From positions 20,602,501 to 20,666,500 of the forward strand of contig CM049400.1 in NCBI GenBank assembly GCA_026929865.2: DNA of 64,000 nucleotides, read 5' to 3'. The notes beneath the pieces are model-generated. The model had not been told where the DNA came from. It saw only the letters and a list, made by a program, of their open reading frames with translations, and did no database searches. Each line of letters starts with the position of its first letter. Positions within the stretch are counted from its first letter, which is position 1. Of the stretch, positions 1 through 64,000 are shown in pieces. The translations under genes and the position numbers were made by a program. Source of the stretch: Hyperoplus lanceolatus (taxonomy: Eukaryota; Chordata; Actinopteri; Uranoscopiformes; Ammodytidae).

Positions 1-284
1 CGTGCCAATAGCTTCGACCACGTTCAGGTGGACAATCAAGGGGCCAGTGCTTCTCAGCACATTCTGTACAGCGCCGTAACACTGCGCTACAGCTGCTTTT
101 CAGGCGCCAGGAGGTCGGCGTCCAGCCTCCGCCCTCCCCCAGAGTCCTTGGGGGTGCTACTCGATGCTCGGTAGGTTCTACTCAACCGAAGTTCAGGTAC
201 CAGGAGGTGGGGCGGGGTCGCCCCGTTCTGGACTAAGACGGCGGAATCAATGCCTCACGATTCTTCCTTTCCCCATGCTGCGTG

Positions 285-910
285 TTGCAGGGGTCCTCCA
301 GTCTATCGCTCAGGCGGACTGGGTTGTGTCATAGCCCTGAAAGATGCTACTTTCAAGTCCCTACTGCCCAATGTCACAGGTGGTCCTCCCCTTTGCATTT
401 CTGGGCAGGGTGTACCGGTTCAGGGTTCCTCCGTTTGGGCCGTCCCTGGCTCTGCGGATATTAAACATTGTGTGGCAGCATCCCTGCCACCATTACAGCT
501 CAGCTGGTGCTCGAGTCGGCGGCCATGCGAGCCTGCCTTTCTCCATAGCGCGTAGCTACCGTTCAGCAGCTACTACAGCACTCCATGCAATGGAGGCTGC
601 TGGAGTACAGCCTCTTCCTTCGACTGATAAGTATGCTGACCTCAGCATAATCTAATTATCATTATCCAAGCTGTCCAAGTTCCAGGTGTCCGGAACACAG
701 CGATAGAAAAGGGCCACCCCCGGGGAGTGGAGACTCCATCCGGAGGTGGTGGGCATGATTTGGACAAGTATGGCAGGGCAGTGGCATATCTCTTTGCTTC
801 CGAAGAGATGACCCACTGTCCCCCTGGGTTCTCCTAGATGGAGAGGACCAGTCCCCTAAGGCAGGATGCTCTGGCTAATGCTTGGCCAGTCATCCTGCTT
901 TGTGCATTTC
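285..910 (+). pseudogene. DIRS reverse transcriptase / RNase H remnant (copy A)
   Basis: The translated pieces keep the DIRS RT order: a degraded DWVVS..LKDA block near 315-350, then FAFLGRVYRFRVPPFGPSLA at about 390-450, which matches the family's FAF-G-Y-F-VLPFGLS-AP motif. A frameshift near 385 separates the two parts, and a stop interrupts the first. At about 725-905 another frame resembles RNase H (EWRLHPEVVGMIW, then a block like LFASE-TTHCPLWFS). No YxDD catalytic box is seen, so this copy cannot encode a working enzyme as read. Copy B at 23955-24590 is the same and differs by homopolymer indels. Confidence 0.75.
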
Positions 911-1499
911 CTTCGCACCGTTGCTTTTGTGTTTTTCACTAAAAGCCCGGTTGCTAAGTGTATGCTCGAATGTATTGTCTTTCTAGCATTGTTGCACTGT
1001 TGATCGGGTGCTAAGTTCGCCTAGACCGGTTGCTTACTTTGATTTAATCAACAGCGAGTGGCTTGGGGTGAGCCAAGCCACCGCCACAGTATTTGTAGAA
1101 TTGTCGCCTAGAGCGGTTGCATAGGCTACTAATTTGCTCGTCAAGTGGGCGGCTTCGGGTCAGAAGTCGCTTTCACTGTGTATTGAGCTGTGTCCCACCA
1201 GCGTGGGCTCTCACCTAAGCCTTGCGTGCATAGCTTACTTATTGCTTGCCAGTGGATGAGCCGTGCCACACACTATGTGTGTAGCTTTTGTTACTGACAA
1301 CACTGGATGGGGTCCAGCATTGCAGTTACAGCCTACGTTTGGTGGCTCCACATTGGCCAGGAAGGCCATGGATCCCAGCGTTACTAAACTCCTCAAGGAG
1401 AGCCTTGGTGCCTTCCAGGGAGACAGGACCTTCTGTCTCAGGTAGGCGGACACATGTGGCACCCGAACTCGGGGCGCCTGCAGCTGTGCGTGGGGCTCC

Positions 1500-2500
1500 T
1501 GGTAGCCAGGACCCACTGTTGACGTATTGCGACCAGTCAGAGGTCCATACCGTTTTAACTTCAGGGGCACTCGCCACTACATGGCGCTATACAGACAGGT
1601 GGAAGTTGTTTTCACAGTGGTGCATGGCACATGGCGAAGTCCCATGGACTTGTTCAGTGATAGTGATACTACACTTTCTGCAGTCTGTGTTGGGCAGCAG
1701 GACAGCTGCTTCCACCCTGTGCGTCTATGTGGCTGCGATATCGGCCGCACATGCAGGGGTGGACAACCAGACGGTAGGGTCCCACTACCTAGTCAGGCCA
1801 GAGGCTTCATTCAGCCACCATGACCCCTGAGGGCACCATCAGGGGACTTACAAGTAGTCCTGAGGGCCTTAGGTCTACCCCCATTTGGGCCGCTGAGTCA
1901 GGCAGACCTGACGCGGCTGTCTATGAGACGGCATTCCTCCTTGCCATTGCAACTGCAATCGGTCGGTGAACTCCATGCCTTGTCAGTAAGCCAGGCGTGC
2001 TTGCGCTGGCATGTAGAAGGGTCAGGAGTGGTGCTCTCGCCAAATCCATCCTTCCTATCCAAAACGATTGTCTCCCCACCATGTAAACCAATCGATCGAG
2101 TTGGCTGCTTTCAATCCCCTGGGCTCACCAGGGGATGCAGAAAGAACGTCAGACCCACTGTGCCCGGGGCGGGCGCTTAGGGCATAGGTTGTGGCAACAA
2201 CCAGCTTGCGTAAGACAAATACCTCTTTGTCTGCTATGGGAGCTGCAGGAAGGGGGCTGCCCTGTCCAAACAGAGACACTCCCACTGACTTGTGGATGTG
2301 GTCTTGAATGCATATAGAGCACATGGGGCTCCCCATGCCTTGGCCGTTGAGTGCCACTCTACCAGGAGTATGGCTACATCATGGGCTGCCTTGAAGCGGA
2401 TTTCACGGCAGGACATTTGCGCCACGGCTACATGGTCTTCATCATGTACGTTGCGCAGCTCTACAGAGTAAATGTTGCTCCACCTCATCCGGTGGGATGA
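1500..2500 (+). pseudogene. DIRS tyrosine recombinase remnant (copy A)
   Basis: The family cuts and rejoins DNA to insert a circular cDNA. The N-terminal SAM-like domain is readable at about 1535-1760 (WRYTDRWKLFSQWC, then FLQSVLGSRTAASTLCVYVA). The catalytic half follows with GELHALSVSQACL near 1970 and the HSTR box (the H-x-x-R motif) at about 2355-2366. QLYRVNV near 2455-2475 holds the likely nucleophilic tyrosine, and the frame ends at a TGA near 2500. Frameshifts separate these blocks, and the first catalytic Arg region (usually SARRV-EL) is altered to AIGR-GEL. It is inactive as read. Confidence 0.78.
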
Positions 2501-2568
2501 CAGCTGTCTTGTTGATGGCTGCAAGCCCTTAATTGATGAGTACTCTTCGTGACCTTTTTGGTATAAGT

Positions 2569-2671
2569 CATCCAGTGCTGTAAGCACCGCCTCTGGCGGT
2601 CAGTAGGAATGAAATAGAACGATAGTTACGTATGTAACTACGGTTCTATGAGTTCCGGATGACCGCCAGAG
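2569..2671. repeat. DIRS internal complementary region (copy A)
   Basis: The second half is the reverse complement of the right end of the element (2852-2905). By comparison with copy B, the first half is the reverse complement of the element's left end. This is the diagnostic DIRS structure thought to template joining of the two termini into a circle. Confidence 0.85.
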
Positions 2672-2716
2672 TTCTCTGTCACTCAGACTTCTCAGACACC
2701 GCGAGAAGATTCAGTT

Positions 2717-2862
2717 GGAACAGAACCTCTGGTGACTTCCGGAATATATAGACATTCCCGGGGTCACCCAGGTGTCACAGGTGACTTTGTTGGTATAAAG
2801 ATCTCGACCTGCGCATGCGCTCGATGGAACATCCAGTGCTGTAAGCACCGCCTCTGGCGGTC
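2717..2862. repeat. DIRS right inverted terminal repeat (copy A)
   Basis: About 146 bp, from GGAACAGAACCTCTGG to CCGCCTCTGGCGGTC, and the reverse complement of 20833-20978. Short open frames across it are incidental. Confidence 0.85.
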
Positions 2863-2905
2863 ATCCGGAACTCATAGAACCGTAGTTACATACGTAACTA
2901 TCGTT

Positions 2906-4954
2906 TTAGTTTGATGAGCAGTTCCTTCTCGATGGCAATAGATGCCAGTGCAGAGAGTCGGGTCTGTCCAGTTGCATTCCGTGAGTACCTTTTAATGCGC
3001 TTGAGAGCTGAGAAGGATCGCTCCACTGAAGCTGTAGACACAGGTATGGTCACGATCAAGCAGGTGAGGGCATACAGCTGTGGCATGCTGACTGCTAGCC
3101 CTGTGCTACTCAAGAAAGACAGTAGGTCACTTGGGCTCTTTCCCTGAAAGTTGTTCATGCTGTACATCACTTTGAGCTCAGCTCTGAGTCTGCCCATGTC
3201 AAACTGGTCACCGTAGCTCTCCTCCAGGCTCCAGAGCTCTTCTTCGGGGAATGTTTGCTTGAATTTTGCAAACTGTTGTGCATCCAGCAATGCAACAAAC
3301 AGCAGACGTTCGTGATCGGAAAATCGATTCCTGATTTGCGTGCCGATGCTGTCGATTAGAGCTGTGTGTAGCTCTCGGAAGTGCGCGCATGGGTCTGGTC
3401 GGCCTCTGGCTGCGCTCGGCTGTCCCGCGGCCTCCGCTGTCCTCTCGTAGATGGCATCAAATTTTTCACGCTCGCCTTCAACACTCTGGCAAAAGTCTGC
3501 GATTCTGGCCAGACTGGAACTGCATGTCCAAACTCTTATTTTGCAGTATTCCGAAGAGCACATCAGCAAAATCAAAAATGTTGATGAAAGCAAAGAGAAA
3601 AAAACAGAAGTCATGGCTTGTCAATTGTGACAAGTGGCACAATGTACCGTTTCACGGTCAAAATCCTCCGCGTGATCAAGGATGTGCTGGAAAACCTCGA
3701 CCAGCTCAGCTCTTTTGTTGTGCACCGTGCCCACAAACCTGGAGTAGAAGTTCCACCTCACCTGTGAGACCCGCGGCAGCCGCCTCGCGCAAAATTCATC
3801 CAGCAGTTTTGTGCGTTTAGGAGAACGGGTAAAAAGGCGGACAATCCTCCCAGATTTGCAAAAAAAATCTTGCAGTCCCTGATTTTTGCTGCTCCCTGGG
3901 ACAACACCAGATTGAGTGTGTGTGCATAACAATGCACAAGAAGAGCTTGTGGGATTGCTTCTTTTACACGCGCCTGGACGCCATTCAGTCCCGATGCCAT
4001 TACAGCGGCTACATCATAGCACTGCGCCACCAACTTGGCCTTACACTCATAGCTGGTCAACGTGTCAAGGACCAATGCTGCTAAATCTGCTGCTCGCTTT
4101 TTTTCCGTGACATCCTCATATTTTAGAAATCGCTCCTTTACTCCGTGGTCTGTGACATACCGGAGCACATAGGACAGCTGGGCAGCGTTGCTGAAATCAG
4201 TGGTCTCATCCACCATGACTGCAACAAACTTTGTTTGACTGATCTCCTTCTTGATGGCATCATTCAGCACATCAGCAACAGCATTTATGATGTCATTCTG
4301 AATTTTGCCCGATGTTCCCGTAAAAACGGTGGCAGTGGCAAGGTGATTGCGCAGGTCCGCATCATAGTCGGACAGCAGAGACAGCAGTTCATGGTAATTA
4401 CCTCGGTTCAGGGACTCTTTCCCCTCGTTGTGTCCCCTGAATGGAAATTCTTGCTGTCCCAAAAAGATGACACAGTCAATGGGGCACTTGAGTATTTCAC
4501 GGTTTTTTCTTACTCTCTCATTGTGCAAGCTCGTCTCTCGTCTCCGCTGCTCATCCAGCTGCAAGTCAACCCTGGACACACCAAAGGTTTTTAAATGAAC
4601 CACCGATGTGAGGTGACGCTCAGAGGCCTGATGTTTTACAGCTGCCTTGGTGAAGCTGTTAAGACTGCTAAAACCGGCGCTGCTCCATGTCCCCCCACTA
4701 ATGTTAAACAGCAAACACGGCCAGCAGAATAGCTTGTTCTGAACGGGGCTAGCCGGTAGCCAGTCATAGCGGCCGTAGTTGCACTCTGTAAAGTGCCGCA
4801 CAAAACCTTTACCGGTCTGGGTCAGCCCATCCAGCTTCGGTGTAGGTCTTCCTCTTGAAATCAACTCTGTCTTCTCTCCAAACGATCGCCTTGAAAAAGG
4901 CAACCGAAGGAGATCAGAAACAGGATCGCTAGGTGCTGTGAAGGCAGTGGCCAT
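2906..4954 (-). pseudogene. hAT transposase, TTF zinc finger / ZMYM-like (copy A), broken
   Basis: This minus-strand gene would encode a hAT DNA transposase. From 4954 the protein has a TTF-type zinc-finger region (residues ~45-110, with CWPCLLF), a DUF4371-like catalytic region with VDETTD (~248) and HCYAHTLNL (~341), and a C-terminal hAT dimerisation domain with TASVERSFSALKRIK. In this copy a one-base shorter A run near 3832 shifts the frame, and a further shift lies near 3620. The C-terminal part is open at 2898-3614. The last codons are cut off by the DIRS insertion at 2905, so the apparent stop belongs to DIRS DNA. Copy B has the same layout with the first shift absent. Confidence 0.85.
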
Positions 4955-5388
4955 AGAAGTTCACTATCAACAACTCTCACTACGTGCCAACGATTCAAAA
5001 TTCGCTGATGACATCACAGGGGCCCAGCGCTGGCGCTGGTCCCTGAGGGCGTCCTATTACAAACATCAAAATCTGATTGGCTGATTACACACGTCAGTCA
5101 AATTTATTATCCAATGGAAGGTGGCAGCTTCAGCAGAAGGCTAGCAATACTTTTAGTGCTGGCCCCCGCTGGTGTGATAGCTGTGATGCGTTTTTTCAGC
5201 TCCGCTCAGCCTTACAAAAAAAATGGTTTTCCTTCTGAAATTATATTGTAACGTACTGAAAAAATATGGAATTAATACGCGTTCAGACACATTAATGTAA
5301 TTTTTAAAAAAATAATATATTTATTTATTATTTTTATTTTGACAGGGCCAGCAGAGAAGGCCCTGCTGGCCCTGACGGCCCACCACTG
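4955..5388 (-). mobile_element. hAT 5' region and terminal inverted repeat (copy A)
   Basis: This non-coding stretch precedes the transposase start and ends in the hAT terminus CCTGACGGCCCACCACTG (5371-5388), which read outward-in is CAGTGGTGGGCCGTCAGG. A local hairpin of the same sequence lies at 5343-5374. The 8 bp outside is CTTAATTG, but no matching opposite end with this duplication was found. The 50607-58484 element has closely related termini. Confidence 0.75.
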
Positions 5389-5739
5389 CTTAATTGGAAG
5401 CAGGCCACACACTACAATTTCTGAAGCTTGAAAAGATAAGATTTGCTTTAAAGGGTTCAAAGGGACAATTTTAGCAATGTTTGGCAGCCTTTCATTACAT
5501 ATCTGCTTGACCAGCTCTAAGGATGTACACATTTATTTTTTTTAATTTTATTTTATTTCACTTGTATTTTGCTATGGATCCCAAAAACTCCAAACTGTGC
5601 ACACACACTTTTTCTTTTTTTGTTGTCACTGTTTGTCTCATTGTTTCTATAATAATCATTGATTATTGATTTATTTTTGTCTGTTTGTCTTTTGGGGATA
5701 AAAAATAAATTTTACATTTGTAAAATGATGTTTTGCTAT
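5389..5739. other. Flank shared by both duplication copies, no gene recognised
   Basis: AT-rich DNA beyond the hAT end, also present at 29059-29406. A minus-strand open frame crosses it into the hAT end, but its amino acids match nothing I know and it includes the repeat terminus, so I do not call it a gene. Confidence 0.5.
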
Positions 5740-6914
5740 TGCCACTTTCACTGTCTTATCAGTTAACCGAGCCGCCTGTGTGCTCACAACAACACCGGGG
5801 GAATAAATAAAGAAGCGAGGCTGGTTTGACCCAGCAAACGTAGAGACGGCTGGCTTGACCAGGTGTTCCACAGCGCATAGTTTAACCCACATTCTTAAGT
5901 GCGGTTATCGCAGTCCAGCCTAAACCCCGCCCTACCAGTAAGGGTAGGGTCGGCGGTGGAAACAACACCGAGATTCTTAAAAGTGAGCTGTCCCGCTCTA
6001 AGCTGCTCTGATCCGACCCGCTCTACTCGGTGGAAACGAGGCATAAGGGGATTTGCTTATATCTGACTGTAGAACACCAAATGGTGTCAGAACCCCCGCA
6101 AATTCCTCTGCCTGAAGCCCAAGGCTTTGTTTGTGAATTCACACCCTTCGTCCCAGTGGGGTGCTGAGCCAGCCAAGCCCTTCCTCTCATCCCACAACCT
6201 CTTCTTGATTTTGAAATAGCTGGTGAGCTGTCTACACAAACTCTCTTCTCTTCAACCACCATCCAAGGTGGCTCTCTTCTCCCCCAACTTCCAAACTGGA
6301 AGGGGGAATCCGCCAAGTTCTCTGGAGACAGCCATCAGCCTCTCCACAGTGAGTGACCTGGTGCTGCTCTCATGCTCAGCCTAACGACAAGGAGGCTCGC
6401 CTCTAAGTGCTCTACCTGATCCCTACAGCACAGCTTGTCCAAACAGCCGTGAAGGCCCTCTCTGCTGCTCCAAGCAACCAAGGAGGAACCAAGGGATCAA
6501 ACCAAGCTGGCAACAAGGCCCTCAAGAGAAGAAGAACTACCAAGCACACGCTCTACTGAAGATCCAGAAAGCACCAGTTCATCCGAACTGCATCACGACA
6601 GGACCAGACCTGCTGAAAACCCAAACTCTGCAACCTTAAACTGGTTTTCCCAGCAACTCACCTGCTACCAGATCTTCAAACGTCTGGTATCATATTGAAC
6701 CATTGGGCAGTTAGCTTAGCTTAGCAAGAACCTATGGCTGAAATGACTGATAACTTGGAAATGTATATTTACTGATTTGAACTGGAGACAGAGCCTCAGG
6801 CTTCCCCCCACAGAACAAATGTTTTTCACACCTCCACACTCACACACACACCTCCACACTAACACATTCAGACATGCACTCACACAGACACATGTTTTTT
6901 CATTTGTTAGTTTA
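5740..6914. other. Unassigned segment, CA-rich leader-like sequence
   Basis: No coding region is recognised. The part from about 5950 to 6660 is rich in C and A on the plus strand, with few long open frames, and resembles the untranslated leader of a retroelement in composition only. It is followed by a CACACT-rich stretch at 6835-6895. Confidence 0.3.
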
Positions 6915-7912
6915 GGGCCCACTCACACTAGGGCTGTTTGCCTGTTCCGTGCTGTAGGAAGATTCAGCACGATTCCCCCTCCCCACTCCCCCCACTGGCC
7001 CGTGCTCACACTGCTCGTGGCCTGGGCACGTTTGCACCTTGCCTACGTCACCGTGCGCGTTTAGGATTTGGAGCGTAGTCTTGTAGGCTATACGACTGTT
7101 TGTGAATATTTTCATCCGGCCAAATTTGCATCATATATTCCACTTCCACATTAGAGCAATCCTTAAGCTATTGTTTTTTTTTAAAAATATAGCTTTGACG
7201 TAATAGGTCGCTGTGGACAGTCTCATATTTGTGCAGCACGCTGTTTATTATTAATATAACGGCTCCGTCATCAGACCATACGTACGATGGTTTTATACAC
7301 ATCGATCGCTCCATCAAATCCAAGTCAGGAACTTTTGTATGGGCAGAGATCGTTTTTTTTAAGTGTCTTTATAAAGCTCTTTGTTAAACCTAGTGTAGGC
7401 TACTGTTTCCTTATCACCGGGCCGCGGTGTGTTGTTTTGGGTGCGTCTCCACCGTCATGCGTAAAGACAGTCATGACAGCTGACGGGAGGAAAAAGAAAA
7501 AAATCATCTGACGAACGTGAGTAAACACGAAAACCTTTTTGCTTTGCTTTCTGCGCTCACCGATTTAGCACTCTCCCTTTTATTAGCCCACACCTAGGCC
7601 TACACACACGGTAATGTTCACACATTTTATGTAGCTACAAGTCCAAGTGGTGGGCAATTCTGGTGCCGACTAGTAAGGCAGCGGACGTTAACACACTATG
7701 CATCCTTAATAAATTCACGTCAGGAACGCCACCTGTGCGCTTGCTTGTGCGCGTGTCATCTTATTAGCATCTGTACTTTGGCCACGTGCCGTGGCCAAGG
7801 GGCTGTTCCGTGCTGGAATACAAGTTGGCGTGGTCACACTAGCCAAACGTTCTAGACTTTAGTATGCAAATTAGCTTTGGCACGGGGCCGCGGCCCTAGT
7901 GTGAGTGGCCCC
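6915..7912. mobile_element. Non-autonomous DNA transposon (Harbinger-like), about 1.0 kb
   Basis: The ends are inverted repeats: GGGCCCACTCACACTAGGGC on the left, and GGCCCTAGTGTGAGTGGCCCC on the right in parts. It is flanked by TTA on both sides (6912-6914, 7913-7915). An 8-bp reading, TTAGTTTA/TTAGTTTG, also fits, so hAT cannot be excluded. The TIR resembles that of 58893-60802, where a TTA duplication is proved. The interior at about 7200-7690 is a core shared with two other elements. Confidence 0.7.
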
Positions 7913-7915
7913 TTA

Positions 7916-8690
7916 GTTTGATTTTAGATGTGTTGATTTTACTACTTCTGTAAATAAATTACGTGTGTTTTTAATTGTGTTGGTTTCTTTAATATTGCAT
8001 AAGAATGAACATTGCCACTTCCATTAAGAATTAATTTGTCCTTCTAAATATTAATAACTTTTTATAGTTATTGATTTAATTATTAATTCAATTAATAACA
8101 TTTATGAGACTGATTTAGGTAAAGCTATCATTTTCTCAGTTAACTCTGAGTGGTGCCCCGTTCGAAGATAAATTAAATTAACTTCTGTTGTTTTATTTAA
8201 TTTTTCTTGACAAAACAGGAGGAAACTCCTATCCTTACTTATTGTTGCATTTTATGCAACAATAAGTATTGCATTTTATGCAACTTATAGACAAACTATG
8301 ACCTGTAACCACTACAGATACTAGAGGTTTTTGTTCTGCATGGAGTAGCGATGGAAGAGAAGTGTCTCTCATTTACTGTTCTATGGCTTACCATGATGGG
8401 GTTGTATCTTTAAGCTCATCAGGATATGCGTTTTTCCAGTAGGTAAAGGCACGGGCATTGGCTGCCTAGTAATAGTGCTGGAGGACGGGTAGGGCGAGGA
8501 CCTCCGCTATCACCAGTTGGTGTGATATGTGCCATAACATATAAAGTTATTAACGGTCATTACGCCTAGAGTATTCCATCTTTAAAACCCGGCCATCCGC
8601 CTGTATTGGGTAGAAGTTACCACATATTTTTGGCCATGAGGAAAACGGGTATTTTTGGACGTGTCGTTCCGTTATTTTTGTTAGCGTGCT
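7916..8690. other. AT-rich unassigned DNA with a small palindrome
   Basis: No gene is seen. Around 8241-8285 the words TTGCATTTTATGCAA and TTGTTGC/GCAACAA repeat and fold as a hairpin. 8390-8690 directly precedes the gag remnant and could be its leader; no LTR pair is visible. Confidence 0.3.
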
Positions 8691-8724
8691 CGGAGGCTAG
8701 CAAGACGGCTAGCACGGCGGCTAC

Positions 8725-9290
8725 ATGAACGGTGACGAGGGACCTCAAGTGCAAATGGCTATATTTGGGACTATCAGTTGAATTTATGAGGGAAACAAAG
8801 ACTGGTTGGAGTATAAAAAAAGGTTGGGACTTTTTTTCCTTGCTGATGGGATTACTGAGGAGGCTTAAAAGTGCTCTATCGCGTGTGGAGTGAGGACTTC
8901 CAAGCTGTTAAGGAACTTGGCTACACCGTGGAAACCAGGGGAGATCCCGTATGATGAACTTGCCCTGCTTGTGGGGAACCACCACAATCCAAAACCGTCT
9001 GTGATAGTCCAGCGATTTAAGTTTCACAGCTGTTTCCGGAAGCAAGGTCAGTCTGTTGCCAACTTTGTAGCCGAGTTACGGCAGCTCTCGGAGCATTGTG
9101 ACTTCGGGGCAGTTTTGGATGATATGCTCCGTGACAGATTGGTGTGCGGGATAAATAATGATGCCATACAGCGCCGCCTGCTGGGGGAAACCCCTCCATT
9201 GTCTTAAGAAAGCCCTAGAGATTTCCCATGGCATGGAAATGGCAGCTAATAATGCAAGAGATATCCAAAAAGGGAACGGAGTGTGATGTG
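8725..9290 (+). pseudogene. Ty3/Gypsy-type retrotransposon gag remnant
   Basis: The translated sequence follows the gag of fish Ty3/Gypsy elements. It runs from a start at 8725, through DWLEYKKRLGLFF near 8800, then SKLLRNLATPWKPGE, HHNPKPSVIVQRFKFHS and FVAELRQLSEHCDFG, to MLRDRLVCGINNDAIQRRLL near 9120-9180. After a frameshift it continues with ALEISHGMEMAANNA. In-frame stops occur near 8780 and 8865, and nothing of the nucleocapsid, protease or polymerase follows, so it is a truncated gag fragment. The longest uninterrupted frame is 8890-9207. Confidence 0.8.
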
Positions 9291-9846
9291 AGTGAGGCCC
9301 TGTTTCCACCTGGGATTATGATGTGATTTTGGTAATCCGATCAGTGGCGTAACTTTGATGTTCATATTGGTGGGGACACATTTTGGCGAAACGTCACACA
9401 ATTTGGCGAAATGCCCTCGCCCCAGACCCAGCATCCAACCGCTCACTAGTTTATTAACCAAACCAGTTTTATCATGTATCTATAGCCTACAGTTTAGTCA
9501 AGAGTTGAGCGGCTATCTATAGTTTTGCACTAAAAAACTTATTATATTCATACATCCTTGGCTGCTTATATTTCACAGTAGGGCTGTCCCCAACTCGGAA
9601 TTTCAGTTTACGAGTGAACCGTGGAGCGTGCCCGAGCCTCGGCGAGCCGGTGAAGGCTGCGGAGAATGGTGATTCGCGCGAGTAAAAAAGACAAGATGCT
9701 CGCGGTCTACGGGGGCTTAATTGATTCCAAGGCGACCTATCTTTACTACAGCACATAGCAGAGCAGAATCAATAGGCATATATAGTGCGCAATTTGCACA
9801 GCGCTAACGCTGAGCATTCACCAAAAAAAGTTTCACAGCTAATGTA
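9291..9846. other. Unassigned DNA
   Basis: No gene or known repeat recognised. The sequence at 9345-9420 (GGCGTAAC..., repeated TTTGGCGAAA) looks repetitive, but I see no second copy in the window. Confidence 0.3.
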
Positions 9847-9855
9847 GCCGTTAGC

Positions 9856-10432
9856 TAGCCTGGTCCAACCAGACCACCGTACTTCATTTCATTTGTACAA
9901 ATGGTCTGGAAGTGCTGTAATTGGCAAACGTTAACTCACTTGGAGGCGGGTGTCTGTCGAAGTTTAAAACTATTGGATCTGCCCAGTGCCACTTGACACA
10001 ACCCAACTCGATCACCACGCTTGGTCATCACGGGTGTCATGAGCCGGCTTTTGATGGTGCCTTCCAGTTGGACAGGGAAACTGAAATTTCCGCCTCACTA
10101 CATTACGTCTATGAATCTACCGGCAACAGTAACTTGTTAGAGCCTAACGCTTAGTTATTTGGACGAAAGGTTTTAGGCGTCCATACTTTCAAGTGAGCAG
10201 ATGCACTGGAACACAGACAGGTTGGAACTGGAACTACCAAGTCGGAAATCTCCTTCTTCCGAGTATAAAGCAACGTGAAAGACCAACTGAAACTGATGTC
10301 GCCACTCGCTCTGTTCGATTGGCCGATCGTAGATTCTCCGGAGAATCTGGGAAATGCGCTGTACACCCAGACCGACTACTGAAGGGAAAATGAAATTTGG
10401 CCGGAAGTAGGCGGGCGGGCGGAGCCAGGCTA
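9856..10432. mobile_element. MITE, 577 bp, hAT-like
   Basis: Short inverted ends TAGCCTGG...CCAGGCTA are flanked by identical GCCGTTAGC on each side (9847-9855 and 10433-10441). The duplication is 8 or 9 bp depending on where the end is set. No coding capacity is seen. Confidence 0.65.
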
Positions 10433-10512
10433 GCCGTTAGCACACTCGTAATTATTATGAGAAAAGATCTCATAGTTATGAGATAAATCACCCTCTCATT
10501 CATCAATAACGA

Positions 10513-10538
10513 TGTGTGTGTGTGTGTGTGTGTGTGTG
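10513..10538. repeat. (TG)13 microsatellite
   Basis: Uninterrupted TG dinucleotides. Confidence 0.97.
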
Positions 10539-10539
10539 C

Positions 10540-11490
10540 GCGTGCAGACGAGGTGAACCTAGCCATAGGCAAACGTAGGCAATTGCCTTGGTTTCCGGAC
10601 TACAATGGGCCCCATAATCAATACAATTATTTTAAATTTTTTTTTACTGTTCATTCATTAATCAGCTATCGCATCAGGTACTGAGGGACACTCTTTCAGC
10701 TTTACGCCCGTGATCACCGACTGGGCTTTTCTCCTGAACAGTCCCAGTGACTACATATCTGCGTAAAGTTGACATGGCTGCTACTTATTGTTATGCCCTC
10801 CTTGTAGAAAGTTCTTATGTGTTTGTATGAGTCAAGGATCACACCGAGTTTAAATGACTGCATTTAATCAAAGCATTCAAAAACTGTGCTCCGATACAGT
10901 AACAAACAGGAGGCAAGTGAACCAGCTCCAATCGGCATTCTGAATAGATGAGGCAACACAGTAATGGGTGGCTCCGTGGCTCATAATGAACAAACTGTAC
11001 ATATAATTTAACGAATGCTAATGTAGCTTATATACTTCTCCAAATGACAGCAGAAGCTGTTTTACCGCCTCAAAATTAAGCAACCAATCACCGCTACCTC
11101 AAACACAACCACCATTAAATCCCAACAGGAGGCAGCTAATCACAAATACATAAGGCGGACTATAAAGAGGCAACGCATTAACCCTTTCTCGTCGTTGTCA
11201 TATCCTTCTCATATTGATGTGGACAATTTCAGCACATTTGAATATTGGTATGGACAAGTCCACACCGTCCATACGCAATTTTACGCCCATGAATCCGATC
11301 AAAGGTGGCCAGCTCTCAGTCCGTGTGTTTACACTTGTCTGTCCACATGTGACTTCTTTGTCTACTTGTGACTTTATTTACCCGCCTACAAATCAACACG
11401 ACATCATTTCCGTTTGCATTGGTGTTTTTAACCGGTGGGGTTCAAACAAGTAAACATAACATAAATCAAGGGACATTTAGGCTAGAATAG
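10540..11490. other. Unassigned intergenic or intronic DNA
   Basis: No gene, RNA or clear repeat boundary recognised on either strand. Confidence 0.35.
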
Positions 11491-11492
11491 AT

Positions 11493-12472
11493 AAAAATGC
11501 GATTAATCGCGAGTTAAAGGTACTACGAGTAAGTCGCAAATGCATGCACACCTTGAACAAAGTGTAGGTTTTAACGACGTCAGCCAGCTCGGAAGCTGTT
11601 TTCAGCTCGTGCAGGGAGTGCAAGATTCAAATAATCAGGAAGCAATATGGTGCGTGTCCGTGTTGAAAGTGTGGAGGGGCACCGGACTCTTCGGCTCTGT
11701 ATTCATGAGGACATTGCTACTCCACCACTACAAGGCTAAACACAACTACTGCAATGAGTTGATGCATTGTCACCTTCCTCACGGAGCTGAACGAGTCCGT
11801 GTCCTCACAATGCTAATGAACGAGATGCTGTGCTGGTTAGTATGGATCACGATGAGGTAATGTGTTTATGTTGTAAACATTGACTATTTCTGAGATGAAT
11901 AGCTAGTCACCTGATGATTTCATGAGGCAGCAAACTTTGTTTTAGTAGGCTACCGCTCATTCATTTAGGAGTAAACACTGCAGTCTAGGTTCGCTCGCGT
12001 GAAATTGTGTATATACGTTGCTTGGCAACGCCCTCCCGCCCGCCTATCACTCTCCCTTTTAGCTTTTCTTCATTGCATTTTATTTTTTTTCTTTGATGGT
12101 CTGTCTCTATATCAGTCATTATGAACAAACAACTGTCTCAAACAGGCTCCGCCCCTTCCTCACCTGGAGCCATAGGCTTCTCAAATCGCGTTCCTGCGCC
12201 GCACTGAAATCTGCGACCACACAGATATGTGACCATAGAGCATGCACGTGTGAACCGAAAATCGTGTCTGGGTGTACGACCAGATCAAATGCAGTAATAA
12301 AAACTATATAAAAGTCTTTCTTTGCACAGATGGTCTCGCTTATACATAATTTATGATTATGAGAGGAAACATGAGGCTGTTTAAAAGATATTTAAATGTT
12401 ACTCGTTGCTGCTTTAACTATGACATTAATGCATTTAATCGCGATTAAATATTTTATTTTTTTGACAGCACT
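11493..12472. mobile_element. hAT-like palindromic element (GATTAATCGCG termini), interrupted
   Basis: ATGCGATTAATCGCGAGTTAA on the left in parts and the ATTTAATCGCGATTAAAT block at 12433-12450 on the right form inverted ends. The right side terminates in TTTGACAGCACTAG, a common fish hAT-type terminus. The left terminus is eroded. The middle is occupied by the TTAA element at 11518-12413. Confidence 0.55.
11518..12413 (-). mobile_element. TTAA-flanked DNA element, copy 1 (inverted)
   Basis: The element is bounded by TTAA (11514-11517 and 12414-12417) with inverted ends AGGTACTACGAG / CTCGTTGCTGCT. Removing it rejoins GAGTTAACTATGAC inside the surrounding palindromic repeat. It is related, in reverse orientation, to 13486-14360; shared blocks include a hairpin region near 11680-11800. 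The TTAA duplication points to the piggyBac or Kolobok type. No transposase is seen. Confidence 0.65.
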
Positions 12473-12796
12473 AGTTTATATACACATGTGTTTTGTTGAA
12501 TGAATGTTGTTTTTTTCATGACTTCATTATATTTGTGACCCTTCAAATAAAGTGGTGACCTGGTCCGTCTTATTCACACCATTTAAGATAACTCAATTCA
12601 ATTCAAGGTCACCACTCTATAAGTTAGTTAAAGTGTTAACTCTTTCGGTAATCTTAATATACAGCATTAACTAAATGTGCATATCAGGACTTTGATTTGC
12701 TTTTTTCTTACCTTTCCAAACCAGCCTTTCCCCAGTTTGTGTCCATTATTAGCCATTTAGTCTGTTTCACATGCTGCTCTGACTGTGTTCTTTCAG

Positions 12797-12857
12797 GAGA
12801 CACTTCATGGCTGCAAGATGAGTGTGAGGAGATGAAGACAACTGAATGTCCAGCTGG
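12797..12857 (+). CDS. enpp2: enpp2-like exon a (end of second SMB linker)
   Basis: A 61-bp exon between the acceptor TTCTTTCAG and the donor GTACGT. It encodes GDTSWLQDECEEMKTTECPAG in two parts, matching the segment between the second somatomedin-B domain and the catalytic domain of autotaxin (GDSHWVDDDCEE...ECPAG in the mammalian protein). It ends in phase 2 and joins exon b in frame. Exons coding for the signal peptide and SMB domains are not found upstream in this window. Confidence 0.85.
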
Positions 12858-12950
12858 GTACGTTTCCATCTAAGTAGTGAATAAAGAGAGCACATGAGAA
12901 ATGAACTCAGCTGACCAACCATCATATAATCCCATTCATTACTCTGCTGA

Positions 12951-12976
12951 TGTGTGTGTGTGTGTGTGTGTGTGTG
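12951..12976 (+). repeat. (TG)13 tract replacing the polypyrimidine tract of exon b
   Basis: An uninterrupted TG repeat ending four bases before the exon b boundary (TGTGGCAG, then exon). The usual C/T-rich tract is absent, so on RNA this acceptor is preceded by a UG repeat. Confidence 0.95.
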
Positions 12977-12980
12977 GCAG

Positions 12981-13078
12981 GTTTGTGCGCCCGCCGCTCA
13001 TCATGCTGTCAGTGGATGGATTTAGAGCTTCTTACATGAAGAGAGGAAGCGCGGTTATACCCAACATTGAGAAACTGA
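12981..13078 (+). CDS. enpp2: enpp2-like exon b (start of catalytic phosphodiesterase domain)
   Basis: A 98-bp exon encoding [20 protein letters not shown] and then [12 protein letters not shown]. It matches the start of the autotaxin phosphodiesterase domain, including the zinc-binding Asp of SVDGFRA. FVRPPLI and SYMK-GS are characteristic of ENPP2 rather than ENPP1 or ENPP3. The acceptor is GGCAG after a TG repeat; the donor is GTAAGA at 13079. The frame is open and in phase with its neighbours. Autotaxin is a secreted lysophospholipase D that makes lysophosphatidic acid. Confidence 0.9.
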
Positions 13079-13220
13079 GTAAGACCTGGATGGGATTATG
13101 AGAATGATTTGGTTTAGCTATTTTGTTGAAAACTGTTAAAATTGTGATTTATGGAGCCATGAGCAGGGTAAGGGATAGGGACAGTCAATAACTGATTTTC
13201 ACTCTGTTTTCTCTTTTCAG

Positions 13221-13300
13221 GAACATGTGGAACACATGCTCCATACATGAGGCCTGTTTACCCCTCCCAAAACTTTCCCCACCTTATTCACTGGCCAACG
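13221..13300 (+). CDS. enpp2: enpp2-like exon c (nucleophile exon), anomalous
   Basis: An 80-bp exon between TCTTTTCAG and GTAGGC. The first half reads [14 protein letters not shown], a strong autotaxin match. The second half, read literally, is [12 protein letters not shown] where the family has a TKTFPNLYTLAT-type sequence. The catalytic threonine therefore appears as Asn. The DNA can be reconciled with the normal sequence by four one-base homopolymer changes that cancel in length (extra C near 13267, missing A near 13280, missing T near 13285, extra A near 13297). This is either sequencing error or a decaying copy; phase into exon d is kept. Confidence 0.8.
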
Positions 13301-13485
13301 GTAGGCACAGGAGCATTGATGCTGTCAACATTCATGTTGCTGAGGCTACAGCTGAAGCAGAAAAAGTTAGCATTCGAATTAGCTAATTTTTACAAATAAG
13401 ATTTTTCTGTTGAAAATTGTTAACATGCGCAGTTAAGTTTTTACTCCAGTTAAAGTACCAAAGCTGTTTGCTTGAAAATACTTAA

Positions 13486-14360
13486 AGCGGCTACGGAGGA
13501 ATTTTAAATATCTTTAAAACAGCATAATTTTTCCTCTGATAATCATAAATTACCTTTAACAGCCAACGAAACCATCAGTGCAAAGAAAGACGTTTTTATA
13601 TAGTTTTTGTTAATGCCTTTGGTCTGGCCACACACCCAGTCCGATTTTCGGCTTGCGGGTGCAGGCTTTATGGTCACATATTCGTATTGGTCGCAGATTT
13701 CAGTGTAGCGCAGCAACGCGATTTGAGTAGCCTATTCCTCCAGGTACGGGAAGGGGACCCTTGTTATAGACAGTTATTTGTCGTCATAATGGCTGATAAC
13801 GGGCCAGAACCATCAAAGAAAAAAAGAAAATTCAATGAAGAACAACTAAAAGCTAAAAGGGAGAGTGATAGACGGGCGGAAGGAGGGTGTAAACAACCTA
13901 ACGGGAGTGAACTAGTCATGCAGTGTTTACTCCTAAGTGAATCAACGGTACTAAAACAAAGTTTACTTTGCTTCATCATCATCAAATGACCATTTTTTTA
14001 TCTGAAATAGTCATTATTTATAACAACATAAACAAATTATCTCATCGTGATCCATACTGCTGTCTCTCGTTCATTCGCTTTCTGTGAGGGCACGGAATCT
14101 TTCAGCTCCGTGAGAGTGGCTATTGACACTGCATCAATTCATTGCAATCAGGTGTGTGTGGCATTAGTTGATGCAGTGTCACTAACCACTCTCACAGAGA
14201 CGAAAAGAGTCTGTGCCCTCACACTTTCAACACAGAGATGCACTATATTGCGTCCTAATCATTTGACACTCGCAGCGGCCTGCACGCGCTAGAAAACAGC
14301 TTTACGTAAAAATACTACCGCTTTTGTCCAAAGGGGCTGCCACATTTCCTCATAGCCACT
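13486..14360 (+). mobile_element. TTAA-flanked DNA element, copy 2, in enpp2 intron
   Basis: An 875-bp element with TTAA on each side (13482-13485 and 14361-14364) and inverted ends AGCGGCTACGGAGGAA / TTTCCTCATAGCCACT. It lies in the intron between exons c and d. At 13789 a short open frame starts MADNGPEPSKKKRKFNEEQL, rich in basic residues like the N-terminus of some fish transposon proteins, and it stops within 70 codons. It contains the hairpin at 14084-14222. Confidence 0.7.
14084..14222. repeat. Long imperfect hairpin within the TTAA element
   Basis: GTGAGGGCACGGA... at 14084 pairs with ...GTCTGTGCCCTCAC ending at 14222. The arms are about 55 bp (also GAGAGTGG / CCACTCTC and GACACTGCATCAA / TTGATGCAGTGTC) with a loop of about 30 bp. 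Related blocks occur in the copy at 11518-12413. Confidence 0.75.
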
Positions 14361-15116
14361 TTAAGTAATTAAAAGTACAAAGCGTAGATTTTTGATAGAT
14401 ATAGGAAAAGGATTAATGTAGAACTCTGGTTCCAACAAGACAATGGGATCAAATGGAGAAGCATAGTGACGCATATTTTGCTCACATTATAATTTTATAA
14501 AATTACATCTTAATCATTGGTCAACTCATTAACTTACAATCATGACCACATGGGAAAACGTAATACAAAATGTTTATCTGGAGAGAGAAGAACCTTTCTA
14601 AGCCTCAACGTGCTTTCTCAGGTTGGACAGAGAGTTCTTGACAGCAGAGATGTAGTTTGTTTGGCTTTAAACATAGTCTAAACATTTGAAGCAGTAAGAC
14701 TAATTTCTGATATCTGGAACATTGTCTAGAGATATAGCCATGGCTTCTCTGATTTGGTCGCAGATTGTTCTCCATCATCTAGCAACAGATTAATCTCCTT
14801 CTCACCAAAAGCACAATTTGGTCTGAATGAAAGAGTGCACCTGGGTGACTTTATTTGGGTATCCACTTGAGAACAAGCTGAGAGCGGGTACTGTGATTGG
14901 TTTGTATGAGGAACAAAGTGTGTGGCCAATTGCATTTAAGAAAATAAAAAATAAAAAGCTGACACAAAGCTTAGCTTGTTTAGGAAGTAGAATCACCCAG
15001 TGATTGCATATTCGGTATAGTTTATCTTTAAATATTCTTGTACAAAAACATAAACACCAAGTGCACTTGACCAGTGTTACTGGCTAAAGCATCATCTCAA
15101 TTTGAATTTCTTTCAG

Positions 15117-15236
15117 GGTCTCTACCCAGAGTCGCATGGTATTGTTGGCAATTCCATGTATGATCCTGTATTCAATGCCATTTTCACCATGAGAAGCAAA
15201 GAGAAACTTAATCACCGATGGTGGGGAGGGCAGCCA
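15117..15236 (+). CDS. enpp2: enpp2-like exon d (catalytic domain)
   Basis: A 120-bp exon after TTTCTTTCAG and before GTAAGT. It encodes [19 protein letters not shown], then [11 protein letters not shown] and [29 protein letters not shown] and HRWWGGQP are near-identical to autotaxin; ENPP1/3 have IIDNKMYDP and a different end. It is the last exon of this gene that I can find. The expected next exon (LW-TA-KQG type) is absent through 64000. Confidence 0.92.
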
Positions 15237-15477
15237 GTAAGTATTGTCTCGCCTCGCCTCTCTGTTCTTTTTACCATCTGTAGTTCTATTCACACTATGT
15301 ATTGATGCACACAAGATGACGAGGATTTTCGGTAACACTTTATTTGAAGGTGTATTCATAAGACTGTCATAAGACTGTCATGATACCTGTCATGAACATT
15401 ATGAATGGTTATGACTGTTGTCATAAAGTGTCATTCGTTCAATTATGTCACGTTTAATGCAACATTGACATTGTCTG

Positions 15478-15620
15478 AGATATCTTTGTTATGACAACCT
15501 GACATAAGCTGAGACAAAATAACCTGTCGATGTCTTTGTAATGACAACCTGACATAAGCTAAGACAAAATATCTTATTGATGTCTTGGTTATGTCGACTT
15601 GACATTAACCAATAACATGA
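15478..15620. repeat. Subterminal tandem repeat (about 57-bp units), left arm
   Basis: Repeated units built on TATGACAACCTGACATAAGC followed by TGAGACAAAAT..., in about two and a half copies. They are mirrored in the right arm at about 19615-19810. Confidence 0.8.
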
Positions 15621-16712
15621 CATAACATGATCCTGCTAGCCTTGTTATCCGTTCAAACGAGCCCCGTGAAAATCCGCGTTTATACGATCCCCCAATCCAT
15701 CTTGGTAGATACTTGCTTAAAGGCCTACTTCACCGGTTTGAATATGAAGGTGTATTGAATTCTGAGATCCTATGTAGTATAAATGTGCGAAAAAAATTTA
15801 AATCGGTTCATCCTAGCCTGAGAAAAGGCAGAAATAGTGTTTTTTTCGTGACATCACAGAAAGAGAAATATAGGGTTAAAAAAAAACTTACTTTGTAAAT
15901 ATTACTGTGATGTCTTTTACTGTGACATCAGCTTAAACACAAAAGGAGGGCAAATGGCACTCAGCTTCCAAACTTCAGCATATAACTAGTGCAAACTTTT
16001 AAGTGAATACGGTGCTTAAACAGGCAGATTGCAGATCACCAAATCATAGAGCTATTAGCACACACAATAATAACAGAAATATACATTAGATAAGGTTGAA
16101 GTAAATAAAAGATAAATAAAATAAATAGAATAAATGAGACTGTGAATGCCTACTGCCCTGGCAGTGCGTAGTATGGAGCATGACAACCAGCTAACATTTA
16201 AAAGCCCAATAAAGAATAAAAGACACAAGGCTTGACTTTTCTTGTTTCTTCGTGAATATTGTATTGGCAGGTTTTTCTTTGTAAAACTATAACATAGACA
16301 TGAAAAAAAAATCAATATACGGCAGACAGTACCAGACCTATACAGACAGTAGACAATACAAGGTAAGTATACACAACTATGCTATTCCTATTTAAGTATT
16401 AAACAACACATGACTGTAAAAACACAGTTCAGCATGTATGACAAAGTATAGTGAGCTAGCAAACAATTAGCTTCTGTAGTAGTCTACATGCTAGCTAGCA
16501 GAGCCACATGTGCAATCAAATAAACATAAAAGTAGCTTACTTTACATTCTTATACCTGAAAGCTAATTTTAACATTACAAACTATCAACACTTACAGACA
16601 ACTAGTCTCCAAGGCAAAGGCGTAATAAAGAAATACTCAACAGAATTTATCTGTAGGCTTAGGCTATGCTATTCCTGAACTGCATAAAACTGTGAATAAA
16701 ATGTAGGCTACA

Positions 16713-16975
16713 TAAAACACCGGAGATTTGGCGCTAGATCCTGTATGCAACACGTGAGACAGAGGGCTCACTCTGACGCTTTTTCCAAAAACCAAGGTAA
16801 AATTAAAATATGAACACTTCATATTTACTTAGAAAACCTTCTAATAAACAATAATTACTGACTTATATGTCTATATTATATATTTTCATTTTATCTTGTT
16901 TTTTGGAAAAAGTGTCAGAGTGAGCCCTCTGTCATGTGTTGCATACAGGATCTTCGCGCCAAATCTCCGGTGTTT
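16713..16975. repeat. Inverted repeat within the 4.5-kb element
   Basis: Arms 16713-16797 and 16905-16975 pair: CACCGGAGATTTGGCG with CGCCAAATCTCCGGTG, and GAGGGCTCACTCTGAC with GTCAGAGTGAGCCCTC. The spacer of about 107 bp is AT-rich. Confidence 0.85.
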
Positions 16976-17735
16976 CATCATAGAGACATTGCATGAAATA
17001 GGCCACGCCCATCGTGGGGGAAAACATTGAACAGCGCTCCATCCACTTTGTATTGAAGGAGACCTGTCTTCTGCAAACAAACTTAATTAAAATGTAATCA
17101 AACATCCACTGAAGAAAAAACGTTACTTTCTTGAAAGCTACGACTTTTGTTTGTCTATATGAGCTGTTTTTGTGAAATAATTGAGTAGTTTTCAATATTG
17201 AGGTGTTTTTGTCCGGTCGGACCGGGTCGGACCCATCGTGGGGGAAACCGTTGAAATTTGTTGTATTGAAGGAGACCTGTCTTCTGCAAACAAACTTAAT
17301 TAAAACGTAATCGAACATCCATTTAACAAAAAACTGTTACTTACGACTCTTGTCTGTCCATAATGAAGCTGTTTTGTGGGAAAAATTATTGAGTAATTCT
17401 CTCATTGGTTGAGGTGTTTTTTTCCTGTCCGTGAGGGTTAGCTTCATGTTTAGCCTACAGCAGAAGGCTAACATTAGCCTAGCATTCAGATACATTAAGA
17501 AAGAGTTTTGTCTCGATATTGAAAATTACTCAATACTTTTTCACCAAAACAGCTCGTATAGACAGACAAGAGTCGTGGCTTTAAAGAAAGTAACTTGAAT
17601 TTGTGAAAGGCATGTCGTATTACGTTTATTAAGTTTGTTTGCCGAATACGGGTGTCATTCAATATAAAGTGGATGGAGCACTGTGTATTGTTTTCCCCCA
17701 CGATGGGCGTGGCCTCAGATTATAACGCGTTATGC
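16976..17735. repeat. Nested palindromic repeat with internal direct copies
   Basis: CATAGAGACATTGCATG... with GGCCACGCCCATCGTGGGGG (17001-17020) is mirrored by CCCCCACGATGGGCGTGGCC (17696-17715) and GCACTGTCTCTATG. Inside, the block GAAGGAGACCTGTCTTCTGC occurs twice in direct orientation (about 17055 and 17267), with an inverted, more diverged version at 17500-17700. Confidence 0.75.
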
Positions 17736-17758
17736 ACTGTCTCTATGTAGCTTACGTT

Positions 17759-18358
17759 CAGTGTTGCCAACTTACCGATTTTTTCGCTATATTTAGCGAC
17801 TTTTCAGTCCCCCCCTGGCGACTTTTCTTTCAAATCTAGCTTTTTTCTGGTGTAATTGGTGACTTTTTCGCCGAAGGAAGTATCACTTTTAACGCTTCTC
17901 AACGAGCAGCGGGAGCCTCCCCGCCCGTCCCCGTAATGAAAGATTGACAGACGGCCTGGTCCTCGCGCAGCAGCCCTCCCAGCTGGTGGTCAGAGCAGGA
18001 GATACACCCTCTGCGCTCGTGTTCCGTTAGCATCACTATTAGCAGTTAGCAGCTTTTCCCACCTCTTCTACAGTCTACGAGTGGTAATTCAAAATGTTAT
18101 GCTTTTTTAAACCATGAAAGCATGTATGATTACTGCTAGACTTAACATTATCACGTTGGTTGTTTATTGTCACGTTCATAACACTAAAACCTCATCTATT
18201 CTAATATTACTGTGTAAAAACCCTGTCTACAACATAGGTTTTAGTAACATCAAATAATCTACAAATATGCAAATTAGGCGATGACGTCATCTGGCGACTT
18301 CTAGCAACTTTTTGGACAGCCAATAGCTACTTTCCTTACTGAAGAGTTGGCAACACTG
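17759..18358. mobile_element. hAT MITE, 600 bp (CAGTGTTGCCAACT ends)
   Basis: Inverted ends CAGTGTTGCCAACT / AGTTGGCAACACTG are flanked by CTTACGTT (17751-17758) and CTTACATT (18359-18366), an 8-bp duplication with one mismatch. No coding capacity. A second, truncated, reverse-oriented copy lies at about 32965-33297. Confidence 0.88.
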
Positions 18359-19392
18359 CTTACATTTGGTTCACAATTTTATGCAGTCTACAGTAACAAC
18401 ATAGCCTACAGATACATGCTGCTGCGTATTTCTTTATTACGCCTTTGCCTTGGAGACTATTTGTCTATAAGTGTTGTTAGTTTGTAATGTTAACATTAGC
18501 TTTCAGGTGTAAGAATGTAAAGTAAGCTACTTTTATGTTTATTTGATTGCACATGTGGCTCTGTTAGCTAGCATGTAGACTACTACAGGAGCTAACTGTT
18601 TGGTAGCTCACTATACTTTGTCATAAATCCTAAGCTGGGTTTTTACAGTCATGTGCTGTTTTATACTTAAATAGGAATATAAATAGGCACTGCCAGGGCA
18701 GTAGGCCTACACAGTCTCTTTTATTTATTTATCTTCTATTTACTTCAACCTGATCTAATGTATATTTCTGTTATTATTGTGTGTGCTAATAGCTTTATGA
18801 TTTGCTGATCTGCAATATGCCTGTTAAAGCATCGTATTCACTTAAAAGTTTGCACTAGTTATATGCTGAAGCTAACAGGCCCACAACGTTTGGAAGCTGA
18901 GTGCCATTTGCCCATTTGATTTTAAAGTGGTTCTTATTTGTTTTAAGTGTATGTATATATTTTTTGTTTAGTGTCTCAAAGAAAATAAAACAGACAGTCT
19001 GGACTTATATTGCTTTTGTTGAGGTATTTTCCACATGTAATACTGACATGCTTCATGCTACATCTATAAAGGGGCTACTACTGCAGTTAACACTGTGTGT
19101 GTAATTAAGTGTAATAACATTTACTGAAAAGTCCAAATTGTTTTACGTTGAGGTAATAAGGGAATAATTCATGACAGTATAATAAAGGTCTCATGACAGT
19201 AAATGTCCAAATTATATAAGAATACTCATGACATAAAGATGCTGAAACCAAATGGTTTCACTTTACTTGAGGCAAAATGAATCATTCATGACAGTATAAT
19301 AAAGGTCTCATGACAGTCAATGTCAAAACGTTCCGCATATGACAGTTTAATATAATCCTACCACATAGATCGAAATTGTTCATTTACATTAA

Positions 19393-19568
19393 AGATATTT
19401 TTGGGCACTTTTATGCTTTATTTGATAGTGCAGAGAGACAGAGGTGAAATGGGGCAGAGAGGGGAGTGACATGCAGAGAACGACCGCGGGTGGGAATCGA
19501 ACCCGGGTCTGCTGCTGGGCCCGGCCCGGGGAGGGGGACGCCTTACCAACTGAGCTAAAGGTGCCCCC
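19393..19568 (-). mobile_element. tRNA-derived SINE
   Basis: Read on the minus strand it starts GGGGGCACCTTTAGCTCAGT, with a clear Pol III A box (TAGCTCAGTTGG) and B box (GGTTCGATTCC). It continues into a non-tRNA body (CTCTGCATGTCACTCCCCTC) and an AATAAAG-containing tail. The anticodon arm is G/C-rich and disrupted and there is extra 3' body, so it is a SINE and not a tRNA gene. It sits in the right arm of the 4.5-kb element. Confidence 0.85.
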
Positions 19569-19946
19569 TACATTTGATAATTAAGCCTACTATGACATGC
19601 TTATGACAGGTCATGTTATTGGTTAATGTCAAGTCGACATCAATAATATATTTTGTCTTAGCTTATGTCAGGTTGTCATTACAAAGACATGGACAGTTTA
19701 TTGTGTCTCAGCTTATGTCAGGTTGTCATTACAAAGACATGGACAAGTTATTTTGTCTTAGCTTATGTCAGGTTGTCTTAACAAAGCAATCGACAAGTTA
19801 TTTTGAATACACCTTCAAATAAAGTGTTACCGGATTTTCTTTTTTTGTTATTTTTACTGTGGCTATGGATAATGATAATAATGTGTTCATTTCATTTGCT
19901 GCCGTGATGTAAACAAAATAGGTAGTCAGGATGCGTTGCTAACTAA

Positions 19947-20300
19947 GGGCGCACTCACACTAGGCAAGTTTGCCTGTTCTGTGGTCCAGTATGATTCCCC
20001 CCACTCCCCCGCTGGCCCGTGGTCACACTGCTCCCAAAGGCCGCGGCCCGGGCACGATTGCTCCGTCATACATAAGTCATCACGTTGTAATACAATACAT
20101 ACGTCATGACCAAGCGTCCTCGCTGCCAGAGTTAGTAGAACAACAATGGAGCACAACATTTCATATTAGGTGCCGATACAGCAAACACAGCCACACTAGT
20201 ATGCGCTACTGCATAACTTCAACAACAAGTTGATCTTCGACAACAACAACAACAACAGCGCACATGCACACCACTTTGCATTAGCGCAGAGCTAGAGTAA
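19947..20300. mobile_element. Left end of a Harbinger-like element
   Basis: GGGCGCACTCACACTAGGC and the next ~120 bp resemble the left end of 6915-7912 (GTTTGCCTGTTC, GATTCCCCC, ACTCCCCC, CTGGCCCGTG). It is preceded by TAA. The right end was not found, so the extent is uncertain. 20240-20260 is a short CAA repeat. Confidence 0.55.
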
Positions 20301-20736
20301 TACAGCATCACCATCATATCATTCCTTATGTCACTCCGTAACAAGATTGCACTTCACACATCACACACAAAAACAAGTCTTCACAGTTATTGTTATTATG
20401 TTCACCGGATGCTTTCGCAACTTCAACTTCAAAGGATTCAATAAAGTATAGCGACAATATTACAAGTGCACCGCCAGTTCATTAACACAAATTAAACATG
20501 CTTGTAGGCCTTTATGCCACATCTTTTACAAGAGCTATTCCAGCCAGAATTTTAAACCCAGGAGTAGTAGAGGTTAATCATAATAATGATAATAACGGGT
20601 TAATTTAATATGCTTATTAGCGGCATCAACACTGAAACAATATTTGTGTTTCCAACCATTACAAATAATGCTTAACAAACTAAAAGCACCACAACATTAT
20701 CGCTCCTCCTACACAGTGCAAAGTAACACTCACCCA
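20301..20736. other. Probable hAT 3' non-coding region, other end not found
   Basis: This lies directly downstream (minus-strand sense) of the hAT stop codon at 20737-20739. No CAGTGG-type terminus with CTTAATTG beside it was seen, so the hAT boundary on this side is unknown. Confidence 0.35.
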
Positions 20737-20813
20737 TCACTTGTAGAGGAAATCCATCCTCCTATCCTTTCGGAGGAAACGTTCAATGACCTCCTCATGC
20801 AGTCGGGCGTCCT
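20737..20813 (-). pseudogene. Last codons of the hAT transposase, cut off by DIRS
   Basis: On the minus strand, just left of the DIRS GTT, the frame of the hAT C-terminus (which stops at 26575 on the other side) resumes. It reads QDARLHEEVIERFLRKDRRM and then DFLYK, with a TGA at 20737-20739. This ending is the usual one for ZMYM-like hAT transposases. The two halves join in frame if the DIRS element is taken out. Confidence 0.85.
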
Positions 20814-20832
20814 GTTCTATTTCGTTCCTACT

Positions 20833-20978
20833 GACCGCCAGAGGCGGTGCTTACAGCACTGGATGTTCCATCGCGCGCATGCGCAGGTCGAGATCTTTAT
20901 ACCAACAAAGTCACCTGTGACACCTGGGTGACCCCGGGAAAGTCTATATATTCCGGAAGTCACCAGAGGTTCTGTTCC
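20833..20978. repeat. DIRS left inverted terminal repeat
   Basis: From GACCGCCAGAGGCGGTGC to CAGAGGTTCTGTTCC; the reverse complement of 26386-26531 with few differences. It includes a TATATATTCC word that could serve as a promoter. Confidence 0.9.
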
Positions 20979-21254
20979 TTTTTTCTTCTCACGGACTAGC
21001 AGGTCGCACACATTGTTGTGTGCTAATATACCACTAGCTTGTCTATAGTAGCTCGTACCTAAGGGTTGGTGCTTCGATTTGACTTCCGACCACCAAGGGC
21101 TGCGACTTGCAATTCGTTCGACTTGGCTGCGGGCCGGTCAGGGGGTGAGTAAAGTGTGAAGGCTACGCGTAGCCCGGCTACCGTGGAAGCTAATATCACT
21201 TGCTTTGATTAGATTAGGCGGCGGCTGGGTTCACAGTCGCCGTGTTATTCTTCG

Positions 21255-21425
21255 TTCGCACCGTTGTTTGTGTGTTTTTCACTAAGCCCGGTTGCTAATT
21301 GTATGCTCGAATGTATTGTCTTTCTAGCATTGTTGCACTGTTGATCGGGTGCTAAATTCGCCTAGACCGGTTGCTCACTTTGATTTAATCGACAGCGAGC
21401 GGCTTGGGAAGCCGCCGCCACAGTA
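21255..21425. repeat. DIRS leader block, duplicated at 24592-24760
   Basis: TCGCACCGTTG...CACTAAGCCCGGTTGC to CGCCGCCACAGTA recurs nearly unchanged between the RNase H and recombinase regions of the same element (24592-24760) and in copy A (about 922-1090). Confidence 0.88.
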
Positions 21426-21987
21426 CCTTGTAGCATAGTGTCGCACTGTGCTCGGCTGCTGAGTAGCCTAGCACTAGTATGCTGTTGTTACACTGTATGC
21501 TGCTGTATTGCTCGCCGGTGGGCGAATTAGTTTCCTAAATCGCCTTCACCGTGTTATTTTAGCCGTGTCACACTGTTGCTCGTGTGTAGGCTGCTGTAGT
21601 GTGTCGCCAGTCGGCAGCTTAGTTTCACACTGCTGTGTTACTATAGCCGTGTCGCACCGTTGCACGGTAGCTCATGCGCCAGTGATCGTCGTTGCGTCAC
21701 TGTGTTATTAAGGCGCATTATTGCTTGGGCTCTCGCCTAGGGCTCAATGACATACTGTCCACAGTGCCTATAGCCTTCGTTGATTGCTCCAGTGGGCGGC
21801 TGGGGTTACCAAGAGCCGCTGACACTGCCAGGGGACTACAGATAGAGAATAGCATTTTGGCTAATTCTAGCATTTTTTTAACCCATGTATGATCATGTGG
21901 TTTATTGATTTGCACTGTCCCCTTCTTAAGTAAACTGAATTCAATTGAACTGTGTGGGTGCGCTCTCGTAAAGCTCGATTGCCTAGC

Positions 21988-22715
21988 CTACTGTAACTTG
22001 CTCGCCAGTGGGCGGGATAGTTTACACCGCCACTGTATTATTCTAGCGGTGTCGCACCGTGGTTTTGGTTGCTCTCGCTTGAAGCCCGGTTGCATACCTT
22101 ATTCGGATTACATATTTTAATTGGCTCGAAAGGTCGCGTCGTTGCTTGGGTGTGCTCTCGCCTAGAGCTCGATTGCCTAGCCTACTGTAACTTGCTCGCC
22201 AGTGGGCGGCAGGGTTACACTGCCAATGTGCTATTCTAGCGGTGTCACACCGTGGCTCGGTTGCTCTCGCCTGAGGCCCGGTTGCATGCCTTAGTCGGAT
22301 GCATATTTTAGCTGGCTCGACTTTTGGCTAAATTCTAGCATGTTTACTGTAACTTGCTCACCAGTGGGCGTAGTTGTACGCCGCCACTGTATTATTCTAA
22401 CGGTATCGCCCTTCTTATATGTCCATGGGTGTCGCACCGAGGCTCGGTTGCTCTCGCCTAAAGCCCGGTTGCATACGTTGGTTGCTCGCCAGGGAGCGTC
22501 TTGGGTTTCCAAGAGTCGCCTTCACTGTGTTATTTTAGCTGTCACACGGTTGTCGTGTCTGTGCAGGCTACTGTAATTTGCTCGCCAGTGGGCGCTATAG
22601 TTTTGCACCGCCGCTGTATTATTCTGGCGGTGTCGCGCCGCGGACTCCGGTTGTTCTCGCCTGAAGCCCGGTTGCATACCTTAGTCAGATGCATATTTAG
22701 TTGGCTCGACAGTGG
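21988..22715. repeat. Tandem leader repeat in DIRS, about 145-190 bp units
   Basis: Four diverged units start near 21988, 22180, 22340 and 22565. Each carries CTCGCCAGTGGGCG, then ACACCGCC-CTGTATTATTC, GCGGTGTCGCACCG and GAAGCCCGGTTGCAT. Looser copies extend back to about 21520. It occupies the position where gag or its leader would be and has no long open frame. Confidence 0.82.
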
Positions 22716-23385
22716 GCAGCTTACGCCTTCATGGCCTCCATACAGTGGGGAATGGCCATGACAAGTGCCCCTGCAGGTCTCAGGGTTGAGCACCTGAGGG
22801 AAGCGCTGTCAGATAACCCATGCATGAACTGTAGTTTCATGTCTCAGGCACTTAGGTTGCTAGGTAGAGGCTCTTCTACTAGCCTCCAACCAGCTCATGG
22901 TACAGTGGCAGTGAGTAACCTTGCGGCTGGGCATCCTTCCTACTACAGGGGATGACATGCTGTCCACAGCTGCGTCCTGTAACCTCTTACAGGTGGGCAG
23001 CTCCGCTAGAGGGTCAGTGTCTGTCCGTGACTCGCAAGTATGGGGGTTAGATTCGGCAGGCCCTCAATCCTCCGTTCTGTGTGCCTCCCTCTGAGCCTTA
23101 TTCCGCTGAGCTCCGTAGATGCTGGCCAGATTTAAGGGCTCTCTCCCATCACACTAGTGACAGCAGAGCTCTGGCAGCCATGCATAATGCTGATAGTTAG
23201 GGCTCGGACTGGTTAGCTCCGATTGAGCCTGCTATAGCATCCCTGGTTGTCTCCCAGACGAGGCTCTGAGAGCCGATGTGCGCTCCCTCGGCCCCAGTGC
23301 CGGATTTCAGGCGACCTCCTTACTAGGAGTTACGACGTTGCTGCCTGTGTGGGCCATCTGGTTTGCATTACGACTTAGGGAGCTA
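22716..23385 (+). pseudogene. Probable degraded DIRS gag / 5' coding region
   Basis: A broken frame at 22701-22955 reads FMASIQWGMAMTSAPAGLRV and then NPCMNCSFMSQALRLLGRG. By position it should be gag, but I cannot match it firmly. Stops are frequent after 22955. Confidence 0.35.
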
Positions 23386-23391
23386 ATAATA

Positions 23392-23455
23392 ATAATAATT
23401 TGAATTTATATAGCGCCTTTCAAGGTACCCAAGGGCGCTTCACAAGGAAAAGGGC
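23392..23455. repeat. Dispersed repeat tail (TATAGCGCCTTTCA type) in DIRS
   Basis: AATAATAATAAT is followed by TTTATATAGCGCCTTTCAAG and AAGGGCGCTTCACA, a widespread vertebrate repeat tail. It interrupts the DIRS coding region just before the RT part. The exact family is not assigned. Confidence 0.55.
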
Positions 23456-23954
23456 TAGGCGCGCCGCCAGGGTTGGCTGGCGCGAGTCGTCCCCAGTCAG
23501 AGGTGGGGCGACAGACCCTCCGTTCTCTTCCAGTGATCCCAGGCCAGGCGTTCGGCCAGCTGCTCTTCAGGCCAGGTGCGAAGTGTTCAGGTTGACCAGG
23601 CTAGACAGTAGTTACACGCTGCGACGTGTACCTCTGCCTGATTCCAGGCCGGGAGCCTCTGTGGTACCCCCGTGCCAATAGCTTCGACCACGTTCAGGTG
23701 GACAATCAAGGGGCCAGTGCTTCTCAGCACATTCTGTACAGCGCCGTAACACTGCGCTACAGCTGCTTTTCAGGCGCCAGGAGGGTCGGCGTCCAGCCTC
23801 CGCCTCCTCCCCCAGAGTCCTTGGGGGTGCTACTCGATGCTCGGTAGGTTCTACTCAACCGAAGTTCAGGTACCAGGAGGTGGGGCGGGGTCGCCCCCGT
23901 TCTGGACTAAGACGGCGGAATCAATGCCTCACGATTCTTCCTTTCCCCATGCTG

Positions 23955-24590
23955 CGTGTTGCAGGGGTCCTCCAGTCTATCGCTCAGGCGGACTGGGTTG
24001 TGTCATAGCCCTGAAAGATGCTACTTTCAAGTCCCTACTGCCCAATGTCACAGGTGGTCCTCCCTTGCATTTCTGGGCAGGGTGTACCGGTTCAGGGTTC
24101 CTCCGTTTGGGCCGTCCCTGGCTCTGCGGATATTAAACATTGTGTGGCAGCATCCCTGCCACCATTACAGCTCAGCTGGTGCTCGAGTCGGCGGCCATGC
24201 GAGCCTGCCTTTCTCCATAGCGCGTAGCTACCGTTCAGCAGCTACTACAGCACTCCATGCAATGGAGGCTGCTGGAGTACAGCCTCTTCCTTCGACTGAT
24301 AAGTATGCTGACCTCAGCATAATCTAATTATCATTATCCAAGCTGTCCAAGTTCCAGGTGTCCGGAACACAGCGATAGAAAGGGCCACCCCCGGGAGTGG
24401 AGACTCCATCCGGAGGTGGTGGGCATGATTTGGACAAGTATGGCAGGGCAGTGGCATATCTCTTTGCTTCCGAAGAGATGACCCACTGTCCCCCTGGGTT
24501 CTCCTAGATGGAGAGGACCAGTCCCCTAAGGCAGGATGCTCTGGCTAATGCTTGGCCAGTCATCCTGCTTTGTGCATTTCCTTCGCACCG
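23955..24590 (+). pseudogene. DIRS reverse transcriptase / RNase H remnant (copy B)
   Basis: Same content as 285-910. ALKDATFKSLLP-type RT sequence is followed, after a frameshift near 24062, by GRVYRFRVPPFGPSLA. RNase H-like blocks EWRLHPEVVGMIW, LFASEEMTHCPLG and GQDALANAWPVILLCAFP are spread over two frames at 24395-24580. Homopolymer differences from copy A move the frameshifts. No YxDD motif is visible, and the duplicated leader block begins immediately after it. Confidence 0.75.
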
Positions 24591-24591
24591 T

Positions 24592-24760
24592 TGCTTTTGT
24601 GTTTTTCACTAAAGCCCGGTTGCTAAGTGTATGCTCGAATGTATTGTCTTTCTAGCATTGTTGCACTGTTGATCGGGTGCTAAGTTCGCCTAGACCGGTT
24701 GCTTACTTTGATTTAATCAACAGCGAGTGGCTTGGGGTGAGCCAAGCCACCGCCACAGTA
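24592..24760. repeat. Second copy of the DIRS leader block
   Basis: Near-identical to 21255-21425. It places leader-like DNA between polymerase and recombinase. Confidence 0.85.
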
Positions 24761-25168
24761 TTTGTAGAATTGTCGCCTAGAGCGGTTGCATAGGCTACTA
24801 ATTTGCTCGTCAAGTGGGCGGCTTCGGGTCAGAAGTCGCTTTCACTGTGTATTGAGCTGTGTCCCACCAGCGTGGGCTCTCACCTAAGCCTTGCGTGCAT
24901 AGCTTACTTATTGCTTGCCAGTGGATGAGCCGTGCCACACACTATGTGTGTAGCTTTTGTTACTGACAACACTGGATGGGGTCCAGCATTGCAGTTACAG
25001 CCTACGTTTGGTGGCTCCACATTGGCCAGGAAGGCCATGGATCCCAGCGTTACTAAACTCCTCAAGGAGAGCCTTGGTGCCTTCCAGGGAGACAGGACCT
25101 TCTGTCTCAGGTAGGCGGACACATGTGGCACCCGAACTCGGGCGCCTGCAGCTGTGCGTGGGGCTCCT

Positions 25169-26169
25169 GGTAGCCAGGACCCACTGTTGACGTATTGCGA
25201 CCAGTCAGAGGTCCATACCGTTTTAACTTCAGGGGCACTCGCCACTACATGGCGCTATACAGACAGGTGGAAGTTGTTTTCACAGTGGTGCATGGCACAT
25301 GGCGAAGTCCCATGGACTTGTTCAGTGATAGTGATACTACACTTTCTGCAGTCTGTGTTGGGCAGCAGGACAGCTGCTTCCACCCTGTGCGTCTATGTGG
25401 CTGCGATATCGGCCGCACATGCAGGGGTGGGACAACCAGACGGTAGGGTCCCACTACCTAGTCAGGCCAGAGGCTTCATTCAGCCACCATGACCCCTGAG
25501 GGCACCATCAGGGGACTTACAAGTAGTCCTGAGGGCCTTAGGTCTACCCCCATTTGGGCCGCTGAGTCAGGCAGACCTGACGCGGCTGTCTATGAGACGG
25601 CATTCCTCCTTGCCATTGCAACTGCAATCGGTCGGTGAACTCCATGCCTTGTCAGTAAGCCAGGCGTGCTTGCGCTGGCATGTAGAAGGGTCAGGAGTGG
25701 TGCTCTCGCCAAATCCATCCTTCCTATCCAAAACGATTGTCTCCCCACCATGTAAACCAATCGATCGAGTTGGCTGCTTTCAATCCCCTGGGCTCACCAG
25801 GGGATGCAGAAAGAACGTCAGACCCACTGTGCCCGGGGCGGGCGCTTAGGGCATAGGTTGTGGCAACAACCAGCTTGCGTAAGACAAATACCTCTTTGTC
25901 TGCTATGGGAGCTGCAGGAAGGGGGCTGCCCTGTCCAAACAGAGACACTCCCACTGACTTGTGGATGTGGTCTTGAATGCATATAGAGCACATGGGGCTC
26001 CCCATGCCTTGGCCGTTGAGTGCCACTCTACCAGGAGTATGGCTACATCATGGGCTGCCTTGAAGCGGATTTCACGGCAGGACATTTGCGCCACGGCTAC
26101 ATGGTCTTCATCATGTACGTTGCGCAGCTCTACAGAGTAAATGTTGCTCCACCTCATCCGGTGGGATGA
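25169..26169 (+). pseudogene. DIRS tyrosine recombinase remnant (copy B)
   Basis: The N-terminal domain is readable at 25190-25430 (WRYTDRWKLFSQWC, FLQSVLGSRTAA, STLCVYVAAISAAH). The catalytic part has GELHALSVSQACLRW near 25640 and HSTR at 26024-26035, followed by SMATSWA and ISRQDICATATW. After a frameshift comes AQLYRVNVAPPHPVG, with the candidate nucleophile Tyr at 26131-26133, and a TGA ending at 26169. The H-x-x-R and Tyr motifs are in the expected order and spacing. The block between them contains stops, so no full protein can be made as read. Confidence 0.8.
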
Positions 26170-26237
26170 CAGCTGTCTTGTTGATGGCTGCAAGCCCTTA
26201 ATTGATGAGTACTCTTCGTGACCTTTTTGGTATAAGT

Positions 26238-26340
26238 CATCCAGTGCTGTAAGCACCGCCTCTGGCGGTCAGTAGGAATGAAATAGAACGATAGTTACGT
26301 ATGTAACTACGGTTCTATGAGTTCCGGATGACCGCCAGAG
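26238..26340. repeat. DIRS internal complementary region (copy B)
   Basis: 26238-26289 is the reverse complement of 20814-20865 (one or two mismatches), and 26286-26340 is the reverse complement of 26521-26574. The join point lies in TAGAACGATAG, exactly where the right and left ends would meet in a circle. Confidence 0.93.
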
Positions 26341-26385
26341 TTCTCTGTCACTCAGACTTCTCAGACACCGCGAGAAGATTCAGTT

Positions 26386-26531
26386 GGAACAGAACCTCTG
26401 GTGACTTCCGGAATATATAGACATTCCCGGGGTCACCCAGGTGTCACAGGTGACTTTGTTGGTATAAAGATCTCGACCTGCGCATGCGCTCGATGGAACA
26501 TCCAGTGCTGTAAGCACCGCCTCTGGCGGTC
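26386..26531. repeat. DIRS right inverted terminal repeat (copy B)
   Basis: Reverse complement of 20833-20978; the unpaired terminal extension runs on to 26574. Confidence 0.9.
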
Positions 26532-26574
26532 ATCCGGAACTCATAGAACCGTAGTTACATACGTAACTATCGTT

Positions 26575-28624
26575 TTAGTTTGATGAGCAGTTCCTTCTCG
26601 ATGGCAATAGATGCCAGTGCAGAGAGTCGGGTCTGTCCAGTTGCATTCCGTGAGTACCTTTTAATGCGCTTGAGAGCTGAGAAGGATCGCTCCACTGAAG
26701 CTGTAGACACAGGTATGGTCACGATCAAGCAGGTGAGGGCATACAGCTGTGGCATGCTGACTGCTAGCCCTGTGCTACTCAAGAAAGTCAGTAGGTCACT
26801 TGGGCTCTTTCCCCTGAAAGTTGTTCATGCTGTACATCACTTTGAGCTCAGCTCTGAGTCTGCCCATGTCAAACTGGTCACCGTAGCTCTCCTCCAGGCT
26901 CCAGAGCTCTTCTTCGGGGAATGTTTGCTTGAATTTTGCAAACTGTTGTGCATCCAGCAATGCAACAAACAGCAGACGTTCGTGATCGGAAAATCGATTC
27001 CTGATTTGCGTGCCGATGCTGTCGATTAGAGCTGTGTGTAGCTCTCGGAAGTGCGCGCATGGGTCTGGTCGGCCTCTGGCTGCGCTCGGCTGTCCCGCGG
27101 CCTCCGCTGTCCTCTCGTAGATGGCATCAAATTTTTCACGCTCGCCTTCAACACTCTGGCAAAAGTCTGCGATTCTGGCCAGACTGAACTGCATGTCCAA
27201 ACTCTTATTTTGCAGTATTCCGAAGAGCACATCAGCAAAATCAAAAATGTTGATGAAAGCAAAGAGAAAAAAACAGAAGTCATGGCTTGTCAATTGTGAC
27301 AAGTGGCACAATGTACCGTTTCACGGTCAAAATCCTCCGCGTGATCAAGGATGTGCTGGAAAACCTCGACCAGCTCAGCTCTTTTGTTGTGCACCGTGCC
27401 CACAAACCTGGAGTAGAAGTTCCACCTCACCTGTGAGACCCGCGGCAGCCGCCTCGCGCAAAATTCATCCAGCAGTTTTGTGCGTTTAGGAGAACGGGTA
27501 AAAAAGGCGGACAATCCTCCCAGATTTGCAAAAAAAATCTTGCAGTCCCTGATTTTTGCTGCTCCCTGGGACAACACCAGATTGAGTGTGTGTGCATAAC
27601 AATGCACAAGAAGAGCTTGTGGGATTGCTTCTTTTACACGCGCCTGGACGCCATTCAGTCCCGATGCCATTACAGCGGCTACATCATAGCACTGCGCCAC
27701 CAACTTGGCCTTACACTCATAGCTGGTCAACGTGTCAAGGACCAATGCTGCTAAATCTGCTGCTCGCTTTTTTTCCGTGACATCCTCATATTTTAGAAAT
27801 CGCTCCTTTACTCCGTGGTCTGTGACATACCGGAGCACATAGGACAGCTGGGCAGCGTTGCTGAAATCAGTGGTCTCATCCACCATGACTGCAACAAACT
27901 TTGTTTGACTGATCTCCTTCTTGATGGCATCATTCAGCACATCAGCAACAGCATTTATGATGTCATTCTGAATTTTGCCCGATGTTCCCGTAAAAACGGT
28001 GGCAGTGGCAAGGTGATTGCGCAGGTCCGCATCATAGTCGGACAGCAGAGACAGCAGTTCATGGTAATTACCTCGGTTCAGGGACTCTTTCCCCTCGTTG
28101 TGTCCCCTGAATGGAAATTCTTGCTGTCCCAAAAAGATGACACAGTCAATGGGGCACTTGAGTATTTCACGGTTTTTTCTTACTCTCTCATTGTGCAAGC
28201 TCGTCTCTCGTCTCCGCTGCTCATCCAGCTGCAAGTCAACCCTGGACACACCAAAGGTTTTTAAATGAACCACCGATGTGAGGTGACGCTCAGAGGCCTG
28301 ATGTTTTACAGCTGCCTTGGTGAAGCTGTTAAGACTGCTAAAACCGGCGCTGCTCCATGTCCCCCCACTAATGTTAAACAGCAAACACGGCCAGCAGAAT
28401 AGCTTGTTCTGAACGGGGCTAGCCGGTAGCCAGTCATAGCGGCCGTAGTTGCACTCTGTAAAGTGCCGCACAAAACCTTTACCGGTCTGGGTCAGCCCAT
28501 CCAGCTTCGGTGTAGGTCTTCCTCTTGAAATCAACTCTGTCTTCTCTCCAAACGATCGCCTTGAAAAAGGCAACCGAAGGAGATCAGAAACAGGATCGCT
28601 AGGTGCTGTGAAGGCAGTGGCCAT
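26575..28624 (-). pseudogene. hAT transposase, TTF zinc finger / ZMYM-like (copy B)
   Basis: Minus-strand transposase. The first 444 codons (28624-27290) are open: TTF zinc-finger region with CWPCLLF (~77), VDETTD (~248), HCYAHTLNL (~341). A frameshift near 27300 leads to ADVLFGILQNKSLDM and then the body at 26796-27230. A second shift lies in a C run near 26811. The dimerisation domain reads TIPVSTASVERSFSALKRIK and EKELLIKLK, up to the DIRS junction. The final codons are at 20737-20813. In the second catalytic block the usual C-D-GA-NM is CYDVAAVMAS, suggesting loss of activity. The start ATG at 28624 is chosen because it opens the conserved N-terminus. Confidence 0.87.
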
Positions 28625-29058
28625 AGAAGTTCACTATCAACAACTCTCACTACGTGCCAACGATTCAAAATTCGCTGATGACATCACAGGGGCCCAGCGC
28701 TGGCGCTGGTCCCTGGGGGCGTCCTATTACAAACATCAAAATCTGATTGGCTGATTACACACGTCAGTCAAATTTATTATCCAATGGAAGGTGGCAGCTT
28801 CAGCAGAAGGCTAGCAATACTTTTAGTGCTGGCCCCCGCTGGTGTGATAGCTGTGATGCGTTTTTCAGCTCCGCTCAGCCTTACAAAAAAAATGGTTTTC
28901 CTTCTGAAATTATATTGTAACGTACTGAAAAAAATATGGAATTAATACGCGTTCAGACACACATTAATGTAATTTTTAAAAAATATGTATTTATTTATTA
29001 TTTTTATTTTGACAGGGCCAGCAGAGAAGGCCCTGCTGGCCCTGACGGCCCACCACTG
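28625..29058 (-). mobile_element. hAT 5' region and terminus (copy B)
   Basis: Same as 4955-5388, ending CCTGACGGCCCACCACTG at 29058, followed by CTTAATTG. 28730-28790 contains inverted CCAAT words (ATTGG) that could belong to the transposase promoter. Confidence 0.72.
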
Positions 29059-29406
29059 CTTAATTGGAAGCAGGCTACACACTACAATTTCTGAAGCTTG
29101 AAAAGATAAGATTTGCTTTAAAGGGTTCAAAGGACAATTTTAGCAATGTTTGGCAGCCTTTCATTACATATCTGCTTGACCAGCTCTAAGGATGTACACA
29201 TTTATTTTTTAATTTTATTTTATTTCACTTGTATTTTGCTATGGATCCCAAAAACTCCAAACTGTGCACACACACTTTTTCTTTTTTGTTGTCACTGTTT
29301 GTCTTATTGTTTTTATAATAATCATTGATTATTGATTTATTTTTGTCTGTTTGTCTTTGGGGATAAAAAAAATAAATTTTACATTTGTAAAATGATGTTT
29401 TGCTAT

Positions 29407-30153
29407 ATTGTGAAAAATCAATAAACAAAGTGGTAAAAAAAAAAAGACAACTGTGGGCAGATTTTCCTGGTTTAGCGCTGCAAAAATCTTGGCTCTGTGA
29501 TCTGACAGAGATTTAGTTTCTTATCTTCTTATCTAAAATGGAAGAGAGATTTCAGATTCCCTCTATGTAGGCTAAACTGACCGACTGCGAGAAATTTCCA
29601 GTTGTCCTCAAACTGATGGTAATACCAATGTATCACAAACAGCCCATAACTAGCTATAGCTATATTTAAAGATAGTATGGTGACATACTTTAGTTAAAAT
29701 CACATGGGATCTTTCCTTGTATTTGGTCCCATCTTTGTTTTATACACTCCACACACTGTTTAATTCTCATATATATGTAGGGATTTGTAGTGTTTTCCAA
29801 ATGGGGTAAAGTTGGGTCTTAGACGAATGCTGATACTCTGGAATTCACTGCAAAGATACAGCTGGGATCACAAGTGCAGATCACCTTTCTGTGAAAAAGA
29901 GACTGATAGCAGCTGGAAAGCAAATGAGCATGTGTCAGCCATCTGGAAAAGTCAACCCAAAACACTATGCATCCTCTGTGCTGAGACAAAGGAGTTATTT
30001 TACTTTATGCAAAGACTTCCCCCTTCCACCGCAGACGAAGCAGAAAACTGTAGTTAAATGGTAATGTAGTTCCTTTTTGGTCACTTACAACACAACTAAT
30101 AAATGAAACAAATCCCCTCTCACATTCAACACATAACATAGCAACATGTCCAA
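29407..30153. other. Unassigned DNA beyond the duplication edge
   Basis: Begins with a polyadenylation-like AATAAA (about 29420) and A11, then AT-rich DNA with no gene recognised. A short open frame at 29812-30057 has no recognisable features. Confidence 0.4.
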
Positions 30154-30154
30154 T

Positions 30155-30804
30155 AGGGCTGGGTATCGTCAAGGACTTCGCGATACGATACGTATCACGA
30201 TATACTGGTCACGATACGATATATTGCGTATCTTGATATATCACGATATATTGTGATATTCCAGAAACAAGTTGCCTTGTCAAACATAACAGCACAATAT
30301 ATTGATAATTGCACAGACAAATGAAGTCTAAACTATTTCATTCACAACTTCCTTTACTGTTTTTCTTCCTTTTTTTGGTTTTGGCAAATGATCAAACACT
30401 GCTGCAGCTGCCATAACATCAAAATAACAAATCCAATTCACTCTTGTAATAACTGTACAGGACACACTGAAAATGAAAAAACATCAGTGTGCTTTTCTGA
30501 CACAGTGAATCTTAAGTATTCTTATTAACAAAATTGATCTAACTTCAATAGTCAGTATCCAAGAGGCTCAGGCCTGACAGCAGACATGGGTTTGAATCTG
30601 ACCCGTGATTGTTCTCTGCATTTCATTCCCTCTCTTCATTTCATATCTGTTTCTCTGCACTGTCAATTAAGACCTGAAAAGCAAAAAAAATTAAAATCAT
30701 AAAAAAAGTTATAAAAAAACGATTTTTAGCTATACAAATCGATACTAATATCGCAAAACTAAGTATCGCGATATATTGCGATATCGATTTTTTGACACAG
30801 CCCT
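30155..30804. mobile_element. hAT-like MITE (AGGGCTGGGTATCG ends)
   Basis: AGGGCTGGGTATCG at the left and CGATTTTTTGACACAGCCCT at the right are imperfect inverted ends, with GATACGATA / TATCG-rich subterminal repeats as in common fish hAT MITEs. No clean 8-bp duplication is visible. A degenerate SINE lies inside. Confidence 0.6.
30560..30690 (+). mobile_element. Degenerate tRNA-derived SINE
   Basis: GGGTTTGAATCTGACCC (B-box remnant), then TTCTCTGCATTTCATTCCCT and TCTCTGCACTGTCAATTAAG follow the body of the 19393-19568 SINE on the plus strand. The 5' A-box part is too decayed to place. Confidence 0.65.
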
Positions 30805-30870
30805 AGTATCCAATCCCACTTTTGATGTACATAGGCTCAAAATGATTGACCCTTCACCTCTCCTACATAC

Positions 30871-31861
30871 TAGGGACGGGAATCGAGACCCGGTTCCTCT
30901 TCAGAACCTGTGCCGAGTCTACCAATTCCCTAGAATCGTTAACATGCCTGCTTAACAATTCCGCTTATCAGTTCCGCTCGTTGCAAATGCGTCATGATTT
31001 GACACTCGAGCTGCGTTGTTTTGGTTCAGAACGCAGTAAACATGGCGTTGAGACAGAATCTCTCTAAATGTTGGTTGTTTTTCACTTGAAAATACGACAA
31101 TATGGCCACTTGCAACAATTGTAAAGTTTCCATTTCGTCAAATGATACGCACACAAGCACGAGCGCAAGCGAGCAGACGGTGATCGTGACAGTTACACGT
31201 TTGAATGTCCGCTGCCTGTCTAGTCGACACCAGAATTGCCCATTGGACTTGTATACAATGTGTGAGAATTAACGTCTGTGAAGGCATATGTGTGGGCTAA
31301 TAAAAGAGGGAGAGAGATAAAAAGGTGAGAGCAGCCTAAAGGTTTTCTTGACCGCTGCCTTAAGCCCTGCAGTGTTTACTCACCTTCGTCAGCTGGTTTG
31401 TTTCTTTTTCCTTCCGTCAGCTGTTCTGCTGCCTTTATGCACGGCGGGTCGAGACTAACCCAAAACAACATACAGCGGAACTCGGCGGTGATAAGGAAAC
31501 AATAGTCTAAACTTAAGTTTAACAATAACCTTCATAAAGACAGAATAACGATCTCTGCCCATACAAAAAGCACTGACTTGGATAACTTGATGGAGCGATC
31601 GATGTGCAAAAACCATCTGGCACATGTGTCTGATGACGGGCCGTTATATTAATAATAATTTCCTAATCCTAAAGTACTCTTGATAATTGTTGCACACACT
31701 AGACACACTCCTGATCAGATATTTAAGCAGGTTAACACAAATTAACACATTTGTACTTATTTTCTCACACAATGAGAATCGATAAGAGAATCGATAAGGA
31801 ATCGGATCGATAAGCAGAATCCGAATCAGAATTGTTAAATTCTTATCAATTCCCATCCCTA
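30871..31861. mobile_element. hAT element, 991 bp, with BED-finger remnant and inserted core
   Basis: Ends TAGGGACGGGAATCG / CAATTCCCATCCCTA, flanked by CTACATAC (30863-30870) and CTACATAT (31862-31869). At 31065-31145 the plus strand reads like a BED zinc finger (KCWLFF..., then NMATCNNCKVSISSNDT) broken by a stop. From about 31190 to 31660 the DNA is a reverse-oriented copy of the core found at 7200-7690 and 59500-60010. Confidence 0.8.
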
Positions 31862-32165
31862 CTACATATTGTACTGCACTTTTATTGTTCTGCAGCACCT
31901 GCACTTGTTGCTGTTGAGGTATGTTAGCTGTTAGCTAAATTTAGCAAGTTGTAAGAGCTAGCTAGCAAAGTTAATGTGTGTTTTTCCAGGCTAGACTGGT
32001 GAGAGCTTCAACTTCTTCCATGCTCAGCCCTGAGCACAACCACAAACAGCAAACTACAGATGAGTTCTAATACCGTCACACAGTCAGAGATATCCGAAAT
32101 TCTGAAAACAACAATATCTCCCACTTTTGTGGGATCTGGTTATAGATCTCTTCATCAATGGAAAC

Positions 32166-33563
32166 TAGGGGTGTAACGGTACACTAAAGTCACGGTTTGG
32201 TACGTACCTCGGTTTTGAAGTCACGGTACGGTACAGTACGGTACAGTTCATAGTTAAGGGAGAATGAACAGTTTTAACTAGCTGACAGTAGGCCTATGTA
32301 ACATACAAATAAAATGCATAGGCCTAACAAATCTAAAAAGAATACTGCTGCAATTCTCCAATAAATAAAAAAAATATTAAATACTAGTGAATGTGCAGCA
32401 TAAACTAAAATTGCAGTGGAAAAGAAAAGCCAGTGTTAATGCTCAGCAGGCTCTGTAAGCTGGTATGTAAAAAAGGGTATGTCTTCTTTAAGGTATTTTT
32501 GACTTTAAAAAAAAATATATTACTGCAGCTCTAAGTGCTCTTATAAATATAACAAGTATCAAATAAAAGTGCAACTGCAGCATTAATTAAATGACAGCTT
32601 ATGTATTTTCAGTATAAAAAAGAAAATACTGTCTGTGTTTGCACAGCTCGATTTTTCTTCACAGTAACGATAGTAAGACCTGGATGGTGCCTTTTCAAAT
32701 GCATATGCATGTTCGACGTTTTGCCTCCCTTTATATGTCCATGGTTGGCTCCTATAGGCGATCGCGGTGAAACAATAACCTGTGTGCCGACATTGTTCCA
32801 CACGTTTATCACTGTTTTCATAATTCTACTGGAATCCGAAGTTATCCCTCAAGCAGGATTTGAATGACAGGGGTACGCCTGCAAGCTCCGGTTTCCTGTT
32901 GTCTTTCGCCATGCAGTTCGCTCTCTGTTCGAAAGCACTGTATAACATCTTTATTTGCACTACTCATAGACTGTAGAAGAGGGGGGAACGCTGCTACAAC
33001 TGCTAATAGTGATGCAAACGGAACACTTGAGCGGAGAGGTGTGTATCCCCTGCTCTGACCGCAGCTGGGAGGGACTGCTGCGTGAGGACTCGGACGCCTG
33101 TCAGTGCTCTGGGAGGGGGCAGGAGCCTAGGGAGCCAGCAGCTGCTCGTTTAGAAGTAAAGAGCGATACATGCTTTAGCAACAGAGTCTCCAAAAGTCAC
33201 CAATAACACCAGAAAAAGTAGCTAGATTTGTCGCTAGTTGCTTTTTTGAAAAAAAAGTCGCCAGAGGGCTCTGTAAAGTTGCTAAGTTAACAACACTACA
33301 CCCTCATGCTGTGCTCACCATGGAGATAACAGACTCTCGCTGGCTGCTACTGCGCACGTGCGAGCGAGCCGGAGGCTAAATGGTCCTGGGGGAACTCCGA
33401 CTACAAGTTTTAAGTTCCACACCGCAAAACAAGCCTGTACATTCGCCATATATTAACGCTATGTAGGCTACGCCACGAACGGACCGCGGTCCACCTCTGT
33501 AACACCAAATACGTGCCTGTACCGTCACGGTACGGTACAAATACGTTTATCGTTACACCCCTA
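32166..33563 (-). mobile_element. hAT element, 1.4 kb, with BED zinc-finger remnant
   Basis: Ends TAGGGGTGTAACGGTAC / ...CGTTACACCCCTA are flanked by a perfect 8-bp duplication ATGGAAAC (32158-32165 and 33564-33571). On the minus strand at about 32660-32760 a short frame contains GGKTSNMHMHLKRHHPG, the second half of a BED zinc finger. No catalytic domain remains. A truncated reverse copy of the 600-bp hAT MITE family (17759-18358) is nested at about 32965-33297. Confidence 0.85.
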
Positions 33564-33571
33564 ATGGAAAC

Positions 33572-35260
33572 GTTGAAGCATTAGGCTTTTTATCAAGTCA
33601 TCTGTGTCTTTTCAGATAATTTCAGATCAAAAGATAAGACATATCGTGAGGAAGCTTTGCAACACATCTAAGTTGTTACATTGACTTCATGGGCACTGGT
33701 AGTAACTTAACTTTATGAAAATAGTTGCATGTTGTTGTACAGCTGATACATCATGGGCATTGGCCACTGACAATGTGTCCCTTGTATGATTAGGATATTA
33801 ACATATTTCTGTTTGCTGTTCTTAATGTCTCTCTGCCTCTACAACACTGTCTAAGGCCAAGCCTTAGTATCAAACTACAGAAGTGCCAATAAACCCTGGA
33901 AACAAGGCTATTAGGTCTCATCACAGACATCATAAACAAAAACACATAAATAACATCCAACATTAACAAAATCAACAAGGCTAGTAGTGGGGTGACAATC
34001 TTGGAATAAAGCTAGGTCTTCCTGTTCTGCAGATAGCCTGTGAATTAAAAGTCACTCCTCAAATGAGGTCCATGGGCTGTTGACAACTGTATGTGGTAAG
34101 GGTGAATGCTCACTTCCCCCAAATTAAGAGTTTAACTTTTTCACAATATATCTCAAGGTGCTGCATGTGTGTTGGCATGTTGCTGCATGGTCCAAATAGC
34201 CTATAGGCTGAAATCTGAACCTGCAAGTCAAATGTAAAGGTTTGTCACAAACCAAGTACAGTGGATTGTAGTGGTTAATCAAGGCCAGAGGGTAAAACTT
34301 GCTATAGCTTATCACAGCGCAAATCCTTTCACCCTAGCAGTCTGACAGTTTGGCACTGTTGAGCACTTGAGCCAGAACCACATTGTGGCTGTGCCTCCAT
34401 GTGCTTTTTTGCTCAAACGTTTCTTCAACATAAAACCATATTGTCCCGTGGCAATGGTCTAATTAAAACATATGAGGAAGCCATTTTTATTTTTACACCA
34501 CATAGTTATTGTCAGAGTGAAACGGGCCCAGAGGCTGTGGAAACCTGTTATACTTGTGGCCCTTTAGCTCATCCAGGTGTGGTTTGATGTAGAGGAAACA
34601 GGAAGGCCATGTACGTTCCTCTTTCGCAGGAATGTCTAATCTTTCACCAACTCTTCAGCTTCAGGTCTCCTCATAACCCTTCTGCATCTCGCTACCCTCG
34701 AAAGCACACACACATTATCTCCTGTCCAACATACAGACTATTAATGCAATATCTCTCCAGTCTTGCTGCTATTTCATAGGGATAAGATAAATCACATCCC
34801 CAAATGCAAAGGAAGCATTTTTTCATGTTCTTGCTCAGCTAGTGCATAGAAAACTTGCTTCCCTCTGAATGTGTAGCTCAGAATTACAAAGAGCTGATTT
34901 TCAGGCTCTCCGCGGCTCCTAAAACCTTCAGTAAAGTTGAAGTGGCAGCTCCAGCTCCTATCATGGTGCTTGACATAATAGACATCTGCTTAGTGGATGT
35001 GCTGGGTTCTTCCAGCCAGGTGGAAGCTGCACAGCATTGGGATTTCCCACAACCAAAACCCTAATTCTGGCTTCAGGGGGAATTTTTAATTTCTTGATCA
35101 TTATTTTGGAATCTGTGCACTTGATCTTATAAAATACACGCAAAACATTAGAAAAAAATTATATGCTAGTGTAGTGACACATAATTTAATGTACTCGTGC
35201 TAATATATCTCGTGTAACTTTTACCAATCCAGAGAGGGAGAATAAGTTTGTACAAATCTA
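33572..35260. other. Long stretch without recognised genes
   Basis: No coding region, RNA gene or repeat end seen. Possibly host intron or intergenic DNA. Confidence 0.45.
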
Positions 35261-36300
35261 CAGGGCCCTCTTCAACCCTGAACCAACCACCATGTGTTTT
35301 ACAAAGGTTTTCGCCTGCGGCCGCGGCGCTCTCCGGGACAACAAAGTGAGTTGTAAACTGTTCCGTTGGAACGACAAGAAGAAGAACTAGGACACAGGCG
35401 GTTTACCTAGAAACCAGCCTTTTTGGACACGGACCGTAAGCCGATCGATTTGTCCCCGACCGCCATCCTCCGCACAGAATCAGCTGTGCCCTTTGCCTCT
35501 TTCCTGCGATCTGAAGACCGCAGAGATTGACTCACCAGCTCCCCGACCGCCAAGGGTTCGGAGCCTGGATTTGGATCGCCGTCTTGCTATCCTCTCGCCA
35601 ACCCAGGAAAGGATTGGCCTGCCCGCCTCAAATGACGACAAGCAGAGAACACTAGGTGTTCCCCCAAGTGAGATTTTGGCTTTATATTACCTGGGCAGAT
35701 GTTTTAGTTATTATTACTTTTTAAAGTGTTGAACAATACTGTTTATTTTCGAGGTTGTGTTTGCTATTTTGAACAAGCGTTGTGATTATCCCCGTTTGTC
35801 CTCCCCCACGGAGAACCAGAATGGGGAAAGCTTGTTTGATCATTTCACTCAGCGCGAGTGAAGGCAGTGTCTTAATTCTGCTGTGTGTTTTAAAACCTCA
35901 CATTTTTCTTTCCCCCCCCCGCGCTCAAGCGTGGCCTTTCCTCCTCTTCCTCTCCTGCACGCACACACACGTTAGATACCCCTAATTGTAGTCTTGATCA
36001 GATAGAATTGGTGTAAAGATCGGCGGTAAAATCAATTTAAAAGGCAGAGTGATTTCGAAATCCCCCGCCTCCAAAACCCCCTTCTTCATGTCCTTTGTTC
36101 TGAAGTAGACGCCATTTTGAGTACCCGTGGTAGTTACTTCCCCTATCAGTTGGAGGTAGAATAGCCTAGCCTAGCCTACCCCCGCCACCATTTTGGGCCT
36201 TTCGTCCCTCCCTGTACCTTTGATAAGGGTTAATCTACACGCCCACTAGTCTCACTGACCGACTCCCTAGCTCCCCCGCGCGGTCTGACTCACGCCTCAA
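35261..36300. other. CpG-rich, leader-like segment
   Basis: GC content and CpG density rise at 35310-35660 (CGGCCGCGGCGC near 35318), with GTGAGT-type donors at 35345 and a C-rich tract near 35915. The frame 35493-35732 has no recognised domain. It could be a promoter with a first exon, or the 5' leader of an unidentified retroelement; I cannot decide. Confidence 0.3.
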
Positions 36301-36311
36301 GGCATAAGTTT

Positions 36312-36313
<2 letters not shown>

Positions 36314-36394
<81 letters not shown>
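36314..36394. repeat. (CA)40 microsatellite
   Basis: About 80 bp of uninterrupted CA. Confidence 0.98.
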
Positions 36395-36395
<1 letters not shown>

Positions 36396-37903
36396 GCTGT
36401 ACAGACAACAATGTTCTAGACGTTTTCTTTGATTAAGTTTGCTAAGTGTATTTGCTTTATGCGTGTATAAAACGATATCCCTGTTTCCTGTCATGGATAT
36501 TCTCTGTTACTGTGCCTACATCCCTTTTTGGACTCTTTCTTTTCAGCCTCAAAGCTGATTTGGCAGAAATGTCTCAGTGTTTGCACAGGTCAAGAATAGT
36601 GCACGCTATTTAAGACCAGCACAGGACTTTCATTTGGCAGTATGTTTTCCGGTGTTGCACATACTATAGTAGATCACACCCTTTTGAACAACCGATTTAA
36701 GTTGGGTATTCATTTTCTTTTCATTGAGATTCTTCTTCATGCTTTCTTCTTTCTTTTGCAGCCAAAGGTTTTGGTGATTTACATGCCCTGACAGTTAAAG
36801 CTAGTGTCTGTCAGGACACGTGATAGCTCCTTATAAAACGTAACCTATTTTACCCGATATGTCATTCCTCATATCATTGGATTTTAATCAGCCGGAGGTA
36901 TGTTTCTTCCTTGGTTTTGCTTTGATTGGCACAAATGAGGGGAAATGAGGACAATACATGGGCAAGTAGAGGCATACAGAGTCCAAACCATACTTTTCCT
37001 ATGTTAGTCATTCCCTACTCTCTTTTTCACTACGTAATTTAACTTAACTGCCACATGACAAGAAGAAGTTCTAAGTAATTTGCCGTTATAATTTCAGATG
37101 TGTTACACAATGGTGGCACCTTATATGAATGTTGTTTTTTTTCAACAGACACATACATCTAAATCTTGACTTATGACTCTCCACCCGTTTTAGGCAAACT
37201 GGCAAAGGATCACATAGGAAGTCAAAGATGGCTTTTTTAAGTCAAACACTTTTACAGACTTATTACAATGTGGTTAAATATGTGGTGACTCCTACTGTAG
37301 CTTTAATTAAAGTTATAGGTGAGAGGACCAGCCTACATGTTGAGACAGAGGCGATAAAGTCAACGTGTCCTGGAGGCAACTATGACTCACTGATATTATT
37401 TTGGCTCTGGCATTGAGATTCTTATTTTTTTCTGGAGGGGGGTGTGAGTCTCCTCCTGTTTCACAGCTTTTCAGGAGAGCCAGGCTTGCCACCAACAGCC
37501 ATCAGTAAAACATCAACGGCCTCCATCACCACTCCACCGGTCAACAAACAGCTGACTTAACACCAGGCAGCATGGGCTCTCAGTTGTAGGACTTATATCA
37601 GCCAGACCTTGGAGCTTCATAGTTCATACCCATTTGTCTTACTGCTAATTAACCTCATTGCATAGTAAGCACAATCCTAAAGCAAAGGCATCTATTTAAC
37701 CAATATTATTTTTCTTTTGAGGGGTTTATCCAATTAACCTGCCTCTATTGCAACAGCCGAGATGGAGAAATTACAGTATCATTTTACATATAACCATCGA
37801 CAACAGCGTCATTTAGCCAAGGGAATAGGTCCACTGTCTCAGATGGCTGAGGATATCTGTAAGCATTTTTCCTGTAATTAGACATCTTCAATTAATCTGA
37901 ACC
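36395..37903. other. Long stretch without recognised genes
   Basis: Nothing recognised on either strand before the L1 target duplication at 37904. Confidence 0.45.
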
Positions 37904-38215
37904 CACAGCGTTGACATTTCTTTTTTTTTTTTTTCAAAGGTTTTTTTATTCAACAAAAGATTTGTGAAGCAATTACAGTAAAATGATTAAATTTTTTGCC
38001 CTTTTTTCTTCCCCCGAACACACCCCGCCCATATCCCACCCCCCACCCCCAACCACAAACAATCCTGCATCTAAAAATCAGCACAAAAAACAATACACAA
38101 TGTTAAAAATGACATAAACGAAATACACGCTAGAAGAAACAAAAGTAAACAATGAATGTGAAAAGAAAAATTAAAAATTAAATCAAATAAAAGAGGGGAG
38201 GAGGTAGCTACTCTT

Positions 38216-41200
38216 CTATTGTTGTTGTTGGTTTTTAAAATAATTTAGGAAGGGGCGCCAAATTCTATCAAATTTATTCTCGAATCCCTGGGTAGTATAA
38301 CGTATTTTCTCTAAATTCATACATGACATAATGTCTCTAATCCAATGTGAGTGGGAAGGAGGAGCAGGATCTTTCCACTTGAGTAAGATAACCCTACGAG
38401 CAAGTAATGAGGTGAAGGCCAGTACCTTTAGCTTCACTTTAGGCAAGCCTGAATTGGGGGCGATGCCAAAAATTGCAGTGAAAGGGTTCGGCTCAATTTG
38501 ATGCTGAAGTACTTCAGAAATTGTTTTAAAAACTGATGTCCAGAACCCAGTCAAAGTGGGACACAACCAGTACATGTGAAAGAGTGATGCCGGTGCGCTC
38601 TTACAGCTATCACAGGTCGGGTCTACATCGGGGAACATACGAGCTAATTTAGTTTTAGATATGTGGATACGATGTACTATCTTAAATTGCACAAGAGCAT
38701 GTCGGGCGCACATGGAGGTAGAGTGTATTCGATCCAGGACTGAATCCCACATGTGATCTGTGAAGGCAGAACCTAGGTCCTGCTCCCACAGGGTTTTTAT
38801 AGCTGCTAATGAGGGGCTATGCAACTTTGAAATAAGGTTGAAAAACACAGAAATTGAGCCTTTTAATGTGGGGTTTACAGAAAGAAACAAATCGACATGA
38901 TTGGCTGGCGGTTTATAAGGGAATTGGGGAATTAACTTCTGTGTAAAATGCCTGATTTGCAGAAATCGGAAAAAAATTTGTCTTTTCGATACCAAAATGT
39001 TTTGTCAATTGGGAAAAACTAGCAAATAGATCATTAATAAATAAATCACCAATGCATTTTAAGCCTTTTTTATGCCAGATCTTGAATGCACCATCCACCG
39101 TCGAGGGAGTAAACAAATGATTAGCTGCAATTGGGCTGAAAAGTGAAAAATTCTGCATTCCAAAATTCTTCCTAAATTGGGTCCAAATTCGAAGGGAGTG
39201 CTTAATCACGGGATTACTGTTGGGAATAGCCGAAGAGAGTGGAAGTGCGGCGCTTAAGAGGGCAGATAGAGACAATGGGCTAACAGCGCTGGACTCCATT
39301 GTTACCCATACTGGGGCTGAGTCGTCAAGGTGAAAATGCACCCAATACACTAAAGAACGGATATTAGCAGCCCAGTAATAGTATTGGAAATTAGGGAGGG
39401 CCATTCCGCCTGTTTGTTTTGGTCTTTGAAGAAATGCTTTCCTTAACCGAGGGTGTTTACCATTCCAAATATAATTTATCATTAATGAGTCAAGGGCCTG
39501 AAAAAATGATTTGGGGAGAAAGATGGGGAGACATTGGAATAGATATAGGAACTTTGGGAGTAATGTCATTTTAATTGAATTTATTCTACCTATGAGAGAG
39601 AAAGCCAGAGGAGACCACTTCGATAATATTTGCTTCGCCTGATCCAATAATTTGAGGAAGTTCGATTTAAATAGGTTTTTAAAATTTCTGGTAAAACATA
39701 CCCCAAGGTAACTCAGCTGATCTGTCACCACTTTGAGTGGGAGAGCTGTATAATCAAGTTTAAGAGCTTCTTTATTAATCGGAAAGAGTTCGCTCTTACT
39801 CAGGTTAAGTTTATAGCCAGAAAACTGACTAAAGACCTCCAACACAGAAAGTGCCTCCGGTAAAGAGGTGGCTGGCTTGGCGACAAACAAAAGTAAGTCA
39901 TCGGCGTATAATGATACCTTATGTTCAATTCCTCCTCTCCATATCCCCTGAATCTGTTTGTTACCGCGAATGGCAATCGCAAGTGGTTCGATTGCAATAG
40001 CAAAAAGGAGTGGGCTCAAAGGACAACCCTGCCGGGTCCCACGATGCAGATCAAAACTACTTGAGTAACGGCTGTTTGTTAATACTGAGGCAGAAGGGCA
40101 TGCATATAACAATTTAACCCAAGAAGTGAAAACGGGACCCAGACCGAATTTCTCAAGGGTGAAAAACAAATAATTCCATTCTACTCTATCAAATGCTTTT
40201 TCAGCATCCATAGAAGCAAGGCATTCTGATTCAATATTTCTGGGGGAATATAAAATGTTCATTAGCCGGCGGATGTTATAAAATGATTGGCGTCCCTTTA
40301 TAAACCCAGTTTGGTCGGGGGATATAATAGAGGGGAGAACATCCTCCAATCTGTGGGCGAGAATTTTAGCAAGTATCTTCACATCCGTATTTAATAGTGA
40401 AATTGGTCGGTATGATGCACAATCTAGAGGATCTTTATCCTTTTTTAACAACAGGGAAATACAGGCCTGGTAGAACGAAGGCGGGAGTTTACCTGAGTCA
40501 AATGAGTCTGAGAATACTGAACATAAAAAAGGCGATAATTCGGCTGAAAATTTCTTAAAAAAGTCAGATGGAAGTCCGTCTGGACCAGGAGATTTGCCTG
40601 ATTGCATAGATGTTATTGCTGCAATAATTTCCCTCTGAGTAATAGGTGCCTCAAGGCTATGTCTCAGATCTTGAGAAAGGGAAGGCATGTTTAGGTTACT
40701 GAAAAAGGTTTCCATCACCGCTGCGTCTACTGTACAATCAGAACTATACAAATTTGAATAGAATGTTTTGAACTTTTCGTTTATCAATTTCTGATCTGAT
40801 GTTGTACACCCACTGTCTGTCCGTATTCCAGGGATGAGTTGCTTTGCTCTAAATCCGCGCAGTTGATTGGCCAGGAGTTTGCCAATTTTGTCACCATGCT
40901 CGTAAAAAGTACTTCTGCTCCTAAGCAACTGGTCAGCAACCTGACGAGAGGAAAGAAGGTTGAATTCTGTCTGAAGTTTTAAACGTTCTTTGTAAAGTTC
41001 AGATGAAGGTGAGGTAGCATATAGTCTGTCTATGTTCAGAATCTGATCAGCTATTTCAGTTTGTTTCTGTTTTGTACACTTATTTTTGTATGCTGCAAAT
41101 GATATAATTTCACCTCTCAAATAGGCTTTCAGGGCTTCCCAAATTGTTGCATTAGACACATCTGGTGTTCTATTTATACTCAAAAAAGTTTTAATATGTG

Positions 41201-41998
41201 TAGAGATGTGTGAAAGAAAACTCGCATCTGTGAGCAACAATGGATCCAGTCTCCACTGCCTTCTAGTATACTCAACGTCAGAGAAAGCCAGTTGAAGGAG
41301 CAGAGGAGCGTGATCTGAGATCACAATACTTTCATAACTACATGACTTTAGGTCTGACATCAATGAATTATCAACAAAAAAATAATCAATTCGGGTGTAA
41401 GTGTGGTGGACATGTGAAAAGAATGAATATTCTCTTCCTGTGGGGTATAAAAACCTGTATGGATCAGAAAGGCTATAATCAGCAAGAAATGATTTGATAT
41501 AACCTGCAGATCTGTTAAGAGTGGCAGGTTTGGGGGACGAGCGATCTAAGACTGGATCTAGATAACAATTAAAATCCCCACCAAGAATAAGAGAATGGGA
41601 ATTGAGATCGGGAGTTGAGAAAAAAATCTCTTAAAGAATTCTACATCATCGACGTTAGGCGCGTAGACGTTGGCCAAGATGACTGACTTATTGTGAAGTT
41701 TGCCTGAAACAATAATAAAACGTCCATTTTTGTCTGATATAATGTTTGAGGACTCAAAAGGAATATTACTATCAATAAGGATAGCTGTGCCCCTGGCCTT
41801 AGCCCTGAAATTAGAATGAAAAAATTGTCCACGCCAGCATTTACTTAGTCGCCCATGGTCAGAGTCGTGTAAGTGGGTTTCTTGAAGGAAAACTATTCCA
41901 GCCCTGAGCCGTTTTAGGTGGGTTAAGACCTTACCCCTTTTCACTTGGTGATTAAGCCCCTTGACATTCCAACTAATTAAATTAAGATTGCCCTTCAT
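38216..41998 (-). pseudogene. L1 ORF2 (endonuclease / reverse transcriptase), two frameshifts
   Basis: This enzyme nicks target DNA and copies L1 RNA into it. From 41998 the apurinic endonuclease domain starts NLISWNVKGLNHQ and has FLQETHL; after a frameshift near 41612 (one C missing compared with the second L1) it continues GGDFNCYLDP and SDHAPLLL. The RT domain has SPGPDGLPSDFFKKF, LAHRLEDVLP, DQTGFIKGRQS, MDAEKAFDRVEW, GTRQGCPLSPLLFAIAIEPL and the catalytic YADD at about 39897-39908. A second shift in an A run near 38970 moves into the C-terminal frame (38995-38216), with a Cys motif CDSCKS...WLCP. About 1,260 codons in total, the usual L1 size. Confidence 0.93.
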
Positions 41999-42000
41999 CT

Positions 42001-42695
42001 AGCTCAGTTATAGTGAGAGTAAAAAGAGTTGCTCCGATAACAAAAAGAGTAGCAAAATACAGAGGAAAAAAAAACACAAAAAAAAGGAAAACACAGATAA
42101 CTGAAAACACAGCAGGTGATAACCCATCAGCTAAACCCCCAGTTGACACCACCCCATCCCACCCAAAACCCACCCCATATATTGCTCTCAACAGCAAACC
42201 CCGAAAGACCCTTACTAGTCTCACAACAAACATTCCAAGCCTTAACTTTCTAGCCTATGCTAGCTTCCCACATAAGTCTTGTACAATTCACCCCATAACT
42301 GCTAGTAACACTATGAACAATCTAGCAAACTGTCAAAATGACAACACACTAAACAAGCATACCGTGCTCAACCAACAAATTCGAAATACAAAAAAAAGAA
42401 CAAGGCGTGAGTTAGACCATCTGTCCAAATGGCAAAAAAATAAATAAAAAATAAAGAACAGACACGCTTATCTAGCCGTTTTGAAATAGAGATACAAAAT
42501 AAACAATAAAAAAAGCGAGTGAGCTAGACAATACGTCAAAATGACAAGCAACAAAAATGTCACGTTCACCCAGCTACTTTACTCATTAAAAATAAAAATA
42601 CAATTGCGTATAGTACCATCAGTCTGAGAGTTTGGCTGGGGATATGAAAAGAGCATTTGTCCACATTGTATACTCACAGCAGGCAATCGTATTTA
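42001..42695 (-). other. L1 ORF1-ORF2 spacer
   Basis: About 700 bp, AT-rich, with no L1 frame; the same spacer is present in the second L1 (61777-62477). Confidence 0.7.
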
Positions 42696-43529
42696 CTACG
42701 GACTCACACCCAGTGTAGATAAGTAGTTAGACGCTTCAGAGACAGACCGCAGCCACTTTCTCTCGCCGCTCTGGAGAGTAATGCGAAGCCTCGCAGGGAA
42801 GAGGAGAGAGGGGCGGAGACCGCGCTGATAAAGCTCAGCCATGACCCGTTTGTATTCAGCCCGCTGCTTCACGACCTCCGCGCTGTAGTCCTCGTAGAAC
42901 CGGAGCTTGTGGCCGTGGTACTCCAGCTCGCCCTGTTTACGTGCCTCCGTCATGATCAGGTCTTTAGTCTGGTATCGGTGAAAGCGGATAACGACGGATC
43001 TCGGCCTCTCATGCGGGCCCGGTTTGGGTGCCAGAGTGCGGTGAGCCCTGTCCAGCTCCGGGGGAGAAGGGAGTACTTGACCACCAAACACCTCAACGAG
43101 GAGCTCAGAGAAAAAGGCAGTGGGGCGCGCACCCTCCAGTGATTCTGGTAAACCCACGATACGAACGTTCTGTCTCCTGCTCCTCCCTTCCAAATCCGAC
43201 AGTTTAGCTTTCAACAGCGTATTAACTTCCTGCAGTGAGGAGCACGTAGCCTCAAGTTGCTCCAGGCGTCCGCAAACAGTTTCTGCATTATCCTCGAGAT
43301 CGGTTATACGTTTCCCCTGGCTTGAGACCACGGCCTGGATGCTGTCCAGTTTAGCGTCCATGCTGGCGAAAGCTGATTTAAACTCGGCAGCTATCGCTGC
43401 TCTGTGCTGTTCAAGCAGACCCGGAATGGAAGCCACTGAGCTAGCACCAACGTCCATGCTAACCACGCTGTCCGAGGACATATCTGACTCTGCCGAATCT
43501 CTTTTTGCGTTTTTCTTGCTTCTAGGCAT
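42696..43529 (-). CDS. L1 ORF1 protein, 277 aa, intact
   Basis: ORF1p is the RNA-binding, trimer-forming chaperone that packages L1 RNA. The open frame starts MPRSKKNAKRDSAESD and has a helical coiled-coil stretch at residues ~45-120 (AAEFKSAFASMDAKLDSIQ, TDLEDNAETVCGRLEQLEAT). An RRM-like domain lies at ~125-215 (NVRIVGLPESLEG, RPRSVVIRFHRYQTKDLI) and a C-terminal domain follows (LRFYEDYSAEV, LRITLQSGERKWL). No stop or shift interrupts it. The start is the first ATG, 141 bp from the element's 5' end. Confidence 0.93.
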   Translation of the reverse strand: MPRSKKNAKRDSAESDMSSDSVVSMDVGASSVASIPGLLEQHRAAIAAEFKSAFASMDAKLDSIQAVVSSQGKRITDLEDNAETVCGRLEQLEATCSSLQEVNTLLKAKLSDLEGRSRRQNVRIVGLPESLEGARPTAFFSELLVEVFGGQVLPSPPELDRAHRTLAPKPGPHERPRSVVIRFHRYQTKDLIMTEARKQGELEYHGHKLRFYEDYSAEVVKQRAEYKRVMAELYQRGLRPSLLFPARLRITLQSGERKWLRSVSEASNYLSTLGVSP

Positions 43530-43687
43530 TTCTCCAAAACAGTATCAGTGTTACCGGCAACACAAGCACAAAAAAAATCGACGAGAATAGGGTTTAATCA
43601 GTTAGGTCTGAAATATTTTGTGGGAGCTATAGAGCGATCGTGCCTACCCCATGCTCTGTAACCCGGAAGTCACAGCGTTGACATTTC

Positions 43688-44729
43688 CACAGCTCATTAA
43701 TGAACAACAGCACACAAAGATGGAGTGGACTACAAGGCTGCACAGGGATATGAACACGCATGATAGTAGTAACAAAACGGAAAGCATTTCCAAACCTTTT
43801 GGAGCATCTAATGGGAAATGGCTCCTCTTTTGCCTACTAAGGAGATAGCATACATCTTAATGAGTTTCAAATTAATCTGTTCTTTCAGCTACCACTGAAT
43901 TCCACTCTTCACCAGTTTTTAAGGAGACTATAAATATTTCAGCATGGAAATTATCTCTTTCTACCACCCTAGAATTGCAAATGAATTTCCATTCACCGTC
44001 TGAGGATTAAATTACGTCGTTGGACGGATTGTTGTAACATTTTAATTTTATCAAGCAAATGACCCATGATATTGGTTTAAAACCTAAATATGAATATCAA
44101 TTTAAATTGCAAATGATATCTACATTGCTGCACAGACATTGGCAGGAATGTCTCCAAACTTTTCCATACAAAAAATTGTCCCATTTGCTTGAAATAAGTA
44201 TAATAACAATTGTGGAATTTGAGAATTTAAATGTGAAATGGAGCGAGTTGTGGGATAGGTTGGAGCCTAGCCTGGCTGGGGAACTTTACAGTCAATGTCT
44301 GTGGTCAAAGGTAATAAAGACACAGAGCTAGACGATGAAAAACCTGCGTGCCCGCCAACAATGCTGACTATTTACTAGGAGGTGGTTAGGAATTCATTTC
44401 TAGATTGCGTCTTAATAAATTTAATTCTCAGATGTTTTCCAAAAGCAAAATGCAGTCTTGTATTATGATAAAGGTTGAAGGGTTTGACTGTGGGCAACAG
44501 CAAAAACTACATGAATTAGATTTCCCCGAGCAGCCTAAAGAATCTGCCTGATTCCTGTTTCTCAGTATCGCAGAGCATGAAAGCTGGGAAGTTATTTTTG
44601 GCCGACGAGAATTTGCTTGCACCTGCAAAAACTTTTTTTTGCAACAGCTATTTGTGGCAAGATTGGACAAAGGGAAGGGCAGAACGGACCCCCTGCAGCT
44701 GTGCATACAGGACAACACTGCAGAACTCT
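43688..44729. other. Unassigned DNA between L1 and the long-TIR element
   Basis: No gene or repeat end recognised. The frame at 44059-44331 has no known domain. Confidence 0.4.
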
Positions 44730-45133
44730 ATGGGGTCAGACGGGTATCAATATTAATGAATGCACAGAGAAGGATTCACACTTGTATTTTTGATTTTTTA
44801 AATGACTCTCTTCTCACAAATACATTTCAATGCACACACAAATGGATACCGTCATATATAAATGTAAAATAAATCCATCTATAATAAAAAGTTTCACAAA
44901 CACATTTCCGATCCACACACAAATGTGTCTTGTTTTAAATAAATGTAATATAAATCCATAAATATATTAGTTTAAAAAAATATTTAGAATTTTCATAAAA
45001 AATGTGTTTGGATGTTGTTACATTTATATAAAAACTGTTACATTTGAATTTACAAAATGCTTTTAATTTGTGAACTTCCTTGCATTCATGTGTGAATTGG
45101 TCTGTATTTGTGTGTGGATTTATGAGACTCCCC

Positions 45134-45217
45134 TGACGTCGCTGGTTTCACAAATGCGTTTTTTTCAACCAGGAACTAGCTATAGCCAATCGGATGTCTT
45201 CCTTGTTTTCAGCCAAT
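45134..45217 (+). promoter_or_regulatory. Promoter-like region in left arm of copy 1
   Basis: A TGACGTCG (CRE-like) word at 45134-45141 and two CCAAT boxes in the same orientation (45186-45190, 45213-45217) precede a 5' exon with a good donor (CAT/GTAAGT at 45528). The same set is mirrored in the right arm (about 48220-48330) and in both arms of copy 2. Confidence 0.5.
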
Positions 45218-45801
45218 CACATGAGCGCAGTCCCACAGACAAGGGTACGTTTATGCCCAGAGACACAGAACGGTACGGTAGATGGCAGGACTGAATGAGC
45301 TCAACGTCAATGCATTATTTTTAAAACTGCCGTGAAGTTGTTTTGCTGCAGTGGACCACGTTTTTGGTGAATCATAAACGAGTCACCAACAATTTCTCCA
45401 AAGAAGAGTTTAGTAACTTTGGCTAGAAGACTGCTGGCTTTGCAGAGCGGCTATGTCTAGCTGATACCTGCTGGAGCTGCCTTACTTTACTTCAGACTTC
45501 ACCGACCCCGTGCTGATTGCCGATCATGTAAGTCACTTATCAGCTTAGCTGTACATTACATTTTACTGTCTTATTAGCTTTAATTATGCTACTACAGTGT
45601 AGTTCACTTGTGGGTGTAGCTAACATTTAGCCCTAGGCCCAGTGTTTGAAGCTAACGTAGCTAACGTTGTTATCATAGTAGCCTACTACTGAATGTTTAT
45701 TTTTAGCAGGTCATGCAAGCTACCTTGATGACAATCACACAAAATATGGCCACTAAATTAAGAATTATATTATACCCTAACAGAATATCTCTGTATTACA
45801 G

Positions 45802-46172
45802 CATTACAGACAGCCTACGCCAGAGTGAATGCTAGTTTTGAGGGCTAATGCGACATTGAGCCTGAACCTCTCATCTCTAGCCTGGACACTGGAGGACAGA
45901 CGATGTGACCTACACCTGCAGTACCATGGAGAAGAAAAGGAACAGAGGTATGATGAAGAATCTACTCATGCTAATGTAGTTATAGATATCCTAAACTGCA
46001 TAGAACTCTTTGTATATTCTATTTGATTGTTTAACTTAATACGCTTATTAGGTGAACAAGCACACTGCAATTTATTCTTCTCATAAGGACTGTTTTCTTC
46101 AGTGTCATCATTGTAAATATATTCAATTTCTTCTTAAAAGCAGACAAGGTTTTACTCAAAGACATCTCGAAG
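45802..46172 (+). pseudogene. 5' exons of ISL2EU-like gene, left arm of copy 1
   Basis: Exon 2 runs from an acceptor (TGTATTACAG) to a donor after AACAGAG at 45947 and contains ATG 45926 (MEKKRNR). Exon 3 starts after TTATTAG at 46052. In this arm an extra A near 46072 breaks the frame. In copy 2 the same exons join as METKRNRGEQ, HCIYSSHKECFLQCHHCKY and NKVLLKDILK. The frame is lost where the arm ends at 46172, so only the right-arm gene continues into more of the protein. Confidence 0.5.
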
Positions 46173-46419
46173 TGCATCTTCACAATTTCACAAAAGCATT
46201 CATACCCCTTAGACCTTTCCACATGGATAAAGCACACATACATTTATTTTATTGGGATTTCATGTAATAAACCAACACAGCACTGCTTATAATTGTGATG
46301 TGGAATCAAAATGATACATAGTTTTACATTTTCTTTTTATAAAAATTATAAATAAAAAAAATGAAAAGTGTGGCTTGTAAAATAAGTTCAAGTGGTATGA
46401 ATACTTTTGCAACCTACTG

Positions 46420-46600
46420 TAGATCATTTGACAACAGTTAGCCAGGCCTGTGTGTGTGTGTTAACCATAAGCAAACCTTTACCTATTTTCTGTCACTGTG
46501 CTTTTGTGTTGCAATTATCAAGAACTGGACGAGAAAGGACAAAGTGTTTTTGTGGAAGTGTCCTGCTCAAAGACCTACTGACTTCAAACTCTTTAAATAA
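46420..46600 (+). pseudogene. Possible terminal exon and poly(A) signal in the centre of copy 1
   Basis: After an acceptor-like TTTTGTGTTGCA (TTTTGCAG in copy 2), a frame reads NWTRKDKVFLWKCPAQRP and then TDFKLFK, ending in TAA within AAATAAA. It is preserved in both copies. It could be the last exon of the left-arm transcript; the protein is not recognised. Confidence 0.35.
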
Positions 46601-46749
46601 AGCCTCACATATTTTCATTCAACGCTGTGTGCAAGTGTATTTATGAATTTTAAAATAATTATTTTAATTATAATATAATTGAAGTGTAATAAATGATGAA
46701 GCATTTTCAAATAGTAGATACAGTATTATTGAAGAATGATGGATATTGA

Positions 46750-47037
46750 GTTATCTAGTAAGCTGCTTTCCCTCTCAAAGGCAGGGTTTCATAATGTTCC
46801 CTATATATACGTAGAGCAGCTTCTAAGGCATAAGGGTTGAGAAACATTTGGTTCAAGGCCTTGAAGAAGCGTCCTGCACTTTGGAGGCTCCTGAAGCACC
46901 TCGTTCCTGACCTGGAGAAAGTATTATTGTACAGGGACATGCACTGGTACAGCAAAAATGTTTTTCATAGTAAAAGTAATTTAGTTTATGCTCCTTCAGC
47001 CAAGGTAGGCCATCACAGAATAGATAAAGAGATTTGA
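46750..47037. pseudogene. Conserved central open region of copy 1, strand uncertain
   Basis: Both strands are open for about 66 codons here and in copy 2 (53200-53503). Plus strand: RNIWFKALKKRPALWRLLKH; minus strand: RSLQSAGRFFKALNQMFLNP, followed by YALEAALRIYREH. The minus strand would follow on from the right-arm gene. I recognise neither. Confidence 0.35.
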
Positions 47038-47199
47038 GAGGTATAATACATTTATTATTTACTGCACACCAATGTTACAAACTGCAACATACAATTTCAA
47101 ATACTGTCGTCACCTGGCACTCCACGGGAACACCTGCAAGTACAATATGTTGTTTGTTAATTGTTTATTGGGCATTTATTGTACATACACTATAATATT

Positions 47200-47466
47200 A
47201 GCATATGTATTCATAAGTACCTGATCTGCATCCAAAGTATGAAAATGAGACAACCAGTGGACACTCCTGGACAACACCTTGAAGACTTCCAAGTTGGAGG
47301 TCTGGTACAGTGGGCTGAGCTTCAAGATGTCTTTGAGTAAAACCTTGTTTCTGCTTTTAAGAAGAAATTGAATATATTTACAATGATGACACTGAAGAAA
47401 ACATTCCTTATGAGAAGAATAAATGCAGTGTGCTAGTTCACCTAATAAGCTTATTAAGTGAAACAA
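47200..47466 (-). pseudogene. ISL2EU-like coding exon, right arm of copy 1
   Basis: On the minus strand the arm exon continues past the inverted repeat: HCIYSSHKECFLQCHHCKY, NKVLLKDILKLSPLYQTSN and LEVFKVLSRSVHWLSHFHTL, ending DADQ before a donor-like CAG/GTACTT at about 47222. The LLKDI-KLSP-YQTS-LEVF pattern resembles the second protein of ISL2EU transposons, recalled from the family rather than searched. It is interrupted by introns. Confidence 0.5.
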
Positions 47467-48732
47467 TCAAATAGAATATACAAAGAGTTCTATGCAGTTT
47501 AGGATATCTTTAACTACATTTGCATGAGTAGATTCTTCATCATACCTCTGTTCCTTTTCTTCTCCATGGTTCTTTAACTACTGCAGGTGTAGGTCGCATC
47601 GTCTGTCCTCCAGTGTCCTGGCTAGAGATGAGAGGTTCAGGCTCAATGTCGCATTAGCCCTCAACACTAGCATTCTGTTAGGGTATAATATAATTCTTAA
47701 TTTAGTGGCCATATTTTGTGTGATTGTCATCAAGGTAGCTAGCATGACCTGCTAAAAATAAACATTCAGTAGTAGGCTACTGTGATAACAACGTTAGCTA
47801 CGTTAGCTTCAAACACCGGGGCTAGGGCTAAATGTTAGCAACACCCAGAAGTGAACTACACTGTAGTAGCATAACTAAAGCTAATAAGACAGTAAAATGT
47901 AATGTACAGCTAAGCTGATAAGTGACTTACATGATCGGCAATCAGCACGGGGTCGGTGAAGTCTGAAGTAAAGAAAGGCAGCTCCAGCAGGCATCAGCCA
48001 GACATAGCCGCTCTGCAAAGCCAGCAGCCTTCTAGCCAAAGTTACTAAACTCTTCTTTGGAGAAATGGACGCTGGAAATGCTGGAATTGTTGTCAAAAAC
48101 GTGGTCCACTGCAGCAAAACAACTCCACGGCAGTTTTAAAAATAATGCATTGACGTTGAGCTCATTCAGTCCTGCCATCTACCGTACCGTTCTGTGTCTC
48201 TGGGCATAAACGGACCCCTGTTGTGGGACTGCGCTCATGTGATTGGCTGAAAACAAGGAAGACATCCGATTGGCTATAGCTAGTTCCTGGTTGAAAAAAA
48301 CGCATTTGTGAAACCAGCGACGTCAGGGGAGTCTCATAAATCCACACACAAATACAAACCAATTCACACATGAATGCAAGGAAGTTCACAAATTAAAAGC
48401 ATTTTGTAAATTCAAATGTAACAGTTTGTATATAAATGTAACAACATCCAAACACATTTTTGATGAAAATTCTAAATCTTTTTTAAATTAATATATTTAT
48501 GTACTTATATTACATTTATTTAAAACAAGACACATTTGTGTGTGGATCGGAAATGTGTTTGTGAAACTTTTTATTATAGATGGATTTATTTTACATTTAT
48601 ATATGACGGTATCCATTTGTGTGTGCATTGAAATGTATTTGTGAGAAGAGAGTCATTTATATATAAATCACAAAATACAAGTGTGAATCCTTCTCTGTGC
48701 ATTCATTAATATTGATACCCGTCTGACCCCAT

Positions 48733-50598
48733 AGAACTCTAGTAAAGTTCCAACAACCAGAAGAAGCCAATACATCAAAGTGCTGTAAATAATTCAAACT
48801 GACCGCTTATTTTCCAATACCCAGACATTGGCAGTATTCACGGATAGATAAAAGTATACATTTTTTCTGTGCTTATATTTCTGTGAGTGTAATTATCACC
48901 GTGCATTTCCACAGGTCAAGGATTTGTAACCAGGGTTTAGATGAGAAGCGGAATATTCGTTCAGATGGAAAGCTCTGCAGCACAGTTTTAACATTTGATC
49001 TACAAGCATGCTAGACAGGGTGCTGCTAAAACAGTGCTGGCAGTAATAGAATGTAATGGTGTCCTAATAAAGCAGTGATATTTGAAACATTATTATAATT
49101 CAATTTCTGAATTTATTTTTAGTTAACTCAGAGTCAAAATTGAAGCACTAATTTCCATTTTATGTGTACAATGCAAAACAAAAAATTAAGTGATTGTTTT
49201 AATGACGGCAAGGACGTATAGCACCAAACTTGCTTATTATTTTTTGGACTGGTTAGTTGTGAATTACTAAAAATTAAATTGACAAAAAAAGCCATCTCAC
49301 ACGGAGTGACGAAAAACCTTATCTAATTTTATCTTCACAAACTGAACGTTTAGATATATTTTGCACAGAATTTCAGAGGCAGGAAATTAAAAAGGCAGCT
49401 GTTTTATTGAGATAAGCCTCCGTTCTCTCGCATTCGTATATGGCATCTTGCATACTAATGGAATCATGGCTGCTCACCAACACTTTTTTTTAAAAATCCT
49501 GTCAGGTGAAAAATGGTGATGATCGTTCATGGTCTAAAACAGTTATTCCATCACTAATGTTCCTCCCTGAAATGTGGCTTGATGTGTTGTGTCTTCCATA
49601 GACATCAGTTCTGTTTAGCAGCGGAGCTAATTAATTGTCTTGCAGTCTGTACACACTCTGTCTATTTCCATCCATGTCTGGAATTAAACAAGGTACATAA
49701 TTCTCCCTGGATTGCATGCTGCCTTAAGGAAAAAAGGAGGGAAAAAAGAAAAAAAACTCACCTTCTCTGCTTAAATTGAGAAAGGAGATTTTGTAATGAG
49801 GGTTTGCTCATTCAAGCCCATTCCTCTGTGTGCACAAACGGACCAATTTGCAAGCTTCCCACATCCATATTGTTACTGACCGTGGAGATAATCCCACAGT
49901 GTCTGAGCGGCTCATACATCACCCCTTAATATAATTATTTGAATTCTTGCTCACACCTGATTACCAAAGGCAGTGCTGCTCGATTCCTTAAATGTCAATG
50001 ATGTACATGAAACATATAGTACGTGTCTCAGTCTATTTGTCTTTCACTGAATACCAAGCTACTGTCACTAGGTAACATTTGTCTGCTCTAATAGGCTTTT
50101 GAGGAGGAAAAACCTTAACACTAAACAGTGATCTTCCTTCATATTGGAGACACTGAGTGAGGTCTACACATGATAGTTTTCAGTTCAAAATACGTTAGCA
50201 GCAGCACAATAGTCCAAACAGAGGAATATGCATACATACCCTGCGTTCCAATACCCTTTCTGCTAAATAATAGGGTAGAGAAAATATTTAGGAAGACACA
50301 CTTCTTGTGGTCCGATTTAGTGTCCTTAAATGTCTAATTCATCGGGCCGACATTTTTTGTGTTGAAATCAGCATACTATTTGAGTGATTCGGACCCACAA
50401 TCAAGGCGCAAAAAATGAAGGATGTCCCAATTGTATGCATACTGCAAGTTTACTAGATTATTTTTATGGTCATGTGTAGAAGAATAGAAAGAAAAAATGT
50501 ATGCGATTTGGAACACAGGGACGTGTGACTTCTACATGAATAGATATTTTTAGCAATCCTGTTTTAATTCGATGTGGCACTTTTTCTGATCAATCATA
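48733..50598. other. Unassigned DNA
   Basis: No gene, RNA or repeat end recognised. Runs from the copy 1 flank to the target duplication at 50599. Confidence 0.4.
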
Positions 50599-50624
50599 CC
50601 CAGAGCCAGTGGCGGGTGTGTCAG

Positions 50625-53600
50625 GGCAACTGGTGATCAGGGTAACTGGTGGCGGTAGCTACGTCGATGCCTGATCAAAACCCTGTAAACGTCAAATGTT
50701 TAATATGTTCATGTTGGCCGTACGAATCCAATCTACTTAATATCGGTTTACACTTCCATAGCCTTTGAGTGGAATATACAATTTGAGGTAAGATTTGTGT
50801 CACAGTGTGCGTAACCAGCACAAAGCTTGGAGCCAGCTGTTGGCTGTGGTGGCAACGTCTGACGACCAGATTAGTTTGTGATAGCACATCAACAAATACC
50901 ACCGATCGTATTTAATATGCATCACCTATGTTTCCCACTCATCACTATACATTACTCGGAACCCGTCCAGATTGTATGACTCTCAGTTTGAAAATCGGAG
51001 GACAGTAAATTCAGAAAACTAACGCGTTGCGTGGTAGACTTTTCTTTTTTCTTTCGTAGGCTACTGAATACATCCTACTGTGCGTATGGCATACTTTGGG
51101 TAACTGAAAACTGTTTTTATCATGATGTTTTAAAATAAACCGACAAATTAATGCGACATAGAGACCAATTCCTGGTTCATGTGTTGGATTATCTGGTGGT
51201 GACAGGCTTGTATGGAATGAAATCAGTCTCAATATTAATGAATGCACAGAGAAGGATTCACACTTGTATTTTGTGATTTATATATAAATGACTCTCTTCT
51301 CACAAATACATTTCAATGCACACACAAATGAAAACCGTCATATATAAATGTAAAATAAATCCATCTATAAGACAAACGTTTCACAAACACATTTCCTATC
51401 CACACACAAATGTGTATTGTTTTAAATAAATGTTATATAAATCCATAAATTTATTAATTTAAAAAAGATTTGCAATTTTCATCCAAAATGTGTTTGGATG
51501 TTGTTACATTTATATACAAACTGTTACATTTGAATTTACAAAATGCTTTTAATTTGTGAACTTCCTTGCATTCATGTGTGAATTGGTCTGTATTTGTGTG
51601 TGGAATTTTGAGACTCCCCTGACGTCGCTGGTTTCACAAATGTGTTTTTTTCAACCAGGAACTACCTATAGCCAATCGGATGTCTTCCTCGTTTTTAGCC
51701 AATCACATGAGCGCAGTCTCACAAGGGTCCGTTTACGCCCAGAGACAGAGGACGGTACGGCACGACTGAATGAGCTCAACCTCAATGCATTATTTTTAAA
51801 ACTGCCGTGGAGTTGTTTAGCCGCAGTGGACCACGTTTTTGGTGAATCATAAACGAGTCACCAAAAATTCCAGCATTTGCAGCGTCCATTTCTCCAAAGA
51901 AGAGTTTAGTAACTTTGGCTAGAAGGCTGCTGGCTTTGCAGAGCAGCTATGTCTAGCTGATGCCTGCTGGAGCTGCCTTTCTTTACTTACTACCGACCCT
52001 GTGCTGATTGCCGATCATGTAAGTCACTTATCAGTTTAGCTGTACATTACATTTTACTGTCTCATTAGCTTTAGTTATGCTACTACAGTGTATTTCACTT
52101 GTGTGTGTTGCTGACATTTAGCCCTAGGCCCAGTGTTTGAAGCTAACGTTGTTATCATAGTAGCCTACTACCAAATGTTTATTTTTAGCAGGTCATGCTA
52201 GCTACCTTGATGACAATCACACAAAATATAGCCACTGAATTAAGAATTGTATTACCCTAACAGAATATCTCTGTATTACAGCATTACAGACAGCCTATGC
52301 CAGAGTGAATGCTAGTGTTGAGGGCTAATGCAACATTGAGCCTGAACCTCTCATCTCAACCCGGGACCCTGGAAGACAGACGATGTGACCTACACATGCA
52401 GTAGTTAAAGAACCATGGAGACGAAAAGGAACAGAGGTATGATGAAGAATCTACTCATGCTAATGTAATTAAAGATATCCTAAACTGCATAGAACTCTCT
52501 GTATATTATATTTGATTGTTTCACTTAATAAGCTTATTAGGTGAACAAGCACACTGCATTTATTCTTCTCATAAGGAATGTTTTCTTCAGTGTCATCATT
52601 GTAAATATATTCAATTTCTTCTTAAAAGCAGAAACAAGGTTTTACTCAAAGACATCTTGAAGTGCATCTTCACAATATCACAAAAGTATTCATACCCCTT
52701 AGACCTTTCCACATCGATAAATCACACATACATTTATTTTATCGGGATTTCATGTAATAAACCAACACAGCATTGCTTATAATTGTGATGTGATGATAAA
52801 TAGTTTTACATTTTTTATATTTAAATAAATAAAAAAAACTGAAAAGTGTGGCTTGTAAAATAAGTTCAAGTGGTATGAATACTTTTGCAACCCACTGTAG
52901 ATCATTTGACAACAGTTAGCCAGGCCTGTGTGTGTTAACCATAAGCAAACCTTTACCTATTTTCTGTCACTGTGCTTTTGTTTTGCAGTTATCAAGAACT
53001 GGACGAGAAAGGACAAAGTGTTTTTGTGGAAGTGTCCTGCTCAAAGACCTACTGACTTCAAACTCTTTAAATAAAGCCTCACATATTTTCATTCAACGCT
53101 GTGTGCATGTGTATTTATGAATTTTAAAATAATTATTTTAATTATAATATAATTGAAGTGTAATAAATGATGAAGCATTTTCAAATAGTAGATACAGTAT
53201 TATTGAAGAATGATGGATATTGAGTTATCTAGTAAGCTGCTTTCCCTCTCAAAGGCAGGGTTCCATAATGTGCCCTGTAGAGCAGCTTCTAAGGCATAAG
53301 GGTTGAGAAACATTTGGTTCAAGGCCTTGATGAAGCGTCCTGCACCTTGGAGGCTCCTGAAGCACCTCGTTCCTGACCTGGAGAAAGTATTATTGTACAG
53401 GGACATGCACTGGTACAGCAACAATGTTTTTCATAGTAAAAGTAATTTAGTTTATGCTCCTTCAGCCAAGGTAGGCCATCACAGAATAGATAAAGAGATT
53501 TGAGAGGTATAATACATTTATTATTTACTGCACACCAATGTTACAAACTGCGACATACAATTTCAAATAGTTACTGTCGTCGTCTGGCACTCTCCACGGG

Positions 53601-56600
53601 AACACCTGCAAGTACAATATGTTGTTTGTTAATTGTTTATTGGGCATTTATTGTACATACACTATAAGATTAGCATATGTATTCATAAGTACCTGATCTG
53701 CATCCAAAGTATGAAAATGAGACAACCAGTGGACACTCCTGGACAACACCTTGAAGACTTCCAAGTTGGAGGTCTGGTACAGTGGGCTGAGCTTCAAGAT
53801 GTCTTTGAGTAAAACCTTGTTTCTGCTTTTAAGAAGAAATTGAATATATTTACAATGATGACACTAAAGAAAACATTCCTTATGAGAAGAATAAATGCAG
53901 TGTGCTAGTTCACCTAATAAGCTTATTAAGTGAAACAATCAAATATAATATACAGAGAGTTCTATGTAGTTTAGGACATCTTTAATTACATTAGCATGAG
54001 TAGATTCTTCATCATACCTCTGTTCCTTTTCGTCTCCATGATTCTTTAACTACTGCATGTTTAGGTCACATCGTCTGTCTTCCAGGGTCCCGGGTTGAGA
54101 TGAGAGGTTCAGGCTCAATGTCGCATTAGCCCTCAACACTAGCATTCACTCTGGCATAGGCTGTCTGTAATGCTGTTATACAGAGATATTCTGTTAGGGT
54201 ATAATATAATTCTTAATTCAGTGGTTATATTTTGTGTGATTGTCATCAAGGTAGCTAGCATGACCTGCTAAAAATAAACATTTGGTAGTAGGCTACTATG
54301 ATAACAACGTTAGCTTCAAACACTGGGCCTAGGGCTAAATGTCAGCAACACACACAAGTGAAATACACTGTAGTAGCATAACTAAAGCTAATGAGACAGT
54401 AAAATGTAATGTACAGCTAAGCTGATAAGTGACTTACATGATCGGCAATCAGCACAGGGTCGGTAGTAAGTAAAGAAAGGCAGCTCCAGCAGGCATCAGC
54501 TAGACATAGCTGCTCTGCAAAGCCAGCAGCCTTCTAGCCAAAGTTACTAAACTCTTCTTTGGAGAAATGGACGCTGCAAATGCTGAAATTTTTGGTGACT
54601 CGTTTATGATTCACCAAAAACGTGGTCCACTGCGGCTAAACAACTCCACGGCAGTTTTAAAAATAATGCATTGAGGTTGAGCTCATTCAGTCGTGCCGTA
54701 CCGTCCTCTGTCTCTGGGCGTAAACGGACCCTTGTGAGACTGCGCTCATGTGATTGGCTAAAAACGAGGAAGACATCCGATTGGCTATAGGTAGTTCCTG
54801 GTTGAAAAAAACACATTTGTGAAACCAGCGACGTCAGGGGAGTCTCATAAATCCACACACAAATACAGACCAATTCACACATGAATGCAAGGAAGTTCAC
54901 AAATTAAAAGCATTTTGTAAATTCAAATGTAACAGTTTGTATATAAATGTAACAACATCCAAACACATTTTTGATGAAAATTGCAAATCTTTTTTAAATT
55001 AATATATTTATGGATTTATATAACATTTATTTAAAACAATACACATTTGTGTGTGGATCGGAAATGTGTTTGTGAAACGTTTGTCTTATAGATGGATTTA
55101 TTTTACATTTATATATGACGGTTTTCATTTGTGTGTGCATTGAAATGTATTTGTGAGAAGAGAGTCATTTATATATAAATCACAAAATACAAGTGTGAAT
55201 CCTTCTCTGTGCATTCATTAATATTGAGACTGATTTCATTCCATAGGCTTGGGAGGATATGGAGCAAGTAGCTAGCAGACTGTCGATGCCTTGTCAGTTT
55301 TAAATTGTACATTTAATGCTATTATTCAGATTTAGGCCTAGGCATACTTCAGAAGGATTGGTGATTATTTGTCCATACGCTTTTAGTGAAATGTTGTTTG
55401 TGGTAAGCTATTTGTGTGTAACCATTGAAGCGTGGAGGTGTGTGCTAGCTGGGGTTTACTGGGATATCAGTTTAACTTGTGAATAATCTGTACTACCGTG
55501 TTTCATACCGTTTTCATATCATCACTAATGTGTTTTTCAATACTCTGAGCCTATTGATGATATGACTGATATCACATTACACTATTGTCAATGTATAAGG
55601 AAAACAGCAGGATTTTGCTATTGTAGTTAGTCGAGGTGGACATAGAACTGCAATTCGCTCATTTTACATGAGTTTTTTTTAATATTATTATTTTTTTAAA
55701 TGGTGACAATAACAAACTAGCACAGACGTTCTTATACTTATCTGACACTGAGAGTAAATGAGATGGATGATAGATTGCTGGTTCGCTTCTGACAGATACT
55801 AATTATTTTTCTTTTTTGGTTGGGGGCAAATGTAATCATCCGGATCAGGGCAACTGGTGACAGCAGACTCGATGCCCGCAACTTGACATATTTAGGCCTA
55901 CATATCCGATCTACTTAATATTTAGACTTCCATAACCTACAGCTTGTTAGTGGAACAGTGTGAGGTAAGATTTGTGTTACAGATGTGCTTAACAGCACGA
56001 AGTTTGGAGTCAGTTGTTGGCTTTGGGGCAAATTGTGGCGATCAGATTAATTTGTGGCAGCACATCGGCAAATAGCCTACCATCGTGTTTAAAATTGCAT
56101 CACCTGTAGCTATGTTTCCCACTCATCACTATGATATTCTACATTACGAGGACCCGTCCAGATTATAAATTACTCTGTTTTTAAATCGGAGGACAGTATA
56201 GCATATACATTTAGAAAACTAACGCACGGGATATTTTTCTTGTAGGCTAATTATAATTTTGTACTGAATAGCCTACATCCTATTGTTCATGTTGTCTACT
56301 TTGGTTATGTGACTGAAATAAGCTTATTATGATGTTTTAAAAATAAACCGACAAATTAATGCGACATAGAGACGAAATCTTCCTGGTTTATTTGTTGGGT
56401 TATCTGGTGACAGCTAGGAACGTGTAGGTGACTGTGTTGATGCCTTGTGAAAATAACGCAAACGTAAATAAGTTGATAGGCTGTGTGTGGTTGAATACAA
56501 GATGTTCTCGTCAGTTTGAAAAAGTTGGACATATATCGCTATTATACGGAACTACTTGAGAAGGGTTGGGGATTATTCTTCCATTCAGCTTTTTAGTGAA

Positions 56601-57430
56601 ATGTACAGTTTGGGGTAAATTAACCTATTAGTGTCACAAATTAAGCGTGAAGTTGGCTGTGTTAGCTGTGGCTAAGTGTGATAGAACCAGTTTAATTTGT
56701 GATTACACTTTTTTCTATCATCACTACAATGTGTTATTCACTACTCGGAACCACAGTCATTGCTTAGAACCAATGTAGATTTTAGCCTACATGGTCAAAT
56801 TCGAGTATGAAGATTGAATGATAGTAGGCTATTGTTACTTGCTGTAATTTGGTCTGGCTTTGAGAGACTAGGTAAGTGTAGAAAACAAATGATCAGGGGT
56901 GTGCAGTCTTTCTTAAAAGGATGCTATTGTACACATTTGTGGGTTTTAATCATATGGTTTAAGGGGTTTGGAGAGCGATAGTTGAAGCGAGATATGGTGA
57001 CAGTTAGGCATAGCCTACGACGCGACGGAGTGTTGATATGATTCTTTCTGTTTGCTTACTGACAGTAGTGCGCATTGTATTTTTGTTTGAGGTTGGTTTG
57101 AGGAGTAGCCTATATTTGTAATGACAGTGACAGTGTGGTTCATGTAGGCCTGTATCTGTTATTTTGCTTTGTTGTAGGCCTATTTATTAGTCTGTGTGAG
57201 TGAACAGGTGAGCGTAAACAGTGGTTCTAGTAGGAAATGATGTGCAGGAGATACTGTAGGTGAGCCAGGTGGAGGTGCAGAGAGAGGTGAAAGCATAAGA
57301 CACAAGTCTAATATTTGAGTTTAATTCAGACGTTTTGCTGGACACTGTGGAGTGGATCTAGAGTGCTTGAGTTTCTGCGTGCAGTCTGTGGAAGTTCTAT
57401 CATACTGGGAGTAGCCTACTGTTCTTTTAC
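50625..57430. repeat. Diverged tandem array, about 0.55-0.6 kb units (split by a transposon)
   Basis: Units begin near 50625, 55245, 55850, 56400 and, weakly, 56990. Shared blocks are CTGGTGAC...GATGCC, GAGGTAAGATTTGTGT, AGTTGTTGGCT, GCAGCACATC, TTCCCACTCATCACTAT, CCCGTCCAGATT and TAAACCGACAAATTAATGCG. The first and third units are most alike (roughly three quarters by eye); the others are looser. No long open frame is seen. Confidence 0.75.
51214..55242. mobile_element. 4.0-kb long-inverted-repeat DNA transposon, copy 2 (ISL2EU-like)
   Basis: Direct second copy of 44732-48730. Arms 51214-52662 and 53792-55242, about 1.45 kb each; centre about 1.13 kb in the same orientation. AT (or TA) flanks both ends. 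It interrupts the first unit of the tandem array. Exons in the left arm are intact here: an ATG exon ending before GTATGA near 52436, and the next exon from about 52542 with KECFLQCHHCKY and NKVLLKDILK. The outermost 17 bp differ from copy 1, although they are palindromic within this element. Confidence 0.82.
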
Positions 57431-58492
57431 TGACACTATTTCTGCACTGCTTGCGTTCAATAAAATCTCGTTTTAATGATCATTGTTGTTGTCTTTGCTT
57501 TTGTGATGCTCGTCTCTACAGAGCTTGTATTGCATATTTGAACTTTGATTTGAGACACTGTATGTGAAAAGGGTAAATAATAGATAATCATAAAACGTTG
57601 CCAGTTTAGCGTCTTAGCGTCCTGTGATCACCGCTCCTAGTAAACACCGGTTTGAAAACCCAGCGTAGCACCACACACGGCAGCAATCGGTTGCAAGTAG
57701 GCTAGCAGACATATCCTGTAATACAATTAGCAAGCCAAGTATAGGCCTACCTTTCATAAGTTGCTGCCTGATTGGAAGTGTCTCACAGATCGTTTATCCA
57801 GCTGGGTCATAGCGGCTAGCTGCGGTGTTGTTCAAAACTGCTTCACAATGTCCAGCTTTTCTTAAAAGGTCCTTTCCTCAATAAAAAACTTCCCCAGTAA
57901 ATTGGCCATTAAATCCACTCCTTCTCCTCTGTAATCCACTGTGTGTTTCGACAAATGGAAAGTAATGTCGGCTAGCTAGCGGTAGTTCAAGTCATGGACC
58001 TATAAAGAAGGTTCAAGTAGGCTACTTTCCCTCCCGATTGCGACAAGGCCTGATAGAAAGACTAGTCGTGTAAAATGATACGCCCAACTCAGAAAGCTTG
58101 AAATCTGATTGGTTAAAGAACACGTCAATCACAACAACAGCGAAGGGATTCTCCTTTATATGTCCATGCCTCGGACAGATATTTTTTTTTACCCGGAGCC
58201 AGTGCAGGGAAATAATCTGATTGGATAAGGCTTGAATATATATTAGTACACTGGAGGCAGCGCAGCCGAAGGAAAGACAATTCAATTACGTATTGAGACA
58301 TTTAGACTACGTGAACAAACTCTTTAAACTAGATAGAATTATTGAAAACATGTTATATATTAAAATGTATAAATGATATATTTAATAAGAAATATAATAA
58401 TTTATTAATAATATATAATTTCTTTTTTCTGAAAATCTTTAGGCCAGCAGGGAAAGCTTTGCTGGCCCTGACGGCCCGCCACTGCCCAGAGC

Positions 58493-58880
58493 AAATGTGT
58501 AGTAAGAGCAAATGTAAGCTGAGAAATATATTGTACACTGCGGCTATATGTAGATTTTTCCAATTTAATAATGGTTCAATGTCATTAATCTGGCAGCACT
58601 GCAATAAATAACTATCAATTTCTTAAATTAAAAACTGATCACATAGCTCATATTTTTGCAACACAACAGGTTTCTTAAATATCTGAAATATCCCTTTAAA
58701 GCTAAACAACCTATGTTGTTATCTAAGGCCATTCATTTTGAAAAGGAGCCAATTTAAACCCTGGTTTCTTCAATTAATTAAGAGGTGCAACTAACAATTA
58801 TTTTTTTTCTTTATTTAACCCTTTAAAAACCCTTTAATGTGAGTTCTTTAATGGTTTAACTGTTTGGACTATAAATGATG
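58493..58880. other. Unassigned DNA between the hAT element and the second L1
   Basis: AT-rich; no gene recognised. Confidence 0.4.
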
Positions 58881-58892
58881 ACTTCCGGGTTA

Positions 58893-60349
58893 AGGCCCGT
58901 CTACACCAAAGATTCGCAACAAGACGGCTTAAGACTTGCGACGCCTTGCAACGAGCCTGTCTGCAACATTCTAAAACCATTCAGTCTACACCGCTGCAAC
59001 TGGTAGAGACGGTGGCCGGTTTCCATAGCAGTGGCAAACGTTCTTGCACAGCTGAGAGCCGAAACAGCATCGGCACCACACACTCCTTCAACATTATAAT
59101 AGCCTACTATGCACATAAGAATTAATGAGATTAGGCTACAATAATTCAATAATAGGCAAGGCTACATTTTCCTAATTTTATTTTGAAAATGACAGGCTGG
59201 TTTGTTATGCAAAACACATCACACCTGGATGACCATTTCAGTATTGCCGTGTTGTATGCCTAATCTCTGTATTAGACAATTAATAGCCTATCTTTGACTG
59301 CCATTTAGCCTACCAAGCCATTGATGAGAGCACTGACAACCCAGATATGCTATAGCTTAGTCCCGATGTGCATAGGCTCTAGGCCTACGTTCGCTATGTT
59401 GATGGAAAGCAGCTTCTGCTTTTTTTGCGCCCGTTAATGTTTGTAGCCTATTGCCCCATTCTTCTTTCTAAAAAGCAGTTAATGTAAATGTGTTTCTTAT
59501 GTGCGGCGCACTGTATAATATTAAGATAATGTCCTGTCATCAGACACACAGCCTACCGGATGGATTTAACACATGGGTCGCTCCGTCCCGTTATCCAACT
59601 TGAGCTCTTTGTATGGGCAGAGATCGTTATTTAAAGTGTTTCTTCATAAAGTTTCTTGTTAAACGTTAGTAGAGGCTACTGTTTCCTTACCACCGGACCG
59701 CCGAGTCCAGCTGTGTGTTGTTTTGGGTTTGTCTCCAACGCCATGCGTAAACTGACGGGAGGAAAAAGGAAAAGAAAAAGAAACAAAACGGCCGACGAAC
59801 AAGAGTAAACACAGCGGGCCTTTAGTGGCCAAGAAAACCTTTTTTGCTTTGTGCTCTCACCTTTTTATCTCTCTCCCTCTTTTATTAGCCCACACCTACA
59901 GGCCTACACACACGTTCATTCTCACACATGTAGCCTAATGTTCAAGTCCAAGTGATGCTCATTATAGCCTACATTATAACCGACAATTTCTGGTGCCGAC
60001 CAGCGAGGCAGTGGACGTTCAAACGTTTAACCGACTAGTCCTGTTAATCAATAAGCCATAGTAGGTCTACTGCGGCGTTTTTATTTATTTAGCCTATTTA
60101 TTTTTACAGCCCACATGCTGGCTATTTCAGAACCAGGTGCTGTCTGCTTAGCCTACCTGCCGCCAGACTGATAGGCTATAGGCCTACGTGAAATAGGCCT
60201 AAATGTTTTAAAGTAGCCTGTGTCTTTCATAGCCTACTCACAACATGAATTAAAAAGGCATAATGTTACACCTTTCCTCACAGCAGCACTCATACGCTAT
60301 ACAGGATACTCTCTCTGTCACTCCGCTAGCGCTCGCTCTTTTCGCTCGA

Positions 60350-60385
<36 letters not shown>

Positions 60386-60802
60386 TTCTCGTAACACAGG
60401 CATTCTTCGCGGGGCTATATTTCCTAATATTTGTGACTTTCAGTTCAATTTTAGTGAAAATAAGAACACAATCAGAATAATAGAAATATTCAGAATAACC
60501 TGGCGGAACAGGTAGCTATTATTTCCGGAGACAATTAAGGCGTTATTCGGCAGCTGAGCCCAACCGAGGCCGGGGAAATGGGGGAAGAGCCTCTGGGGAG
60601 GGAGGTTGGAAGGGGCAAACAACCCATTCATTGCACTCTGCGTTCTAAAACTTGACCGGGAGACTTGACATGTTCAGTCTTTGGGGACTCCTTGCAACGG
60701 CATCAGCCACGGCGCAACTGTCAGTCTACACTGCTGCAACTTTCCCCTGCGACGTTCTAAAACCGTTTCATCTCGTCGCGAATCTTTGGTGTAGACGGGC
60801 CT
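58893..60802. mobile_element. Harbinger-like non-autonomous element, 1.9 kb, inside L1
   Basis: Inverted ends AGGCCCGTCTACACCAAAG / CTTTGGTGTAGACGGGCCT with TTA on each side (58890-58892 and 60803-60805). The intact L1 at 43670 has a single TTA at this spot, so TTA is a 3-bp target duplication, typical of PIF/Harbinger. No transposase is seen. The core at 59500-60010 is shared with 6915-7912 and 30871-31861. Confidence 0.88.
60355..60383. repeat. (CA)14 microsatellite
   Basis: Uninterrupted CA repeat in the Harbinger-like element. Confidence 0.95.
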
Positions 60803-60933
60803 TTACAGAGCATGCGGTAGGCACGATCGCTCTATAGCTCCCACAAAATATTTCAGACCTAACTGATTAAACCCTATTCTCGTCGATTTTTTTGTGCTTG
60901 TGTTGCCGGTAACACTGATACTGTTTTGGAGAA

Positions 60934-61776
60934 ATGCCTAGAAGCAAGAAAAACGCAAAAAGAGATTCGGCAGGGTCAAATATGTCCTCGGACAGCGTGG
61001 TTAGCATGGACGTTGGTGCTAGCTCAGTGGCTGCCATTTCGGATCTGCTTGAACAGCATAGGGCAGCGATAGCCGCCGAGTTTAAATCATCTTTCGCCAG
61101 CATGGACGCTAAGCTGGACAGCATTCCAGGCCGTGGTCTCAAGCCAGGGGAAACGTATAACCGATCTCGAGGAGAATGCAGAAACTGTATGCGGACGCCT
61201 GGAGCAACTTGAGGCTACGTGCTCCTCACTGCAGGAAGATAACAAGCTGTTGAAAGCTAAACTAAACTATCGGATTTGGAAGGGAGAAGCAGGAGACAGA
61301 ACGTTCGTATTGTGGGCTTATCAGAGTCACTTGAGGGTGCGCGCCCCGCCGCCTTTTTCTCCGAGCTCCTCGTCGAGGTGTTTGGTGGTCAAGTTCTCCC
61401 TTCTCCCCCGGAGCTGGACAGGGCTCACCGCACTCTGGCACCCAAACCGGGCCCCCATGAGAGGCCGCGATCCGTCGTTATCCGCTTTCATTGATACCAG
61501 ACTAAAGACCTGATCATGAAAGAGGCACGTAAACACAGCGAGCTGGAGTACCACGGCCACAAGCTCCGGTTCTACGAGGACTACAGCGCGGAGGTCGTGA
61601 AGCAGCGGGCTGAATACAAGCGGGTCATGGCTGAGCTTTATCAGCGCGGTCTCCATCCTTCTCTTCTTCATCCTGCGAGGCTTCGTATTACTCTCCAGAG
61701 CGGCGAGAGAAAGTGGCTGCGGTCTGTCTCTGAAGCATCCAACTACATATCTACACTGGGTGTGAGTCCGTACTAA
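60934..61776 (+). pseudogene. L1 ORF1, second copy, frameshifted
   Basis: Begins MPRSKKNAKRDSAGSN, like the intact ORF1 at 42696-43529. The frame shifts near 61130, 61268 and 61495, and the protein is spread over three frames: VSSQGKRITDLEENAETV, then NVRIVGLSESLEG and RPRSVVIRFH, then LRFYEDYSAEVVKQ to STLGVSPY. All domains are present but not in one frame. Confidence 0.9.
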
Positions 61777-62477
61777 ATACGATTGCCTGCTGTGAGTATA
61801 CAATGTGGACAAATGCTCTTTTCATATCCCCAGCCAAACTCTCAGACTGATGGTACTATACGCATTTTTTCTCCTTTTTTTTTTTTTTTAAATGAGTAAA
61901 TTAGCTGGGTGAACGTGACATTTTTGTTGCTTGTCATTTTGACGTATTGTCTAGCTCACTCGCTTTTTTTATTTATATCTCTATTTTAAAACGGCTAGAT
62001 AAGCGTGTCTGTTCTTTATTTTATTTTATTTTTTATTTTTTTTTGCCATTTGGACAGATTGTCTAACTCACGCCTTGTTCTTTTTTTTGTATTTCGAATT
62101 TGTTGGTTGAGCACGGTATGTTTGTTTAGTGTGTTGTCATTTTGACAGTTTGCTGGATTGTTCATAGTGTTACTAGCTGTTATGGGGTGAATTGTACAAG
62201 ACTTATGTGGGAAGCTAGCACAGGTTAGAAAGTTAAGGCTTGGAATGTTTGTTGTGAGACTAGTAAGGGTCTTTCGGGGTTTGCTGTTTAGAGCAATATA
62301 TGGGGTGGGTTCTGGGTGGGATGGGGTGGTGTCAACTGGGCGTTTAGTTGATGGGTTATCATCTGCTGTGTTTTCAGTTATCTGTGCTTTCCTTTTTTTG
62401 TGTTTTTTTTCCTCTGTATTTTGCTACTCTTTTTGTTATCGGAGCAACTCTTTTTACTCTCACTATAACTGAGCTAG

Positions 62478-64000
62478 ATGAAGGGCAATCTTAATTTAAT
62501 TAGTTGGAATGTCAAGGGGCTAAATCACCAAGTGAAAAGGGGTAAGGTCTTAACCCACCTAAAACGGCTCAGGGCTGGAATAGTTTTCCTTCAAGAAACC
62601 CACTTACATGACTCTGACCATGGGCGACTAAGTAAATGCTGGCGTGGACAGTTTTTTCATTCTAATTTCAGGGCTAAGGCCAGGGGCACAGCTATCCTTA
62701 TTGATAGTAATATTCCTTTTGAGTCCTCAAACATTATATCAGACAAAAATGGACGTTTTATTATTGTTTCAGGCAAACTTTACAATAAGTCAGTCATCTT
62801 GGCCAACGTCTACGTGCAACGTTGATGATGTAGAATTCTTTAAGAGATTTTTTTCTCAACTCCCCGATCTCAACTCCCATTCTCTTATTCTTGGTGGGGA
62901 TTTTAATTGTTATCTAGATCCAGTCTTAGATCGCTCTTCCCCCATACTTGCCACTCTTAGCAGATCTGCAGGTTATATCAAATCATTCCTTGCTGATTAT
63001 AGCCTCTCTGATCCATACAGGTTTTTATACCCCACAGGAAGAGAATATTCATTCTTTTCACATGTCCACCACACTTACAGCCGAATTGATTATTTTTTTG
63101 TTGATAATTCATTGATGTCAGACCTAAAGTCATGCAGTATTGTGATCTCAGATCATGCTCCTCTGCTCCTTCAACTGGCTTTCTCTGACGTTGAGTATAC
63201 AAGAAGACTGTGGAGACTGGATCCATTGTTGCTCACAGATGAGAGTTTTCTTTTACACATCTCTACACATATTAAAACTTTTTTGAGTATAAATAAAACA
63301 CCAGATGCAACAATTTGGGAAGCCCTGAAAGCCTATTTGAGATGTGAAATTATATCATTTGCAGCATACAAAAATAAGTGTACAAAACAGAAACAAACTG
63401 AAATAGCTGATCAGATTCTGAACATAGACAGACAATATGCTAATTCACCTTCATCTGAACTTTACAAAGAACGTTTAAAACTTCAGACAGAATTCAACCT
63501 TATTTCCTCTCGTCAGGTTGCTGACCAGTTGCTTAGGAGAAGAAGTACTTTTTACGAGCATGGTGACAAGATTGGCAAACTCCTGGCCAATCAACTGCGC
63601 GGATTTAGAGCGAAGCAACTCATCCCTGGAATACGGACAGAGTGGGTGTACAACATCAGATCAGAAATTGATAAACGAAAAGTTCAAAACATTCTATTCA
63701 AATTTGTATAGTTCTGATTGTACAGTAGACGCAGCGGTGATGGAAACCTTTTTCAGTAACCTAAACATGCCTTCCCTTTCTCAAGACCTGAGACATAGCC
63801 TTGAGACACCTATTACTCAGAGGGAAATTATTGCAGCAATAACATCTATGCAATCAGGCAAATCTCCTGGTCCAGACGGACTTCCATCTGACTTTTTTAA
63901 GAAATTTTCAGCCGAATTATCGCCTTTTTTATGTTCCGTATTCTCAGACTCATTTGACTCAGGTAAACTCCCGCCTTCGTTCTACCAGGCCTGTATTTCC
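62478..64000 (+). pseudogene. L1 ORF2, second copy, frameshifted and cut by window end
   Basis: Starts NLISWNVKGLNHQ with the endonuclease motif FLQETHL. A 2-bp loss near 62815 (VYVQR where the other copy has VYAPNVDD) shifts the frame. The endonuclease then continues (LILGGDFNCYLDP, SRIDYFFVDN, ISDHAPLLL) at 62821-63640. A second 2-bp loss near 63643 ends that frame at 63711. The RT region resumes in another frame with SPGPDGLPSDFFKK up to the window edge. Confidence 0.9.

Follow-up and report, generated by a model that had tools for sequence, protein, structure and literature searches.

The two transposon-like elements (W1 and W2) in the window, i.e., the whole stretch of 64,000 nucleotides of Hyperoplus lanceolatus DNA analyzed here, are probably independent insertions of a recently active IS3EU-type family whose terminal inverted repeats (TIRs) have grown by gene capture, whose arms have exchanged sequence, and whose hairpin copies are mobile.

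Two Insertions in the Window

W1 occupies positions 44729..48733 (4005 bp, ends TATGGGG..CCCCATA) and W2 positions 51211..55245 (4035 bp, ends TATGGAA..TTCCATA), neither having an assigned strand. Their outer limits were fixed by the 6-bp target duplications that flank them, GAACTC at 44723-44728 and 48734-48739 for W1, and GGCTTG at 51205-51210 and 55246-55251 for W2. With a target duplication of its own, each element is an independent insertion. An initial annotation had placed here two direct copies with inverted arms of ~1.4 kb, and both are present; its limits (44732-48730 and 51214-55242) located the elements, but each true end lies another 3 bp outward. In W1, the left arm (44729..46175, plus strand), a TIR comprising a promoter-like stretch and 5'-exon-like sequence, and the right arm (47320..48733, minus strand), the inner end of each being approximate, diverge by 3.8%. 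The arms of W2, at 51211..52662 (plus strand) and 53792..55245 (minus strand), diverge by 1.2% and form two inverted-repeat matches that are 99% and 98% complementary.

Distribution and Mobility of the Family

The 26-bp element end has 69 exact sites in the genome and its reversed control has none, which rules out chance; the search for further copies suggested by the initial annotation yielded many. The ends of the family are TATGGAATCAGACGGG. Termini of the form TATGG..CCATA were found in 23/25 copies, the right end having been misplaced in the remaining two (L016 and L019), and exact 6-bp duplications flank 19 of these 25. Once L016 and L019 were removed and four copies added, the duplication is exact at 22/27 sites, leaving 5/27 without an exact one; the one-ended copies L024, L032, L033, L034, and L035 were excluded from these counts. 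The family is recently active. No preference for hairpin targets was detected, as only 1 of 22 sites (L048, 14-bp stem) had one, and the means were 2.95 versus 2.49 at 5000 random sites of the window.

The family is apparently non-autonomous, and no autonomous parent was found among the longer copies examined, a set that left out an 11.2-kb copy on C8. An 11.4-kb copy on C15 was rejected as such a parent because it holds another, nested transposon with 566-bp inverted repeats (at 99.5%) and a 641-aa frame, 399 aa of which gave no Pfam match at E<=0.01. The 518-aa open frame of L042 was rejected as an intact gene, since it runs into reverse-transcriptase-like letters, as judged by eye.

Promoter-Like and Exon-Like Content of the Arms

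The promoter-like stretch and 5'-exon-like sequence that had been described for each arm recur across 38 arms of 19 copies. Among these arms, the two CCAAT boxes are exact in 37/38 and 38/38, the ACCATGG start and donor 2 are each kept in 37/38, donor 1 in 34/38, and the exon-3 acceptor stretch in 33/38. The CRE-like TGACGTC is exact in 17/38 arms, and the exon-2 acceptor reads AT instead of AG in 16/38. On the plus strand of the W2 left arm, the CRE-like site lies at 51620..51626, the two CCAAT boxes at 51670..51706, and a predicted exon 2 with the ACCATGG start (ATG at 52415) at 52282..52436. This anatomy supports the presence of two converging gene-like units per element, as originally annotated. 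Clusters of a CRE and two CCAAT boxes also occur at three further places in the window, outside the arms. The CpG ratio in three elements is 0.57-0.75 at arm positions 401-820 versus 0.19-0.44 elsewhere, a weak signal, the window median being 0.59. Constraint on the promoter or exons was not evident, as the difference seen with pooled arms was reduced to a small and uneven one once each side was tallied on its own (a count that omitted L009_R, L010_R, and the arms of W2 and L013).

In W2, the right-arm unit (minus strand) has an exon 3 at 53693..53863, a piece with a broken reading frame and similarity to an exon of DxxH-type transposases, and a predicted candidate terminal exon with AATAAA at 53517..53605. 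Only this right-arm gene had been thought to continue; however, the left arm also carries a candidate terminal exon ending in AATAAA, predicted at 52989..53075 (plus strand) in W2 and present in four of the five copies checked (W2, L014, L020, and L021). The corresponding acceptor in the W1 left arm is CAA. The initial ~25 residues of the exon-3 reading are also matched in left arms. The ISL2EU-like spliced protein proposed for the right arm was not recovered, the products spliced from the ATG exon with the two acceptors tried being 11-56 aa long. The "gene" in the arms is a fossil: its exon 3 is Kolobok/MULE-like (DxxH type) but frame-broken, and the splice forms tried gave no intact protein.

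Family Assignment

IS3EU elements, which are listed for zebrafish, are described as having TA..TA ends (TAYGG..CCRTA in rust-fungus families) and usually 6-bp duplications (PMC10045372, PMC12730594, PMC4746887). Both features are found in the present family, the ends in 23/25 copies and the exact duplications at 22/27 sites, and from these we infer that it is of the IS3EU type. Counting against this reading, no IS3EU transposase was encountered, and the only transposase-like piece in the family is of the DxxH type, whereas autonomous IS3EU members have an IS3/IS481-like DDE transposase. An exon at C4:23450930 (L044) matches exon 3 of the right unit with 74% identity across 156 bp, and the gene to which it belongs has reading pieces that contain a DVWH (DxxH) motif; when joined, these pieces weakly match PF20700 Mutator (E 0.002), ISL3 (0.0075), and MULE (0.1), all below curated cutoffs. 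These similarities favor a family of the DxxH group (MULE, Kolobok, Dada, and relatives), in which the exon fragment would be a remnant of the family's own transposase and not a captured sequence. We consider this unlikely, as the TATGG ends and 6-bp duplications fit IS3EU. Moreover, Kolobok makes TTAA duplications (PMC9587614), whereas those of the family are 6 bp and variable. Dada, reported to have no terminal inverted repeats and to use small-RNA genes as targets (PMC3706591), was rejected on account of the 1.4-kb TIRs and the lack of a small-RNA gene target at the locus; no tRNA genes were detected in 44000-56000 and no Rfam matches in the window.

Far less probable is the proposal of the initial annotation that the elements are ISL2EU (PHIS) transposons carrying part of an ISL2EU gene; the impression of that annotation is the sole source of this label. 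ISL2EU is likewise a DNA transposon, but Harbinger/ISL2EU and their relatives make duplications of 0-4 bp (PMC10045372), in contrast to the 6 bp found here, and the TATGG ends together with these duplications fit IS3EU. In addition, the four short reading frames scanned against Pfam gave no match of the ISL2EU kind and a single weak SCD match below the cutoff. An origin of the inverted arms in misassembly is scarcely credible: L011 has a ~771 bp inverted-duplicate flank, which may be either artefactual or a genuine inverted duplication, but at many loci the ends are paired and flanked by 6-bp duplications, one copy holds a nested insertion, collapse as the origin of the arms is ruled out for the family by the duplications at recurring sites, and the architecture recurs genome-wide, not solely in the window.

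Arm Exchange and Arm-Only Hairpins

The arms of the IS3EU-type family are mosaic. The outer block is of the same type on both arms in 9/17 copies, and an R-type tract lies within the left arm of L020. These tracts show that sequence is exchanged between arm types, whether between arms or between copies. The exchange is partial, because left arms are nearer to the left arms of other copies (mean divergence 1.5%) than to their own partner arm (2.8%), in a comparison that omitted L016, L019, L022, L023, L029, and L036.

Copies without a core, hairpins of two arm pieces, have moved, as is evident from a nearly identical pair inserted at separate places. The arm-only elements L048 and L049, each of 1398 bp and with different flanks, mismatch at 1/1398 positions; the target duplication of L048 (TCATCG) is exact and that of L049 is shifted by one base. 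A third, L036, is a 1619-bp near-palindrome with the duplication CATATT.

Proposed Mechanism and Comparison with Known Systems

The anatomy of the arms suggests that the TIRs reached ~1.4 kb by absorbing the promoter-like stretch and 5' exons of a gene fragment. A transposase presumably supplied from elsewhere would act on the ends only, so that core-less hairpins would be mobile as well. Each arm may begin an inward-running transcript. The 5' parts of these transcripts had been described as self-complementary; however, the 5' sequences of both arms would be same-sense, and double-stranded RNA therefore needs read-through. As the AATAAA signals of the two W2 units face each other ~440 bp apart, transcripts ending there would not overlap. 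Read-through across the center of the element may give hairpin RNA, and only a transcript continuing into the opposite arm would fold in this way.

With IS3EU the family shares its TA..TA ends and 6-bp duplications, whereas the ~1.4-kb arms with gene sequence are its own; a search of the open-licence literature turned up no description of IS3EU elements whose long arms bear gene sequence. The closest likeness in terms of gene sequence inside long TIRs is offered by Galileo (P superfamily) of Drosophila, whose long TIRs took in part of an ORF and which has TIR-plus-spacer copies, including a 4306-bp copy with TIRs of 1575/1608 bp that are 97.5% identical (PMC4168063). These copies resemble the arm-only L036, L048, and L049. 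However, Galileo belongs to another superfamily, and in the account given there the nearly complete Galileo recruited the end of the ORF, whereas the family here took up a promoter-like stretch and 5' exons. In maize, the TIRs of MuDR hold the promoters of two convergently transcribed genes, and Mu killer, a partial inverted duplicate, has been proposed to act in silencing via hairpin RNA, antisense transcripts starting within it also being reported (PMC3440606). The promoter-like TIRs and two converging units of the family are comparable to MuDR; MuDR, in contrast, is protein-coding and of another superfamily.

By analogy, a vertebrate transposon could be envisaged in which a promoter and 5' exons are common to both arms and exchange keeps the arms similar. 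Its arm-only hairpin offspring would then spread as mobile sources of silencing RNA directed at their parent, making it a natural counterpart of Mu killer, a scenario that we regard as quite improbable. The drawing of gene sequence into terminal repeats was so far unique to Galileo according to its authors (PMC4168063), and the present case would extend such capture to an IS3EU-like family. In these very young copies, exchange between arms, loss of the core, and shrinkage to a mobile hairpin can be traced at single-base resolution. Transcription of the arms, if it occurs, would make self-silencing by mobile hairpins testable in a vertebrate.

Ends and Insertion of the Two Elements

A repeat search of the window found two copies in direct orientation, each with a pair of inverted arms, and this part of the initial annotation stands with small corrections only. 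The first copy (W1) spans 44729-48733 between exact 6-bp repeats of GAACTC, and the second (W2) spans 51211-55245 between exact repeats of GGCTTG; this exact repetition of six flanking bases fixes their ends. Since each copy has its own flank repeat, they represent two separate insertions, and tandem duplication as the origin of the pair is ruled out. Divergence between W1 and W2 was 3.5-7.8% in the arms (ten segments) and 1.0-4.1% in the core between the arms (four segments), figures which suggest that the history of the arms differs in part from that of the core.

Other repeats in the window include a direct repeat block at 390-4130 and 24062-27800, about 23.67 kb apart and 99-100% identical in the stretches reported, which probably extends on to 4960 and 28630; its second copy holds a frame (27290-28630) with a DUF4371 domain, which occurs in hAT-like elements. 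A LINE-like pair lies on the minus strand, comprising a frame with reverse transcriptase and endonuclease domains (38913-41630) and one with only a weak sub-threshold coiled-coil match (42696-43544); by eye, a frame at 62632-63711 is related to this pair.

Genome-Wide Family and Superfamily

Further genomic copies were found, with arms and duplications recurring across the 807 Mb (527 contigs) searched. A one-arm query gave at least 42 matches (40 of 312 first-look candidates scored), around which 28 loci were fetched, and the exact 26-bp end occurred at 69 genome sites (34 forward, 35 reverse; reversed control, 0). Exact 6-bp duplications flanked 19 of the 25 copies with both ends assigned, W1 and W2 included, and 22 of 27 sites once L016 and L019 (right end misplaced) had been removed and L041, L046/47, L048, and L049 added. 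The five sites without exact duplication were L011, L021 (matching at 5/6 bases), L030, L031, and L049 (displaced by one base). Each flank of L011 (G000:C16:12947832-12953005, together with L037 and L038) repeats the other in inverted orientation over ~771 bp, beyond which the likeness ends, reflecting either a real inverted duplication or an assembly error. About 0.9 kb to the right there is a third element end.

The family ends are TATGG..CCATA with 6-bp duplications, a combination that passages of two papers give as the IS3EU signature (PMC10045372, PMC12730594), whereas 0-4-bp duplications are given for Harbinger/ISL2EU relatives in part of the former (PMC10045372). From ends and duplication length we infer an IS3EU-type superfamily, and the ISL2EU name initially proposed is therefore not supported.

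A SINE-like insert of ~325 bp in the core (e.g., about 2500-2827 of element L014) is present in 19/25 copies and missing from W1, W2, L018, L039, L040, and L041, which marks a subfamily. At L046-L047 (G000:C15:22793800-22805450), a ~5.1-kb transposon is nested inside the core; its inverted repeats measure 566 bp, and it has an open frame of 641 aa, of which the 399 aa tested had no Pfam match.

Gene-Like Units and the Origin of Exon 3

In inward order, each arm holds a CRE-like site followed by two CCAAT boxes, then a splice donor, an exon whose ATG has a strong start context, and a partial third exon. The CRE-like site is exact in 17/38 arms and the CCAAT boxes in 37/38 and 38/38, donor 1 is kept in 34/38, the start in 37/38, donor 2 in 37/38, and the exon-3 acceptor stretch in 33/38; the exon-2 acceptor AG is missing from 16/38. 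The arm promoter is putative: of the window's 26 TGACGT-type sites, nine are accompanied by at least two CCAAT-type sites no more than 120 bp away, six in W1/W2 arms and three elsewhere, two of these being copies of one duplicated block. Dual inward promoters, if present, would resemble those of MuDR as described in part of PMC3440606.

By exact strings in five copies, a candidate last exon with AATAAA was found for the right unit in W1, W2, L014, and L020, but not in L021, and for the left unit in W2, L014, L020, and L021, the last-exon acceptor of the W1 left unit being CAA. The first description, in which the right-arm gene alone continues, is not supported. Across four copies and two acceptors, the coding side of the units is broken: translation from the ATG exon stops after 11 or 16 aa in both W2 arms and, on the right, in W1, L014, and L021; on the left, it stops after 11 or 30 aa in L014 and after 11 or 56 aa in W1 and L021. 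Without splicing, it gives 17 aa.

The 57-aa reading of exon 3 matched at least 146 places (150 of 187 candidates scored), many of them known copies of the element and eight with an internal stop; four weak matches, 77-80% identical, represent distant homologues. Among them, L044 shares 74% DNA identity with the element over 156 bp (E 1e-21) and, by eye, has a donor at the corresponding position. It stays in frame (LSPLYQTSNLEVFHSVILRFAPK) and the element departs from that frame after LEVF, therefore carrying a frame-broken fragment. The L044 gene pieces show a DVWH motif, with sub-threshold matches to MULE and Mutator singly and no NCBIfam match; the joined pieces match Mutator, ISL3, and MULE, again below threshold. 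By its letters, the gene may be Kolobok-like. A remnant of the element's own gene is the rival explanation, but a DxxH-type fragment within IS3EU-type ends is best read as a captured gene piece. The long arms may have arisen by ORF sequence entering the terminal repeats, a possible route resembling that described for Galileo in part of PMC4168063.

Arm Exchange, Mobility, and Possible Double-Stranded RNA

In 17 copies (W1, W2, and six others being left out), mean differences were 2.8% between left and right arms within a copy, 1.5% between left arms of different copies, 3.2% between right arms, and 3.2% between left and right arms of different copies. Typing at 48 columns distinguishing left from right arms gave the same type on both sides of the outer block (arm positions 632-677) in 9/17 copies (five left-type, four right-type), and the L020 left arm has a largely right-type internal tract, which demonstrates sequence exchange between arms or between copies.

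Some copies lack the core, such as L036 (1619 bp) and the hairpins L048 and L049 (1398 bp each; 636-bp stems, 98.9%). The latter two are reverse-oriented copies of each other with one difference in 1398 and different flanks, so nothing more than arm sequence is needed for mobilisation, which took place very recently. The target of L048 (G000:C6:17079950-17081520) is a short palindrome (14-bp stem) with the hairpin at its centre, the single such case in 22 sites, and a general preference was not seen. We think that these elements are non-autonomous and would be moved by a transposase made elsewhere; no such enzyme was found.

The arms had also been proposed to give transcripts with self-complementary 5' parts; both arms would give same-sense 5' sequence, so double strands would need a transcript crossing into the opposite arm. 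Transcripts ending at the W2 AATAAA signals (53070-53075, +, left unit; 53517-53522, -, right unit) would not overlap. A transcript entering the opposite arm would yield double-stranded RNA, and the arm-only hairpins, because the distance to the opposite arm is short, would be the best candidates for it.
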